Source: Oxalobacter sp. (lineage in GTDB: Bacteria; Pseudomonadota; Gammaproteobacteria; Burkholderiales; Burkholderiaceae_D). Taken from it: 55,004 bases of DNA. Shown here in pieces: positions 1 through 55,004 of the stretch (position 1 is the first letter of the stretch; every line of letters begins with the position of its first letter). The notes below the pieces were generated by a model, which was not told the DNA's origin, made no database searches, and worked only from the letters and a program-made list of their open reading frames with translations. Location: the NCBI GenBank assembly GCA_017524145.1, contig JAFWUI010000008.1:1-55004 (forward strand), in the 5' to 3' direction. Both the position numbers and the translations under genes were made by a program.

Positions 1-1
1 A

Positions 2-187
2 CAGGGTAAATATGAAGAACTGATTAGCTTCGTCACCGACCGTCCGGGACATGACTTCCGTTATGCGATAGATGCGTCAAAGCTCGAAAGGGAGCTCAAG
101 TGGAAAGCTGATGAGAACTTCGAGACGGGCATTGTCAAGACGGTGGATTGGTATCTGGATGATGGGGATTGGAATGGGTCTTTTTAA
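2..187 (+). CDS. rfbB: dTDP-glucose 4,6-dehydratase, C-terminal end (partial)
   Basis: Only the last 61 codons are present; the gene enters from the left edge. The frame reads through [20 protein letters not shown] and ends [19 protein letters not shown] before TAA at 185-187. The DRPGHD.RYAID..K and GI.KTV.WYL signatures are those of the RmlB/RfbB short-chain dehydratase C-terminus. The enzyme makes dTDP-4-keto-6-deoxyglucose, an early step of dTDP-L-rhamnose and related deoxysugars, in the cytoplasm. The rest of the rfb operon presumably lies to the left. The downstream glycosyltransferase start overlaps this gene's end, suggesting co-transcription. A longer reading frame from 72 overlaps it out of frame and its first ~34 residues are not real. 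Confidence 0.88.
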
Positions 188-3100
188 AAAAGATATCATT
201 GTTCTAGAGGATAGAGTAATAGAACAGTATAAGTTTTTAGGTATATCAGTTCGAAAACACCAAACGGATGAAAAATTCTATCCTGAGGGATATCTTCTTT
301 TATACCCAGATGTTGAAAAATCGGGTATGAATCCATGGGGACATTATGTCAGGTTTGGCAGGAAAGAAGGCCGTAGCAATGGACTAATCCCTCCGTCAGG
401 TCGTTTTTCCCCTGAAGGCTATCTGCTGTTATATCCAGACGTTGAGAAGTCCGGCATGGATCCGTGGAAACACTATGTGAAGCATGGCAGGAAAGAAGGC
501 AGAAGCAATGGAGTGGTTCCTCCATCAGACAGGTTTGATTCCAAGGGCTATCTTCTCCTGTACCCGGACGTTGAGAAGTCGGGTATGAATCCATGGAGAC
601 ATTATGTCAGGTTTGGCAGGAAAGAAGGCCGAAGCAATGGGCTGTTCTATCCCGAAGGCTATCTTCTCCTGTACCCGGATGTTGAGAAGTCCGGCATGGA
701 TCCGTGGGAACACTATCTGAAGTTTGGCAAGGAAGAAGGCCGAAGCAATGGGGTGGTCCCTCCATCAGACAGGTTTGATTCCAAGGGCTATCTTCTCCTG
801 TATCCGGGTGTTGAGAAGTCGGGTATGAATCCATGGAGACATTATGTCAGGTTTGGCAGGAAAGAAGGCCGAAGCAATGGGCTGTTCTATCCTGAAGGCT
901 ATCTTTTTCTGTACCCGGACGTTGAGAAGTCCGGCATGGATCCGTGGGAGCATTATGCTAGATTCGGTCTGAAAAAGAGGAGGAAAAATGGCACGGAGGT
1001 GAGAGATATCCTGAACTTCGATGGTAATGAATATACATTTATCCATCCAGAATTATTGGACAGAAGGATAAATCCATTACGTCATTATATTTTATATGGA
1101 AAGGATAAAGGATGGTCTTCAGTAATAAATATAAGGAAATCTTCAGCAATCAATGATAATAAAGGTAAGAAAATACTCTTGATATCGCATGAACTGTCAA
1201 CAACAGGAGCTCCCCTATCTTTAAGGGGGATTGCAGAAGTTCTGATAAAAGCTGGATTTTATATTGATATATGGACTTTTGACAAGATTGAGGATGATTC
1301 TGTTTTTAATGGTATTGATTGTGATATCAATGTTGTGCCTAGAAATCCAAAATATTTCAAGAATCTTAAAAAATGCCTGTCTTGGTATGATCTTATAATA
1401 TGTAATACGGTTGTTTCTGGAAATTACGCATCGTTTTGTTTAGAGAATAATATTCCTCATATATGGTGGTTGCGTGAAAATGATTCCTTATTGACATATT
1501 TGAGGACTTTGAATATAAGTCATAAATTAATTAAAGATGATGCTGATAATATTATCTGTGTTTCAGATTATGTTAGGCAGCATATTAGAGATGAATTCTT
1601 CTCTGAAGTCCGCGTTATCAATAATTTTATTGAAGATAGAGGAAATAGCGAATGGGTTTTAGAGGATAGGCTGCGTTTCACTTTTGTCGGTTCACTTAAT
1701 AGACGTAAAGGACTCGATGTTTTGGTGCGGGCATTTCTTTCTATGAATCCCTTAAAAAAGGATGCGTGGCAGTTGAATATTGTAGGAAACTTTAAGGAAT
1801 CTGAAAAAGATTATTGGGGAAAATTATATAAACTGACAGAAAACTATAATAATATAAAGTGGCATGGCAGATTGGTTGGCGAGGAAAAGTGGCGACTGTT
1901 TACAGAAACGGATGTATTCATTGTACCGTCATTAGATGAGCCAAGTTCCCGTGTTGTACTTGAGGCGGCGATGCTGGGACGTCCTTCCATCGTTACGGAA
2001 AATGTCGGTGCGAAATATATATGCTCCAATGGAGCAGGTCTTATCGTCCGCCCAGGAGATTTGGTTTCATTGAGAAAGTGCCTTGAACAGGTGATAGGGA
2101 TGGAACGTGAATCTTTATTGGAAATGGGACGTAAGTCGCGTTTGAATTATGAGTCAACGTCTACTCCAGAAATTTTTGAGGAATCATTCAAAGAGCAGCT
2201 GTTTCGATACATATCAGATGGAAATACTGTAACTATTGAAAAGCCTCCACTGCTCGAGCGAAATGTATTAGACAATGGCTCTTTTGTTGATTTAGGTAAA
2301 GTAACGTATTTACTGGAAGAACAGGATGTCGTCTTTAATATCCCAAAAAATGAATTAATAGATATTATTATTCCAGTTTATAATGGTTTGGAGCATTTGA
2401 AGGTCTTATTGCCATCCTTGTTCAAGAATACGACTTGCAAACACAGGTTTATCTTTGTTAATGACTGTTCTGGCGGAGAAACACGGGAATGGCTTTCGGC
2501 ACAGATTTCTGATAGAGACGACTGTATCTTGATTGAAAACGAAATCAATGTAGGTTTTGTTTTATCTGTCAACCGTGGAGCCAGTCATGTTGAGGGTAAC
2601 AATTTTATTATTCTAAACACTGATACAGAAGTGCCTCCATATTGGATTGAGCGGTTGACAGCTCCCTTGTTCCAACATGATGATATAGCAACAGTTACCC
2701 CGCTATCTAGTTGCGCGACAATTTTCAGCTTTCCAAAAATGACAAGCGATTCTGAAAATAAGGAATTTCTTAATAATTTTGGACTTGAAAAGATTGACAG
2801 TGTTTTTTCCAAGATATCAAACGATACTTTAATTGATGTCCCTACCGGTCATGGATTTTGTATGGCAGTCTCATACAAGGCTTGGGTTCAAATAGGGAAA
2901 TTTAACGAGCTTCTGTTTGATAAAGGTTATGGCGAGGAAGTGGATTGGTGCCAAAGGGCGTTAACGTACAATTGGAGACATGTTGTTGCGAGAAACTGTT
3001 ATATTGCGCATTATCATGGAGGAAGTTTTCCCGATGAAATCCGACAGCAAAGACTTAAGTCATCTTCAGATATATTAAGAACTTTGTATCCAGATTTCCA

Positions 3101-3380
3101 TAATTCAGTTTCAAAATGGCAGCAGGTTTATCCGCTTCGTGATGTGATAGCCACAGCTTTTATGAAACTTGTGAGTTCGGCTGAAAAAATACAGGTTTTT
3201 AATAATAAGATATCAAAAAACAACATTGATTTTTACACTAGTAGAAATGAGAGCCCATTTATTATTATTGAAAAATTGAAGAATGGAGAATGTCGGTTTT
3301 TTGTCAGGTATCATGATATAAGAATTTATTTTGAGTCTAATGATGTCTCTTATTTAAAGCTGTTAAAGTTGAATGACTAA
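174..3380 (+). CDS. Repeat-bearing two-domain glycosyltransferase (GT4 + GT2)
   Basis: Probable 1068-residue cytoplasmic or membrane-associated glycosyltransferase for a surface polysaccharide. ATG 174 (MGLFKKDII) is preferred because the open frame upstream of it overlaps rfbB out of frame; a GGGG tract lies upstream. Residues ~35-285 hold six copies of a 37-43-residue repeat ([26 protein letters not shown]) and a decayed seventh ([17 protein letters not shown]). Residues ~330-690 are a GT-B, GT4-type domain, with [16 protein letters not shown] at the start and [20 protein letters not shown] as the donor-site E-x7-E region. Residues ~725-980 are a GT-A, GT2-type domain ([17 protein letters not shown] as DxD region, [12 protein letters not shown]). 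Sugar specificity is unknown. Related repeats precede GT domains in other proteobacteria. The GT part is AT-rich compared with the core genes to the right. Confidence 0.85.
286..1110 (+). repeat. Intragenic tandem repeats (alternating 129/111-bp units, 240-bp higher order)
   Basis: Repeat starts (the GGN codon of GYL) fall at 288, 417, 546, 657, 786 and 897, spacings 129, 129, 111, 129, 111. The 240-bp stretch from about 528 recurs from about 768 with only a few differences over more than 120 bases, so this is a recent tandem duplication of a two-repeat unit. Each unit encodes a PDV...PW.HY...G..EGR module. A degenerate copy lies near 1015-1110. Confidence 0.9.
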
Positions 3381-3517
3381 TAAGATTGAGATTATCTTTC
3401 TGCTGTAATGGATATGTAACCATTCTCTAGAATTAGTACATGTAAAATTGTAGCTCTCCTGAATCAAAAGACCGGAAATAAAGCAATCAAGAATCAGCGT
3501 CTCACAGTTACTGAACA

Positions 3518-3556
3518 GGCATTGTCAAGACGGTTCTGTGGTATTTATTAAGTTGA
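3518..3556 (+). pseudogene. rfbB 3'-end remnant (second copy)
   Basis: The 183-bp gap before the next gene is otherwise featureless, but it contains a 17-base perfect match (GGCATTGTCAAGACGGT) to the end of rfbB near 127-144. In frame it reads GIVKTVLWYLLS and stops at TGA 3554-3556, matching [10 protein letters not shown] of the rfbB C-terminus. It is therefore a leftover of another rfbB copy, not chance. Upstream bases 3381-3517 show no recognisable coding content. The remnant argues that the first glycosyltransferase gene was inserted between rfbB and the following gene, or that rfbB-linked modules were shuffled. Confidence 0.7.
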
Positions 3557-3564
3557 AAATAGAT

Positions 3565-5661
3565 ATGAGAATTTTTGGTAGAAAAAAGATTGATTATAAA
3601 AGAAACTTTTTCTTGAAACTTGAAGGATTGGTTAATAATTTAATTCGAAAGAAAAGTGATGTTAGGATTGCTGTAATACTTCATTTATTTTATATGGAAT
3701 CATGGAAAGAGATTAAATTATATTTAGATTTTTTAAAACCATATAAAACAGATTTATATGTAACTTATGTCGAGGGATTTGAAAATAAGTATATATTAGA
3801 AGAAATTTTGAATTCTGGTTTTCAAAAAGTAGAATTAATTAAGTACGAGAATCATGGATTTGATATTGGATCATTTATTGATGTATTGAACAAGATTGAC
3901 TTGGATAACTATGATGTAGTATACAAATTGCATAGTAAAGGCATTAAAAGAAGTCGAATATTTATATATCATCAGATTTTCAAAAATCGCGATTGGTTTG
4001 AGAATTTATATAATGGTTTGTTTGGGATTTTAAAAACGGATAATACAATAAAATTATTGACTAATCATAACGATATAGGATTGGTTGCTGCAGAAAATCT
4101 TATTGTGTCTGATCCACTACACAAACAATCTTTCACATTGGATATTTCGAAAACCTTAAATATTGATTTGAGTGAAAATTATAACTATGTGTGTGGAACA
4201 TGTTTTGCGATAAGAAGTTCACTTTTAAAACAAATTAAAAATCTAGGAATATCAATTAAAGATTTTGAAAAAACCGAACGCGGTGTGTTTTCTTTAGCTC
4301 ATGCAATGGAAAGGATTGTTTGTGCAGTTGTTGAAAAACAAGGCTATAAATTATTTGGAAATAAAACAAAACGCAATGAATATAACGATGAGCTGGAAAA
4401 ATTTGAACAATTGAATTCTGAAAGATTATTGTATGACAAACGTTTTAAAATAGATTACGATTTCTTTTATCGGTTTCTTGAGTTAAGGCAGATTGATTCA
4501 TATGAAATTGTTGATATAAGACTTTGTGATATAAAAAGGAAATTCAATAATAAGATATTCAGATTGGATGAGGTTTCACCGTTTAAATTCTTGAATGGAG
4601 ATAGAGAGGCCTATAAGCAATATTGTAACTTAAATAAAAAACTTTCTGTTTTCGATAATATGTCAATTGATAGATATGAGAAATTATGTACTTCACTTGA
4701 AGAAGGCTTTGATGAAAGATTTTTGCCGGTTATTAACCAAGAAGACGTTATTATGGATGGGCAACATAGATGTTGCTGGTTGATGTATAAGTATGGATTA
4801 GATTATAAAATAAAAGTTCTAAAATTATATATTCATAAAAAAGATTTAAAGGAATTATTGAAAGATGCAAAACAAGGAGATTACACGGCTCAATACAGGT
4901 TAGGTAATATTTATTTAACTGGAGATGGTGTTCAGCAAGATGTATCTAAGGCAATAAGGTGGTTCCGAGAGTCAGCAGAACAAGGTAGTCCGTATGCACA
5001 GTATCGCTTAGGCGAGGCCTATCGGAGAGGAACAGGTGTGGAGAAAGATGATGTTGAGTCGGTTAGGTGGTTTCAGAAATCGGCAGAACAAGAAAATCGA
5101 TTTGCGCAGTATCGCTTGGGTGAAGCCTATCTGAGAGGAACAGGTGTGGAGAAAGATGATGTTGAGTCGGTAAGGTGGTTTCAGAAATCAGCGGAGCAAG
5201 GGAATCCCTATGCTCAATTTCGTTTAGGAGATGCTTGTCGAACAGGAACTGGTGTAGAAAAAGATGAAGTGGCTTCAATCAGGTGGTATAAGAAGTCAGC
5301 AGAGTACGATAATCAGCATGCACAGTATCGCTTAGGCGAGGCCTATCGGACAGGAACAGGTGTGGAGAAAGATGATGTTGAGTCGGTTAGATGGTTTCAG
5401 CAGTCAGCAGAACAGGGTAATCAGCATGCACAGTATCGCTTAGGCGAGGCCTATCGGAGAGGAACAGGTGTGGAGAAAGATGACGTTGAGTCGGCGAGAT
5501 GGTTTCAGCAGTCAGCAGAACAGGGTAATCAGCATGCACAGTATCGCTTAGGCGAGGCCTATCGGACAGGAACAGGTGTGGAGAAAGATGATGTTGAGTC
5601 GGCGAGATGGTTTCAGAAGTCAGTTGAACAAGGAAATCACAAAGCTCAGAAAATAATGTAA
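3565..5661 (+). CDS. RgpF-like / DGQHR / Sel1-repeat fusion protein
   Basis: About 698 residues. GTG 3538 would give nine more residues, but it lies inside the rfbB remnant, so ATG 3565 (MRIFGRKKIDY) is preferred. Residues ~30-280 resemble the rhamnan-synthesis protein F family (RgpF): ENHGFDIGSFIDVL, YDVVYKLHSKGI, GTCFAIRSSLL. Residues ~290-425 end in VIMDGQHRCCWLMYKYG, a motif like the D-G-x-H-R of ParB/sulfiredoxin-fold domains. Residues ~433-698 are seven Sel1-like repeats (AQYRLGEAYRRGTGVEKDD). A role in glycan assembly is inferred from the RgpF-like part and the neighbours. The first 1.3 kb is strikingly AT-rich and the Sel1 part is not, so the gene is a mosaic. Neither the substrate nor the DGQHR function can be read from sequence. 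Confidence 0.75.
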   Translation: MRIFGRKKIDYKRNFFLKLEGLVNNLIRKKSDVRIAVILHLFYMESWKEIKLYLDFLKPYKTDLYVTYVEGFENKYILEEILNSGFQKVELIKYENHGFDIGSFIDVLNKIDLDNYDVVYKLHSKGIKRSRIFIYHQIFKNRDWFENLYNGLFGILKTDNTIKLLTNHNDIGLVAAENLIVSDPLHKQSFTLDISKTLNIDLSENYNYVCGTCFAIRSSLLKQIKNLGISIKDFEKTERGVFSLAHAMERIVCAVVEKQGYKLFGNKTKRNEYNDELEKFEQLNSERLLYDKRFKIDYDFFYRFLELRQIDSYEIVDIRLCDIKRKFNNKIFRLDEVSPFKFLNGDREAYKQYCNLNKKLSVFDNMSIDRYEKLCTSLEEGFDERFLPVINQEDVIMDGQHRCCWLMYKYGLDYKIKVLKLYIHKKDLKELLKDAKQGDYTAQYRLGNIYLTGDGVQQDVSKAIRWFRESAEQGSPYAQYRLGEAYRRGTGVEKDDVESVRWFQKSAEQENRFAQYRLGEAYLRGTGVEKDDVESVRWFQKSAEQGNPYAQFRLGDACRTGTGVEKDEVASIRWYKKSAEYDNQHAQYRLGEAYRTGTGVEKDDVESVRWFQQSAEQGNQHAQYRLGEAYRRGTGVEKDDVESARWFQQSAEQGNQHAQYRLGEAYRTGTGVEKDDVESARWFQKSVEQGNHKAQKIM
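4863..5640 (+). repeat. Sel1-like repeat array, 108-bp units
   Basis: Seven 36-residue units with period 108 bp. The core GCACAGTATCGCTTAGGCGA recurs almost exactly near 5320, 5428 and 5536. Sel1-like repeats form alpha-helical solenoids for protein binding. The high DNA identity of the later units suggests recent expansion and possible copy-number variation. Confidence 0.9.
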
Positions 5662-5693
5662 GTTGGGTTTCCAACACTTTTTTCTTAAACAGA

Positions 5694-8411
5694 ATGTTAT
5701 TTTTAGATTTTATAAAACAGTTTTTTCCTGAGAAAGGCTTCTTTCCGGAGGGCTACCTGTATCTGAACCCTGATGTGGCGGAGCGTGGGGAGGATCCGTG
5801 GAGGCACTGGGTGTTGCATGGACAGAAGGAGGGGCGTCCTGATGGGAAGACACCGCCGGAGGATTTCTTTGCCGAGGGATACCTGTACCTGAACCCTGGT
5901 GTGGCACGGCGGGGAATCAATCCATGGAGGCATTACATCAAGTACGGGTTAAAAGAAGGGCGTCCGGATGGTAAGACGCCTCCGAAGAGTTTCTTTCCGG
6001 AGGGATACCTCTACCTGAACCCTGACGTTGCAGAGCGTGGAGAGGATCCGTGGAGACACTGGGTGTTGCATGGACAGAAGGAGGGGCGTCCTGATGGGAA
6101 GACACCGCCGGAGGATTTCTTTGCCGAGGGATACCTGTACCTGAACCCTGATGTGGCGGAGCGTGGGGAGGATCCGTGGAGGCACTGGGTGTTGCATGGA
6201 CAGAAGGAGGGGCGTCCTGATGGGAAGACACCACCGGAGAGTTTCTTCAAGGAGGGCTATCTATACCTGAACCCTGACGTGGCAAAGGCAGGACGGGATG
6301 CGTGGCAGCATTGGGTGTTGCATGGACAGAAGGAGGGTCGCCGTGGTGGTATAGCGCCACCGAATTTTTTCAAGGAAGGCTATCTATACCTGAACCCTGA
6401 TGTTGCCGAGCGTGGGGAGGATCCGTGGAGGCACTGGGTGCTAAAAGGCAGTAAAAAAGGGGATAATACCGATAATCTAAAGAAACAAGTCTTGTTTACA
6501 GGATTTGTGTTTGACGGATATCACGGTTCAGTGATGCATATCATGGAAATGGCGCAATATTTTGTTTCTAATGGATATTTAGTTGATATTGCTTCAGTAT
6601 GTATAAGAGATGAAATCAAAGAACTTTTATCTTATCAGAATATAAGGCTGCATAGTGCTTTGACTTTTCCTGTTGAAGATAAGATTTATGATTTTGTATT
6701 TTCATATCATTGGCCTATTTTTCCATTCTTGCTAAAGCGTGGTCTGAAATATAAGAAACTGGTTTTAGGCTGTCTTTCCGGTTTTGAGACAATGGAAACG
6801 CCACTGCCATTTATTGATAATGCATGTTTCCTTCAGGTTCATAGTGAATCTTTGAAGGATGATTTAATAAAATCTTATTCCATTCCAGCTGACAAGATTG
6901 CCGTTTTTGAGAATTGGTTGCCTGATATATATTATCAATATCTTAAAAAACAAAAAGACAAAAATTTAAAGTTAAGCCGATTGGCGGTTATTTCAAATCA
7001 TCCTCCACTTGAAATTAGGTCATTACCAGATTTTATGTCAGGAGTCAGGATAGAATTTTGGGGAAGGGGGATGGAAAATTATGGTCTTATCACACCTGAA
7101 ATACTGAAGAAATATGATGCTATTATTACTATAGGAAAAACTGTCCAATATGCCTTAGGTATGGGAATTCCTGTATATAATTATGACCATTTTGGTGGGA
7201 GTGGTTGGATAAGTCCAGAAAATTTTGATATCGAGGCTAAACATAATTTCTCAGGACGGTCAAATAGTCGAAAGATTTTATCCCAAGAAATTGCTCAAGA
7301 GCTGAAAAAAGGTTTCCCAAAAGCAATAGAAGTGGCAGAAGAGCTTCGAAGGAAGATTGCTGGACGTTGCTTATTATCAATAAGAATGAGTCAGCTTCTA
7401 GAAATGATTGATAAATCGCCAATAAGTCCGACAATTGATAGTAAAAGAGATGGTTTATTGATGGCTTATGCTGATAGCATGGTAAGATGGGTTTATAGTC
7501 GAGATTACCGTAATAGGAAATTTGAGTTAAAAAATAAAACTATTAATAGAATCATTCAGAAAATATTGTCAAAAAATAATAATCTAAATGAAACAACAAT
7601 AAAAAGCTTAGAAAAAATAATTGATAATAATTCATCCTCCCTTTCTTCTTCCTTTTTAAATTATTCTAATAAAGAATTAAGAAGTGTGTCTTTATTTGCT
7701 GTTATTGCAGTTAAGGATGAAGAACGTTATCTTCCTGGATTTTTTAATCATTTACGTGATTATGTCGATGGTTTTGTTGTCCTAGATGATGGTTCAATAG
7801 ATGAAACGCCGAATATCATTAAGAAAGAATCAAAGGTCATATCTGTTATGACAAATCCACCTCATGGTCCAGAAGATTGGGATGAGAAGGGAAATAGGAT
7901 TCGCTTGTTGAATGAGGCTCGTCGTCTTGGCGGAGAGGTTGTTTTGTTCTGTGATGCTGATGAACGATTTGAAGTCGGTTTCCTCAGGGAATTACGTGGT
8001 TTGGCGCAAGATTGCCTAGAGGATAGGGAACTGGTTTACGGTGTTAAGCTCTGTGAATTATGGGATTCTCCTGATCAATGGCGGTGTGATGGGATTTGGA
8101 ATCAGAAGTCGAAGTATGTTTTGTTTTCATTGAATGATAATATGACTTTTGACATGACTATGAATCAGAAGCATCATATTCCATGCTTCCATGATGGAAT
8201 CAATAAGAGAAAACTGCTTGGTTTCCGAGACTATCACCTTAAAATGATAAATGATGAAGATAGAAAGAAAAGAAGAAATCTTTATAAGAGGTTAGATCCC
8301 AATAATGAAATGCAGAAAATTGGCTATGATTATTTGACAGATTGTGGAGGAATTTCCTTGTCTAGTATCCGAGGGAGGGAATATGATTTGAGAACGGTTC
8401 CTTCTAAATAA
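5694..8411 (+). CDS. Repeat-bearing glycosyltransferase (GT-B-like + GT2)
   Basis: 905 residues from ATG 5694, 32 bp after the previous stop. Residues ~14-262 are six copies of a 41-42-residue repeat (GYLYLNPDVAERGEDPWRHW, G.KEGRPDGKTPP), the same family as in the gene at 174 but with a different consensus. Residues ~262-570 look like a diverged GT-B fold: a start (KKQVLFTGFVFDGYHGSVMH) typical of the N-terminal Rossmann half, and GMGIPVYNYDHFGGSGW where the nucleotide-sugar site would be. A linker rich in N and S (~610-655) follows. Residues ~660-905 are a GT2-like GT-A domain (AVIAVKDEERYLPGF, VLDDGSIDET, LFCDADERF as DxD). Sugar specificity is unknown. It probably adds sugars to the same glycan as its neighbours. 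Confidence 0.82.
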   Translation: MLFLDFIKQFFPEKGFFPEGYLYLNPDVAERGEDPWRHWVLHGQKEGRPDGKTPPEDFFAEGYLYLNPGVARRGINPWRHYIKYGLKEGRPDGKTPPKSFFPEGYLYLNPDVAERGEDPWRHWVLHGQKEGRPDGKTPPEDFFAEGYLYLNPDVAERGEDPWRHWVLHGQKEGRPDGKTPPESFFKEGYLYLNPDVAKAGRDAWQHWVLHGQKEGRRGGIAPPNFFKEGYLYLNPDVAERGEDPWRHWVLKGSKKGDNTDNLKKQVLFTGFVFDGYHGSVMHIMEMAQYFVSNGYLVDIASVCIRDEIKELLSYQNIRLHSALTFPVEDKIYDFVFSYHWPIFPFLLKRGLKYKKLVLGCLSGFETMETPLPFIDNACFLQVHSESLKDDLIKSYSIPADKIAVFENWLPDIYYQYLKKQKDKNLKLSRLAVISNHPPLEIRSLPDFMSGVRIEFWGRGMENYGLITPEILKKYDAIITIGKTVQYALGMGIPVYNYDHFGGSGWISPENFDIEAKHNFSGRSNSRKILSQEIAQELKKGFPKAIEVAEELRRKIAGRCLLSIRMSQLLEMIDKSPISPTIDSKRDGLLMAYADSMVRWVYSRDYRNRKFELKNKTINRIIQKILSKNNNLNETTIKSLEKIIDNNSSSLSSSFLNYSNKELRSVSLFAVIAVKDEERYLPGFFNHLRDYVDGFVVLDDGSIDETPNIIKKESKVISVMTNPPHGPEDWDEKGNRIRLLNEARRLGGEVVLFCDADERFEVGFLRELRGLAQDCLEDRELVYGVKLCELWDSPDQWRCDGIWNQKSKYVLFSLNDNMTFDMTMNQKHHIPCFHDGINKRKLLGFRDYHLKMINDEDRKKRRNLYKRLDPNNEMQKIGYDYLTDCGGISLSSIRGREYDLRTVPSK
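5745..6455 (+). repeat. Intragenic tandem repeats, 126-bp units
   Basis: Units start (GGN of GYLYLNPD) at 5751, 5877, 6003, 6129, 6255 and 6378, i.e. four spacings of 126 bp and one of 123. Units 1, 3 and 4 are nearly identical at DNA level, including a BamHI-like GGATCCGTGGAG core. They encode the PDV..PW.HW..G.KEGR module. Unit 2 (PGVARRGINPWRHYIKYG) and unit 5 (PDVAKAGRDAWQHW) are more diverged. Confidence 0.92.
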
Positions 8412-8446
8412 GCGGGTTGCACTGTATCAAGAACAGCCAGAATTAT

Positions 8447-9646
8447 ATGAATCAATTAAATAATGTATTTAAAACAGCCAACAGCCCGCAGCCAACATTG
8501 GCTGTTGTTGTTCCAGTCTATAATATTTCCCCTTATATCAGACAATGTTTTGACAGTCTTCTCGCCCAGACTTATCCCTATTGGGTTGCTTATGTCATTG
8601 ATGATGGTTCTACGGATGAATCATCGCAGATAGTTGATGAATATGCCATCAGAGATTCACGTTTCAGGGTTTTCCATAAGCTGAACGAAGGTGTAAGTTC
8701 AGCCAGAAACTTCGGATTAGACAAAATTGAAAAAAGTGGAGAGAAATACATTTCAGTTGGATTCTTGGATGGAGATGATTGGCTGGAACCTGAGACTTAT
8801 GCAGAAGTGATTGCTGTAATCAGAGAATATCATCCAGATGTCCTGTTTCATGGTTATTCATACATCTATCCAGATAGAAAACAGACTCCAAGATTCATTC
8901 AGCCAAGAGGATTAATCAATCGAAGTGCTTTCTTGGGGGCTGTGTTCAATGACAAAAAATGGAAAGGATCCAATGGGTCATTTGGGAATGTATGGACAAA
9001 ATATATTAATCCTTCTTTGTTAGATGGTTCCTTGCGTTTCATAGAAGACAGGGAAGTTATTGAAGATGGATTGTTTAATACTCAATTAGCTATTAGAGCT
9101 CAAAATTTCTATTTTTGTGATAAGGCATATTACAACTATCGACAACGTGATGGTAGTTTAATGCATGGTCGTGATTTTATAATAAGGGTTGAGAAAGGGT
9201 TCTTAAAGGCTTTGAAAGTAGTAAAAGAAAGCTCTGTACCAGAAAAGAAAGAGTTATCTTTTAAAATAAGACATCGTATGCTGATATTCCTTTTTGAAGC
9301 AGAAAAGCGTGGTAGTTTTCTTTTTTTAAAAGATAGCCTTCTATTTTCCTATATTGCTAAGGAAGTCCTAGATATTGCTGTTCAACAAAAAAACAAGAAA
9401 AAACTGACGGAGTCTCAGTTCCGTTTTATTGCATCTTTGGCTATTGCAGACAGTTCTCTGTTTTCAAGAACATTGAAATCATTTCCCTCATTGAAATATT
9501 CAAAAATATATAGGCTTGCCTTTTTAAAGTATTTGAAATATAAGGTTCTCTCGAAGTTATCGTTTGGTGATATGCGTCTCCGTTACCGTGATAAGTACCA
9601 AGAACAGAAGAGGATATATTGTGCAATCAAGAAAGGCCGCTTTTAA
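8447..9646 (+). CDS. Family 2 glycosyltransferase
   Basis: A single GT-A domain enzyme, 399 residues from ATG 8447. A TTG at 8417 would add ten residues but has no usable ribosome site. The N-terminal ~230 residues are a textbook GT2 domain: LAVVVPVYNISPYIRQCFDS, VIDDGSTDESSQIVDEY, EGVSSARNFGLD and FLDGDDWLEPE (DxD metal site). The remainder is helical. The last 37 residues (from 9533; LKYKVLSKLSFGDMR, KYQEQK, IKKG) closely match the C-terminus of the next protein. It probably transfers a hexose or related sugar in surface polysaccharide synthesis; donor and acceptor are unknown. It lies 35 bp after the previous gene, in the same direction. Confidence 0.85.
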   Translation: MNQLNNVFKTANSPQPTLAVVVPVYNISPYIRQCFDSLLAQTYPYWVAYVIDDGSTDESSQIVDEYAIRDSRFRVFHKLNEGVSSARNFGLDKIEKSGEKYISVGFLDGDDWLEPETYAEVIAVIREYHPDVLFHGYSYIYPDRKQTPRFIQPRGLINRSAFLGAVFNDKKWKGSNGSFGNVWTKYINPSLLDGSLRFIEDREVIEDGLFNTQLAIRAQNFYFCDKAYYNYRQRDGSLMHGRDFIIRVEKGFLKALKVVKESSVPEKKELSFKIRHRMLIFLFEAEKRGSFLFLKDSLLFSYIAKEVLDIAVQQKNKKKLTESQFRFIASLAIADSSLFSRTLKSFPSLKYSKIYRLAFLKYLKYKVLSKLSFGDMRLRYRDKYQEQKRIYCAIKKGRF

Positions 9647-9684
9647 TTTTTTAGCAGGAAGAAATAGAATATTAGGAGAATGTG

Positions 9685-12117
9685 TTGAATATTTGGGGTA
9701 TACAGAGGGATTTTTTAGAAATTCCTGTGGTATTTGTATCAGATGATAACTATGCCCAACATCTTGGGGTTGCCATCAATTCCATTATCAAGAATAAGTT
9801 TATTGAAGATAGGCTTTGTATTTATGTCATTGATGATGGGATTTCAGAACAAAACCGTAAGAAATTAGACGCTTTAATTGGTAATAGTCCTGATATTAAA
9901 CTCTATTACCTGTATATTGAAAAGGAACGATTCTCTAGATTTAGCTTGAATGGAATCCATTATACAAAAGCAGTCTATTATCGTTATCTTATTCCTTCAT
10001 TGATAAAAGAAGATAAAGTTATTTACCTTGATTCTGATATTGTTGTACGTTGCTCTCTTCGAAATCTTTATCTGGAAGATATTGAAGATTGTTATTTTGC
10101 AGGATGTGCTGATTTCAAATATGATGAACATATAAAGAGATTAGGTTTACTGAAATATTGTAATGCTGGAGTCATGCTCATTAACGCAAAAAGATGGCGT
10201 GAAGAGAATATTTCGGACAAACTGATGCAGTTTACGGAGGATTATCCTGAAAAGCTGTTGTTCAATGATCAGGATACCTTGAATGTTATATTACAAGATG
10301 GTATCAAGTACCTTGATAAAAGATGGAATGCTTTAGCCAGTGCATATTCAATAGCCTATTTCAATGATGTGGCTGACACAGCATTTATCATTCATTACAC
10401 AACTCATAAAAAACCATGGACACCGGGTAGCATGAGCCCGATGAAGCATGAATATTTCAGATATTTAAGGAATACACCATGGCAATCCAAGAAACTCATC
10501 GTATCGCTGACATCCTATCCAGCAAGGATATCCTGTGTTCCGCAAGTGCTTAAGACAATATTCAATCAGACCTTATTGCCTGACGAGATTGTTTTATGGC
10601 TTGGCAAGGACCGTTTCCCCAATCGACTGGCTGATTTACCAGAAGAGCTGAAGAACTTTATCGAGAAGGGAGAGCTGACAATCAGATGGGTTCAGGATAT
10701 AGGTCCGCATACCAAGTATTTTTATGCTTTTAAAGAATATCCTGATGCCCTGCTCATCACGGTAGATGATGATATCCTGTACCAAGAAACAATAATTGAA
10801 TCGCTTTATCAGTCGTATCTCCAGCATCCAAATGCTGTTTCTGCATCAAGAGCAAGGTTGATTGGGATTTCTGATGATGGATTGTTCTTTCCGTTCAATG
10901 ATTGGCTATTGCTAGGGGGAGTTGAGGATAATACTGTGGATTTGATGCCATCGATGTCTTTCTTGGCAGAAGGTGTTGAGGGGTGTCTATATCCAACAGG
11001 TCTGTTTGAAGGAATCCGAGAAGATTTATTGGATATCCCTGCTATCCAGAGAACTTGTCCAAACAATGATGATTTGTGGCTGAAAGTCATGCAGCTTGTC
11101 GCAGATATTCCTGTTGTTGTGACAAAGGGACAGAAACGGAGATATGTTCCAGAAAGCCAAGAGTTGGGATTATGGCGTTACAACGTGCTAAAAGGCGGCA
11201 CAGATTATGAATGGTCGTTAATCCAGAAAGAAATTGACAGGCGTTATGGGAAAGCTTTTTTATGGAAAAAGCTGAATGAGCCACCTGTAGGAAAGAATTA
11301 CCTGCTTAGGGAAAATCTATACCAGTTTTTGGTCGATGAGCTGAATAAATATGATGTTGTTGTTAAGAAAGTCAATCGATCCTATGCTAAATACAGCACC
11401 CTGCGCATCGATATCCGCAACAGGGGTAAAGAAGGCGGCTACATCCAGGAAGAGTTGGTTGATCCCCCGCCCAGCCGCTTGGTCCGTCCATCATGGCTGC
11501 CGGATGGTGTGAGCATCGAATCCACAGCGGAGAACATGAAGGTTGCCTTGCGTTGTCAGGGAGAAGGAGAACTGGATATCCGTCTGCGGGGGCGTGATGA
11601 GCGTAATGAAGATGGCAGGCGTTATCCGGTGTGGATAGACTGCACGTATTTTGCGGTCAATGGAGAGGTTGTCTTCGAAGGGGCAAAGACCATCTGTCAT
11701 GACCGTCCTTACATCTACAGGAGACCGGTCAAGGATGGTGAGGTCGTTGAGCTGTCATTCCGCTGGAGTGAATGCCGTTCCAACACAGTTTTGGAAGAGA
11801 CCTTTCGGTTACAGTCGGAGGTGAAGGCATTGCGCGGGAAGGTGAAGGAAACAGAAAGCAAGGCATTGCAGCTACAGGATGCCATCACGGAAAGCGTGCG
11901 TCTGTCATCAGAGACAGCTAGCCAGAAGAAGGTCTTGGAGAAACAGAAGAAACGCCTGTCACAGATTATATCGCAGATGCAGGGCTTCCGTATGGGGTCC
12001 TACCTGAAATACAAGGTGCTATCGAAGCTGACATTTGGAGATATGCGCAGTCGTTATCGTGTGAAGTACCAAGAACAGAAAAAAATATATCGGAAAATCA
12101 AAAAAGGTTCCCGGTAA
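9685..12117 (+). CDS. GT8 + second glycosyltransferase fusion with coiled-coil tail
   Basis: About 810 residues. TTG 9685 is preferred over GTG 9682 because AGGAGA at 9674-9679 then has a 5-base spacing. Residues ~10-260 are a GT8 domain (VVFVSDDNYAQHLGVAINS, YLDSDIVVRCSL with DxD, CNAGVMLINAKRW). Residues ~268-560 are a second transferase type (KLIVSLTSYPARIS, DEIVLWLGKDRFP, LITVDDDILYQE). Residues ~565-700 look like a beta-rich accessory domain (LDIRLRGRDERNEDG, YPVWIDCTYFAVNG), seen in other bacterial polysaccharide transferases. A predicted coiled coil (~708-770) and a 37-residue tail (from 12004) shared with the preceding protein follow. It is the last gene of the cassette. GC rises markedly from about 11400, another mosaic sign. 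Confidence 0.83.
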   Translation: MNIWGIQRDFLEIPVVFVSDDNYAQHLGVAINSIIKNKFIEDRLCIYVIDDGISEQNRKKLDALIGNSPDIKLYYLYIEKERFSRFSLNGIHYTKAVYYRYLIPSLIKEDKVIYLDSDIVVRCSLRNLYLEDIEDCYFAGCADFKYDEHIKRLGLLKYCNAGVMLINAKRWREENISDKLMQFTEDYPEKLLFNDQDTLNVILQDGIKYLDKRWNALASAYSIAYFNDVADTAFIIHYTTHKKPWTPGSMSPMKHEYFRYLRNTPWQSKKLIVSLTSYPARISCVPQVLKTIFNQTLLPDEIVLWLGKDRFPNRLADLPEELKNFIEKGELTIRWVQDIGPHTKYFYAFKEYPDALLITVDDDILYQETIIESLYQSYLQHPNAVSASRARLIGISDDGLFFPFNDWLLLGGVEDNTVDLMPSMSFLAEGVEGCLYPTGLFEGIREDLLDIPAIQRTCPNNDDLWLKVMQLVADIPVVVTKGQKRRYVPESQELGLWRYNVLKGGTDYEWSLIQKEIDRRYGKAFLWKKLNEPPVGKNYLLRENLYQFLVDELNKYDVVVKKVNRSYAKYSTLRIDIRNRGKEGGYIQEELVDPPPSRLVRPSWLPDGVSIESTAENMKVALRCQGEGELDIRLRGRDERNEDGRRYPVWIDCTYFAVNGEVVFEGAKTICHDRPYIYRRPVKDGEVVELSFRWSECRSNTVLEETFRLQSEVKALRGKVKETESKALQLQDAITESVRLSSETASQKKVLEKQKKRLSQIISQMQGFRMGSYLKYKVLSKLTFGDMRSRYRVKYQEQKKIYRKIKKGSR

Positions 12118-12127
12118 GCTATTGTAT

Positions 12128-12150
12128 GGCTTATTAAGAATCAGATAACA
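12128..12150 (+). pseudogene. Remnant matching the pgi 5' coding region
   Basis: The bases TAAGAATCAGATAACA at 12135-12150 recur exactly at 12345-12360 inside pgi, with similar TGG.TTAT bases just before. The upstream copy reads WLIKNQIT against LDYSKNQIT in pgi. A 16-base exact repeat 210 bp apart plus flanking similarity is unlikely by chance. It suggests that the downstream edge of the cassette was joined through a partial pgi copy. The rest of 12118-12189 shows nothing else. Confidence 0.5.
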
Positions 12151-12189
12151 TGCATAATTTAAGAGATTCTTCATATATTCTGAAATCCA

Positions 12190-13830
12190 ATGGATAAAAC
12201 TCTTCCTCAGACAACAATCTATAGGCAATTGTTATTTTTCGCTTCTCAGCTGAATAATTATCCTATCAAGTCTCTGTTCCAGTTAGAGGCCACACGTTTC
12301 CCAAACATGACAGTTTCTACTGGCGGATTGATTTTGGATTATTCTAAGAATCAGATAACAGAAGAAATTTTACGGTTGTTGTTGCGGCTGGCTGAGGAAA
12401 GGAATGTTCCAGCTGTACGTGATGCTATGTTTTCAGGCGATAAAATCAATATCAGCGAAAACAGGGCTGTGTTGCATACGGCACTGCGTTCCTCACGCAC
12501 TGAGTCGATTCTAGTCGATGGGGAAGATGTGGTTCCTGAAATTCGGTCTGTATTGAAACGGATGCAATCATTGACATTGAAGATTCATGCAGGTGAATGG
12601 CAGGGGTTTACTGGCAAATGCATCAAAGATGTTATCAATATCGGTATCGGTGGGTCTGATCTTGGTCCTCGTATGGTGGTGACAGCACTGCGGCATTATC
12701 GCCTGCCAAGGGTTTCGGTGCATTTTGTGTCGAATGTTGATGGTCACGATTTGGAATCAGTTCTGAATAAAGTCAATCCAGAAACTACTTTGTTCATTAT
12801 CTCATCCAAATCATTCACGACTAAAGAAACTGTCTTGAATGCACAATCTGTCCGTAGGTGGTTTCTGGATGCAGGGGCGGAAGTTTCAGATATCAAGAAG
12901 CACTTTGTTGCGGTGACCGCCAATGTTGATGTTGCGGAATCATTTGGCATCCCTGCCGAAAACATCTATCCGATATGGGATTGGGTTGGAGGGCGTTATT
13001 CGGTATGGTCGGCAATTGGATTGCCAGTGATGCTGGCGGTTGGTGTCAACCATTTCATGGAATTGCTATCTGGTGCCCATGCAATGGATGTGCATTTCAA
13101 GTATGCGCCGCTTGACCATAATATGCCAGTTTTATTGGCTTTGATTGGTATATGGAACCGGAATTTTCTAGGCTATCATACATTGGCAGTTGCTCCTTAT
13201 CATGAGGATCTTTTTGTTTTTTCCCGTTGGTTGCAGCAACTTGAGATGGAAAGCAATGGCAAAAGTGTCCAGAAGGATGGTGAGCCGGTTTCTTATGGCA
13301 CTGCACCGATTATTTTGGGGAATACAGGTACCAATGGACAGCATTCTTATTTCCAGCTTTTCCATCAGGGAACAGACATCTGTCCGGTTGATTTCATTGC
13401 TGTACTGAAACCTACCCATTCATTTGATAAGCACCACGAACAGCTCCTTGCCAATTGCTTTGCCCAGGCTGAGGCGTTGATGCGGGGGGCTGATCCGCAG
13501 AAAGCCAAGGAATATATGCTTGCCAAGGGGATTCCTGCTGAACGGGTTGAATCACTGCTCAAGCAGACGCAGTTTGAAGGCAACCGTCCTAGCAATATGA
13601 TTGTGATGAATGAACTCCGTCCAGAAACACTAGGAGCGTTGATGGCGCTTTATGAACACAAGGTGTTTGTCCAAGGGGTTATCTGGAACATCAACAGTTT
13701 TGACCAGTGGGGGGTTGAACTGGGTAAGGCACTCGCGACCAATATCCATAAGGAACTTACTGGTGAGGCAGTTTATGAACATGACAGTTCAACCACGGGA
13801 CTGATTGAATTGGCAAAGGCAGGTCTCTGA
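12190..13830 (+). CDS. pgi: Glucose-6-phosphate isomerase
   Basis: 546 residues, typical length for the family. It interconverts glucose-6-phosphate and fructose-6-phosphate in the cytoplasm. Recognisable blocks are INIGIGGSDLGPRMV (phosphate-binding loop), ISSKSFTTKETVLNA, GGRYSVWSAIGLPVML (PGI signature 1), GTNGQHSYFQLFHQGT with the catalytic region, and SFDQWGVELGK near the C-terminus (signature 2). Here it sits between the polysaccharide cassette and LPS core genes, so it may mainly balance hexose-phosphate supply for sugar nucleotides: glucose-6-P for the dTDP-sugar branch and fructose-6-P for the mannose branch (manB/manC nearby). The start ATG 12190 follows a 72-bp gap containing a remnant of the gene itself. 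Confidence 0.97.
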   Translation: MDKTLPQTTIYRQLLFFASQLNNYPIKSLFQLEATRFPNMTVSTGGLILDYSKNQITEEILRLLLRLAEERNVPAVRDAMFSGDKINISENRAVLHTALRSSRTESILVDGEDVVPEIRSVLKRMQSLTLKIHAGEWQGFTGKCIKDVINIGIGGSDLGPRMVVTALRHYRLPRVSVHFVSNVDGHDLESVLNKVNPETTLFIISSKSFTTKETVLNAQSVRRWFLDAGAEVSDIKKHFVAVTANVDVAESFGIPAENIYPIWDWVGGRYSVWSAIGLPVMLAVGVNHFMELLSGAHAMDVHFKYAPLDHNMPVLLALIGIWNRNFLGYHTLAVAPYHEDLFVFSRWLQQLEMESNGKSVQKDGEPVSYGTAPIILGNTGTNGQHSYFQLFHQGTDICPVDFIAVLKPTHSFDKHHEQLLANCFAQAEALMRGADPQKAKEYMLAKGIPAERVESLLKQTQFEGNRPSNMIVMNELRPETLGALMALYEHKVFVQGVIWNINSFDQWGVELGKALATNIHKELTGEAVYEHDSSTTGLIELAKAGL

Positions 13831-13841
13831 ATATTTAGAAA

Positions 13842-13863
13842 TTTCAAAGATATTCCTTTGAAA
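13842..13863 (+). other. Perfect 8-bp hairpin after pgi
   Basis: TTTCAAAG at 13842-13849 and CTTTGAAA at 13856-13863 form a perfect stem with a 6-base loop, 11 bp after the pgi stop. No T-run follows on the plus strand, so it is at best a weak or Rho-assisted terminator or an mRNA 3'-end stabiliser. The rest of the 129-bp gap shows nothing clear. Confidence 0.35.
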
Positions 13864-13959
13864 AAGTGTCTGGTTGGATTTTGTATTAAGCTTTTGGGCA
13901 AGTTAAAATTGTCCATCTTATCAGTATGATTTCGATTTCAGAGACAAGCTTGATTTGAC

Positions 13960-14781
13960 ATGTCGCGCATCTTGGTATTGGAAGAACCGTTTCGTACGCT
14001 GTGGAAAGACAAGGATCCATTCGAAGAAGTGGAAAAGATTTCCGGTGATGTCAGGCGTGCGGTTGAAAACAGGAAAACATTACGGTTTGTAGTGGCTGGT
14101 AAAGGATATTATCTGAAACTGCATCATGGTACTGAGTTCAAGGAAGTCGTTAAAAGCCTGATCCGTTTACGTCTTCCAGTCTTAGGTGCAGACCGGGAAT
14201 GGAATGCCATCCACCGTCTGGCTGAGCATGGTGTGGACACAATGGAAGGGGTTGCTTATGGTGAACAGGGAAACGATCCGTTGAAGAAAACTTCCTTTAT
14301 TATCACCAAGGATTTAGGACGGACTTGGAGTACCCGCCAGTTCTTTCTGGAAGCGAAGCCTTCTTTTTCTGTTAAATGTTTGGTCATCCGGCGTATTGCC
14401 AGAATGGTCAGGCAGATGCATGCCTGTGGCATCAATCATCGGGATTGTTATCTGGTTCATTTCTTGATACATAGGCCATTCAATACCCAGCATGGTCAGG
14501 AAAAAGATTTGAAAATCTCCATTATCGATTTGCATCGTGCCCAGTTGCGGGATGAGGTTCCGATGAGATGGCGCGATAAGGATTTGATTGGATTGTTGTT
14601 TTCAGCCAGAGAATTGAAGAATATATCAAAACTGGATGTATTCCGTTTTATGAAAGAATATTTCCAATGTTCCTTAAGGGAAATCTTCAGAAAAGAGAAT
14701 GCTTTGATTTCTTCTGCTGGGCGTCGGATTGCCCGTATGGAACGTCATCAGATAAGCCTGAAGAAACGCCGTCATGTGTAA
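13960..14781 (+). CDS. waaP: Lipopolysaccharide core heptose kinase (WaaP/RfaP family)
   Basis: 273 residues, close to the usual ~265. WaaP kinases phosphorylate heptose I of the LPS inner core on the cytoplasmic side of the inner membrane. The sequence has the protein-kinase-like fold hallmarks: VVAGKGYYLKLHHG (nucleotide-binding strand region with lysine), GINHRDCYLVHFL (catalytic loop, aspartate in HRD) and IIDLHRAQLR (the DFG-equivalent metal site). Twenty-one bp separate it from the following glycosyltransferase, so the two probably form an LPS-core unit. The symbol is by family; the exact heptose position phosphorylated is inferred. Confidence 0.9.
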   Translation: MSRILVLEEPFRTLWKDKDPFEEVEKISGDVRRAVENRKTLRFVVAGKGYYLKLHHGTEFKEVVKSLIRLRLPVLGADREWNAIHRLAEHGVDTMEGVAYGEQGNDPLKKTSFIITKDLGRTWSTRQFFLEAKPSFSVKCLVIRRIARMVRQMHACGINHRDCYLVHFLIHRPFNTQHGQEKDLKISIIDLHRAQLRDEVPMRWRDKDLIGLLFSARELKNISKLDVFRFMKEYFQCSLREIFRKENALISSAGRRIARMERHQISLKKRRHV

Positions 14782-14802
14782 TCTGTTTCTGTAAGTTCTT
14801 AA

Positions 14803-16125
14803 ATGCCTTATAAAAAGACAAAACAGGGTCTGGAGAAGTCAGTTTTTCCCTTAGTGAAAGAGGTACTGTTACCGAATTTCAGGAAACGGTTGTATCTGGC
14901 GGGGATTCCGCTTGGCAACCAGCATCGTGAGCCTTTGACAGCAGTTCAGGCAAAACAGGCGTTTCAGCGACGCAAGCCAGATGGTCATCCCCGTATTTAC
15001 CTGAATCTCAGTGCGGTGGCTTATATAGATAACCGTTCTGGTATCCCCCGTGTGGTCAAGAGTCTGGCGAAGGAAGGAATTCTTTCTGAAAAGGCTGTCT
15101 TGATTCCTGTCTATGCAGACCTTGAGACCGGGGTGTTCAAGGTGGCAAAGGCATTTTCTTTATCATTGTGTGGGAAAACATTATCTGTTCAGGAAGATGT
15201 GATGGCTGTGGCTTCTGGAGATGTCTTCCTGAATGTGACCGTCAATCCGAATGAGCTGGCATTTGAGCATGAGACCTTTCAAGCGATGCGGGCGGTTGGT
15301 GTCAGGGTCTTATGTGTGGTGCATGACCTGATTGCGGTCCTGCAGCCTGAGTTTTCGCGTGACAGGGATACCCGTCACCTTAATGATTGGCTGCATCGTA
15401 TCATCCAGTATGATGGGGTGGTTGCCAATTCCCAAGCAACACTGTCTGCTTTTGAGACTTGGATTGAACGTGAGCAGATTGCCTTGCCTTTTGGTTTCCA
15501 GAAACACTGGTTCTATCTAGGGGCGGATATGCAGACAGATGTTTCAGATGTTGATGCCTGTGATGATAAAGAGGTGATGGCTGTCACGCAGGGCTCAATG
15601 CCATATTTCCTGCAGGTGGGAACAGTGGAGTTGCGTAAAGGACATGATGACCTGCTGGATGGTTTTGAAAAGCTCTGGACTGAGGGGATTCAACTGGCAT
15701 TGGTGATTGTCGGACGGCGTGGTTGGAAAGTTCAGCAGGTCAGCAGCAGGATGCTCAAGCATGTTGAATTCGGTAAGCGGTTGTTCTGGTTCCGCAATGC
15801 GGATGATGCAGCACTTCATTGCCTTTACCGTCATGCAGAAGCTGTTGTATTGGCTTCCAAGGCAGAAGGGTATGGTCTTCCTGTGGCGGAAGGTGCTTGG
15901 TTTGGTAGGCCACTGCTGCTGAGGGATTTGTCGATTTTCAAAGAAATCGCCCAAGAAGGTGCAACTTATTTTTCAGGAGGTGGCGTTGAACTGGCGCAGT
16001 CAGCGAAGGTTCTGCACGAAAAGATTGCACAAGGACAGCCTGTTCCTATGCCGAAACCCAATCAGTTCCCAAACTGGAAGCAGAGCTTTGATATGCTGGT
16101 GTCAAAACTGTTGGCTGGTCATTGA
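14803..16125 (+). CDS. Family 4 glycosyltransferase
   Basis: 440 residues, a GT-B fold GT4 enzyme. RIYLNLSAVAYIDNRSGIPR opens the acceptor half (GIPR glycine-rich turn). VLCVVHDLIAVLQPEF, VVANSQATLSAFE, YFLQVGTVELRKGHDDLLDG and AEAVVLASKAEGYGLPVAEG, with the E-x7-E pattern, make the donor half. This resembles mannosyl- or rhamnosyltransferases of O-antigen and capsule loci; the exact sugar is not determinable. Its location after waaP and convergent, 9 bp apart, with the GDP-mannose genes suggests a GDP-mannose or rhamnose donor. Codon use is more like the core genome than that of the cassette at 174-11400. Confidence 0.88.
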   Translation: MPYKKTKQGLEKSVFPLVKEVLLPNFRKRLYLAGIPLGNQHREPLTAVQAKQAFQRRKPDGHPRIYLNLSAVAYIDNRSGIPRVVKSLAKEGILSEKAVLIPVYADLETGVFKVAKAFSLSLCGKTLSVQEDVMAVASGDVFLNVTVNPNELAFEHETFQAMRAVGVRVLCVVHDLIAVLQPEFSRDRDTRHLNDWLHRIIQYDGVVANSQATLSAFETWIEREQIALPFGFQKHWFYLGADMQTDVSDVDACDDKEVMAVTQGSMPYFLQVGTVELRKGHDDLLDGFEKLWTEGIQLALVIVGRRGWKVQQVSSRMLKHVEFGKRLFWFRNADDAALHCLYRHAEAVVLASKAEGYGLPVAEGAWFGRPLLLRDLSIFKEIAQEGATYFSGGGVELAQSAKVLHEKIAQGQPVPMPKPNQFPNWKQSFDMLVSKLLAGH

Positions 16126-16134
16126 GATTTGTTG

Positions 16135-17490
16135 TTAGTCTCCATGTCTGATTTGTTCCAGCAGTTCTTTGGTTTTCTTTTCCATCAAGCGGATATTGCC
16201 CCTGCTTTCTACGTTCAAGCGTAATACAGGTTCGGTGTTGGAACCTCTAAGGTTGAAGCGCCAGTTTGGGAAGGCGATGGATAGTCCATCGATTTTCGAG
16301 ACTTGGGCATTAGGCAGAGAAGTATAAATCTGTTCAATTTTCCTGATGGTTGAAGGAATATCCTCGACAGTGGAATTGATTTCTCCACTGCATGGGAACG
16401 CTTCTTGATATTGTGCAACGCACTCAGATAGGTTTTTTCCAGAATCACTGAGAAGCTGAACAACCAGCAGCCAGGTAATCATGCCAGAGTCGCAATAGGC
16501 GAAATCCCTAAAGTAATGGTGTGCACTCATTTCTCCACCATAGAGGGCATTTTCAGCACGCATCCGTTCTTTGATGAACGCATGACCAGTCTTTGATTCA
16601 ATGGCTGTCCCTCCTGCTTTTTTGACGGTTGCTTGGGTGTTCCAGACCAAACGTGGGTCATGGATGATTTTTGCGTGGGGATTGGTTTTCAGCAGTGCTT
16701 CTGCAATCATGCCAACCAGATAATAGCCTTCGATGAAGTCTCCTTTTTCATCAAAGAAGAAGCAACGGTCAAAATCGCCGTCCCAGGCAATGCCTAAATC
16801 AGCATGGCTCTCAATGACGGCTTTTGCTGTGGCTTCACGGTTTTCTAGAAGCAATGGGTTGGGAACTCCGTTAGGGAAGGTTCCATCAGGTTCGCTTTGG
16901 ATGATGGTGATGTTTAATGGCAGGCGTGCCGCCAGTTCTTGCATGACAAGTCCTGCACAGCCGTTGCCAGGGTTGGCGATGATTTTCAGTGGCTTCAGGG
17001 TTTCTGGTTTGATATAGCCCAATAGGTGGTCTATATAGTCTTTACGGAATGATGCTTTGGTAAAAGAGCCTGACAAGGCGTCAGGGATGTCTTGGTGGGA
17101 AGCCATCCGGCCACGGATGGCAAAAAGACCTGAATCACCGCTGACGGGGACAGCACCCCGTCGGACAATCTTGAAGCCGTTCTCATCTGCCGGGTTGTGG
17201 CTGCCGGTAATCATGATGCCACCGTCAAAGTCTTTGGCAAACGATGCGAAATAGATTTCTTCTGTTCCACACATGCCGATACCGGTGACATGGACTCCAG
17301 CAGCTTGTAACCCGATGGCTAAAGCCAGATAAAGAGAAGGTCCTGAAAGACGTGCATCATAACCGATAACTACTTTCTTGGCGTTGAATTCCTGTGCAAA
17401 TGCAAAGCCAAGATTACGGGCAAAGTCTGGATTCAGGGTTGAGGGAACTTTGCCGCGGATGTCATAGGCTTTGAAGCCAGATAAATCCAT
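16135..17490 (-). CDS. manB: Phosphomannomutase
   Basis: 451 residues, the normal length for ManB/CpsG/AlgC-type enzymes of the alpha-D-phosphohexomutase family. It converts mannose-6-phosphate to mannose-1-phosphate. The phosphoserine loop is visible as GIMITGSHNPADENGFK, the metal loop as AWDGDFDRCFFFDE, the sugar-binding loop as GGEMSAHHYFRDF, and the C-terminal phosphate-binding loop as LRGSNTEPVLRLNVE. It starts 2 bp after the end of manC on the minus strand, so the two are one transcription unit for GDP-mannose synthesis. The symbol could equally be cpsG or algC; dual phosphoglucomutase activity is possible. Confidence 0.94.
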   Translation of the reverse strand: MDLSGFKAYDIRGKVPSTLNPDFARNLGFAFAQEFNAKKVVIGYDARLSGPSLYLALAIGLQAAGVHVTGIGMCGTEEIYFASFAKDFDGGIMITGSHNPADENGFKIVRRGAVPVSGDSGLFAIRGRMASHQDIPDALSGSFTKASFRKDYIDHLLGYIKPETLKPLKIIANPGNGCAGLVMQELAARLPLNITIIQSEPDGTFPNGVPNPLLLENREATAKAVIESHADLGIAWDGDFDRCFFFDEKGDFIEGYYLVGMIAEALLKTNPHAKIIHDPRLVWNTQATVKKAGGTAIESKTGHAFIKERMRAENALYGGEMSAHHYFRDFAYCDSGMITWLLVVQLLSDSGKNLSECVAQYQEAFPCSGEINSTVEDIPSTIRKIEQIYTSLPNAQVSKIDGLSIAFPNWRFNLRGSNTEPVLRLNVESRGNIRLMEKKTKELLEQIRHGD

Positions 17491-17492
17491 GG

Positions 17493-18954
17493 TTATTTCC
17501 TTTTTCCGATGGTGTTCCGGGCTTCGGTCATGGCAGATTCACTGGTATCTGCACGGCCATAATTGTCTTCAAAGCGCACGATGTCATCTTCTCCCAAGTA
17601 GCTGCCAGTCTGGACTTCAATGAATTCCAAGGGGAGTGGACCTGGATTTTTGATGCGGTGTTTTGTACCAAGCGGGACATACACCGATTCATTTTTCTGC
17701 AATCAGCTTCTGTTCTCCACCGATGGTGACTTCAGCAATTCCCCGAACGATAATCCAATGTTCCGCTCGATGGTAGTGCATCTGAAGTGAATTTTCTGAA
17801 CCAGGATGGACGGTGATGCGTTTTACCTGAAAACCATCAGCAAGGACCAATGTTTCATAGTGTCCCCAAGGTCGATGGACCAATGGATGCAGGTCGGTTT
17901 CTGTTCGGTTGTTGGCTTTCAGCAGGTTGACGATGGCTTTGACATCTTGGGTTTTACTACGGTCTGCAACCAGAACAGCATCTTTCGTTTCGATGACAGC
18001 GAGGTTCCTCACACCAACAGCCGCAATCAGGCGTCCTGTGCTTTTGAGATAACAGCCTGTTGTATCCGAAAGCATTACATCACCTTCGCAGGCATTGCAA
18101 TCGGTGTCTTTGTCAGCGATTTCATAGAAAGATTCCCAGGATCCGAGGTCGCTCCATCCTCCATCCATTGGAACAACCGCGACTTTGTCAGAGTGCTCCA
18201 TAATGGCATAGTCAATGGAATCAGAAGGTGAATCTAAGAACGATGTGCCTGGACGTAGGAAAGACAGGTCTTGATAATGGGTTTGCCAGGCTGTTTTGAC
18301 GGCTTGATAAATGGCTGGCGCATATTTTTCCAGTTCAGTCAGGAAAACAGATGCCTTGAACAGGAAAATGCCTGCATTCCAATAATAACCACCTTCTTTC
18401 AGCATTGCTTCAGCTTTTGCCTTTTGGGGTTTTTCCAAGAAACGTTCTACACAATAGGCGCTTTCTCCCAATGCGTTGCCTTGCTTGATATAGCCATAAC
18501 CGGTTTCAGGACGGATTGGGTTTATGCCAAAAGTAACCAGGTATCCAGCCTCTGCAATGGATTGGGCTGATTCTACAGCCGAACGGAATGCTTCGGGATG
18601 CTCGAACATATGGTCTGATGGCATGACCAGCATCAGCGCATCTTCAGTTTCCATGGTGGCAAAGCCGGCCAGGGCGATTGCGGGGGCAGTATTCCTGCCT
18701 TCGGGTTCCAGGATGATGGTTCCTTTCCGATTGGTGTCTTTAAGGCATTCGTCAATGTAAAAACGGTATTCATTGTTACTGATGACCATGACGTCCAGTG
18801 TTTGATGAATGCCTTCAATCCTTCTCAGGGTTTCTGCAAACAACGAACTGTTGTTGCCAAATGACATGAATTGTTTCGGGTATTTAGAACGGGAGGCTGG
18901 CCAGAGCCGTGTGCCAGAGCCACCGCATAAAATAACAGGTTGGATATTTGCCAT
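17493..18954 (-). pseudogene. manC: Mannose-1-phosphate guanylyltransferase / mannose-6-phosphate isomerase, frameshifted
   Basis: The first part (18954 down to a TGA at 17689) encodes MANIQPVILCGGSGTRLWPA, the nucleotidyltransferase signature, then GHYETLVLADGFQVKRI and RAEHWIIVRG of the cupin isomerase domain. It stops after EQKLIAEK. The remaining ~66 residues ([35 protein letters not shown]) continue in another frame to 17493. The shift lies at a run of five A (minus strand; T5 at 17692-17696); four A would restore a continuous [10 protein letters not shown]. The guanylyltransferase domain is intact but the isomerase domain loses its C-terminus. ATG 18954 matches family N-termini better than ATG 18978. 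Alternatives are a sequencing error, a natural variant or rare +1 frameshifting. It is upstream of manB in one unit. Confidence 0.88.
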
Positions 18955-19058
18955 AATAGAATCAGATATGGTAGGCATGTCTTGTCAGATGAAGAATATC
19001 CTACCCAATGAATAATGCTTCTGCAACTTAAGCGGATATTATCAGGAACAGCATCAGC

Positions 19059-19064
19059 TATAAT
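19059..19064 (+). promoter_or_regulatory. Possible -10 box before the first yrbL-like gene
   Basis: TATAAT lies 28 bases upstream of ATG 19093 in the divergent gap between manC and the yrbL-like gene. No good -35 element is at the right distance, so a positive regulator or a weak promoter would be needed. Confidence 0.3.
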
Positions 19065-19092
19065 GAATAGATATTTTTAGGATTTCAGGGAT

Positions 19093-19716
19093 ATGGCTGA
19101 GAAAATTATCACAGTTTCAGATTTGGAACCGTTTGGAAGAGGAGCTCATCGTAAGTGTTTTCCGCATCCAGAAAACCCTAACCAATGTATCAAGGTTATC
19201 TATAATCCATCGACCAGTGCAAAAAAAGAAATTGTCCGGGAACTCAAGTACTATGAAGTGCTGAACCGTAGCCTTAAAGACTGGCGTGGTGTACCGCGTT
19301 ATTACGGTCAGGTTCAGACAGATATTGGCACAGGCTATGTCTATGACCTGATCAAGAATTATGATGGGACACCTGCACCAACATTGAAGCAGATGATGGA
19401 GGAATGCAAAACGGTTGAGGAGGCAGGGAAAATCCTTAGAATATTCAAAAGTCTTAAACAGTACCTTCATGATAACGAAATCCAGACATTGCCGCTCCAG
19501 TCTTACAATATCCTCTGTCAGAAAACAGGTCCAGATGAATACCAGCCTGTTGCCTGCGACAATCTAGGAGAAAGGGCAGGGATTCCTTTGACACGTTGGT
19601 TTACGTTCCTCTGCCATCGGAAACAGGAACGCCGTTGGCGGGTGTTTATGACGACGCCTTCAGTAAAGGCGTTTCTTGAAAAGTTCAACATTGACCCGAA
19701 GACGGTAGGGCGATAA
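19093..19716 (+). CDS. YrbL family protein (first paralogue)
   Basis: 207 residues. The family (PhoP regulatory network protein YrbL) is named from enteric bacteria, where yrbL is in the PhoP/PmrA regulons; its biochemical role is not established, though the fold is protein-kinase-like. Visible features are LEPFGRGAHRKCFPHPENP (glycine-rich start), QCIKVIYNP (the invariant-lysine-like IKV), ELKYYEVLNR and GYVYDLIKNYDGTPAPTL. The middle NILCQKTGPDE..PVACDNLG region resembles a degenerate catalytic and metal segment. A homologous gene lies at 23765-24382 on the other strand, on the far side of the msbA/yejM pair. No signal peptide, so cytoplasmic. Confidence 0.85.
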   Translation: MAEKIITVSDLEPFGRGAHRKCFPHPENPNQCIKVIYNPSTSAKKEIVRELKYYEVLNRSLKDWRGVPRYYGQVQTDIGTGYVYDLIKNYDGTPAPTLKQMMEECKTVEEAGKILRIFKSLKQYLHDNEIQTLPLQSYNILCQKTGPDEYQPVACDNLGERAGIPLTRWFTFLCHRKQERRWRVFMTTPSVKAFLEKFNIDPKTVGR

Positions 19717-19735
19717 TCGTTTCAGATTATTTGTA

Positions 19736-19778
19736 GGCAACAGGGGACTGTCAGATTCGCTGACAGTCCCCTGTTGCC
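19736..19778. terminator. Strong perfect 19-bp hairpin between convergent genes
   Basis: Bases 19736-19754 pair perfectly with 19760-19778 around a 5-base ATTCG loop, GC-rich and 20 bp after the yrbL-like stop. It lies between convergent genes, so a bidirectional terminator is the natural reading. Neither side has a classic T-run, which leaves open a Rho-assisted or roadblock mechanism, or a small inverted-repeat element. Confidence 0.6.
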
Positions 19779-19796
19779 TTGAAAGATTGAGATCCC

Positions 19797-21662
19797 TTAT
19801 TTCCTGAGATAGCGGGAACTTTCTTCCAATATGGTTTTCATGAAGGCTGGCGGTGTCGTGTCAGCAGCTGGTTGATAATGTTTATCAAGATACTGCATTG
19901 TGCCGGTCTGGTTGATTAGGATAATCCGGTTCGGTTCAACAAAAGCATCCTGACTGTAGTTGCTGATATAGACCCAGTTCCTGCGGTTTTCCTGCGTAAA
20001 GAGCGGTGTGCCAACTGAGTAATCTGTGGTTGGGTTCTTGCAGCCCAATGCCTGGGGCAACAGGGTGGGCGCCATATCCAATCCAGATGTCCTGTAATCG
20101 ACATGACCTTTGCCTTTGCCAGGCCAATGGATGACCAGAGGGACTTTGGTCTGGTATTCCATGAAGTTGCCGTTGTGTCCCCAGTAGTTCTGATGGCTGT
20201 CATTGAATTCTTCACCATGGTCGGAACTGACAACAACAATGGTTTTGTCCAGCAGGTTTTTCTGTTTCAAGTAAGTCAGCACTTTACCGATGTTGATATC
20301 TGCATAATGGACAGCATTTTTGTAGCGGTTCAGGTAAGGTAATGGATCAAAGTCGTTGTTCAGCTGCAGGTTATTGACTTCTTCCCAGTAGGGTTTAAAC
20401 AAGGTATGTTGCGTATCTTCAGGAAAGTCGTAGGCATGGACATTGTCAAAGAAGATGAAGCTGAAGAATGGCTTGTTGGCTGGCAATTGGCTGTGCCAGA
20501 GCATGAAATCCTCAACTGCGTTGTCGTCACGTTGATACACCCTTGATCCACGTGGATTGATGCGTAGGTTATCGACACCGGCAAAGACTGTCCGGTTGAA
20601 TTCCGGCATGGTCAGACCTGCCCCTGTGAAGGCATTGATGGCATATTGCCGTTGCTGCAAGGCCTGGATCAGGATAGAAGGCGTTTTGGTTGCAAGCGCT
20701 TTTTGCCAATAGGAACCGGGAAGGCCGGTGAACAAGGTGAAAATGCCGTGACGTGTGTTGATGCCGCCTGACAGATGGTCATTGAACTGGATGTTTTCTT
20801 GGGCGAATGCCCAAGCATTTGGCATGGTTTCCTGATTGAGCATGTCTGCACGGACAGCATCCACGAACAGGAAAACGATATTGTATTGAGGAACCTGACC
20901 ACTGCAGTCCAGGGGATTGAGTGGATAGTTCATCTTGTTCTTTGAGTTCTGAAGGTTCAGGTTGTTGGCATTGACGGTGTTTGCATCAACAATCTTCCAC
21001 TTGATCAGTAGCCGGTTGAAGGTCAATGGCTTGTTCAGGGGCATGACTTCTGAGACAGTTGTCAATGTTTGTTTGTGGAAGGCGTAGGCAAAGCCATAAG
21101 AAATCTGGCTGAAAAGGAAAATCCCAAACAATGTCCAGAAAGCGGTTTTCGGGCGGTTCCATTTCCGGTTGATGATGTGGGCTATGAACAGGCATATCGC
21201 AGTTGCAATCAGGACGGCAACAGTCAGCAGGATAATCTGGATGACCATGCCAAACGTGAACTGGACAATCTGACCACCACCAAAGAATGTCATCTGGATC
21301 ATTGCCAGGTTCGGATGCAGACGGAACAGGTTATAGACAAAGGTATCTGATGTGAGGAAAATCAGGAAGCTGGCACAGATGATGTATTGAATGGTCAGCG
21401 CGGTTTTTCTGAAATTGAAACGGTGCAGAAAATAAGCAGGCAGAGTTGCAATCAACAGCCAGAAGCCATACCAACCGATGCCATACAGCCCAAAGTAGAG
21501 ATAACTGCCAAGCCCCCAATCTGCTGTGCCGTAAACAGACAGGTTGCGGCTTAGAATCAAAGTACCCAGCAGGGCAACAATGACTGCATTGCAGATATAG
21601 TACAAGAAATAACCTGTTGCATTGTCAGAGCCAAATCCAGCGTTGAGTCGCAACCGTTTCAT
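19797..21662 (-). CDS. yejM: YejM/PbgA (LapC)-like membrane sulfatase-family protein
   Basis: 621 residues against 586 in E. coli. The N-terminal ~190 residues hold five hydrophobic segments (starts near residues 20, 50, 88, 140 and 175); the periplasmic part is alkaline-phosphatase/sulfatase-like: YNIVFLFVDAVRADML, SGGINTRHGIFTLFTGLPG and VVSSDHGEEFNDSH. The linker SEVMPLNKPLTFNRLL resembles the LPLSYPMTARRFL segment of E. coli YejM. In enterics YejM (PbgA/LapC) senses LPS and restrains LapB/FtsH degradation of LpxC. Whether this protein does so is inference; intact metal-site residues (DHGEEF) also allow hydrolase or lipid-headgroup transferase activity. It is 24 bp downstream of msbA, probably one operon. 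Confidence 0.82.
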   Translation of the reverse strand: MKRLRLNAGFGSDNATGYFLYYICNAVIVALLGTLILSRNLSVYGTADWGLGSYLYFGLYGIGWYGFWLLIATLPAYFLHRFNFRKTALTIQYIICASFLIFLTSDTFVYNLFRLHPNLAMIQMTFFGGGQIVQFTFGMVIQIILLTVAVLIATAICLFIAHIINRKWNRPKTAFWTLFGIFLFSQISYGFAYAFHKQTLTTVSEVMPLNKPLTFNRLLIKWKIVDANTVNANNLNLQNSKNKMNYPLNPLDCSGQVPQYNIVFLFVDAVRADMLNQETMPNAWAFAQENIQFNDHLSGGINTRHGIFTLFTGLPGSYWQKALATKTPSILIQALQQRQYAINAFTGAGLTMPEFNRTVFAGVDNLRINPRGSRVYQRDDNAVEDFMLWHSQLPANKPFFSFIFFDNVHAYDFPEDTQHTLFKPYWEEVNNLQLNNDFDPLPYLNRYKNAVHYADINIGKVLTYLKQKNLLDKTIVVVSSDHGEEFNDSHQNYWGHNGNFMEYQTKVPLVIHWPGKGKGHVDYRTSGLDMAPTLLPQALGCKNPTTDYSVGTPLFTQENRRNWVYISNYSQDAFVEPNRIILINQTGTMQYLDKHYQPAADTTPPAFMKTILEESSRYLRK

Positions 21663-21686
21663 GAGTTTTTTCCGATTGAGGGCAGC

Positions 21687-23579
21687 TTAGGCAACTTCCT
21701 GTATGGTTTCGGTCGGCATGGAGGACTTATCCTGCTTTATCACAGGTTTATCAATTGTTGACTCTTCTGCTGGTTCTGTTTTGAGGGTATGCAGACCTTT
21801 CTGGAACTGGGTGTTGTACAAAGCTCTATAAACGCCGCTTTCAATTGCCATCAGTTCATCATGGGTTCCGGTCTCGACGATTTTCCCTTCATTGACAACG
21901 ACAATCTTGTCTGCATTACGGACAGTGGACAGCCGATGCGCAATGACAAAGACGGTACGGTCTTTCATCAGGTTCTCGATAGCTTTCTGGACAACCACTT
22001 CCGACTTGTTGTCCAAGGCAGAAGTTGCCTCGTCAAGGATAATGATGGGAGCATTCTTGATAAAAGCCCGGGCAATGGCAACACGCTGTTTCTGTCCACC
22101 AGAAAGCAGGACACCCCGTTCACCGATACGGGTATCCAAGCCATCTTTCTGGGATTTTATGAAGTCTGTCAGGTAAGCCATATCCAGTGCTGTCATGATT
22201 TCTTCATCGGTGGCATCAGGTTTGCCAATCTTGACATTATCGCGGACAGTACCGTCGAAGAGGAAGTTGTCTTGGAAGACAACCGCCATCTTATCCCGGA
22301 GGCTTTCCAGGGTCATATCCCGGATATCGACACCGTCAATGAAAATCCCCCCTTTTTTAGTGGTGACATCATAAAAACGTGGGATTAGGTTGACAATGGT
22401 TGATTTTCCACCGCCTGAATTGCCAACTAAAGCAATGCTTTGTCCAACCTTGACGTTTAAATTGATTTTCTTAAGGACAGGAGTTCCTTTTTTATAACTG
22501 AAATCAACATTCCTGAATTCGATGGTGTCTCTGACTTCTTTCAGTTCAACCGCATTTTCCTTATCACGGATTGGTGGTGTGCGTTCAAGTTGGCTGAAAC
22601 ACCGTTCAACTGCCATGAAAGAGAACTGGACTTTGTTGAATTGGTTGCCAATATGTTTCAGCGGGTTATACAGCAAAAGCAGTGCGGTAATAAAAGATAC
22701 AAAGGCGCCCGTTGTCAGGTCTCCAGAAATAATCAGATGGGAACCATAGCCAATCGCTGCTGCAACCCCTAAAGAAGTCGTGATATGCATCATCGGTGTC
22801 AGCCACGCAGTCCGTTGAGTCATCTTGATACGGAGTCGGAACAGTTCTTTCATCACGCCTGCAAAATTTGTTTTCTGTTGATTCTGGTAGTTATAGGCTG
22901 TGATGGTTCGGTTGCCAGCATAGGTTTCATTCATCATCGTGATGGTCTTTGCCATGACATTGACACTTTGACGCATGACACTCTTGATCATGTTACGGAT
23001 ACGGGTCACTGGATAGAATGTCACCCCAAGTATGATGATAGCGATGATAGAAAGCTGCCAAGAATTGTAAAGCAAGACAAATACTAGGGAGACAGATGAG
23101 AAAAAGCGTGAAACAAACAACCGGACGTTATCCAGCAGACCAGCACAGGCCATATCTGCATCGTTATTGAAACGTTGGACAATTACCCCCGAGTTGCGGG
23201 CATCGAAGAATGCTGCTTCAAATGTCACCAATTTATTGAAAAGTGCTTGCTTCAGGTCATTGGAAATATGCACGCCCAGCCAAGTATTCAAATAGGTAAG
23301 TGCATACGTCAGGATGCCTTGGACAACGGTAAGGCCGACAATGAAAGCTGGTACCCACCATGCCTGTGCAGAGGTTGCGGTATCTTTCACCAGCACAACG
23401 TCTAGAAAAGGGCGTAGGCTCCAGGCAACGACAGCGTCCATCGATCCGACCGGAAAGCAGAGCAACATAGCAACCAATGCCCGAAACCAGTATGGTTTGA
23501 CAAAAGGCCACATTCGCCGGTAATTCCGGACAAATTGCTGATTGTTGATTTTTTTAGATAATTTTTCTTTTATTCCCAT
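21687..23579 (-). CDS. msbA: Lipid A export ABC transporter MsbA
   Basis: 630 residues with fused membrane and ATPase domains. Six transmembrane helices lie in residues ~25-310 (WFRALVAMLLCFPVGSMDAV is the first). The nucleotide-binding domain has Walker A GNSGGGKSTIVN, the LSGGQKQRVAIARA signature, Walker B IIILDEATSALD and H-loop IAHRLSTV. MsbA homodimers flip core-lipid A across the inner membrane. The family is broad, but subgroup sequence (GRVLLSGGQ-type, DGVDIRDMTLESLR) and location next to lipid A and LPS-regulatory genes support MsbA. A C-terminal ~45-residue polar extension (LKTEPAEESTIDKP) is longer than usual. The 185-bp gap upstream shows no clear promoter. Confidence 0.9.
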   Translation of the reverse strand: MGIKEKLSKKINNQQFVRNYRRMWPFVKPYWFRALVAMLLCFPVGSMDAVVAWSLRPFLDVVLVKDTATSAQAWWVPAFIVGLTVVQGILTYALTYLNTWLGVHISNDLKQALFNKLVTFEAAFFDARNSGVIVQRFNNDADMACAGLLDNVRLFVSRFFSSVSLVFVLLYNSWQLSIIAIIILGVTFYPVTRIRNMIKSVMRQSVNVMAKTITMMNETYAGNRTITAYNYQNQQKTNFAGVMKELFRLRIKMTQRTAWLTPMMHITTSLGVAAAIGYGSHLIISGDLTTGAFVSFITALLLLYNPLKHIGNQFNKVQFSFMAVERCFSQLERTPPIRDKENAVELKEVRDTIEFRNVDFSYKKGTPVLKKINLNVKVGQSIALVGNSGGGKSTIVNLIPRFYDVTTKKGGIFIDGVDIRDMTLESLRDKMAVVFQDNFLFDGTVRDNVKIGKPDATDEEIMTALDMAYLTDFIKSQKDGLDTRIGERGVLLSGGQKQRVAIARAFIKNAPIIILDEATSALDNKSEVVVQKAIENLMKDRTVFVIAHRLSTVRNADKIVVVNEGKIVETGTHDELMAIESGVYRALYNTQFQKGLHTLKTEPAEESTIDKPVIKQDKSSMPTETIQEVA

Positions 23580-23764
23580 AGGGCACTTAGGTCTTATTTT
23601 CAGCGTGTCATAGGCAGTTCAGGCAAATCAACCAGATGACAGGTAAAGCCATTCACAATCGAACATTCTATCAGAATGCTCAGTATTCAGGCGTAACAAA
23701 AGGGAAGGTCTGCGAAGTGCAAGACGGGCAACTATAGTTGTTTGGTCTAAGTTGGGAGGACGAA

Positions 23765-24382
23765 TCAAGCAATCAGTGTTTTCCCATCAATGCCAAATTT
23801 TGTGAGGAATTCAACAACGAGCGGTAACTTGATGAACCGTTCCCAACGTTTCTGCTGTGAGCTGTCTCCGATAGATTGGAACCAGTGGGACCATGGGATG
23901 ACAGAGCTTCTGCCCAGGTTGTCACAGATGACAGGAACCATCTCGAATTCAGAAACACGCCTGCAGAGGACATTATGCGGGTTCATCGTGATGGTCAGGA
24001 TATGATTGTCTCGGATGTACTTTTTCAGTTGAAGGATTAAATCTACGATTTTCTGGGCCTGCTCAGGGGATTCACAGGTTTCTATGATATTTCCCAATGT
24101 GGCAGAGGGAGTACCATCGTAATCCAGTATCAGGTCAAAGACATAGCCGATGCCCATATTGGTCTCAACCGTGCCATGGAATCTGGGGATGCAGCTCCAG
24201 TCTTTCAGGTAGCTGTCAATATGCCTGTAATAGCGCATTTCATGTTTGATGTTGCGCAACTCACTTTTAGTGACTGTGTGAAGGACCTTGATGCATAACT
24301 GCCTGTTTTCTGGATGAGGGTAGCAGCTTCGATGTGCACCGGTGCCTAATGGTGTGCACTGGGATAAATCAATCACTTCCAT
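23765..24382 (-). CDS. YrbL family protein (second paralogue)
   Basis: About 205 residues from ATG at 24380-24382, which has a GGAAG ribosome site 7 bases upstream; a TTG at 24406 is possible but weaker. MEVIDLSQCTPLGTGAHRSC aligns from its first residue with the protein at 19093. Other shared blocks are CIKVLHTVTKSE, YLKDWSCIPRFHG, IGYVFDLILDYDGTPSATL and PHNVLCRRVSEFE..PVICDNLGRSS. It has its own gap to msbA (185 bp) and points the same way. The two paralogues bracketing msbA and yejM suggest a shared role in LPS or envelope stress, but no biochemical function can be assigned from sequence. Confidence 0.85.
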   Translation of the reverse strand: MEVIDLSQCTPLGTGAHRSCYPHPENRQLCIKVLHTVTKSELRNIKHEMRYYRHIDSYLKDWSCIPRFHGTVETNMGIGYVFDLILDYDGTPSATLGNIIETCESPEQAQKIVDLILQLKKYIRDNHILTITMNPHNVLCRRVSEFEMVPVICDNLGRSSVIPWSHWFQSIGDSSQQKRWERFIKLPLVVEFLTKFGIDGKTLIA

Positions 24383-24577
24383 CTTTCTTCCATAAACACT
24401 CACCAAGTCAGTTTACTGGCTGGTGTCTGCGGTACGCTTCAAACTAGGTAAAACCATATCTGCACAGTCTATCATTTCTTAAAAAGAGTAAAAAGCAACA
24501 TAGTCTATGCGTTTTTGGATATAGCCGATAATTTTGACTGGACAACATCCACAGTTATGTTTACATTCTTGCCATTG

Positions 24578-24619
24578 TTTTCAGGCAGGATTGATATCAA
24601 GCAGAGAACAGCCTGAAAA
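24578..24619. other. 9-bp inverted repeat in the yrbL-scpB gap
   Basis: The 327-bp region 24383-24709 separates divergent genes. TTTTCAGGC (24578-24586) and GCCTGAAAA (24611-24619) pair perfectly around a 24-base loop. It could be a transcript hairpin or an operator half-site pair. The rest of the gap has no recognised gene; the open frame on the minus strand across it is not supported by any family. Confidence 0.3.
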
Positions 24620-24709
24620 ATGGATTGACAGAGCGGGTTGCCGTCCCGGTAAGGATAATGGCTGTCACCCGGTCTCTGATGGAAGCCAGTTCCTTGATTT
24701 TTTCCAAGC

Positions 24710-25318
24710 ATGAAGATTGATGAGGCAAAAAAGGTCCTCGAAGCAGTCCTGTTATGTGCGCAGCAGCCATTGCCCTTGGATGATCTTGTCAGATTGTTTG
24801 TCGATACCGATGACCTGTTTGTCAGGCAGAAAAAGGATGCCGTCTCTTCATCCATGACTGCACAGCGTTGCCGTCAGCTGCTTTATGACCTGCAGTATGA
24901 TTGGTCAGACAGGGGGCTTGAATTGGTCTGCCTGCCAGATGGATGGCGGTTCCAGAGCCGGTCAGAGATGAAGCCTTATTTCGACAGGCTGAGACAGGAA
25001 AAGCCTTTGCGGTACAGTCGGGCAACAATGGAAATCTTGGCGGTGATTGCCTATAGCCAGCCTGTGACCCGGGGGGATATCGAACAGATCCGCGGTGTGG
25101 CGGTCAATACCCAGTCCATCCGTACATTGGAGGAGCGTGGATGGATAGAAGTCATTGGACATCGTGAAGCGCCAGGCAGGCCGGCATTGTTTGCAACCAC
25201 ATCGCAGTTTCTTGATGACCTTGGTTTGCAGTCGCTTCAAGAACTGCCGCCATTAGAAGAACTGAGGGAGGCGGATCTGTTGCAGCCAGAACTTGATCTC
25301 GGTCAGAAAACTGAATGA
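24710..25318 (+). CDS. scpB: Segregation and condensation protein B
   Basis: 202 residues, typical of ScpB. It is the winged-helix subunit that joins ScpA and SMC in bacterial condensin. The start [20 protein letters not shown] matches the family N-terminus; [20 protein letters not shown] and [20 protein letters not shown] are the second winged-helix core, ending in [20 protein letters not shown]. The stop overlaps the rluB start by 4 bases (ATGA), a translational coupling common for scpB-rluB. Confidence 0.94.
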
Positions 25319-26679
25319 ATAGCATACAGGCAACTGCATGGATAGAACCGGTGTTGCCGAAATTGATGAAAACCAAGATGGATATAAACGAAGAAATGGA
25401 AACACTAAAGACAGACAGTGCTTCTGAAAAAATGGAAACCGTAATGGGAAAAATGCAGGTCGATGGGAAGTCTGCTAAAGCCAGTGTGAAAAAAAGCAGG
25501 CCAGTACGTAAAGCCCCCCGCCAGGGACAGAAAAAAGCTGCAGTTGCTGACAGTCCAGACGATGTTTTCAAATATGTGACTTCTGGTTCCTTCGATCAGG
25601 AAAACGGCGTCCAGTCAGAGAAAGATGTCCTGAAACAGAAAAAGGTCAGGCGTGAGTTGACCGCTGAGGACGATGCCCCAAAACTGCATAAAGTGCTGGC
25701 AGAGGCGGGATTGGGGTCACGCCGTGATATGGAAGAGCTGATTGTTGCAGGTCGGGTCTCTGTCAACGGAGAACCTGCCCATATCGGTCAGCGGATTCTG
25801 CCAACGGATCAGGTCCGTTTCAATGGCCGGTTAATTCAACGCAAAGTCACCAAATCATTGCCTAAAGTGCTTATCTACCATAAACCGGCAGGGGAGATTG
25901 TCAGCCGTGATGATCCAGAAAGACGGCCCTCTGTCTTTGATGGGTTGCCAAACCTGCGGAACAGTAAATGGTTGGCGGTTGGGCGTTTGGATTTCAACAC
26001 AGAGGGATTACTGCTGTTCACCAATTCCGGTGACCTGGCAAACCGCCTGATGCATCCCCGTTACAACATCGACCGGGAATATGCTGTCCGTACATTGGGG
26101 GAATTGGATGAGGGTTCCCGCCAAAAACTGTTGGCGGGTGTGGAACTGGACGATGGTCTTGGACAGTTCACCAAGATAGCAGATGGTGGCGGTGAAGGGG
26201 TCAACCGCTGGTACCGTGTCACCATCGGTGAAGGCCGTAACCGGGAAGTCCGCCGTATGTTTGAAGCCGTCGGTTTAACGGTTTCCAGACTGATTCGGAC
26301 CCGTTATGGCGCATTGACTTTGCCCAAGACCCTGAAACGGGGGCGTTGGGAAGAACTTGAAGCCAATGATGTCCGTAGCCTGCTCCGCTTGTGTGGTATG
26401 GAAATCAAGAAAACGTCTGATGATGCCAGTGCCCGTAAAGGCAGGAAAGCGGTTGGTTTCCCCAAAAAAGCTCCAGCCGGTGAATATGCCCAGGAATCTG
26501 TGGGATTCCGCAAGGGCAGGGGTTCTTCAGCACAGAAGACCCATGGAAGCCGTCAGCCGGACCCTCTCCAGACATCTTATGGCTATATGGGCGCAGGTCA
26601 GAAAGGCAGGAGTGTTCAGAAGCAACGGAATCAGGAGAACCGTCTTGGACAAGGTGTTCCTCGCCGACGTGCAATTTAA
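25315..26679 (+). CDS. rluB: 23S rRNA pseudouridine synthase (RluB family)
   Basis: 454 residues, longer than E. coli RluB (~290). It isomerises U2605 (E. coli numbering) in 23S rRNA. Residues ~1-120 are a polar, basic, repeat-poor leader ([20 protein letters not shown]). The S4 RNA-binding domain follows ([20 protein letters not shown], ~120-165). The catalytic block is [20 protein letters not shown] with its aspartate; INREYAVR-like and [16 protein letters not shown] blocks follow. The last ~85 residues ([17 protein letters not shown]) are again basic and probably disordered. It overlaps scpB by 4 bases. Later in-frame ATGs (e.g. residue 15) are possible starts. Confidence 0.92.
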
Positions 26680-26714
26680 AAATATCCAGAAATATTGGCC
26701 AACCATTTGATTTC

Positions 26715-28764
26715 ATGGCTGAAAAGAGGCATTACCAGGCAAGTGATGATATAATTAAAAATTCTGCCATCAAGAAATCATCAATAGGTTGGCGTTCTGA
26801 CATAGGTGGTTTGCGTGCTCTGGCGGTCTTCGCCGTCTTTGTCTTCCATGCTTTCCCAAAAGTACCAGTCTTCAAAGGCGGCTTTGTTGGTGTTGATGTC
26901 TTCTTCGTCATCTCCGGTTTCCTGATTTCTTCTATCATCTACACCCAGCTTGCCAAGGGCACCTTCAGCTTCTGGGATTTCTACAGCCGCCGTATCCGGC
27001 GCATCTATCCGGTCCTGCTGACCGTCCTTATCGGTTGCTTGGGATTCGGCTGGTTCTTTCTTCTTGCCGATGAATACATGCAGCTCAGCAAACACATAGC
27101 CGGTGGAGCAGGGTTCGTTTCCAACTTCGTGCTCTTTTTTGAGAAAGGCTATTTCGATAATGCTTCTGCAACAAAACCCTTACTCCATCTCTGGAGTCTG
27201 GGGATTGAAGAACAGTTCTACATCTTCTGGCCACTTATTCTTTGGTTGACTTGGAAACTCAAAAAGAATGCCATGTTCTGGGTGGCATTGGTCATTGCAA
27301 CAGTATCCATGGCAATGAACCTCTACTGGTTCAAGTCCAACCCCAGCATGGACTTTTTCCTGCCTCATACGCGGGTATGGGAACTGTTATGCGGTGCGAT
27401 ACTTGCATGGGGCAATCTCAACTGGAAAGAAAAGATAGTCGGGAAAGTCAAGGATATACGGGGGGGGGGATATCCTGCCCCATATCCTTTCAGTGACAGG
27501 ATTCGCCTTACTCGTAGTATCCATCATCTTCATGCAGGAAAAAGGCTTTCCGGGCTGGCAGGCAACCATCCCGATAGCAGCCACAGTCTTAATCATCATG
27601 GCAGGGAAAGACGCCATCCTCAACAGATGGATTCTGTCCAACAAAGTATTGGTCTGGTTTGGTCTCATCAGTTATCCGATGTACTTGTGGCATTGGCCGC
27701 TGATATCCATGGCTCGCATTGTCAAATCAGAGCCGCCGCCTGCTATTTATTGTGTATGTGCATTTCTTGCCTGCACCGTCTTGGCATGGCTGACGACAAA
27801 ACTCATTGAGAATCCGTTGAGGTTTGGTGAATATGGAAAGGCAAAGACCATCGGATTGTTCTTGGTGATGATGGCATTGGGAGGGACTGGATATGTTCTC
27901 TTTACAAAACAAGGAATACCTCGTCGATGGGAAAGCCAAAAGCAGATAGATGAAAAATCCAAGATTTCTAAGCTAGTTGAACAATCTCAGAGTAAGTGTA
28001 GAGCAGTTTTTCCTGAATGGGAAAAGAAAACCAATGCTTGTTATTTCCAGAATGAGGATGGGAGAAATACCATTGCATTGGTTGGTGATTCGCACGTTGG
28101 ACATTTGTTTCCAGGATTAATACAAGTTACAAAAGAAAATGAAGGTATTGTTGTTTTTCCAGCATCTTGTGCAACTCCATTTATCGATATAATAGCAGCA
28201 GCGAAAGACAACCCAAGAAGACAAAATAACTGGCAATTGCATCGCGATGCCTATAAATATATTTTTGAACATCCAGAAATAAAAACTGTTGTACTTGGTC
28301 ATCACCCAGGATGTTCTTTTTATGATGTAATTGACCGTCAAAACCCAAAAGAAAAAGATAAAAACAAAATCATGGAAAATGGGATTCGAAGGACTTTTGA
28401 CATCCTGCAAGAAAAAGGCAAGAAAGTATTGATTGTTTTGGATAATCCTAATTTGAATTTTGAACCTAAAAGCTGTATTGCGCGTCCCTTTATAACACCA
28501 TTTCGAGGTGTTTTTAGAAAAGATATCCACAGTAAGGAAAAATCTATTGTTTCTTACAATGAACGTATTATTAATATTTCTAAAGAATATCCTAACATAT
28601 CAATTATTGATTTATCCGAATATTTTTGTGATTCGAAAAATTGCTATGCAGTAAAGAATAAAAAATTATTATACAAAGATAGAAACCATCTTAATTATGA
28701 CGGTTCTCTTTATGTTGCACCTGCAATTATGGAAAAAATCAGGGAGATTTCTAGGAATCATTGA
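26715..28764 (+). pseudogene. OafA-type O-acyltransferase (AT3 + SGNH), split by a G10 tract: phase-variable, OFF here
   Basis: The acyltransferase-3 half (WRSDIGGLRALAVFAVFVFH, GFVGVDVFFVISGFLISSII, LLHLWSLGIEEQFYIFWPL) is read from 26715. Its frame leaves the family at the poly-G run 27460-27469 and ends spuriously at 27809. The correct continuation (ILSVTGFALLVVSIIFMQEK, FGLISYPMYLWHWPL, then the SGNH domain ALVGDSHVGHLFPG and KDRNHLNYDGS) is in the next frame to 28764. Nine G (or twelve) would give one 682-residue protein with about ten membrane helices and a periplasmic SGNH domain. Such proteins acetylate O-antigen or peptidoglycan sugars; the target here is unknown. Bases from ~27950 on are AT-rich. 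A G10 assembly error cannot be excluded. Confidence 0.85.
27460..27469 (+). repeat. Homopolymeric G10 tract (phase-variation switch)
   Basis: Ten consecutive G inside the acyltransferase reading frame. Homopolymer runs of this length slip readily during replication and are the standard switch of contingency loci. Here G10 puts the SGNH half out of frame; G9 or G12 restores it. Confidence 0.85.
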
Positions 28765-28812
28765 CGAATAGTCCAGTTTATTTCCCCATGTTCTTGGTAG
28801 GCTGTGTCTTGG

Positions 28813-29451
28813 TCAGGCACCGCCTGTTTTATCTGGGAATTCACAAAGGTCTTTCAACAGGCAGCCAGCACAGTTGAATGATTTTGCCTTACAGACATAA
28901 CGTCCATGCAGCAGCAGCCAATGGTGTGCATTGAGCAGATAAGCTTCAGGCACGGTTTCCAGCAGGCGTTTTTCCACCTCCAGCACGTTTTTGCCTGGGG
29001 CGATGCCTGTCCGGTTGGCAACCCTGAAAATATGGGTGTCAACAGCCATTGTCGGTTGGTTGAATGCGGTGTTCAGGACAACATTGGCTGTTTTCCTGCC
29101 AACGCCCGGCAATGCTTCCAGGTCTTGACGGTTGTCTGGCACCTGTCCGGCATGTTTTGCCAGCAGGATTTCTGACATCTTGATGATGTTCTTGGCTTTG
29201 GTTGGATACAGGTTGATGGTTTTCACATATTCTTTCAAAGCCTCCACACCCAATGCGACGATGTCCTCAGGGGTATTGGCTACAGGGTACAGTTTCTCGG
29301 TCGCTTTGTTGACAGAAATGTCGGTCGCCTGTGCGGAAAGGATGACGGCAACCAGCAGTTCGTAGGGGGTCTTGAATTTCAGTTCTGAACGGGGTGAAGG
29401 GCGGTCAGCTTTCAACCGTTCAAAAATCTGGATGATCTTTTCTGGAGACAT
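28813..29451 (-). CDS. nth: Endonuclease III
   Basis: 212 residues when started at ATG 29449-29451 (MSPEKIIQIFERLKADRP), which matches the usual family N-terminus and length. An earlier ATG at 29553 would add 34 residues and overlap rsxB. It is a bifunctional DNA glycosylase/AP lyase for oxidised pyrimidines. Visible are LPGVGRKTANVVL (helix-hairpin-helix with catalytic lysine), VDTHIFRVANR (catalytic aspartate) and a C-x6-C-x2-C-x5-C cluster ligand set (CKAKSFNCAGCLLKDLC) for [4Fe-4S]. It lies 80 bp after the rsxB end on the same strand; rsx/rnf-nth linkage is common in proteobacteria. Confidence 0.95.
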   Translation of the reverse strand: MSPEKIIQIFERLKADRPSPRSELKFKTPYELLVAVILSAQATDISVNKATEKLYPVANTPEDIVALGVEALKEYVKTINLYPTKAKNIIKMSEILLAKHAGQVPDNRQDLEALPGVGRKTANVVLNTAFNQPTMAVDTHIFRVANRTGIAPGKNVLEVEKRLLETVPEAYLLNAHHWLLLHGRYVCKAKSFNCAGCLLKDLCEFPDKTGGA

Positions 29452-29530
29452 GGCGTTTACAGGCTGATATAGGGCATCAATGGATGACATCATGCCATGT
29501 TTTGGAAGAATCTGCTGATAACGGTCCCAA

Positions 29531-30190
29531 TCACTTTCCGGTTTGGATGCCAAAGGCTTTCAATCTGGCCCGGGCACGCTCAATGGCTTTGCGGACCAAG
29601 GCGGATTTCCTTGCAGATGAAGGCATTGGCAGAGGCGCATTGTCAGTTGATGGCAATGGTCTATCAGTGTTGCTGTGCAATCTGGCGAGTTTCCGTTCAT
29701 AGCGGAGCCGTGCGTTATTTGCCTGTGTTTCAGACCAGGCATCCCAACCGGTCAGATTTCCTGATACGTTATGCAAGGAGATGGCATCCAATGGACAGCG
29801 GGGAACACATTGACCGCATCCTGTGCAGAAGTCTTGGACAACGGTATGCATCATGCCAGACGCACCGATGATGGCATCCGTCGGGCACATCCTGATGCAG
29901 ATGGTGCAGCCGATACAGGCAGATTCATCAATGGTTGCAGAGGAACGGGGGGATTCTTCCCCATAAGCAGTGTCAAGTAAAGGTTCATCAACATCCAGCA
30001 GGGCTGCAAGCTGGTGAATGCCTTTCTGTCCTCCTGCTGCACAACGGTTGATATCAGCCTCCTGATGGGCTATGGCTTCGGCATAAGACCTGCAGGAGAC
30101 ATAGCCACAATGGGTACATTGTGTCTGTGGCAACAGGGCAAGGATTTTTTCTGTCAAAGCATCTGGAGACGTGGGATTGGAATCTGTCAT
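29531..30190 (-). CDS. rsxB: RsxB/RnfB-like ferredoxin
   Basis: 219 residues from ATG 30188-30190; a TTG at 30211 would start inside a terminator hairpin. The first domain holds a C-x2-C-x4-C..C cluster (LPQTQCTHCGYVSC, then INRCAAGG), the second holds two ferredoxin-type [4Fe-4S] motifs (CIGCTICIRMCPTDAI and CTGCGQCVPRCPLDAI). RnfB of E. coli starts with a membrane anchor; here no hydrophobic segment precedes the clusters, so it is probably soluble. No other rnf/rsx gene is nearby. It sits upstream of nth and downstream of a ferredoxin reductase gene; it may pass electrons from that or another donor, for example in redox sensing or Fe-S upkeep. This role is inference. Confidence 0.88.
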   Translation of the reverse strand: MTDSNPTSPDALTEKILALLPQTQCTHCGYVSCRSYAEAIAHQEADINRCAAGGQKGIHQLAALLDVDEPLLDTAYGEESPRSSATIDESACIGCTICIRMCPTDAIIGASGMMHTVVQDFCTGCGQCVPRCPLDAISLHNVSGNLTGWDAWSETQANNARLRYERKLARLHSNTDRPLPSTDNAPLPMPSSARKSALVRKAIERARARLKAFGIQTGK

Positions 30191-30209
30191 ATCAGTTGTA
30201 TGCAAAATC

Positions 30210-30246
30210 AAAAACCGCCAGTAACCAGCCGGTACTGACGGTTTTT
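30210..30246 (-). terminator. Rho-independent terminator of the ferredoxin reductase gene
   Basis: AAAAACCG.CAGT (30210-30222) pairs with ACTG.CGGTTTTT (30234-30246), with one C/A mismatch and an 11-base loop. On the minus strand the stem ends in TTTTTGATTTT, a good U-tract, 16 bp after the reductase stop. Confidence 0.65.
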
Positions 30247-30262
30247 ACAGGAAAAAGGCAGA

Positions 30263-31324
30263 TCAGTCAAAAACCGGTGATTCAACACCAAGGACCTTAT
30301 GCAGTTTCGGTGAGGTGGTTGTGTATTGCAGGTGCACCCGTTTCTTAGGGAATACGAATGGTGCTGCACCGAATGCTGCCAGTGCTGCTTCATGGAATCC
30401 CGACAGGATCAGTTTCTTCTTGCCCGGGTAGATGTTGATGTCACCGACGGCGAAGATGCCTGGGATGTTGGTCATGAACCGCTCGGTGTCAACGACAATC
30501 TGACGGCGGTCAATCTCAAGCCCCCAGTCGGCAATCGGTCCAAGTTTCGGGGAAAGCCCGAAGAAGACCAGCAACGTATCCAAAGGGATGCGGCGGGTGA
30601 CACCGTCCAGACCGGAAACCTTGATTTCGGCCAGTTTCCCGTCTTTTTCTTCAAAGCCAGTGACCTGTCCTGTCAATGCCTGCATCTGGAAATCCTCACA
30701 CAGGGCTTTCATCTTTGAGACAGAAGCGGGAGCAGCACGGTACTCTTCACGGCGGTGCAGCAGGATGACGGATTCAGCGATGTCCACGAGCTTGAGTGTC
30801 CAGTCCAATGCAGAGTCACCGCCACCGCAGATGACGAGGTTCTTTCCACGGAAGGCTTCTGGGTCCTTGACCCGGTAGAACAGCTGGGAACCTTCAAACC
30901 GGTCGATGCCGTCAACAGGCAGAGTCCGTGGCTGGAAGGCACCGACACCGGCTGCGATGAAGACGGTCTTGGCAATGAACTTTGTACCGGTTGATGTCTC
31001 GACATCGAAGCGTTCATCTTCACGGCGTTCAACCTTGATGACTTCCTGTCCCAGGTGGAAGGTTGGCTTGAACGGTTCAATCTGCTTCATCAGGTTTTCA
31101 GCCAGTTCAACCCCGGTGATGCTTGGGGCTGCCGGGATGTCGTAGATTGGTTTGTCTGGGTAGAGTTCTACGCATTGCCCCCCCACAAAGGGCAGGGAAT
31201 CAATGACATGTGCCTTGATTTCAAGCAGTCCAAGTTCAAAGACCTGGAAGAGCCCAACAGGACCCGCACCGACAATGACGGCATCTGCTTCAATCGGCTG
31301 TTGATTCTTGTTATCTGTTTCCAT
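30263..31324 (-). CDS. Ferredoxin/flavodoxin-NADP+ reductase, thioredoxin reductase-like
   Basis: 353 residues. It is a flavoenzyme moving electrons between NADPH and ferredoxin or flavodoxin. The FAD site shows at [20 protein letters not shown] and the extended [17 protein letters not shown] region, the NADP site at [17 protein letters not shown], and the FAD tail at [18 protein letters not shown]. The CxxC redox pair of true thioredoxin reductases is absent, which supports the YumC-like ferredoxin-NADP reductase type. A terminator follows and rsxB lies next downstream, so it may reduce RsxB or another ferredoxin; this is inference. Confidence 0.9.
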
Positions 31325-31716
31325 TCCTATTCAATTCTGGCTAGGTTTCCTGTCAAGGGATTCAGGTCTTCCTTAACGAGGAATAAACTTCTAATTCTAA
31401 TCGAAAAGCATTCTCATCACAAATGCAGGAACGCAGGAAATCAGTCCAGATGACGGCCCGGAAGGGATGGAACGATGGGATTATTGTTGAAACAGCTGTT
31501 TTTCTGTTTTTTTATGCAGGAAATGTGCAGTTTTTTGCGGATTTCCATGAAATTCAGTTAAAATGTCAGGCTGTTTTTATGGATGATGGTCCTTTCTCTG
31601 GCATTTTTGCCTTGGTGGTGGGATGTCGAAAGAGACGGATTTTATTTTTAACGGATAGAAAACGGTCCTGAACACATCCGGACTGGGTTCGGGATTAAAT
31701 TTATTGGAACTGATAA
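31325..31716 (+). promoter_or_regulatory. Intergenic region with candidate tig promoter (31535-31564)
   Basis: This 392-bp gap lies between the divergent reductase and tig genes. TTGCGG (31535-31540), 18 bases, then TAAAAT (31559-31564) is a reasonable sigma-70-type promoter, giving a leader of about 145 bases. The leader contains CCTGAAC (31666-31672 region) and GTTCGGG that could pair. No tRNA was found, although tRNA genes often precede tig in related bacteria. An 82-codon open frame here has no family support. Confidence 0.4.
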
Positions 31717-33057
31717 ATGGCATACGCTGTAGAAAATCTGGAAAAGCTTGAAAGACGGGTAACCATTACCCTCCCTGTTGAAGAAATCAATGCAGAAGTT
31801 GAGAAACGTCTGAAAGTCCGTGCACGGACGGTCAAGGCACCTGGCTTCCGTACTGGTAAGGTCCCTCTGAAAATGGTCCGTCAGATGTATGGCATCCAGA
31901 TCAATGCTGATGTCCTTGATGAAAGGATCAACAAGGCAATCAATGAAGCTGTTGCTGAAAACAAACTGGCTGTAGCTGGTCCTGCCAAGGTTGATGCGAA
32001 GACCGAGGATGTGCCAGAAGGAATGCTGCAGTTCTATGCGACTTTCGAAATCATCCCAGAAGTTGAAATCGGTGACTTGGGTGCATTGGAAGTTGAAAAG
32101 GCATCCTGTGAAGTGACTGATGAAGATGTTGAAAAAACCATCAATATCCTGAGGAAACGGGGTGCCCATTACCATGTCAAGGGTGAAGACAGTGAACATG
32201 GCAAAGGGAATGGCAGTGATGTTGCTGAAAACGGCGACCGTGTCACGATTGATTTTGTCGGCAAGATTGATGGTGTCGAGTTTGATGGTGGCAAGGCTGA
32301 TGGCTATCTGTTTGTCTTGGGTGAAAAGCAGATGCTGCCTGAATTCGAAAATGCCATCTTGGGTATGAAGGTCGGTGAATCCAAGACTTTTGAACTGCCT
32401 TTCCCCGAAAACTACCATGGGAAGGATGTTGCCGGCAAAACGGCTGAATTCACTGTCAGCGTCAAGAAGATTGAATGGGCGCATCTGCCGGAACTGGATG
32501 ATGAATTCTGCAAGCAGCTCGGTATCACTGAAGGTGGTGCAGACAAACTGCGTGAAGACATCAAGAAGAATCTGGTCCGTGAAATCAAGAACCGTATTGC
32601 AACCATCAACAAGAGCAATGTATTTGCCAAGTTCGTTGAAGCCAATGCCTTCGATATCCCCAAGGCAATGATTGAGAAAGAAATCGATGAACTGATTGAT
32701 TTCACCCGTGGTGACCTGGCTGTCCGTAATCCAGAACATAAGGACGATGAACTGCCTCGCGATATGTTCACCAAACAGGCAGAAAACCGTGTCCGGCTGG
32801 GTCTGCTGCTTGGGGAACTGATGAAGGACAATATCCTTGCTGTTTCCCAGGAAAAACTGAAAGAACGTGCTGAAGAAATCGCTTCCAGCTATCAGCAGCC
32901 TCAGATGGTTATTGACTACTATATGAATGATGCCAACCGCCGCCGTGAACTGGAAAACATCCTGATGGAAGAAAATGCGGTTGAATACATCTATACCAAG
33001 GCAAAAGTCACCGAAAAAGTGATGCCTTTTGAAGAAGTGATGGCTCAGCCAGCCTGA
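31717..33057 (+). CDS. tig: Trigger factor (ribosome-associated chaperone)
   Basis: 446 residues. It binds nascent chains at the ribosome exit and has peptidyl-prolyl isomerase activity. The ribosome-binding domain ([20 protein letters not shown], with GFR.GK signature) is at ~40-60, the FKBP domain at ~155-250 ([38 protein letters not shown]), and the helical C-terminal domain follows to 446. A loop before the FKBP strand ([18 protein letters not shown]) is about 12 residues longer than in E. coli. Its stop overlaps an in-frame clpP start candidate; the tig-clpP-clpX-lon order is widespread. Confidence 0.97.
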
Positions 33058-33095
33058 TGCAGGAATGGTCCGGATTCTTTAAGGGCAGGAAGATA

Positions 33096-33719
33096 ATGAA
33101 ACAGTTTCATGGTCCAGTATTGGGGGCAGAGATGCTTGGTATGGTTCCTATGGTGGTCGAACAGAGCGGCCGTGGGGAACGTGCCTATGACATCTATTCC
33201 CGTCTGCTGAAGGAACGGATCATTTTTCTGGTTGGGCCCGTGACAGATGAAAGTGCCAACCTGATTGTCGCGCAGCTGCTCTTTCTGGAAAGTGAGAATC
33301 CGGATAAGGATATCTCGCTCTACATTAATTCTCCAGGCGGATCGGTGACTGCCGGTATGGCGATTTATGACACGATGCAGTTCATCAAACCACAGGTTTC
33401 CACATTGTGTACGGGTCTGGCTGCGTCTATGGGGGCTTTCCTGCTGGCGGCAGGTGCAAAAGGCAAGCGGTTTTCGTTGCCGAATTCCCGTATCATGATC
33501 CATCAGCCTTCTGGTGGGGCACAGGGGCAGGCAACCGATATCGAAATCCATGCCAAGGAAATCCTTTATCTCCGCAAGCAGCTCAATGGTATCCTGGCTG
33601 CCAATACAGGCAGGACATTGGAGGAAATCGCCCTTGATACAGAACGGGACAATTTCATGTCTGCTGCAGAGGCGAAGGATTACGGATTGATTGATGAGGT
33701 TCTGGTCAAGAGAGCCTGA
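33096..33719 (+). CDS. clpP: ATP-dependent Clp protease proteolytic subunit
   Basis: 207 residues from ATG 33096, chosen because AGGAAG precedes it at good spacing and the family N-terminus starts about here; an ATG at 33057 overlapping the tig stop would add 13 residues. The catalytic triad is visible: Ser in [14 protein letters not shown], His in [12 protein letters not shown], Asp in [11 protein letters not shown]. It forms the tetradecameric peptidase chamber driven by ClpX or ClpA. Confidence 0.97.
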
Positions 33720-33743
33720 ACATTGTTTCAGTGAGTGTATCGA

Positions 33744-33771
33744 AGCCTGGACCTTGTGTTCGGGCTTTTTT
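33744..33771 (+). terminator. Weak intrinsic terminator after clpP
   Basis: AGCCTG (33744-33749) pairs with CGGGCT (33761-33766), with one G-U pair, followed by six T. The stem is short, so partial read-through into clpX is likely. Confidence 0.4.
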
Positions 33772-33845
33772 CTCAGGCCGTACTGACAATCGATACCGCA
33801 AATATAGGGCCATAGTTCGAATTTCATTGATTGCACAGGAATAAC

Positions 33846-35111
33846 ATGTCAGAAAACAATACAACAACTGGAAAGGCGCTTTATTGTTCTTTCTGTGGCA
33901 AAGCCAAAGAGGAAGTGAAACAGCTGATTGAAGGTCAGTCGGCCTACATCTGCAATGAATGTATTGACCTGTGCGGAACCATCATCCGTGACAGTGCCAA
34001 AGAAGACCCGCTTCAGACGGGGCAAGATGGTGAGGGGGCAAAGAAACTGCCGACACCCCGCGAAATCTGCGCATTGCTGGACCAGTATGTCATTGGTCAG
34101 GAACAGGCGAAGAAGGTACTTTCAGTTGCCGTATACAATCATTACAAACGGCTGAAGTTCTTTGGTGGCAAAGGCAATGACAATGAGGTTGAGCTGGCGA
34201 AGAGCAATATCCTGCTTGTCGGTCCAACTGGTTCTGGAAAGACATTGCTGGCACAGACACTGGCAAGGATGCTGGATGTTCCGTTCACCATTGCCGATGC
34301 AACGACTTTGACTGAGGCCGGTTATGTTGGGGAAGATGTCGAGAACATCATCCAGAAACTCCTGCAGAACTGTGATTACGATGTTGAGAAAGCTGAACGT
34401 GGTATTGTCTATCTGGATGAAATCGATAAGATTTCACGGAAATCGGACAATCCATCCATTACCCGGGATGTGTCCGGTGAAGGTGTCCAGCAGGCATTGC
34501 TGAAACTGGTCGAAGGGACGGTTGCTTCTGTCCCGCCCCAAGGAGGACGGAAGCATCCCAACCAGGATTTCATCCAGGTCAATACTGCCAATATCATGTT
34601 TATCTGCGGCGGTGCTTTTGATGGACTGGCAAAAATCATCCAGGACCGGACGGAAAAAGGCGGTATCGGTTTCTCCGCAGATGTCCATAGCAAAGAAAAC
34701 CTGAATGAAAGCAGGTTGATGCAGGATGTCGAGCCGGAAGACCTCGTTAAATTCGGATTGATTCCAGAGCTTATCGGCCGGTTGCCAGTTGTTGCTGTGC
34801 TGCATAACCTGACTGAAGATGCATTGGTGGACATTCTGGTCAAACCCAAGAATGCGTTGGTCAAGCAGTATGCCAAACTGCTTGAAATGGAAGGCGCAGA
34901 GCTTGAAATCACTGATGAAGCATTGCATGCCATTGCTGCCAAGGCATTGCAGCGCAAGACAGGTGCCCGTGGATTGCGTTCAATCATGGAAAACCTGCTG
35001 TTGGAACTGATGTTCAATCTGCCCAGCGAAAAGAATGTTGCCCGTGTCATCATTGGTAAAGAAATGGTGACAGACGGTGTTCCTCCGCAGCTGGTCTACA
35101 AAGAAAACTGA
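33846..35111 (+). CDS. clpX: ATP-dependent Clp protease ATP-binding subunit ClpX
   Basis: 421 residues from ATG 33846, preceded by AGGA; a TTG at 33831 adds five residues without support. The N-terminal zinc-binding domain has [17 protein letters not shown] and [10 protein letters not shown], the AAA+ domain Walker [13 protein letters not shown], Walker [11 protein letters not shown], and pore loop [10 protein letters not shown]. ClpX unfolds tagged proteins and feeds ClpP. Length and motifs are normal. Confidence 0.98.
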
Positions 35112-35182
35112 TGCCTGTTTTCAGGTTTTCTTGATGGATGGTGTCCCCAAGCCGTCTTTAATGGAAAATCTGGAACCTGGGG

Positions 35183-35208
35183 CTTGTAAAAATGGGAATC
35201 ATCCCAAC
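35183..35208 (+). promoter_or_regulatory. Candidate heat-shock (sigma-32-type) promoter of lon
   Basis: CTTGTAA (35183-35189), 13 bases, then CCCAAC (35203-35208) resembles the sigma-32 consensus CTTGAAA-N13-CCCAT, 34 bp upstream of lon ATG 35243. lon is a heat-shock gene in many proteobacteria. The match is imperfect. Confidence 0.35.
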
Positions 35209-35242
35209 ATCACCATAACAATGGTAATTTAAGGTAATCGAA

Positions 35243-37648
35243 ATGACTTCAAATGAAATTCAGCAGTCTAGGCTGCCATTGCTCCCGCTGAGGGATGTGG
35301 TTGTCTTCCCGCATATGGTCATTCCGCTGTTTGTTGGGCGAGTCAAGTCCATCCGTGCGCTGGAGCAGGCCATGGAAAATGGCAAGAGCATTATGCTTGC
35401 CGCACAGAAATCGGCTGCAAAAGATGATCCAGCCGTTGAGGATATTTATGAAATCGGTTGTCAGGCAAACCTGCTCCAGATGCTGAGGTTGCCTGATGGA
35501 ACGGTGAAGGTACTGGTGGAAGGGGTATGCCGTGCGCGTATTTCCAGTATTGCGTCTGATGATGACTGCCTGTATGCAGATATTCTGCCAATCGCATCTG
35601 CCAACACCAGCACACCGGAAATGGAAGCTTTGAAGCGTGCGGTCATTGAACAGTTTGACCAGTATGTCAAACTCAACAAAAAGATTCCGAAAGAAGTGGT
35701 TGCTTCTTTGGCATCCATTGAAGACCACGGGCGTTTTGCGGATTCTGTTGCTGCCCATCTGCCTTTAAAGCTTGAGCAGAAGCAGACCATCCTGGAAACC
35801 CATAATATTGCAGACCGTCTGGAATATCTGCTGGAACAGGTTGAGGGTGAGCTTGATATCATCCAGGTCGAGAAACGCATCCATGGCCGCGTCAAACGCC
35901 AGATGGAGAAATCCCAGCGTGAATACTATCTGAACGAACAGGTCAAGGCGATCCAGAAAGAACTGGGCGAAGGAGAAGACGGCACTGACTTTGAAGAGCT
36001 TGAGAAAAAAATCACAGCTGCCAGGATGCCGAAAGAAGCCCGTGACAAAGCCATGGGTGAACTGAAAAAACTCAAGAGTATGTCTCCGATGTCGGCTGAG
36101 GCAACGGTGGTCCGTAACTATATCGATACACTGGTTTCCCTGCCTTGGCGGAAGAAATCTAAAGTCAGCAATGATTTGGTGAAGGCAGAGAAAGTGCTGG
36201 AAGGCGACCACTATGGTCTGGAAAAAGTCAAGGAACGCATCCTCGAATATCTGGCTGTCCAGCAGCGGGTTGACCGTGTCAAGGCGCCAATCCTGTGCTT
36301 CGTAGGACCTCCAGGGGTCGGTAAGACTTCCTTGGGGCAGTCCATCGCCCGTGCAACCAACCGTAAATATGTCCGGATGGCATTGGGCGGGATGCGTGAT
36401 GAAGCGGAAATCCGTGGACATCGCCGTACCTATATCGGTTCCATGCCTGGCAAGATCCTTCAGAACCTTGCCAAGGTCGGTGTCCGTAATCCATTGTTCC
36501 TGTTGGACGAAGTGGACAAGATTGGCGCTGATTTCAGGGGCGATCCTGCAGCTGCCTTACTGGAAGTGCTTGATCCTGAACAGAATCATGCGTTCTCTGA
36601 CCATTATGTCGAAGTGGATTTCGACCTGTCGGATGTGATGTTCATTGCGACATCGAATTCCTACAATATCCCGCCGGCGTTGCTTGACAGGATGGAAGTC
36701 ATCAACCTGTCCAGTTATACCGAGGATGAAAAGACCAATATCGCCTTGCGTTACCTGTTGCCGAAGCAGATGGACCGCAATGGTCTGAAAGCGTCTGAAC
36801 TGGGCATCAGTGAAGCGGCAATCCGCGACATCATCCGTTATTACACGCGGGAAGCCGGTGTCCGTGCGTTGGAGCGGGAGATTTCCAAAATCTGCCGTAA
36901 GGTCGTCAAGACATTGCTGTTGAAGAAACAGACCAGGAAGGTTTCGGTTACCCCGAAAAACCTGGATAAATACCTGGGAGTCCGTCAGTTTGACTTTGGC
37001 GTTGCTGAAAAAGAAAACCGGGTTGGTGAGGTGACCGGGTTGGCATGGACAGAAGTCGGCGGTGAACTGCTGACCATTGAGGCGGTGACGGTTCCCGGTA
37101 AGGGCAATATCCTGAGGACAGGGACATTGGGCGATGTCATGAAAGAATCCATTGAGGCAGCACGTACGGTTGTCCGTAGCCGGGCAAGCCGTTTGGGTAT
37201 CAAGGATGAAGCTTTCGAGAAGAAAGATATCCATATCCATGTTCCAGAAGGTGCAACACCGAAAGACGGCCCTTCTGCAGGGATTTCGATGACGACTGCA
37301 TTGGTTTCCAGTTTTACTGGCATTCCTGTCCGTGCTGATGTTGCGATGACCGGTGAAATCACCCTGCGGGGAGAAGTCCTGCCAATCGGTGGCTTGAAGG
37401 AAAAACTGCTGGCGGCATTGCGGGGAGGCATCAAGAAAGTCATCATCCCTCAGCAGAACGTCAAGGATCTGGCGGAGATTCCAGACAACGTCAAGAACAA
37501 TCTGGAAATCATTCCGGTCAAATGGATTGATACGGTACTGGAAACCGCTTTGGAACGGATGCCAGAGATTACTTCAGAGACAGAAGTACTGGTAGCGGTC
37601 CCTGAAAAGAAAGATCCAGAAGGTTCAGGGATGACGGCAACCCACTGA
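35243..37648 (+). CDS. lon: ATP-dependent protease La
   Basis: 801 residues, normal for LonA. It degrades misfolded and regulatory proteins in the cytoplasm. The N-terminal substrate domain (RLPLLPLRDVVVFPHMVIPL) covers ~1-300. The AAA+ domain has Walker A GPPGVGKTSLGQS and Walker B NPLFLLDEVDKIG. The C-terminal protease domain has the Ser-Lys dyad in PKDGPSAGISMTTAL (Ser) and GGLKEKLLAALRGG (Lys). It is followed by a strong terminator. Confidence 0.98.
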   Translation: MTSNEIQQSRLPLLPLRDVVVFPHMVIPLFVGRVKSIRALEQAMENGKSIMLAAQKSAAKDDPAVEDIYEIGCQANLLQMLRLPDGTVKVLVEGVCRARISSIASDDDCLYADILPIASANTSTPEMEALKRAVIEQFDQYVKLNKKIPKEVVASLASIEDHGRFADSVAAHLPLKLEQKQTILETHNIADRLEYLLEQVEGELDIIQVEKRIHGRVKRQMEKSQREYYLNEQVKAIQKELGEGEDGTDFEELEKKITAARMPKEARDKAMGELKKLKSMSPMSAEATVVRNYIDTLVSLPWRKKSKVSNDLVKAEKVLEGDHYGLEKVKERILEYLAVQQRVDRVKAPILCFVGPPGVGKTSLGQSIARATNRKYVRMALGGMRDEAEIRGHRRTYIGSMPGKILQNLAKVGVRNPLFLLDEVDKIGADFRGDPAAALLEVLDPEQNHAFSDHYVEVDFDLSDVMFIATSNSYNIPPALLDRMEVINLSSYTEDEKTNIALRYLLPKQMDRNGLKASELGISEAAIRDIIRYYTREAGVRALEREISKICRKVVKTLLLKKQTRKVSVTPKNLDKYLGVRQFDFGVAEKENRVGEVTGLAWTEVGGELLTIEAVTVPGKGNILRTGTLGDVMKESIEAARTVVRSRASRLGIKDEAFEKKDIHIHVPEGATPKDGPSAGISMTTALVSSFTGIPVRADVAMTGEITLRGEVLPIGGLKEKLLAALRGGIKKVIIPQQNVKDLAEIPDNVKNNLEIIPVKWIDTVLETALERMPEITSETEVLVAVPEKKDPEGSGMTATH

Positions 37649-37674
37649 CCTGTTTTTCAGTAAAAACCATCTGT

Positions 37675-37722
37675 CAGGCTGAATGTTTCCTGTCAAGGAA
37701 GTGTTCAGCCTGATTCTTTTTT
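37675..37722 (+). terminator. Intrinsic terminator of lon
   Basis: CAGGCTGAA (37675-37683) pairs with TTCAGCCTG (37704-37712). An inner TTTCC/AGGAA stem extends it, and ATTCTTTTTT follows. It lies 27 bp after the lon stop and just beyond the convergent nnr gene, whose transcripts could also be stopped by it. Confidence 0.75.
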
Positions 37723-37735
37723 GCGGAACCAGTTT

Positions 37736-39250
37736 TCAGCGGGTAATCAGGCTGTTCAGGATTGTCCGGGCAACAGGAGCCAGTTCACTGGCCAGGATGC
37801 CGGTGTAGCCTTTCAGTTTTTCTGCAATGCTGTCAGCGGCTTTACCGTGAATCCATACTGCGCCTAGCGCTGCTTCAAAAGGTGTCCAACCTTGGGCAAG
37901 CAGGGCGCCGACCATACCTGTCAGGACATCCCCTGTCCCAGCAGTTGCCAGTCCAGGATTGCCGGTTGGGTTGATGGAGAACCGTCCATCAGGTGTTGCA
38001 ATGATGGTTCCAGAACCTTTTAAGACCGCAACAGCATTGAATTTGGAAGCCAATGAAAGGGCTGATTGGATACGGCTGTTCTGGACAGTGGCTGTATCGG
38101 TTTTCAACAGCCTTGCTGCTTCCAATGGATGTGGTGTGATGATGGAAGGATGCTTCCGGTACATCAGCAGCTGTTCAAGGTCGCTGTCTTCCGCAATGTT
38201 GTTCAGGGCATCAGCATCCAAGACAACCGTCTGGCTGGATTGAAGGATCTGCTGCAGGTAATCTTTAGCAACCAGGGAACGCCCCAATCCTGGTCCTATG
38301 GCAAAGACATCTGATGCAAAGTCAAAATGATGGGCTGTACGTAACATGACTTCCGGACAGATTGGGTCAACAATAGGGGCGTTCTTCAGGTAAACCGCAT
38401 AACAGAGCCCGGTTCCCATCATCAGGGCTGTCCTTGAAGCCAGAGTGAGTGCGCCTCCCATTCCTTCATCACCGCCTAAAATCGCCAGCCGTCCATAAGA
38501 GCCTTTATGGGAATCATGCTGGCGTGGTCTGAGGAATTGCCTGAAAGAATCCGGTGAGTTCAGGAAAGAAACCGATGGGATGAAATGCTGTTCTGCAACA
38601 TCAAGATTGGCAAGATGCACTTCACCGGCATAATCGCGTCCTTTTGCGGTATGGAGGCCAGGTTTATCACAGATGAAGGTGATGGTGTGGGTTGCCTTTA
38701 CAGCAGTCATGTCTGCACTGACGATTGTACCGGTGTCAGCATCCAGTCCACTTGGCACATCCAGTGCAAGGACGGGGCAATCGAAATGGTTCACAAGGTC
38801 AACCAGCTTTTTCAGGTTGCCTGTCAGTCCTTCACGTAATCCGATACCGAAAATACCATCGACGACCAATGCCCATGTCTGCTTTGCCAGCTTTTCAAAT
38901 GTGGTTTTGAGAGAAAGGGCATCTTCCCAAAGAACCGGGCTTTTGACAGCCTTCTGCATCGCCTGTTTGGCTTCTTCTGAAGGGTTTTTCCTGTTCAGGA
39001 CTAAAAGGACAGAAACTGGAAAGCCCTCATTGGCGAGGTTGGCTGCCATCTCAAGGGCATCACCGCCGTTGTTGCCTGGTCCTGCCAGTACCAGCACCCT
39101 GTCTGCAGAACCCGGTGTTTTTGCAAGGATGCCTTTGGCAAGGTCAGAGGCTGCTTTGCCTGCCCGTTGCATGAGGGTTCCTGTTGGAAGACTGTCTAAG
39201 GCAGATTTTTCAATGATGCGTACTGCATCGATGGAATAGAGGGCGTTCAT
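37736..39250 (-). CDS. nnr: Bifunctional NAD(P)HX epimerase / ADP-dependent NAD(P)HX dehydratase
   Basis: 504 residues with the YjeF N-terminal epimerase fused to the C-terminal kinase-like dehydratase. It repairs hydrated NADH and NADPH. The epimerase half shows VLVLAGPGNNGGDALEMAAN and VLALDVPSGLDADTG; the dehydratase half shows SHKGSYGRLAILGGDEGMGG, GPGLGRSLVAKDY, VVLDADALNNI and NPGLATAGTGDVLTGMVGAL. Size and domain order are standard. It is a single gene with its own promoter region. Confidence 0.95.
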   Translation of the reverse strand: MNALYSIDAVRIIEKSALDSLPTGTLMQRAGKAASDLAKGILAKTPGSADRVLVLAGPGNNGGDALEMAANLANEGFPVSVLLVLNRKNPSEEAKQAMQKAVKSPVLWEDALSLKTTFEKLAKQTWALVVDGIFGIGLREGLTGNLKKLVDLVNHFDCPVLALDVPSGLDADTGTIVSADMTAVKATHTITFICDKPGLHTAKGRDYAGEVHLANLDVAEQHFIPSVSFLNSPDSFRQFLRPRQHDSHKGSYGRLAILGGDEGMGGALTLASRTALMMGTGLCYAVYLKNAPIVDPICPEVMLRTAHHFDFASDVFAIGPGLGRSLVAKDYLQQILQSSQTVVLDADALNNIAEDSDLEQLLMYRKHPSIITPHPLEAARLLKTDTATVQNSRIQSALSLASKFNAVAVLKGSGTIIATPDGRFSINPTGNPGLATAGTGDVLTGMVGALLAQGWTPFEAALGAVWIHGKAADSIAEKLKGYTGILASELAPVARTILNSLITR

Positions 39251-39284
39251 AATGGAAAAGGGATTCAGGAAAAAAGTCTCTTGT

Positions 39285-39301
39285 TTATCTTGTCAAGATA
39301 A
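39285..39301. promoter_or_regulatory. 17-bp palindrome upstream of rpsB
   Basis: TTATCTTG-T-CAAGATAA is a perfect 8-1-8 inverted repeat in the 270-bp gap between nnr and rpsB, 34 bp from the nnr start and about 95 bp upstream of the rpsB -10 candidate. It is a possible operator for the nnr side or a chance palindrome. Confidence 0.25.
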
Positions 39302-39394
39302 CTTAAAACACAGAAAAAAGTTGGAATTCTGATAATTCCGTCTGATTTTGGGCAAGTTTTCTGGGATTTGCTTTATGAGAGTCTGTTTTTTCAG

Positions 39395-39400
39395 TACAAT
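39395..39400 (+). promoter_or_regulatory. Possible -10 box of the rpsB operon
   Basis: TACAAT fits a -10 element. No good -35 lies 16-18 bases before it (TTGCTT at 39368 is 21 bases off). The start of the major ribosomal/cell-envelope operon would then be near 39407, giving a leader of about 115 bases that contains the hairpin at 39450. Confidence 0.3.
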
Positions 39401-39449
39401 AACTGGCTCTTGAGATGATTCAAGGCATTATTTTTTAACATGAAATCGC

Positions 39450-39496
39450 GAATCCGGCCTGAAAGGGTGCCCCAACAGGGGTTCTTGGGCGGATTC
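39450..39496 (+). promoter_or_regulatory. Structured rpsB leader (candidate S2 autoregulatory RNA)
   Basis: GAATCCG (39450-39456) pairs with CGGATTC (39490-39496), seven perfect pairs. Inside, CCCC (39470-39473) and GGGG (39478-39481) form a second stem with an AACA loop. The structure sits 15-70 bases before the S2 start codon, ending 14 bases before the GGAG ribosome site at 39511. Ribosomal protein S2 autoregulates through its leader in gammaproteobacteria; whether this is a related element is unproven. Confidence 0.45.
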
Positions 39497-39520
39497 AAGA
39501 CCTTAACCCTGGAGATGATT

Positions 39521-40249
39521 ATGTCCGTAACCATGCGTGAAATGCTCGAAGCTGGTGTTCATTTCGGTCACCAGACCCGCTTCTGGAACCCAAAGATGGC
39601 TCCTTACATCTTTGGTCACCGTAACAAAATCCACATCATCAATCTGGAAAAGACCTTGGCGATGTACAACGAAGCGATGAACTATATCCGTCAGTTGTCT
39701 GCCAACCGTGGCACTATCCTGATGGTCGGCACCAAGAGACAGGCACGTGACATTATTGCTGCTGAAGCACAGCGTGCAGGTCTGCCATACGTTGACCAGC
39801 GTTGGCTGGGCGGTATGCTGACGAATTTCAAGACCATCCGGACTTCCATCAAACGCCTGAAAGACATGGAAGCTGCCATCGAAGACGGTACCGTTGACAA
39901 GATGAGCAAGAAAGAAGGTCTGCTGTTCCAGCGCGAAGTTGCAAAACTGCAGAAAGCGATTGGCGGTATCAAGGATATGGGTGGCCTGCCTGACGCCATC
40001 TTTGTTGTAGATGTCGGTTATCACAAAGGTGCTGTCACTGAAGCCGCTAAGCTGGGTATCCCTGTTATCGGTGTTGTTGATACCAACCATTCCCCAGACG
40101 GCATTGCCTATGTCATTCCTGGCAATGACGATTCTTCCAAGGCTATCCAGCTGTATGCACGTGGTGTGGCTGATGCTGTCCTGGAAGGCCGTGCAAGTGC
40201 CATGCAGGAAGTGATTGAAGCTGCAAAAGAAGGCGCTGACGCTGAATAA
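39521..40249 (+). CDS. rpsB: 30S ribosomal protein S2
   Basis: 242 residues from ATG 39521, preceded by GGAG at 39511; the longer open frame from 39440 runs through the leader and is not real. [20 protein letters not shown] is the classical S2 N-terminus, and [19 protein letters not shown] plus [20 protein letters not shown] are later conserved blocks. S2 completes late 30S assembly and helps S1 bind. First gene of the supercluster, with tsf next. Confidence 0.98.
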
Positions 40250-40263
40250 GGCATTCAAATGAG

Positions 40264-40328
40264 GCAGGTTCCCCTTGCTTGGCAGGCAGGGAATCTGCTG
40301 GGATTTCAGACTTGGGGATACAGTCCCC
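40264..40328 (+). promoter_or_regulatory. Two intercistronic hairpins between rpsB and tsf
   Basis: GCAGGTTCCC (40264-40273) pairs with GGGAATCTGC (40289-40298) with one G-U pair; then GGGGA (40314-40318) pairs with TCCCC (40324-40328). The first could attenuate or process the rpsB-tsf transcript; no T-run makes it a weak terminator. The AAGGAG ribosome site of tsf starts 5 bases after the second stem. Confidence 0.45.
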
Positions 40329-40345
40329 TTATCAAGGAGAAAACA

Positions 40346-41254
40346 ATGGCTGTCATTACAGCAAAAATGGTCGCTCAGTTGCGTGCTAAAACCGATGCAC
40401 CTATGATGGAATGCAAGAAGGCACTGACGGAAGCAGATGGCGACATGCAGAAGGCAGAAGATATCCTGCGCGTCAAGCTGGGCAACAAGGCAACCAAGGC
40501 ATCCAGCCGCATTGCAGCTGAAGGCGTTATCGCTGTCAGCGTCAATGATGGTGTTGCTGCGATTGTTGAGGTCAACTGCGAAACTGACTTTGTCACCAAG
40601 AATCCAGATTTCATTGGTCTGGCATCTTCCTGTGCAAAACTGGTTGCCGACAAGGCACCGGCAGATGTTGCTGCACTCTCTGCTCTGGATCTGGATGGCA
40701 AGAGCGTTGAAGCAACCCGTACCGAACTGGTTGGCCGTATCGGTGAAAATATGTCTATCCGCCGTTTTGACCGTGTCCAGACCAATGCAAAGATTGCTTC
40801 TTACCTGCATGGTACCCGTATCGGTGTCATCGTTGAATATGAAGGCGATGACCCGCAGGTCGGCAAGGATGTTGCAATGCATATTGCAGCTATGAAACCG
40901 GTTGCGCTGTCTTCTGAACAGGTTGATCCTGCATTGATTGAACGTGAACGCGGTATTGCTGCACAGAAAGCAGAAGAAGATTCCGCAAAAGCAGTTGCTG
41001 CAGGCAAGAAGGCGCAGTCTCCAGAAATCATTGCACGCCGTATCGAAGGTTCTGTACAGAAATTCCTGAAAGAAGTTTCCCTGTTGAACCAGCCGTTTGT
41101 CAAAAATGACAAACAGTCTGTTGCTCAGATGCTGAAAGATAAGAATACAGTTGTAAAATCCTATAAACTGTATGTTGTCGGTGAAGGCATCGAGAAAAAG
41201 GCCGATGACTTCGCGGCAGAGGTCGCAGCTCAGATGGCAGCGGCAAAAGCCTAA
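40346..41254 (+). CDS. tsf: Elongation factor Ts
   Basis: 302 residues from ATG 40346 with AAGGAG at 40334-40339; upstream extension to 40259 crosses the hairpins. [20 protein letters not shown] and [14 protein letters not shown] are the N-terminal UBA-like block; [15 protein letters not shown] is the EF-Ts signature 2. It exchanges GDP for GTP on EF-Tu. The core and coiled-coil domains look complete. Confidence 0.98.
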
Positions 41255-41263
41255 GTCTCTGGA

Positions 41264-41285
41264 ACGGACCGAAAGGTCCGTTTTT
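41264..41285 (+). terminator. Intrinsic terminator after tsf
   Basis: ACGGACC-GAAA-GGTCCGT is a perfect 7-bp stem with a stable GNRA-type tetraloop, followed by TTTT, ten bases after the tsf stop. It separates rpsB-tsf from pyrH, though read-through is common at this site in other bacteria. Confidence 0.75.
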
Positions 41286-41335
41286 CAGATGTGCAGGAAG
41301 TTGACTGTTGGTACTGTTTGCAAAGGAGTCAGAAA

Positions 41336-42052
41336 ATGGCGGGTCCAGTCTATAAACGGGTATTGCTGAAACTTTCCGGTGAAGCGTTGATGGGGGAAGA
41401 CCAGTTTGGCATCAACCGGGCCTCTATCGAAAGTATGGTCAAGGATGTGATTGAAGCCACCCAACTGGGAGTTGAAATGGCGATTGTCATTGGTGGTGGA
41501 AATATTTTCCGTGGTGTAGCTCCTGGTGCAAAAGGGATGGACCGTGCGACAGCAGACTATATGGGTATGCTTGCAACAGTCATCAATTCATTGGCATTGT
41601 CTGATTCCCTGCGCCAAGCTGGGATTACGACCCGTGTCATGTCTGCAATCGGGATTGAGCAGGTTGTTGAATCCTATGTCAGGCCCAAGGCACTCCAATA
41701 TCTTGAAGAAGGCAAGGTTGTTGTTTTTGCGGCTGGGACAGGCAATCTTTTCTTTACAACAGATACAGCTGCTGCGTTGCGTGGCGCAGAAATCGGGGCG
41801 GAACTGGTCTTGAAGGCAACCAAGGTGGATGGCGTCTATACTGCTGATCCGATGAAAGACCCCAATGCAGTCCGTTATTCCAGCATTACATTTGACGAAG
41901 CGATTGAAAAGCATCTGGAAGTGATGGATGCTGCTGCCTTCGCTTTATGCAGAGACCAGAAACTGCCAATCAAGGTGTTCTCCATCCTGAAACCTGGTGC
42001 CTTGAAGCGGGTGCTGATGGGCGAGGACGAAGGGACCTTGGTTCATGTTTGA
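41336..42052 (+). CDS. pyrH: Uridylate kinase
   Basis: 238 residues from ATG 41336 with AAAGGAG at 41322-41328. It phosphorylates UMP to UDP and is a hexamer of the amino acid kinase fold. [35 protein letters not shown] and the [14 protein letters not shown] block are characteristic. Normal length; the neighbours tsf and frr are conserved. Confidence 0.98.
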
Positions 42053-42063
42053 AATTGAACCGT

Positions 42064-42069
42064 TATAAT
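42064..42069 (+). promoter_or_regulatory. Perfect TATAAT upstream of frr
   Basis: A consensus -10 hexamer lies 38 bases before the frr ATG, 11 bases after the pyrH stop. The -35 is poor (nearest TTGGTT at 42038, spacing 20), so it may give only a weak internal promoter for frr and the genes behind it. Confidence 0.35.
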
Positions 42070-42107
42070 TACGCTTTTCTACAGTCAGTCCAGTAAAAGG
42101 ATTCCAG

Positions 42108-42668
42108 ATGAATATTTCTGAAGTAAAGAAAAACGCCGAAACGAAAATGTCCAAGTCAGTTGATTCCCTGAAGACCGATTTGGCGAAAGTCCGTACAGGT
42201 CGTGCCAATCCTGGCATCCTTGACCATGTCCAGGTTGATTACTATGGCAATCCGACACCCATCAACCAGGTTGCCAACATTACCTTGATTGATGGACGTA
42301 CCATTTCTGTCCAGCCATGGGAAAAGAAGATGGTCAATGCAGTGGAAAAAGCGATACGTGATTCTGACCTGGGACTGAATCCTTCTTCTGTCGGTGATAT
42401 TGTCCGTGTCCCAATGCCACCATTGACTGAAGAACGCCGCAAGGAAATGGTCAAGTTGGTCAAGACGGAAGGGGAAGATGCGAAGATTGCTGTGCGTAAT
42501 ATCCGCCGTGATGCCAATGAAGCCCTGAAAAAGATGGTCAAGGACAAGACCTGTTCGGAAGATGATGAACGCCATGCGCAGGATGACATCCAGAAACTGA
42601 CTGACAAGTATGTCAAGCAGATTGATGCGTTGCTGGTCGAAAAAGAAAAAGAAGTGATGACCGTCTGA
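42108..42668 (+). CDS. frr: Ribosome recycling factor
   Basis: 186 residues, standard for RRF. It splits post-termination ribosomes with [37 protein letters not shown] and [15 protein letters not shown] are the typical helical and beta-barrel blocks. It follows pyrH by 55 bp, and the uppS start lies 25 bp downstream. Confidence 0.98.
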
Positions 42669-42693
42669 CGGATCCGAATTTCCGGATATATCC

Positions 42694-43437
42694 GTGAATA
42701 CTGCTTCCTGTTCCGTATCTCCACATCCAGTGCTTCCCCAGCACATTGCCATCGTGATGGATGGCAATGGGCGTTGGGCAAAGAAGCGTTTCCTTCCCCG
42801 TGTTGCAGGCCATGCAAAAGGGGTTGAGGCAGTCCGCCGTACCATTGAAGCATGCCTTGCCTGGAAAATCCCTTATCTCACCGTATTTGCCTTCAGCTCA
42901 GAAAATTGGCGGCGGCCCACAGAAGAAGTCAGTTTCCTGATGGAGCTCTTCCTCTCCACTGTCCGTAAGGAAGCAGTCCGGTTGCATCGGCATAATATCC
43001 GTCTGCGTGTTATCGGTGATTTGGATGGGTTCAATGATACTCTGCGTGAAGCGATCAGGCAGGCAGAAGAATTGACGGCTGGCAATACTGCCATGACATT
43101 TACCGTATGTGCCAATTATGGTGGTCAGTGGGATATCCTTCAGGCGGTAAGGAAAATGGCAAAGGCAGGCATTGCAGGAGAAAATATCACTCAGGAAAGT
43201 CTGGCATCTCATCTTGCGCTTTCCTATATGCCGGATCCCGATCTCTTTATCCGGACAGGTGGGGAAAAAAGGATTTCAAATTTCCTGCTTTGGCAGCTTG
43301 CTTATACCGAGCTGTATTTCACTGAGACGTTCTGGCCTGATTTCAATCAGGCTGAGCTGGAAAAGGCGCTTGCCTGTTTCCAGACGCGGGAAAGGCGTTT
43401 CGGTCAGACAAGTGAACAATTGGTGAAACCATGTTGA
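42694..43437 (+). CDS. uppS: Undecaprenyl diphosphate synthase
   Basis: 247 residues from GTG 42694. It extends farnesyl diphosphate to the C55 carrier used for peptidoglycan and O-antigen synthesis. HIAIVMDGNGRWAKKR carries the catalytic aspartate, TVFAFSSENWRRP binds substrate, and DLFIRTGGEKRISNFLLWQL is the C-terminal signature. The last codons overlap the cdsA start by 7 bases, so translation is probably coupled. Confidence 0.97.
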   Translation: MNTASCSVSPHPVLPQHIAIVMDGNGRWAKKRFLPRVAGHAKGVEAVRRTIEACLAWKIPYLTVFAFSSENWRRPTEEVSFLMELFLSTVRKEAVRLHRHNIRLRVIGDLDGFNDTLREAIRQAEELTAGNTAMTFTVCANYGGQWDILQAVRKMAKAGIAGENITQESLASHLALSYMPDPDLFIRTGGEKRISNFLLWQLAYTELYFTETFWPDFNQAELEKALACFQTRERRFGQTSEQLVKPC

Positions 43438-44249
43438 AACAGCGCGTTATAACCGCCGTCTGTCTGGCGGCAGTCCTTTTCCTGATTTTATGGTCAGGCA
43501 GCAGTTTCCTGTTCGGGGTGTTTCTATTGGTTTTCTTTGGAGCGGCTTCGTGGGAGAATGCCCGGCTGTTCAATAATAACCAGCCTATGTTGTCAGGTGC
43601 AGTTGCCTGTCTGGTATTTGCGGGGGCAGCTTATTTCCTGACCGTCAGGGAGTACATCTGGCTGGCGATGATTGGCTGCGCTATCTGGGGTGTCTTCCTG
43701 ATTCCAGCATTGTTCAGCAGGATGCCGGCGTTGGGAACGCCTTTCAATACAGTCTGCCAATGGATTTACTGGTTCTCAGTCCTTTGCAGTGTCCTTTCTG
43801 TCTGGGTACTTTACCGTAAATCGGTGTTCTTCCTGCTTTCTGTATTGGTTGTCATCTGGTTGGCAGATATCGGTGCCTATTTTGCAGGCAGGACTTTTGG
43901 CAAGCATAAACTGGCCCCTTCGATTTCTCCAGGAAAAACTTGGGAAGGTGTTGCTGGTGGTGTCATTGCTGTTCTGATAGCAGGGGTTGTCACAGTCCTC
44001 GCCTCTCCTGAACAGGATAATATTGCTGTTTCGGTTTATAACCGGTATGGATGGATAGGCATGGTTGCCAGTCTGGTTGTACTGGTTGCCTTGAGCATCT
44101 TGGGTGACCTGCTGGAATCCAAACTGAAACGCCGTGTCGGCATGAAAGACAGCAGTAACCTGCTGCCGGGGCATGGTGGAGTCCTTGACCGGATTGATTC
44201 AGTGATTCCGACTTTGCCTGTTGCACTTTTATTGGGATTGTGGCTGTAA
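43431..44249 (+). CDS. cdsA: Phosphatidate cytidylyltransferase
   Basis: 272 residues, an inner membrane enzyme that makes CDP-diacylglycerol for all phospholipids. Hydrophobic helices cover most of the protein. The catalytic and family signature is at the C-terminal half: DIGAYFAGRTFGKHKLAPS, SPGKTWEGVAGG, then LGDLLESKLKRRVGMKDSSN and LPGHGGVLDRIDSV. The start overlaps the uppS stop by 7 bases, and dxr follows 3 bp later. Confidence 0.97.
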   Translation: MLKQRVITAVCLAAVLFLILWSGSSFLFGVFLLVFFGAASWENARLFNNNQPMLSGAVACLVFAGAAYFLTVREYIWLAMIGCAIWGVFLIPALFSRMPALGTPFNTVCQWIYWFSVLCSVLSVWVLYRKSVFFLLSVLVVIWLADIGAYFAGRTFGKHKLAPSISPGKTWEGVAGGVIAVLIAGVVTVLASPEQDNIAVSVYNRYGWIGMVASLVVLVALSILGDLLESKLKRRVGMKDSSNLLPGHGGVLDRIDSVIPTLPVALLLGLWL

Positions 44250-44252
44250 ATC

Positions 44253-45437
44253 ATGGCTGTCAGTCGTCAGAAGATTACAGTACTGGGTTCCACAGGTTCA
44301 ATCGGTGTCTCTACACTGGATGTCATCTCTATCCATCAAGACCGTTATCAGGTCTATGCATTGACAGCAAACAGCCGGGTCAGTGAACTGCAGCGGCAAT
44401 GTGAGAAATTCCATCCAGAGATTGCAGTTGTCGGTACAGCGGCTGCCGCCGCTGTATTGGAGCGTAACCTGCGCGCGAAAGGCATTCAGACTCAGGTTCT
44501 GTATGGACGCAGTTCCTTGATGGCAGCAGCGGCATCTTCCCAGAGCGATGCAGTCATGTGCGCAATTGTCGGTGCAGCAGGGCTGGAACCGGCCTTGGCA
44601 GTTATCAAGGCTGGCAAGAAACTGATGCTTGCCAATAAAGAAGCATTGGTGATGTCTGGGCATCTGTTTATTGAGGCAGTCCATCGATATGGAGCAACAT
44701 TGCTTCCGATTGACAGTGAACATAATGCCATTTTTCAGTGCCTGCCAAGAGCTGGCAGGTATTCATCCCATCTGCAGGGTGTTTCAAAGATTCTCCTGAC
44801 AGCTTCTGGCGGACCTTTCCTGCATCGTCCTGTCGAGATGTTGGAGCATGTGACGCCTGAAGAGGCGATAGCTCACCCAAAATGGGTGATGGGACGGAAA
44901 ATCTCGGTTGATTCTGCCACCATGATGAACAAGGGGTTGGAGGTTATTGAAGCTCATTGGCTGTTTGGCATCCCTGCAGGGCAGATAGAGGTGGTCATCC
45001 ATCCTCAGAGCGTCATCCATTCAATGGTGTCTTATATCGATGGTTCCATTCTTGCGCAGATGGGGAATCCTGATATGCGTATTCCGATTGCCCATGCATT
45101 GGCCTACCCTGACAGGATATCATCAGGAGCCAGCCCATTGGATTTGACAGCCCTTGGAACCCTCCAGTTTGAAGAACCGGATTTCAATCGTTTTCCTGGT
45201 ATCCGTCTAGCTTATGAAGCCTTGGAAGCAGGGGGGTCTGCACCAACCATCCTGAATGCTGCCAATGAAGTGGCTGTGCAGGCTTTTCTGGATAGGCGTA
45301 TCGGTTTCAGGCAGATTGAAACGCTTGTTGAACGCACAATGGAAAAAGTAGCGGTTGTCCAAGGCATCTCTGATATTGGCAGTATCCTGTCTGAAGACCA
45401 TAAGGCAAGGGCAGTAGCAGAGGGATTCATTGCCTGA
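44253..45437 (+). CDS. dxr: 1-deoxy-D-xylulose 5-phosphate reductoisomerase
   Basis: 394 residues, the usual length. It makes MEP, the first committed step of the non-mevalonate isoprenoid pathway. [18 protein letters not shown] is the NADPH site, [16 protein letters not shown] is conserved, and [15 protein letters not shown] holds catalytic acidic residues; [20 protein letters not shown] is the substrate flap region. The stop overlaps the rseP start by 1 base. With uppS and cdsA, this gives a run of lipid-precursor genes. Confidence 0.98.
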
Positions 45438-46792
45438 TGAATGCTGTTTTTGCCCTGCTGGCATTCATTCCTGCAATCTTCATCGTTATCGTAATCCATG
45501 AGCTCGGGCATTACACAGCCGCCAGGCTCTGTGGTGTCAGGGTGCTCCGGTTTTCTTTGGGGATGGGGAAAATCCTTTACAGCAGGAAATTCCGTCCAGA
45601 TGGGACAGAGTGGGCACTGTCATTGCTGCCATTGGGCGGATATATCAAGCTGCTTGATGCCCGCAGTGAAGATATGACGCAGTACCCACCTGAAGCGATG
45701 GCACATGAGTTTACATCCCGCAGTGTCTGGCAGCGGATATTCATTGCAGTTGCAGGGCCGGCTGCCAATTTCCTGTTGGCTGTTGTCCTGTTGTCTGGTC
45801 TTTATGTTTACGGTATCCAGTATCCTGTTGCAAAGCTGCGCGCAGTACCGGCAGACAGCGTTGCTTATCAGGTTGGGCTCCGTGGCGGGGAAAGGATTAC
45901 TGCCATCAACAACCAGTCCGTTGCACATTGGGGCCAGGTCAGGCAGCTGATTGCCGGTTCTGTCATGGAACATCAGCGGTATATCAATCTTCAATGGAAC
46001 GGAAAAGAAGGGCAGGACCAGCAGGCAGGGGTTGATATCAGCCATTTGACAGGGCAGGATCTGGAAGGGGATTTTCTGAAACGTCTTGGGCTGACGGTGG
46101 CGTATCAACCTGCAGTTCTGGGAGAACTGGAAATGGACAGCCCAGCAGAAAAAGCTGGGCTCCGTCAAGGAGATAAGGTCTTTGCCATTGATGGGAAAGA
46201 AATTGCCGATTCCTTGGAGCTGGTTGAGATGATCAGGAAATCACCTGACAGGATGCTCCGCTTCAGTCTGGATAGAAATGGCGAAAAAATGGCATTGCCA
46301 GTCCAGAGCGGACATTGGATTGATGGCAGCAAAGGGAAGGTTGGCAGGATTGGTGTGAAAGTACAGGTTTCGCCAGAAACAATGACAGTCAGGTATGGTA
46401 TTCTGCCTGCTTTGAAACAAAGCGTGATAAAAACTGCCGAAACGGCCTGTCTTACTGTAAAATCCATCGGTCAGATAGTGGCAGGCGCCATCTCTGTCAA
46501 GAATATTTCAGGTCCCGTCGCCATTGCAGATTATGCAGGCAAAACAGCCAAGGCAGGCGGTGTGGCCTACCTCAGCTTTATTGTTTTCATCAGTATCAGC
46601 ATTGGTATTATGAATTTACTGCCGATACCTGTTTTGGACGGTGGACTTTTGCTGTATTATGCTGTGGAAATTATAAAAGGCAGTCCAGTTTCTGAAAAAG
46701 CATCCAGATTCTGGACCGCTATTGGTTTGGGTTTATTGGGCCTTTTGATGATTGTTGCCATGTGCAATGATTTCGGAAGGCTTTTCCCCTAG
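45437..46792 (+). CDS. rseP: Site-2 intramembrane metalloprotease RseP
   Basis: 451 residues, typical. It cleaves the anti-sigma-E factor within the membrane and clears signal peptides. The zinc site HELGH is in IVIHELGHYTAARLCGV in the first helix; PDZ domains occupy the middle (DSVAYQVGLRGGERITAINN and DSPAEKAGLRQGDKVFAIDG); NLLPIPVLDGGLLLYYA near the C-terminus carries the conserved LDG motif. It overlaps dxr by one base and sits before bamA, as in most betaproteobacteria and gammaproteobacteria. Confidence 0.97.
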   Translation: MNAVFALLAFIPAIFIVIVIHELGHYTAARLCGVRVLRFSLGMGKILYSRKFRPDGTEWALSLLPLGGYIKLLDARSEDMTQYPPEAMAHEFTSRSVWQRIFIAVAGPAANFLLAVVLLSGLYVYGIQYPVAKLRAVPADSVAYQVGLRGGERITAINNQSVAHWGQVRQLIAGSVMEHQRYINLQWNGKEGQDQQAGVDISHLTGQDLEGDFLKRLGLTVAYQPAVLGELEMDSPAEKAGLRQGDKVFAIDGKEIADSLELVEMIRKSPDRMLRFSLDRNGEKMALPVQSGHWIDGSKGKVGRIGVKVQVSPETMTVRYGILPALKQSVIKTAETACLTVKSIGQIVAGAISVKNISGPVAIADYAGKTAKAGGVAYLSFIVFISISIGIMNLLPIPVLDGGLLLYYAVEIIKGSPVSEKASRFWTAIGLGLLGLLMIVAMCNDFGRLFP

Positions 46793-46832
46793 AAGGATAA
46801 TTGACGGAAAAGTCCTTCCGTTTGCAGTTTAA

Positions 46833-49196
46833 ATGGAATTCTTGAAAAACTTTCACCATCGGTTGATGCAGGGCCTGTATGCAGTGATTGCTACAGGCAC
46901 CTTGTTTTATGCTGGGCAGGCAATGGCGGTGGAACCATTTGCTGTCAGGGATATCCGTGTTGAAGGTATCCAGAGAACAGAAGCGGGGACGGTTTTCAAT
47001 TATCTGCCAGTCCGTATCGGGGATACATTTACCGATGAAAAAGCCACCGCCGCCATCAAAGCCCTTTATGCAACCGGTTTCTTCAAGGATGTCCGTATTG
47101 ATGCAGAAGGCGATGTCCTGGTTGTCATTGTCCATGAGCGTCCTGCCATTGCCAGTGTCGATTTCACTGGGGCAAAGGAATTCGATAAGGAAGCTTTGCT
47201 CAAATCCATGAAAGAAGTTGGATTGGGGCCAGCGCGTATCTATGACCATTCGTTGGTGGACAGGGCAGAACAGGAAATCAAGCGGCAGTACCTGTCCCGG
47301 GGGATGTATGGGGTTGATATTTCGACAACTGTCACTCCAGTGGAAAGGAACCGTGTCGCCATCAACTTTATCGTTGACGAAGGGGAATCCTCCCACATCA
47401 AGGCAATCCGTTTTGTCGGGAACAAAGCTTATACCGATGATGAGCTGCTTGATATGATTAAGCTGAGTACACCAGGTTGGTTTACCTGGTATACCCGTGC
47501 TGACCAATACTCAAAGGAAAAACTGACCGGCGACCTTGAAACCATCAAGTCTTTCTACCAGAACAACGGTTACATTGAAATGCAGGTGGAATCGACCCAG
47601 GTTTCCCTGTCCACCGATAAGAAAGACGTCTATCTGACGTTGAATATCACCGAAGGTGACCAGTACACAGTGAATGAAATCCGTCTTGAAGGTGAACTGT
47701 TCGGACGTGAAGAAGAAATCAAGGAACTGATTCAGCTGCAGCAGGGTGAACTGTATTCAGCTGCCAAGCTGACTGCAACGACAAAGAAAATCTCAGAATA
47801 CCTGGGTGATTTCGGTTATGCGTTTGCCAATGTCAATCCGCAGTTGGAGATTGACCACGAAAACAAAGAGGTTTCTTTCACTATTTTCGTTGATCCAGGG
47901 AAACGTGTTTATGTCCGTCATATCAGTATTGTCGGCAACAATAAGACGCGCGATGAAGTCATCCGGCGGGAATTCCGTCAGTTGGAAGGCTCTTGGTACG
48001 ATGGCAAGAGCATCAAACGTTCCCGTGATAGGGTTGACCGGTTGGGGTTCTTCACATCGGTCAATGTTGAGACACCTGAGGTGCCAGGAACAGTCGACCA
48101 GGTTGATGTCAACCTGAAAGTCGAAGAAAAGCCAACGGGTAATATCCTTATCGGTGCAGGGTTCTCCCAGGAAGACAAGCTGTTGCTGTCAGGCTCCATC
48201 GAGCAGGATAACTTTGCCGGGACCGGTAATGATGTAGCATTGAGCATCAACACCAGCCATCGTTACCGTACGATTGCATTGACCCAGACAACCCCCTATT
48301 TCACGGATGATGGGGTCAGCCGCCGTTATGAACTGTTCTACCGTACAGTCAGACCACCATTGATCAACGACAGTGACTATAAAGTTACAACCATCGGTGG
48401 CAATGTCAGGTTTGGGGTTCCAGTTACAGAAATCGACAGGATTTTCTTCGGTGTCGGTTACGAATACACCAAGCTGGATATCTATGACGACAGTCCGCGC
48501 AGATATGTCAAGTTTGCACAGGATTTCGGGAACATCAAAGTCGATAAAGATGGTTACCCACTCGAAAATGCGACGGTTTCAGCCTATGCTGTGCCGTTGA
48601 CGGCTGCATGGCAGCGTGACAGCAGGGACAGCTCCCTGTTCCCGACAAAGGGACGTTTTCAGAAGGCTAATGTTGAGGTGTCCCTGCTTGGAGACATGAA
48701 GTACTATAAAGCGTCTTATCAGCATCAGTACTTCTGGCCGGTTGGTGATGGTGGAACCTTTGGCTTGAACGGTATGATTGACTATGGTCATGGCTTGGGC
48801 GGTAAGGCTTATCCTGTCTTCAAGAATTTCTATGCAGGTGGTATCGGTACCGTCCGAGGCTATGAAGGGTCATCCATGGGACCTGTGGAACGGGACAGGG
48901 ATGGCGACCGTGAGTATATGGGGGGTACCAAGCGTTTGGTCGGGAATGCAGAATTCCAGTTCCCGATGTTCGGGATGAATGACAAGACTGTCCGCTGGTT
49001 TGCGTTTGTCGATGGCGGTAATGTTTTCACGGAAGAAGAGGACTTTGATATCGGAGACCTCAAATATTCGGCAGGTGTCGGTATCAGCTGGCTTTCACCG
49101 ATTGGGCCGCTCAAACTGAGCTATGCGATACCGCTGAATGCGGACAGTGATGATAAAAAAGAATCTTTCCAGTTCCAGTTGGGTACAGGATTCTGA
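46833..49196 (+). CDS. bamA: Outer membrane protein assembly factor BamA
   Basis: 787 residues. It is the beta-barrel insertase of the BAM complex. A signal peptide covers residues 1-30 (cleavage near AGQAMA-VEPFAVRD). Five POTRA domains occupy ~30-430 (EPFAVRDIRVEGIQRTEAGT is the first). The 16-strand barrel follows; VRGYEGSSMGP near residue 677 is the conserved loop-6 VRGF/Y motif. The C-terminal FQFQLGTGF ends in the aromatic residue of the beta-signal. The skp gene follows with a short gap. Confidence 0.97.
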   Translation: MEFLKNFHHRLMQGLYAVIATGTLFYAGQAMAVEPFAVRDIRVEGIQRTEAGTVFNYLPVRIGDTFTDEKATAAIKALYATGFFKDVRIDAEGDVLVVIVHERPAIASVDFTGAKEFDKEALLKSMKEVGLGPARIYDHSLVDRAEQEIKRQYLSRGMYGVDISTTVTPVERNRVAINFIVDEGESSHIKAIRFVGNKAYTDDELLDMIKLSTPGWFTWYTRADQYSKEKLTGDLETIKSFYQNNGYIEMQVESTQVSLSTDKKDVYLTLNITEGDQYTVNEIRLEGELFGREEEIKELIQLQQGELYSAAKLTATTKKISEYLGDFGYAFANVNPQLEIDHENKEVSFTIFVDPGKRVYVRHISIVGNNKTRDEVIRREFRQLEGSWYDGKSIKRSRDRVDRLGFFTSVNVETPEVPGTVDQVDVNLKVEEKPTGNILIGAGFSQEDKLLLSGSIEQDNFAGTGNDVALSINTSHRYRTIALTQTTPYFTDDGVSRRYELFYRTVRPPLINDSDYKVTTIGGNVRFGVPVTEIDRIFFGVGYEYTKLDIYDDSPRRYVKFAQDFGNIKVDKDGYPLENATVSAYAVPLTAAWQRDSRDSSLFPTKGRFQKANVEVSLLGDMKYYKASYQHQYFWPVGDGGTFGLNGMIDYGHGLGGKAYPVFKNFYAGGIGTVRGYEGSSMGPVERDRDGDREYMGGTKRLVGNAEFQFPMFGMNDKTVRWFAFVDGGNVFTEEEDFDIGDLKYSAGVGISWLSPIGPLKLSYAIPLNADSDDKKESFQFQLGTGF

Positions 49197-49246
49197 AAAT
49201 AATGGCATAATCTAATTAATTGTTTTACTCACAACGGAGAAATATC

Positions 49247-49765
49247 GTGAAAAATCTCTTTAAATCAGTTCTGGGTTCCAAGAAATTGACAGCCTTGGCT
49301 TTCTGCCTGTGTATGTTCGGTGTTGCGCAAGCACAGGAATACCGGGTTGGTTATGTCGATGCAGATAGGATCCTGACAGAATCTGCACCAGCAAAAGCAG
49401 TAGAAAAGAAATTGGAAAACGATTTCTCTAAACGCTTGAATGATCTGCGGGATACCCAGTCACGCCTGAAATCCATGAGCGAGAAGCTTGATAAGGATCT
49501 GCCAGCCCTGTCTGAATCCCAGCGTCTGAAACGTCAGCGCGAACTGGCAGACATGAGCCAGGATTTCCAGCGTAAACAGCGTGCATACCGTGAAGACCTG
49601 ATGCAGCGCAAGAATGAAGAATATTCCAAGGTTGTTGACCGTGCGAAGAAAGAAATCGAAAAAATCGCCAAGTCAGAAAACTATGACCTGATTGTCAACG
49701 AATCTGTCTATCATTCCCCACGTGCTGATATTACTGAAAAAGTCCTGAAAGCACTCAGCAATTGA
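49247..49765 (+). CDS. skp: Periplasmic chaperone Skp/OmpH
   Basis: 172 residues from GTG 49247, chosen because ACGGAGA lies 7 bases upstream; a TTG at 49220 would add nine residues. A signal peptide (LTALAFCLCMFGVAQA-QEYR) precedes the mature chain. The YRVGYVDADRILTESAPAKA block is the Skp core strand, followed by a long helical hairpin (KSMSEKLDKDLPALSESQRL) that makes the trimer's tentacles. It escorts unfolded outer-membrane proteins to BamA and sits between bamA and lpxD as usual. Confidence 0.95.
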   Translation: MKNLFKSVLGSKKLTALAFCLCMFGVAQAQEYRVGYVDADRILTESAPAKAVEKKLENDFSKRLNDLRDTQSRLKSMSEKLDKDLPALSESQRLKRQRELADMSQDFQRKQRAYREDLMQRKNEEYSKVVDRAKKEIEKIAKSENYDLIVNESVYHSPRADITEKVLKALSN

Positions 49766-49779
49766 TTTGAAAAAACGGC

Positions 49780-50832
49780 ATGTCCATAAAACTCCAAGAA
49801 CTTGTTGACCGCTTCGGCGGTCAACTGATTGGTGATGGGAATGTTGAAGTGGTCGGCTTTGCACCGTTGGACGATGCATCGTCAGACAGGATTACTTTCC
49901 TGACCAATCCCAAACTCCGCAATGAAGTCGCTGCCTGCAAAGCAGCGGCTCTGATTATTTCTCCAAAGGATAACCAGATTGTCGGAGACCAGTTTGCTGG
50001 GGTCCGTATTGTTGCCCCGAATCCCTATGCCTATTTTGCACATGCAGCCCAGTTGTTCCAAAGCCTGAAAATGGAGCCACCCAAGCCAGGCATCCATCCA
50101 AGTGCCTGTATTGACCCAACAGCTGAGATTGCCCCCAGTGCTACAATCGGCCCATTCGTCACCATTGAAGCAGGTGCCAGGATTGGCGAAGGCTGTTATA
50201 TCGAAGCAGGATGTTTCATTGGGCGTAATGCCAAGGTTGGTGCTGGCTGCCATTTCTTCCCCCGGGTTGTTTTCATGTATGAATGTGAAATCGGGGAAAG
50301 AAGCGTCCTCCGGCCTGGTGCGGTCATCGGTTGCGAAGGGTTCGGTTTCGCCAATGAAAACGGTGTCTGGGTCAAGATTCCACAGACAGGGCGTGTCATC
50401 ATCGGCAATGATGTCCAGATAGGTGCCAATACCACAGTTGACCGTGGCGCACTGGCAGATACCATTGTCGAAAATGGTGTCAAGCTCGACAACCAGATCC
50501 AGATTGGACATAACTGCCATATCGGGGAAAATTCCGCCATGGCAGGGTGTGTCGGTGTTGCCGGCAGTGCAACCTTTGGAAAGAACTGCACTGTCGGTGG
50601 TGCTGCGATGATTGGCGGCCATCTCACCATTGCAGATGGTGTCCATGTCACTGCTTCCAGTGTTGTCCAGAGTTCTATTGAAAAACGGGGCGTGTATTCT
50701 GGCTTTTATCCATTGGCCCCCCATCGGGACTGGGAAAAGAGTGCCGTCTTGATCCGTAGGTTGGGTTCTATGCGAGATAGGATCCGCGAACTTGAGAAAA
50801 CCATCCAAACCTTGACTGAAAAAACAAAATGA
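49780..50832 (+). CDS. lpxD: UDP-3-O-acyl-glucosamine N-acyltransferase
   Basis: 350 residues. Third enzyme of lipid A synthesis: it adds the second hydroxyacyl chain from acyl-ACP. The uridine-binding N-terminal domain ([20 protein letters not shown]) precedes a left-handed parallel beta-helix of hexapeptide repeats (~100-300; [20 protein letters not shown]). [20 protein letters not shown] carries the catalytic histidine. The C-terminal helix is normal. The stop overlaps the fabZ start by four bases. Confidence 0.97.
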
Positions 50833-51296
50833 ACAGTTTGAATATCCATCAAATCCGCGAGCTTCTGCCACATCGTTACCCAATGCTTCTGGTTGACAAA
50901 GTCCTCGACTGGGAAGCCGGCAAGAAAATCGTCGCTATCAAGAATGTGACTGCCAATGAACCGTTCTTCAATGGCCATTTCCCCCAGCATCCTGTTATGC
51001 CAGGGGTCCTCATCATTGAAGCCATGGCACAGGCTGCAGCAATCTTTGCATTCATGTCTTATGCCAGCAAGCTGGATAAGGATGCATTGGTTTACTTTGC
51101 AACCATCGACAATGCAAAATTCAAACGTCCTGTTGAACCAGGGGACCAGCTGGTCATGGAAGCAGAACTGTTGCGGAGTTCCCGGGGCATGTGGAAATTC
51201 AAGACCCGGGCATTGGTCGATGGGCAGGTTGCCGCAGAAGCTGAACTCATGTGTGCAATCCGCGGGGGTGTTGTTGCCCAGAAAGCAGGATCCTGA
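50829..51296 (+). CDS. fabZ: 3-hydroxyacyl-ACP dehydratase FabZ
   Basis: 155 residues. It dehydrates beta-hydroxyacyl-ACP in fatty acid elongation and competes with LpxA/LpxD for hydroxymyristoyl-ACP. The hot-dog fold signature [20 protein letters not shown] holds the catalytic His and Glu. [18 protein letters not shown] is the conserved first block. It overlaps lpxD by 4 bases and lpxA by 1. Confidence 0.98.
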
Positions 51297-52081
51297 TGGC
51301 TATTCATCCGACAGCAATCATCGATCCCCATGCTGAACTCGACAGCACGGTGGAGGTCGGCCCTTATTCTGTCATTGGCCCCAATGTGAAAATCGGTGCA
51401 AGGACCCGTATTGCTTCCCATGTTGTCATTGAGGGGCATACCACCATCGGTGAAGACAACAACATTTTCCAGTTTGCTTCCTTGGGCGGTATGCCACAGG
51501 ACAAGAAGTTTGCCGGTGAAACCACCTATCTGGAAATCGGCAACAGGAACACCATCCGTGAATTCTGTACATTCAATGTCGGTACCGTGCAGGATGAAGG
51601 CGTGACCCGGTTGGGTGATGACAATTGGATTATGGCGTATGTCCATCTGGCACATGATGTCCAGGTCGGCAGCAATACCATCTTTGCAAACAATGCCCAG
51701 CTGGCAGGGCATGTCCATATCGGTGACTGGGTCATCCTTGGCGGTTTTACCTTGATCCATCAGTTCTGCCGTGTCGGGGCGCACGCCATGACCGGTTTCG
51801 GATCGCATATCTCCCAGGATATTGCCCCATTCCTGATGGTTTCGGGTCTGCCGACAACCACCTATGGCATCAATAGTGTAGGACTGCGCCGTAGGGGGTT
51901 TTCTGCTTCACAGATCACCGACATCAAGCGGGCTTATAAGACTGTTTACCGTTCGGACCTTTCGCTGGAAGATGCCAAGTCAAAACTGCTGGAAGACGCC
52001 AAGGCTTCTGAAGAAGCAGAGAAATACCTCCAGCAGATGTACGATTTCATTGATAAGTCTGAACGGGGCCTGTTGCGCTGA
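51296..52081 (+). CDS. lpxA: UDP-N-acetylglucosamine O-acyltransferase
   Basis: 261 residues from ATG 51296, overlapping the fabZ stop; a start at 51251 would read back into fabZ. It catalyses the first step of lipid A synthesis. [20 protein letters not shown] starts the hexapeptide beta-helix; MAYVHLAHDVQVGSNTIFAN carries the catalytic histidine; the C-terminal helical part (SASQITDIKRAYKTVYRS) is standard. Chain-length preference is not predictable here. Confidence 0.98.
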   Translation: MAIHPTAIIDPHAELDSTVEVGPYSVIGPNVKIGARTRIASHVVIEGHTTIGEDNNIFQFASLGGMPQDKKFAGETTYLEIGNRNTIREFCTFNVGTVQDEGVTRLGDDNWIMAYVHLAHDVQVGSNTIFANNAQLAGHVHIGDWVILGGFTLIHQFCRVGAHAMTGFGSHISQDIAPFLMVSGLPTTTYGINSVGLRRRGFSASQITDIKRAYKTVYRSDLSLEDAKSKLLEDAKASEEAEKYLQQMYDFIDKSERGLLR

Positions 52082-52116
52082 CAGGTTCCTGACGTCGGTC
52101 CAGAGAGGGCAGAGGG

Positions 52117-53256
52117 ATGAGAAAAATCGCCATGGTGGCGGGGGAAACCTCCGGAGATATCCTTGGCGATGCAATTCTCTCCGCTTTGTGTCCCAAGGTT
52201 CCTGATGCCGTCCTCTATGGTATTGGAGGGCGGCGTATGGAGAGCCGTGGTTTTTCCAGTAAATGGCCAATGGAAAAACTTGCGGTCAATGGCCTCTTTG
52301 AGGTGCTTGCCCATTTCCGGGAAATCAAGAATATCCGTAATGGTCTGCGTAATCTGATTATTGCAGACCATCCTGATGTTTTTGTCGGGATTGATGCACC
52401 GGAATTCAACCTTGGGCTGGAAGTCCAGCTGCGGGAAGCTGGCATCAAGACAGTCCACGTTGTCAGTCCTTCCATCTGGGCATGGCGCAGTGGGCGCATC
52501 AAGACAATCGCCAAAGCCGTTTCCCGTATCCTGGTGCTTTTCCCGTTTGAAGAAACGATTTATCAGAAAGCAGGTATTCCCGTCACCTGCATCGGTCATC
52601 CACTTGCTGAAAACATTCCCATGCAGGCAGATGTACAGGGAGCACGCCAAGAACTCCAGCTTGACAATGGGAAACCGGTCATCGCCATCCTGCCAGGCAG
52701 CAGGATGTCAGAGTTGAAATACAATACGGCCGCCTTCATTGAAGCAGCCAGGATTCTGTTGGGACGGGAACCTTCCCTGCAGTTTGTGGTACCGATGGCA
52801 GGAGAACGCCAAGACGCCTATTTCAAGCAACTGCTTAAAGAAAACAGGCTTGACCAGTTGCCGCTCAAAATCATCCAAGGACAGTCGCAGAAAGCCATTG
52901 CGGCGGCGGATGCCGTATTGGTGGCATCAGGGACAGCGACCCTTGAAGTGGCATTGCTGAAAAAACCGATGGTCATCGGTTACCGTCTGATGTGGGCGAC
53001 TTGGCAGATTGCACGCCATATCGTCAAGCCACCGGTTGGTTTACCAAATATCCTGGCAGGTGAAATGATTGTGCCTGAACTGCTCCAGCACGATGCAACG
53101 GGGCAAAAACTGGCTGATGCGCTCTGGTATCAACTGACGGATGAAAACAACCGCCGGAACCTGCATCAGCGCTTCACTGATATGCATCATTCCCTTCTGC
53201 GGAACATGGCACAGACCAGTGCAGAAGCCATCCTTGACGTCATTCAAAATGGCTGA
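52117..53256 (+). CDS. lpxB: Lipid-A-disaccharide synthase
   Basis: 379 residues, typical for this family GT19 enzyme, which joins UDP-2,3-diacyl-glucosamine and lipid [21 protein letters not shown] is the N-terminal hallmark; [35 protein letters not shown] and [12 protein letters not shown] are further conserved blocks, and [20 protein letters not shown] is the donor site. It lies 35 bp after lpxA and overlaps rnhB by 8 bases. Confidence 0.98.
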
Positions 53257-53884
53257 TTCCCTGACATTGTCCTTATTCCCCGAAGGTTCAGGCACTGTAG
53301 AAATCATCTGTGGAGCAGATGAAGCAGGGCGGGGCCCCATTGCCGGACCAGTTTATGCGGCAGCCGTGATACTTGATCCAGACAATCCAATTGAAGGTCT
53401 GAAAGACTCCAAGAAACTGTCTGAAAAACAGCGGGATGCATTGGTGCCAGAAATCAAGCGGAAGGCAAAGGCATGGGCGGTTGCCTGCTGTACCATCAAA
53501 GAAATCGACCAGTTGAATATCCTCTGGGCATCCATGCTGGCAATGAAACGTGCAATAGAATCCCTTTCTGTCAGACCGACCTTTGCACTGATAGATGGCA
53601 ACCGGATTCCCAAAGGGCTGCCCATCCCGGCAGAAGCTGTTGTGAAAGGGGATGACAAGGTTCCAGAAATCTCAGCGGCATCCATCCTGGCAAAGACAAC
53701 CCGTGATGCGGTCATGATGGAACTGCATGCCAGATACCCTGAATACGGCTTTGACCGTCATAAAGGCTATCCAACTGCCTACCATCTCCAGCAGTTGGAA
53801 AAATACGGTGTTTCTCCAGTACATAGGCGTTCTTATGCCCCTGTCCGGCGGATACTCGGAAAACAATCCCAGAAAGGAGGCTGA
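53249..53884 (+). CDS. rnhB: Ribonuclease HII
   Basis: 211 residues from ATG 53249, overlapping lpxB by 8 bases; a longer frame from 53141 lies inside lpxB. It removes ribonucleotides and RNA from DNA hybrids. The catalytic acidic residues show in [29 protein letters not shown] and [34 protein letters not shown] is a further signature. It is the usual last gene of the lpx cluster in this group. Confidence 0.98.
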
Positions 53885-53887
53885 AAC

Positions 53888-54628
53888 ATGGATATCCTAT
53901 TCTCTGCTATTCCAGAAAAACCTGTTGATCTGAGGACTGTCAGATGGCAGCAGAAATACCGTATGCTGGTGACAGCTCCCCATCCTGATGATTTTGATGC
54001 CATCAGCATGACACTCCGTCTTTTGAAAGAAGCAGGGCATGAGCTCTATGCTGTGGTTGCACAGACGGGCAGTGGTATCGATAAAGTCTATGGCGCTGGT
54101 ATGAGCCAGCAGGACAGGACACAGCTCCGGAACCGAGAACAGCAGGCAAGTTTTGCTTTCTTTGGGTTGCCTGAAAGCCATTACCGGATACTGGCGTTGG
54201 AAAATGCACCGGATGACCAGGTTGATTACACTGAGAACAACATCCAGACCTTGGAGGGCATTGTCCAGGAAATCAGGCCGGATGTACTCTTTATGCCCCA
54301 TGGCAATGATACCAACCGCGCCCATCGGGACATGTGCCGCATGATGCGTAGTATTGCCAGACGCATGGCATGGCCGATAGCCCTCATGCTCAACAGCGAT
54401 GTCAAGACAGTCGATATGCGCAAGGACTGCTATCTGGCATTCAGCAAGGCAGAAGCCGCTTGGAAAGGACAGCTTCTCCGCCATCATGATTCACAGCATC
54501 AGCGCAATCTGCGCGACAGGGGACATGGTTTTGATGACAGGGTATTGATGCTCAATGCCAGGACTGCACAAGGGCTGGGGGTTAGCCAGCCCTATGCAGA
54601 ATCATTTGAGATTGAAATGTGCGATTGA
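53888..54628 (+). CDS. PIG-L family deacetylase
   Basis: 246 residues; a strong AAAGGAGG precedes ATG 53888, three bases after the rnhB stop. The LmbE/PIG-L zinc-site signature appears in [20 protein letters not shown] (His, Asp, Asp) and [18 protein letters not shown]. The family deacetylates N-acetylglucosaminyl or similar compounds such as chitobiose, lincomycin intermediates or glycolipids; the substrate here is unknown. Its position after rnhB in a lipid A cluster makes a glycan or lipid substrate attractive but unproven. The end overlaps the convergent ppsR by 27 bases. Confidence 0.85.
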
Positions 54629-54892
54629 ATCGGCGGAAAGGTTGATCGACTGGGCTGAATAACCCCGCATCCTGCTGACAATCGCCGTCGAGATTTCCTC
54701 AATGGATTTCGATGTGGATGACAGGAACTGGATGCCGTTCATCAGCATCATCCTTTCAGCTTCAGCCACTTCATACTGGCAGTTTCCCAGAGAGGCGTAA
54801 TGGCTGTTCGGGCGGCGTTCATTGCGCACCTTCGACAGACGTTCAGGCTGGATGGTCAGGCCGAACAGTTTCTGTTTCTGTGCCAGCAGGGA
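54602..54892 (-). pseudogene. ppsR: PEP synthase regulatory protein, C-terminal fragment (broken)
   Basis: The minus-strand frame from 54892 down to TGA at 54602-54604 encodes [20 protein letters not shown], then [20 protein letters not shown] and [20 protein letters not shown], which is the C-terminal third of the PpsR (DUF299) kinase/pyrophosphorylase of phosphoenolpyruvate synthase. The family is ~270 residues; only ~96 are here. The frame hits a TAG just past 54892, where the base composition changes abruptly. ppsR next to rnhB is common in related bacteria, so the gene itself is native and the junction is what is unusual. Confidence 0.8.
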
Positions 54893-55003
54893 CTAAGAAA
54901 AAATATAAGTGTAAGTTCAGTAAAAGATACTGAAATGATAGAAATAACAGTAACGAATGGGAATCCAACTTATGCAACAAAAGCAGCAAATGAAATTGCA
55001 AAA
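54891..55003 (+). CDS. Chain-length determinant (Wzz/CpsC-like) fragment, partial
   Basis: The last ~110 bases are AT-rich and in one frame encode [20 protein letters not shown] followed by [16 protein letters not shown], running off the right edge. This resembles the conserved periplasmic segment of capsule chain-length regulators (DTE.IEI.V....P..A...AN.IA). The preceding ppsR is cut at the same place, so this is likely a chimeric join at a contig end, perhaps from an AT-rich, Firmicutes-like source, or a real recombination junction. Confidence 0.55.
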
Positions 55004-55004
55004 G

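What the first reader, a model, noticed from the sequence alone, without database searches (positions are those of the whole stretch)
26715..28764. Phase-variable O-acyltransferase switched by a G10 tract
An OafA-type acyltransferase is intact except for a run of ten G at 27460-27469 that puts the second half out of frame; nine G would fuse the halves into one 682-residue AT3+SGNH protein. Both halves match the family up to the tract, so no other lesion is needed. Long G runs are classic slipped-strand switches for surface modification. The gene lies in the same 30-kb stretch as the polysaccharide cassette, so the switch could toggle acetylation of LPS or capsule.
Basis: partly seen in the sequence, partly recalled or inferred. 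Interest (0 to 1): 0.75.

Follow-up and report, generated by a model that had tools for sequence, protein, structure and literature searches.

The report
G-run on/off switch in sugar acyltransferase
In a gut Oxalobacter genome, a gene for an enzyme that probably decorates surface sugars is split at a run of ten Gs, and related genes in the genus carry runs of other lengths, which points to a random on/off switch of a kind well known in other bacteria.

Summary
Ten G at 27460-27469 separate two frames that together match one AT3-SGNH (OafA/OafB-type) acyltransferase in an Oxalobacter genome. The closest relative has the gene open, with an eight-G run at the same codon site; the two homology blocks in the window meet inside the run. 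Run length alone is not beyond chance genome-wide (0.71 runs of 10 or more expected, one seen). Position and comparison are the evidence: 5 of 9 Oxalobacter AT3 genes carry a G/C run of 8-17, against 1 of 91 homologous loci elsewhere. A glycosyltransferase gene in two other Oxalobacter genomes is broken with C9 and open with C10, with no other frame-changing difference. The silent half keeps 9 of 9 invariant residues. Best reading: slipped-strand phase variation of a surface-glycan acyltransferase, captured OFF. Reversibility, catalysis and target are inferred; no reads or second isolate of the species were available. Two other Oxalobacter AT3 genes are interrupted by lesions that are not a G/C run, so ordinary gene loss remains a rival. 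New member of a known kind; no report for Oxalobacter turned up in the library searches made.

The parts
26715..27458 (+). First half: AT3 domain, about two thirds of it
   Evidence: PF01757 E 5.4e-21, model 4-205; 83% identical to L001 over residues 17-247; keeps 56 of 57 invariant columns
27460..27469 (+). Run of ten G at the frame change; in the relative L001 the matching codons fall in a Lys/Arg-rich loop just before a hydrophobic segment
   Evidence: Sequence; blocks of the relative meet here; hydropathy of L001; loop variable among relatives
27470..27809 (+). Out-of-frame tail of the first ORF, predicted end of a 364-aa truncated product
   Evidence: ORF list
27472..28764 (+). Second half in another frame: rest of the AT3 domain, then the SGNH domain
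   Evidence: PF01757 217-325 (30.3 bits, just under the cut-off of 31) and PF19040 E 1e-34; 56% identical to L001 over residues 246-671; keeps 9 of 9 invariant columns
25315..26679 (+). Upstream neighbour: pseudouridine synthase (S4 + PseudoU_synth_2)
   Evidence: Pfam
28813..29553 (-). Downstream neighbour: endonuclease-III-like HhH-GPD protein
   Evidence: Pfam

Best explanation
The gene encodes an AT3-SGNH acyltransferase that most likely adds acetyl or another short acyl group to a surface glycan. A run of G in the codons of a loop just before a transmembrane segment acts as a slipped-strand switch: changes in run length during replication move the SGNH half in and out of frame, so a population holds cells with and without the enzyme. 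This assembly caught an OFF allele, with a truncated AT3 part and no SGNH domain. Shown here: the frame break at the run; the open relative with another run length at the same site; repeated G/C runs in this gene family in the genus; and a tract-dependent broken/open pair in another glycan gene. Inferred: reversibility, enzyme activity, glycan target and benefit.
For: Frame change exactly at the run, with both halves matching one family. Open relative with G8 at the same codon site. Runs of 8-17 in 5 of 9 Oxalobacter AT3 genes against 0 of 79 plus 1 of 12 homologous loci elsewhere, Fisher p 1e-5, or 0.002 if only three Oxalobacter events are counted. GT9-like gene broken with C9 in G006 and open with C10 in G007, the run being the only frame-changing difference inside the gene. 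Silent half keeps 9 of 9 invariant columns and shows dN of 0.36 with synonymous sites near saturation. In G010 the gene sits in a rhamnose/LPS-type cluster.
Against: Run length itself is what the genome's own run decay predicts. Two other Oxalobacter AT3 genes are interrupted without a G/C run at the break: G009 has a frame break and G002 an in-frame stop; both are draft genomes 72-76% complete. Three of the nine genes have no run above 5 (G003, G005, G007). The window allele has a private Asp-to-Gly change at an otherwise invariant site. No within-species variation could be looked at. Long runs also occur in other genera of the family. MutS is present in 11 of 13 genus genomes, so lost mismatch repair does not explain the runs.
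Confidence: 0.72

Rival explanations
1. A recent pseudogene: a one-off slip in a mutable G run inactivated a dispensable enzyme, with no selected switching.
For: AT3 genes are patchy (9 of 13 genus genomes); those of G002 and G009 are interrupted by lesions that are not a G/C run; private Asp-to-Gly change in the window; run length within chance for a genome.
Against: No stop in the second half and 9 of 9 invariant columns kept; runs recur in this gene family in the genus; tract-dependent open/broken pair elsewhere in the genus.
Confidence: 0.17
2. An assembly or sequencing error in the homopolymer: the real gene is open.
For: The window is from a draft assembly of 55 contigs, and homopolymers are error-prone (recalled).
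Against: The relative L001, also a metagenome assembly, has a run at the same site with the frame open, so the run itself is real even if its length were wrong; other runs of 9 in this assembly (C27, C35) lie in open frames.
Confidence: 0.07
3. Transcriptional or translational slippage at the run makes some full-length enzyme from this allele, so the gene is expressed at a low level and is not off.
For: Long homopolymers can cause slippage of RNA polymerase (recalled).
Against: The nearest relative is open at the DNA level, and in the GT9 pair DNA run length separates open from broken. Nothing here tests RNA or protein.
Confidence: 0.04

Closest known systems
Haemophilus influenzae oafA, phase-variable LOS O-acetyltransferase
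   Same: An acyltransferase of the AT3 type switched by a simple-sequence repeat tract in the gene (PMC6479036 and PMC9558356, passages).
   Different: There the repeat is GCAA and the switching is measured; here it is a G run, at another place in the gene, with an SGNH domain in the shifted part, and switching is inferred.
Salmonella OafA/OafB, AT3-SGNH O-antigen acetyltransferases
   Same: Same domain architecture, same essential R-X10-H and RXXR motifs (PMC9833829, PMC9558356, passages; here). oafB-type expression is phase variable.
   Different: The phase variation described for oafB is epigenetic (PMC9558356, passage), not a homopolymer; acceptor unknown here.
Campylobacter poly-G/poly-C contingency loci
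   Same: G/C mononucleotide tracts, within and between genes, many on surface-modifying enzymes (abstracts in search listings).
   Different: Here in a betaproteobacterial gut genus with MutS present in 11 of 13 genomes and few runs in the window's genome (3 of 9 or more).

Membership tests
AT3-SGNH acyltransferase gene (PF01757 + PF19040) | AT3 domain over the curated cut-off | tested here: met
   75.4 bits in the first half against 31; the rest of the domain in the second half scores 30.3
AT3-SGNH acyltransferase gene (PF01757 + PF19040) | C-terminal SGNH domain with its Ser and His | tested here: met
   120.8 bits against 27; columns G454, S456 and H649 of the alignment kept
AT3-SGNH acyltransferase gene (PF01757 + PF19040) | Essential R-X10-H and RXXR motifs | tested here: met
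   R31, H42, R90 and R93 columns kept; motifs as given in PMC9833829 (passage)
AT3-SGNH acyltransferase gene (PF01757 + PF19040) | Both domains in one open frame (working protein) | tested here: not met
   Frames differ at the run in this allele; met in the relative L001, 671 aa. The window is filed as a broken or OFF allele of the family, not as a working member
Slipped-strand phase-variable locus | Simple repeat at a frame-setting place in the gene | tested here: met
   G10 at the frame change
Slipped-strand phase-variable locus | Run length and frame state differ between relatives at the same site | tested here: met
   G10 shifted against G8 open in G010; the two genes also differ in the neighbouring codon, so this is between species only
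Slipped-strand phase-variable locus | Reversible length variation within a strain | not testable with these tools
   One genome per species is held and no reads
O-antigen acetyltransferase (OafA/OafB function) | Acetylates an O-antigen or LPS sugar | not testable with these tools
   Neighbourhood in G010 fits; a survey reports no waaL in the O-antigen clusters of O. formigenes (PMC9834719, passage)
Acetyltransferase SucT (NF058601) | Score over the curated cut-off of 1275 bits | tested here: not met
   64.8 and 82.4 bits for the halves, 138.3 for L001

The most novel reading that the evidence does not exclude
Oxalobacter, a gut genus known for oxalate degradation and not as a pathogen (recalled), runs a set of G/C-tract contingency loci acting mainly on surface glycans (AT3-SGNH, GT9-like and sulfatase-type enzymes, a sugar epimerase) and in some species perhaps on a DNA methylase and a hybrid histidine kinase. 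Its surface would then vary at random in the gut, as in Campylobacter or Neisseria, with phage or host selection as the likely driver.
Probability: 0.45. Interest if true: 0.6.

Novelty: new member of a known kind. Interest (0 to 1): 0.45.

Why it matters
If true, a gut bacterium studied for oxalate breakdown and kidney-stone protection (recalled) would have a randomly switching surface, which bears on why colonisation and phage sensitivity differ between strains. It would extend poly-G phase variation to a genus for which the held library gave no report in the searches made.

Tried and rejected
Run length as evidence: rejected, because the genome's own decay of run lengths predicts 0.71 runs of 10 or more. 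Loss of mismatch repair as the cause: rejected as a general explanation, MutS was found in 11 of 13 genus genomes including the window's; the two misses are drafts 62% and 85% complete; MutL was not searched. Conserved glycines as the reason for the run: rejected, the loop is variable in length and sequence among the relatives printed and the other Oxalobacter genes lack it; GGG is 20% of Gly codons in 15 window genes, so two in a row is only mildly unusual. The Asp-to-Gly change as proof of decay: rejected, 14 of 33 relatives break at least one otherwise invariant column. Long runs as a mark of Oxalobacter alone: rejected, 41 of 137 other family genomes have a run of 12 or more G against 5 of 13 in the genus. 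SucT membership: rejected. A solved relative by sequence: none at E 0.001 for either half. A first attempt to read the Asp column on my own alignment hit a wrong column through an N-terminal offset and was redone on alignment A1.

Full report
Host. The first half of the gene finds Oxalobacter sp. MBin.057 (L001) as best named relative at 80% identity; the next is at 61%. Twelve other genomes of the genus are held.

The gene. A + strand ORF from 26715 matches the AT3 domain, and a second ORF in another frame matches the rest of AT3 and an SGNH domain. Between them lie ten G at 27460-27469. The open L001 protein (671 aa) aligns to the window as residues 17-247 in one frame and 246-671 in the next, meeting inside the run. 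The first frame runs on to a stop at 27809, a predicted product of 364 aa without SGNH. The motifs described as essential for the family (R-X10-H and RXXR, PMC9833829; SGNH blocks, PMC9558356; passages seen) are kept. Of the invariant columns of a 33-sequence alignment the first half keeps 56 of 57 and the second 9 of 9; of the nearly invariant ones, 28 of 32 and 25 of 27. Against L001, dN is 0.09 in the first half and 0.36 in the second (0.16 in its AT3 part, 0.45 in the SGNH part), with synonymous sites near saturation. The second half has thus been under protein-level selection for most of its history, which does not exclude a recent loss.

Is the run more than chance? The assembly has 54 G/C runs of 7 or more, 3 of 9 or more and 1 of 10 or more. 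The decay predicts 0.71 of 10 or more per genome and 0.0008 per 2,050 bases. Length alone is unremarkable. That the longest run of the assembly marks the frame change of an otherwise open gene is not.

Comparison within the gene family. Nine of 13 genus genomes have a PF01757 match. Five carry a G/C run of 8 or more in the gene: G000 G10 (shifted), G010 G8 at the same codon site (open), and G011 C14, G008 C17 and G002 C9 near the 5' end, in frame with the domain at the run. The G002 gene has an in-frame stop further on. G003, G005 and G007 have no run above 5, and G009 is broken with no G/C run of 6 or more in the fetched stretch. G007 has CCGCACA four times, about 100 bases upstream of its ORF. 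Outside the genus, 0 of 79 homologous loci (L002-L080; 74 with a frame of 550 aa or more) and 1 of 12 further loci (L085, C8) have a run of 8 or more. Fisher p is 1e-5 for 5 of 9 against 1 of 91, and 0.002 if only three Oxalobacter events are counted. Relatedness among the rows, and possible double records between the two collections, were not corrected. In L001 the run falls in a Lys/Arg-rich loop just before a hydrophobic segment; the loop varies in length and sequence among relatives, so changes there should be tolerated.

Comparison across the genus. There are 73 G/C runs of 9 or more in 13 genomes. I looked at 65 of them; the 8 of G005 and G012 were not fetched. Among these and the L001 run, six sites are shared between two genomes and four of the six differ in length. 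The cleanest is a gene with the glycosyltransferase-9 family match (L180): in G007 it has C10 and a 402-aa frame, in G006 (L171) C9 and two shorter frames. Of 1304 aligned bases 1144 are identical, and the run is the only frame-changing difference inside the gene. This is comparative evidence, in the same genus, of a glycan gene whose frame follows run length. Other runs lie near 5' ends or just before start codons, for example of an outer-membrane efflux protein (L166/L176), an N6 DNA methylase (L148) and a hybrid histidine kinase (L146). Several others lie inside long open frames of ordinary genes, such as a tRNA synthetase (L149) and an RNB-domain protein (L142), and are probably chance. 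Runs of 12 or more G occur in 5 of 13 genus genomes and in 41 of 137 other family genomes, so they are not confined to Oxalobacter; one case (L197) looks like an assembly artefact.

Surroundings. Directly beside the gene are a pseudouridine synthase and an endonuclease-III-like gene. Glycosyltransferase-type genes, a WaaP-family kinase, a phosphomannomutase-type gene and a nucleotidyltransferase/mannose-6-phosphate-isomerase-type gene lie within 72-18978. In G010 the gene sits between RgpF- and RmlD-family genes, in a stretch that also has GT2, nucleotidyltransferase, dTDP-sugar epimerase, dehydratase and WaaP-family genes. The glycan link is therefore good, but the acceptor is open: a survey reports no waaL in the O-antigen clusters of O. 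formigenes (PMC9834719, passages).

Mechanism and standing. Best explanation: slipped-strand phase variation of an AT3-SGNH surface-glycan acyltransferase, here OFF. The anatomy and the between-species evidence are shown; reversibility, activity, target and benefit are inferred. Rivals are a recent pseudogene, an assembly error, and slippage during expression. It works like H. influenzae oafA with its GCAA repeat (PMC6479036, passages) and the Campylobacter G/C tracts (abstracts in listings). In the held library, Oxalobacter with 'phase variation' gave 3 papers and with 'homopolymeric' 4, none with a title on this subject; two or more of Oxalobacter, phase-variable, slipped-strand and contingency loci gave 219 papers, of which the 15 listed do not contain the word Oxalobacter. 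Most subscription papers are not in that library.

Verdict. Observation confirmed; interpretation supported in its mechanism by comparison and untested in its function. A new member of a known kind, of moderate interest, which would rise if reads confirmed the genus-wide picture.

Noticed in passing
L171 (G006) and L180 (G007): GT9-family gene broken with C9 and open with C10; the run is the only frame-changing difference inside the gene.
   Followed up: yes
L143-L147 (G003, one-contig genome): Five G/C runs of 22-26 bases; one is near the 5' end of a hybrid histidine kinase frame (L146), one near that of a GDP-mannose-dehydratase-like frame (L147).
   Followed up: partly
L148 (G003) 2004-3851: C11 at the 5' end of an N6 DNA methylase frame, a possible methylation switch.
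   Followed up: no
L166 (G006) and L176 (G007): C11 and C10 just before the likely ATG of an outer-membrane efflux protein gene, 90% identical flanks; might tune expression by spacing.
   Followed up: partly
L186, L189, L196 (G008): Runs of 12, 14 and 18 with flanks 82-86% alike inside one genome, two of them near contig ends: perhaps a repeated tract-bearing gene family.
   Followed up: no
L132 (G007), gene strand 1263-1290: CCGCACA repeated four times about 100 bases upstream of the AT3-SGNH frame, another repeat type that could switch expression.
   Followed up: no
G001:C1:1701847-1704445: mutS matches as two pieces in separate frames in this one-contig genome.
   Followed up: no
L197 (G002) 1925-2042: G32, G31 and C9 close together with inverted similar flanks; looks like an assembly artefact.
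   Followed up: no
window 19093-19716 and 23765-24406: Two YrbL-family genes on opposite strands flank a sulfatase/DUF3413 gene and an ABC exporter-type gene.
   Followed up: no
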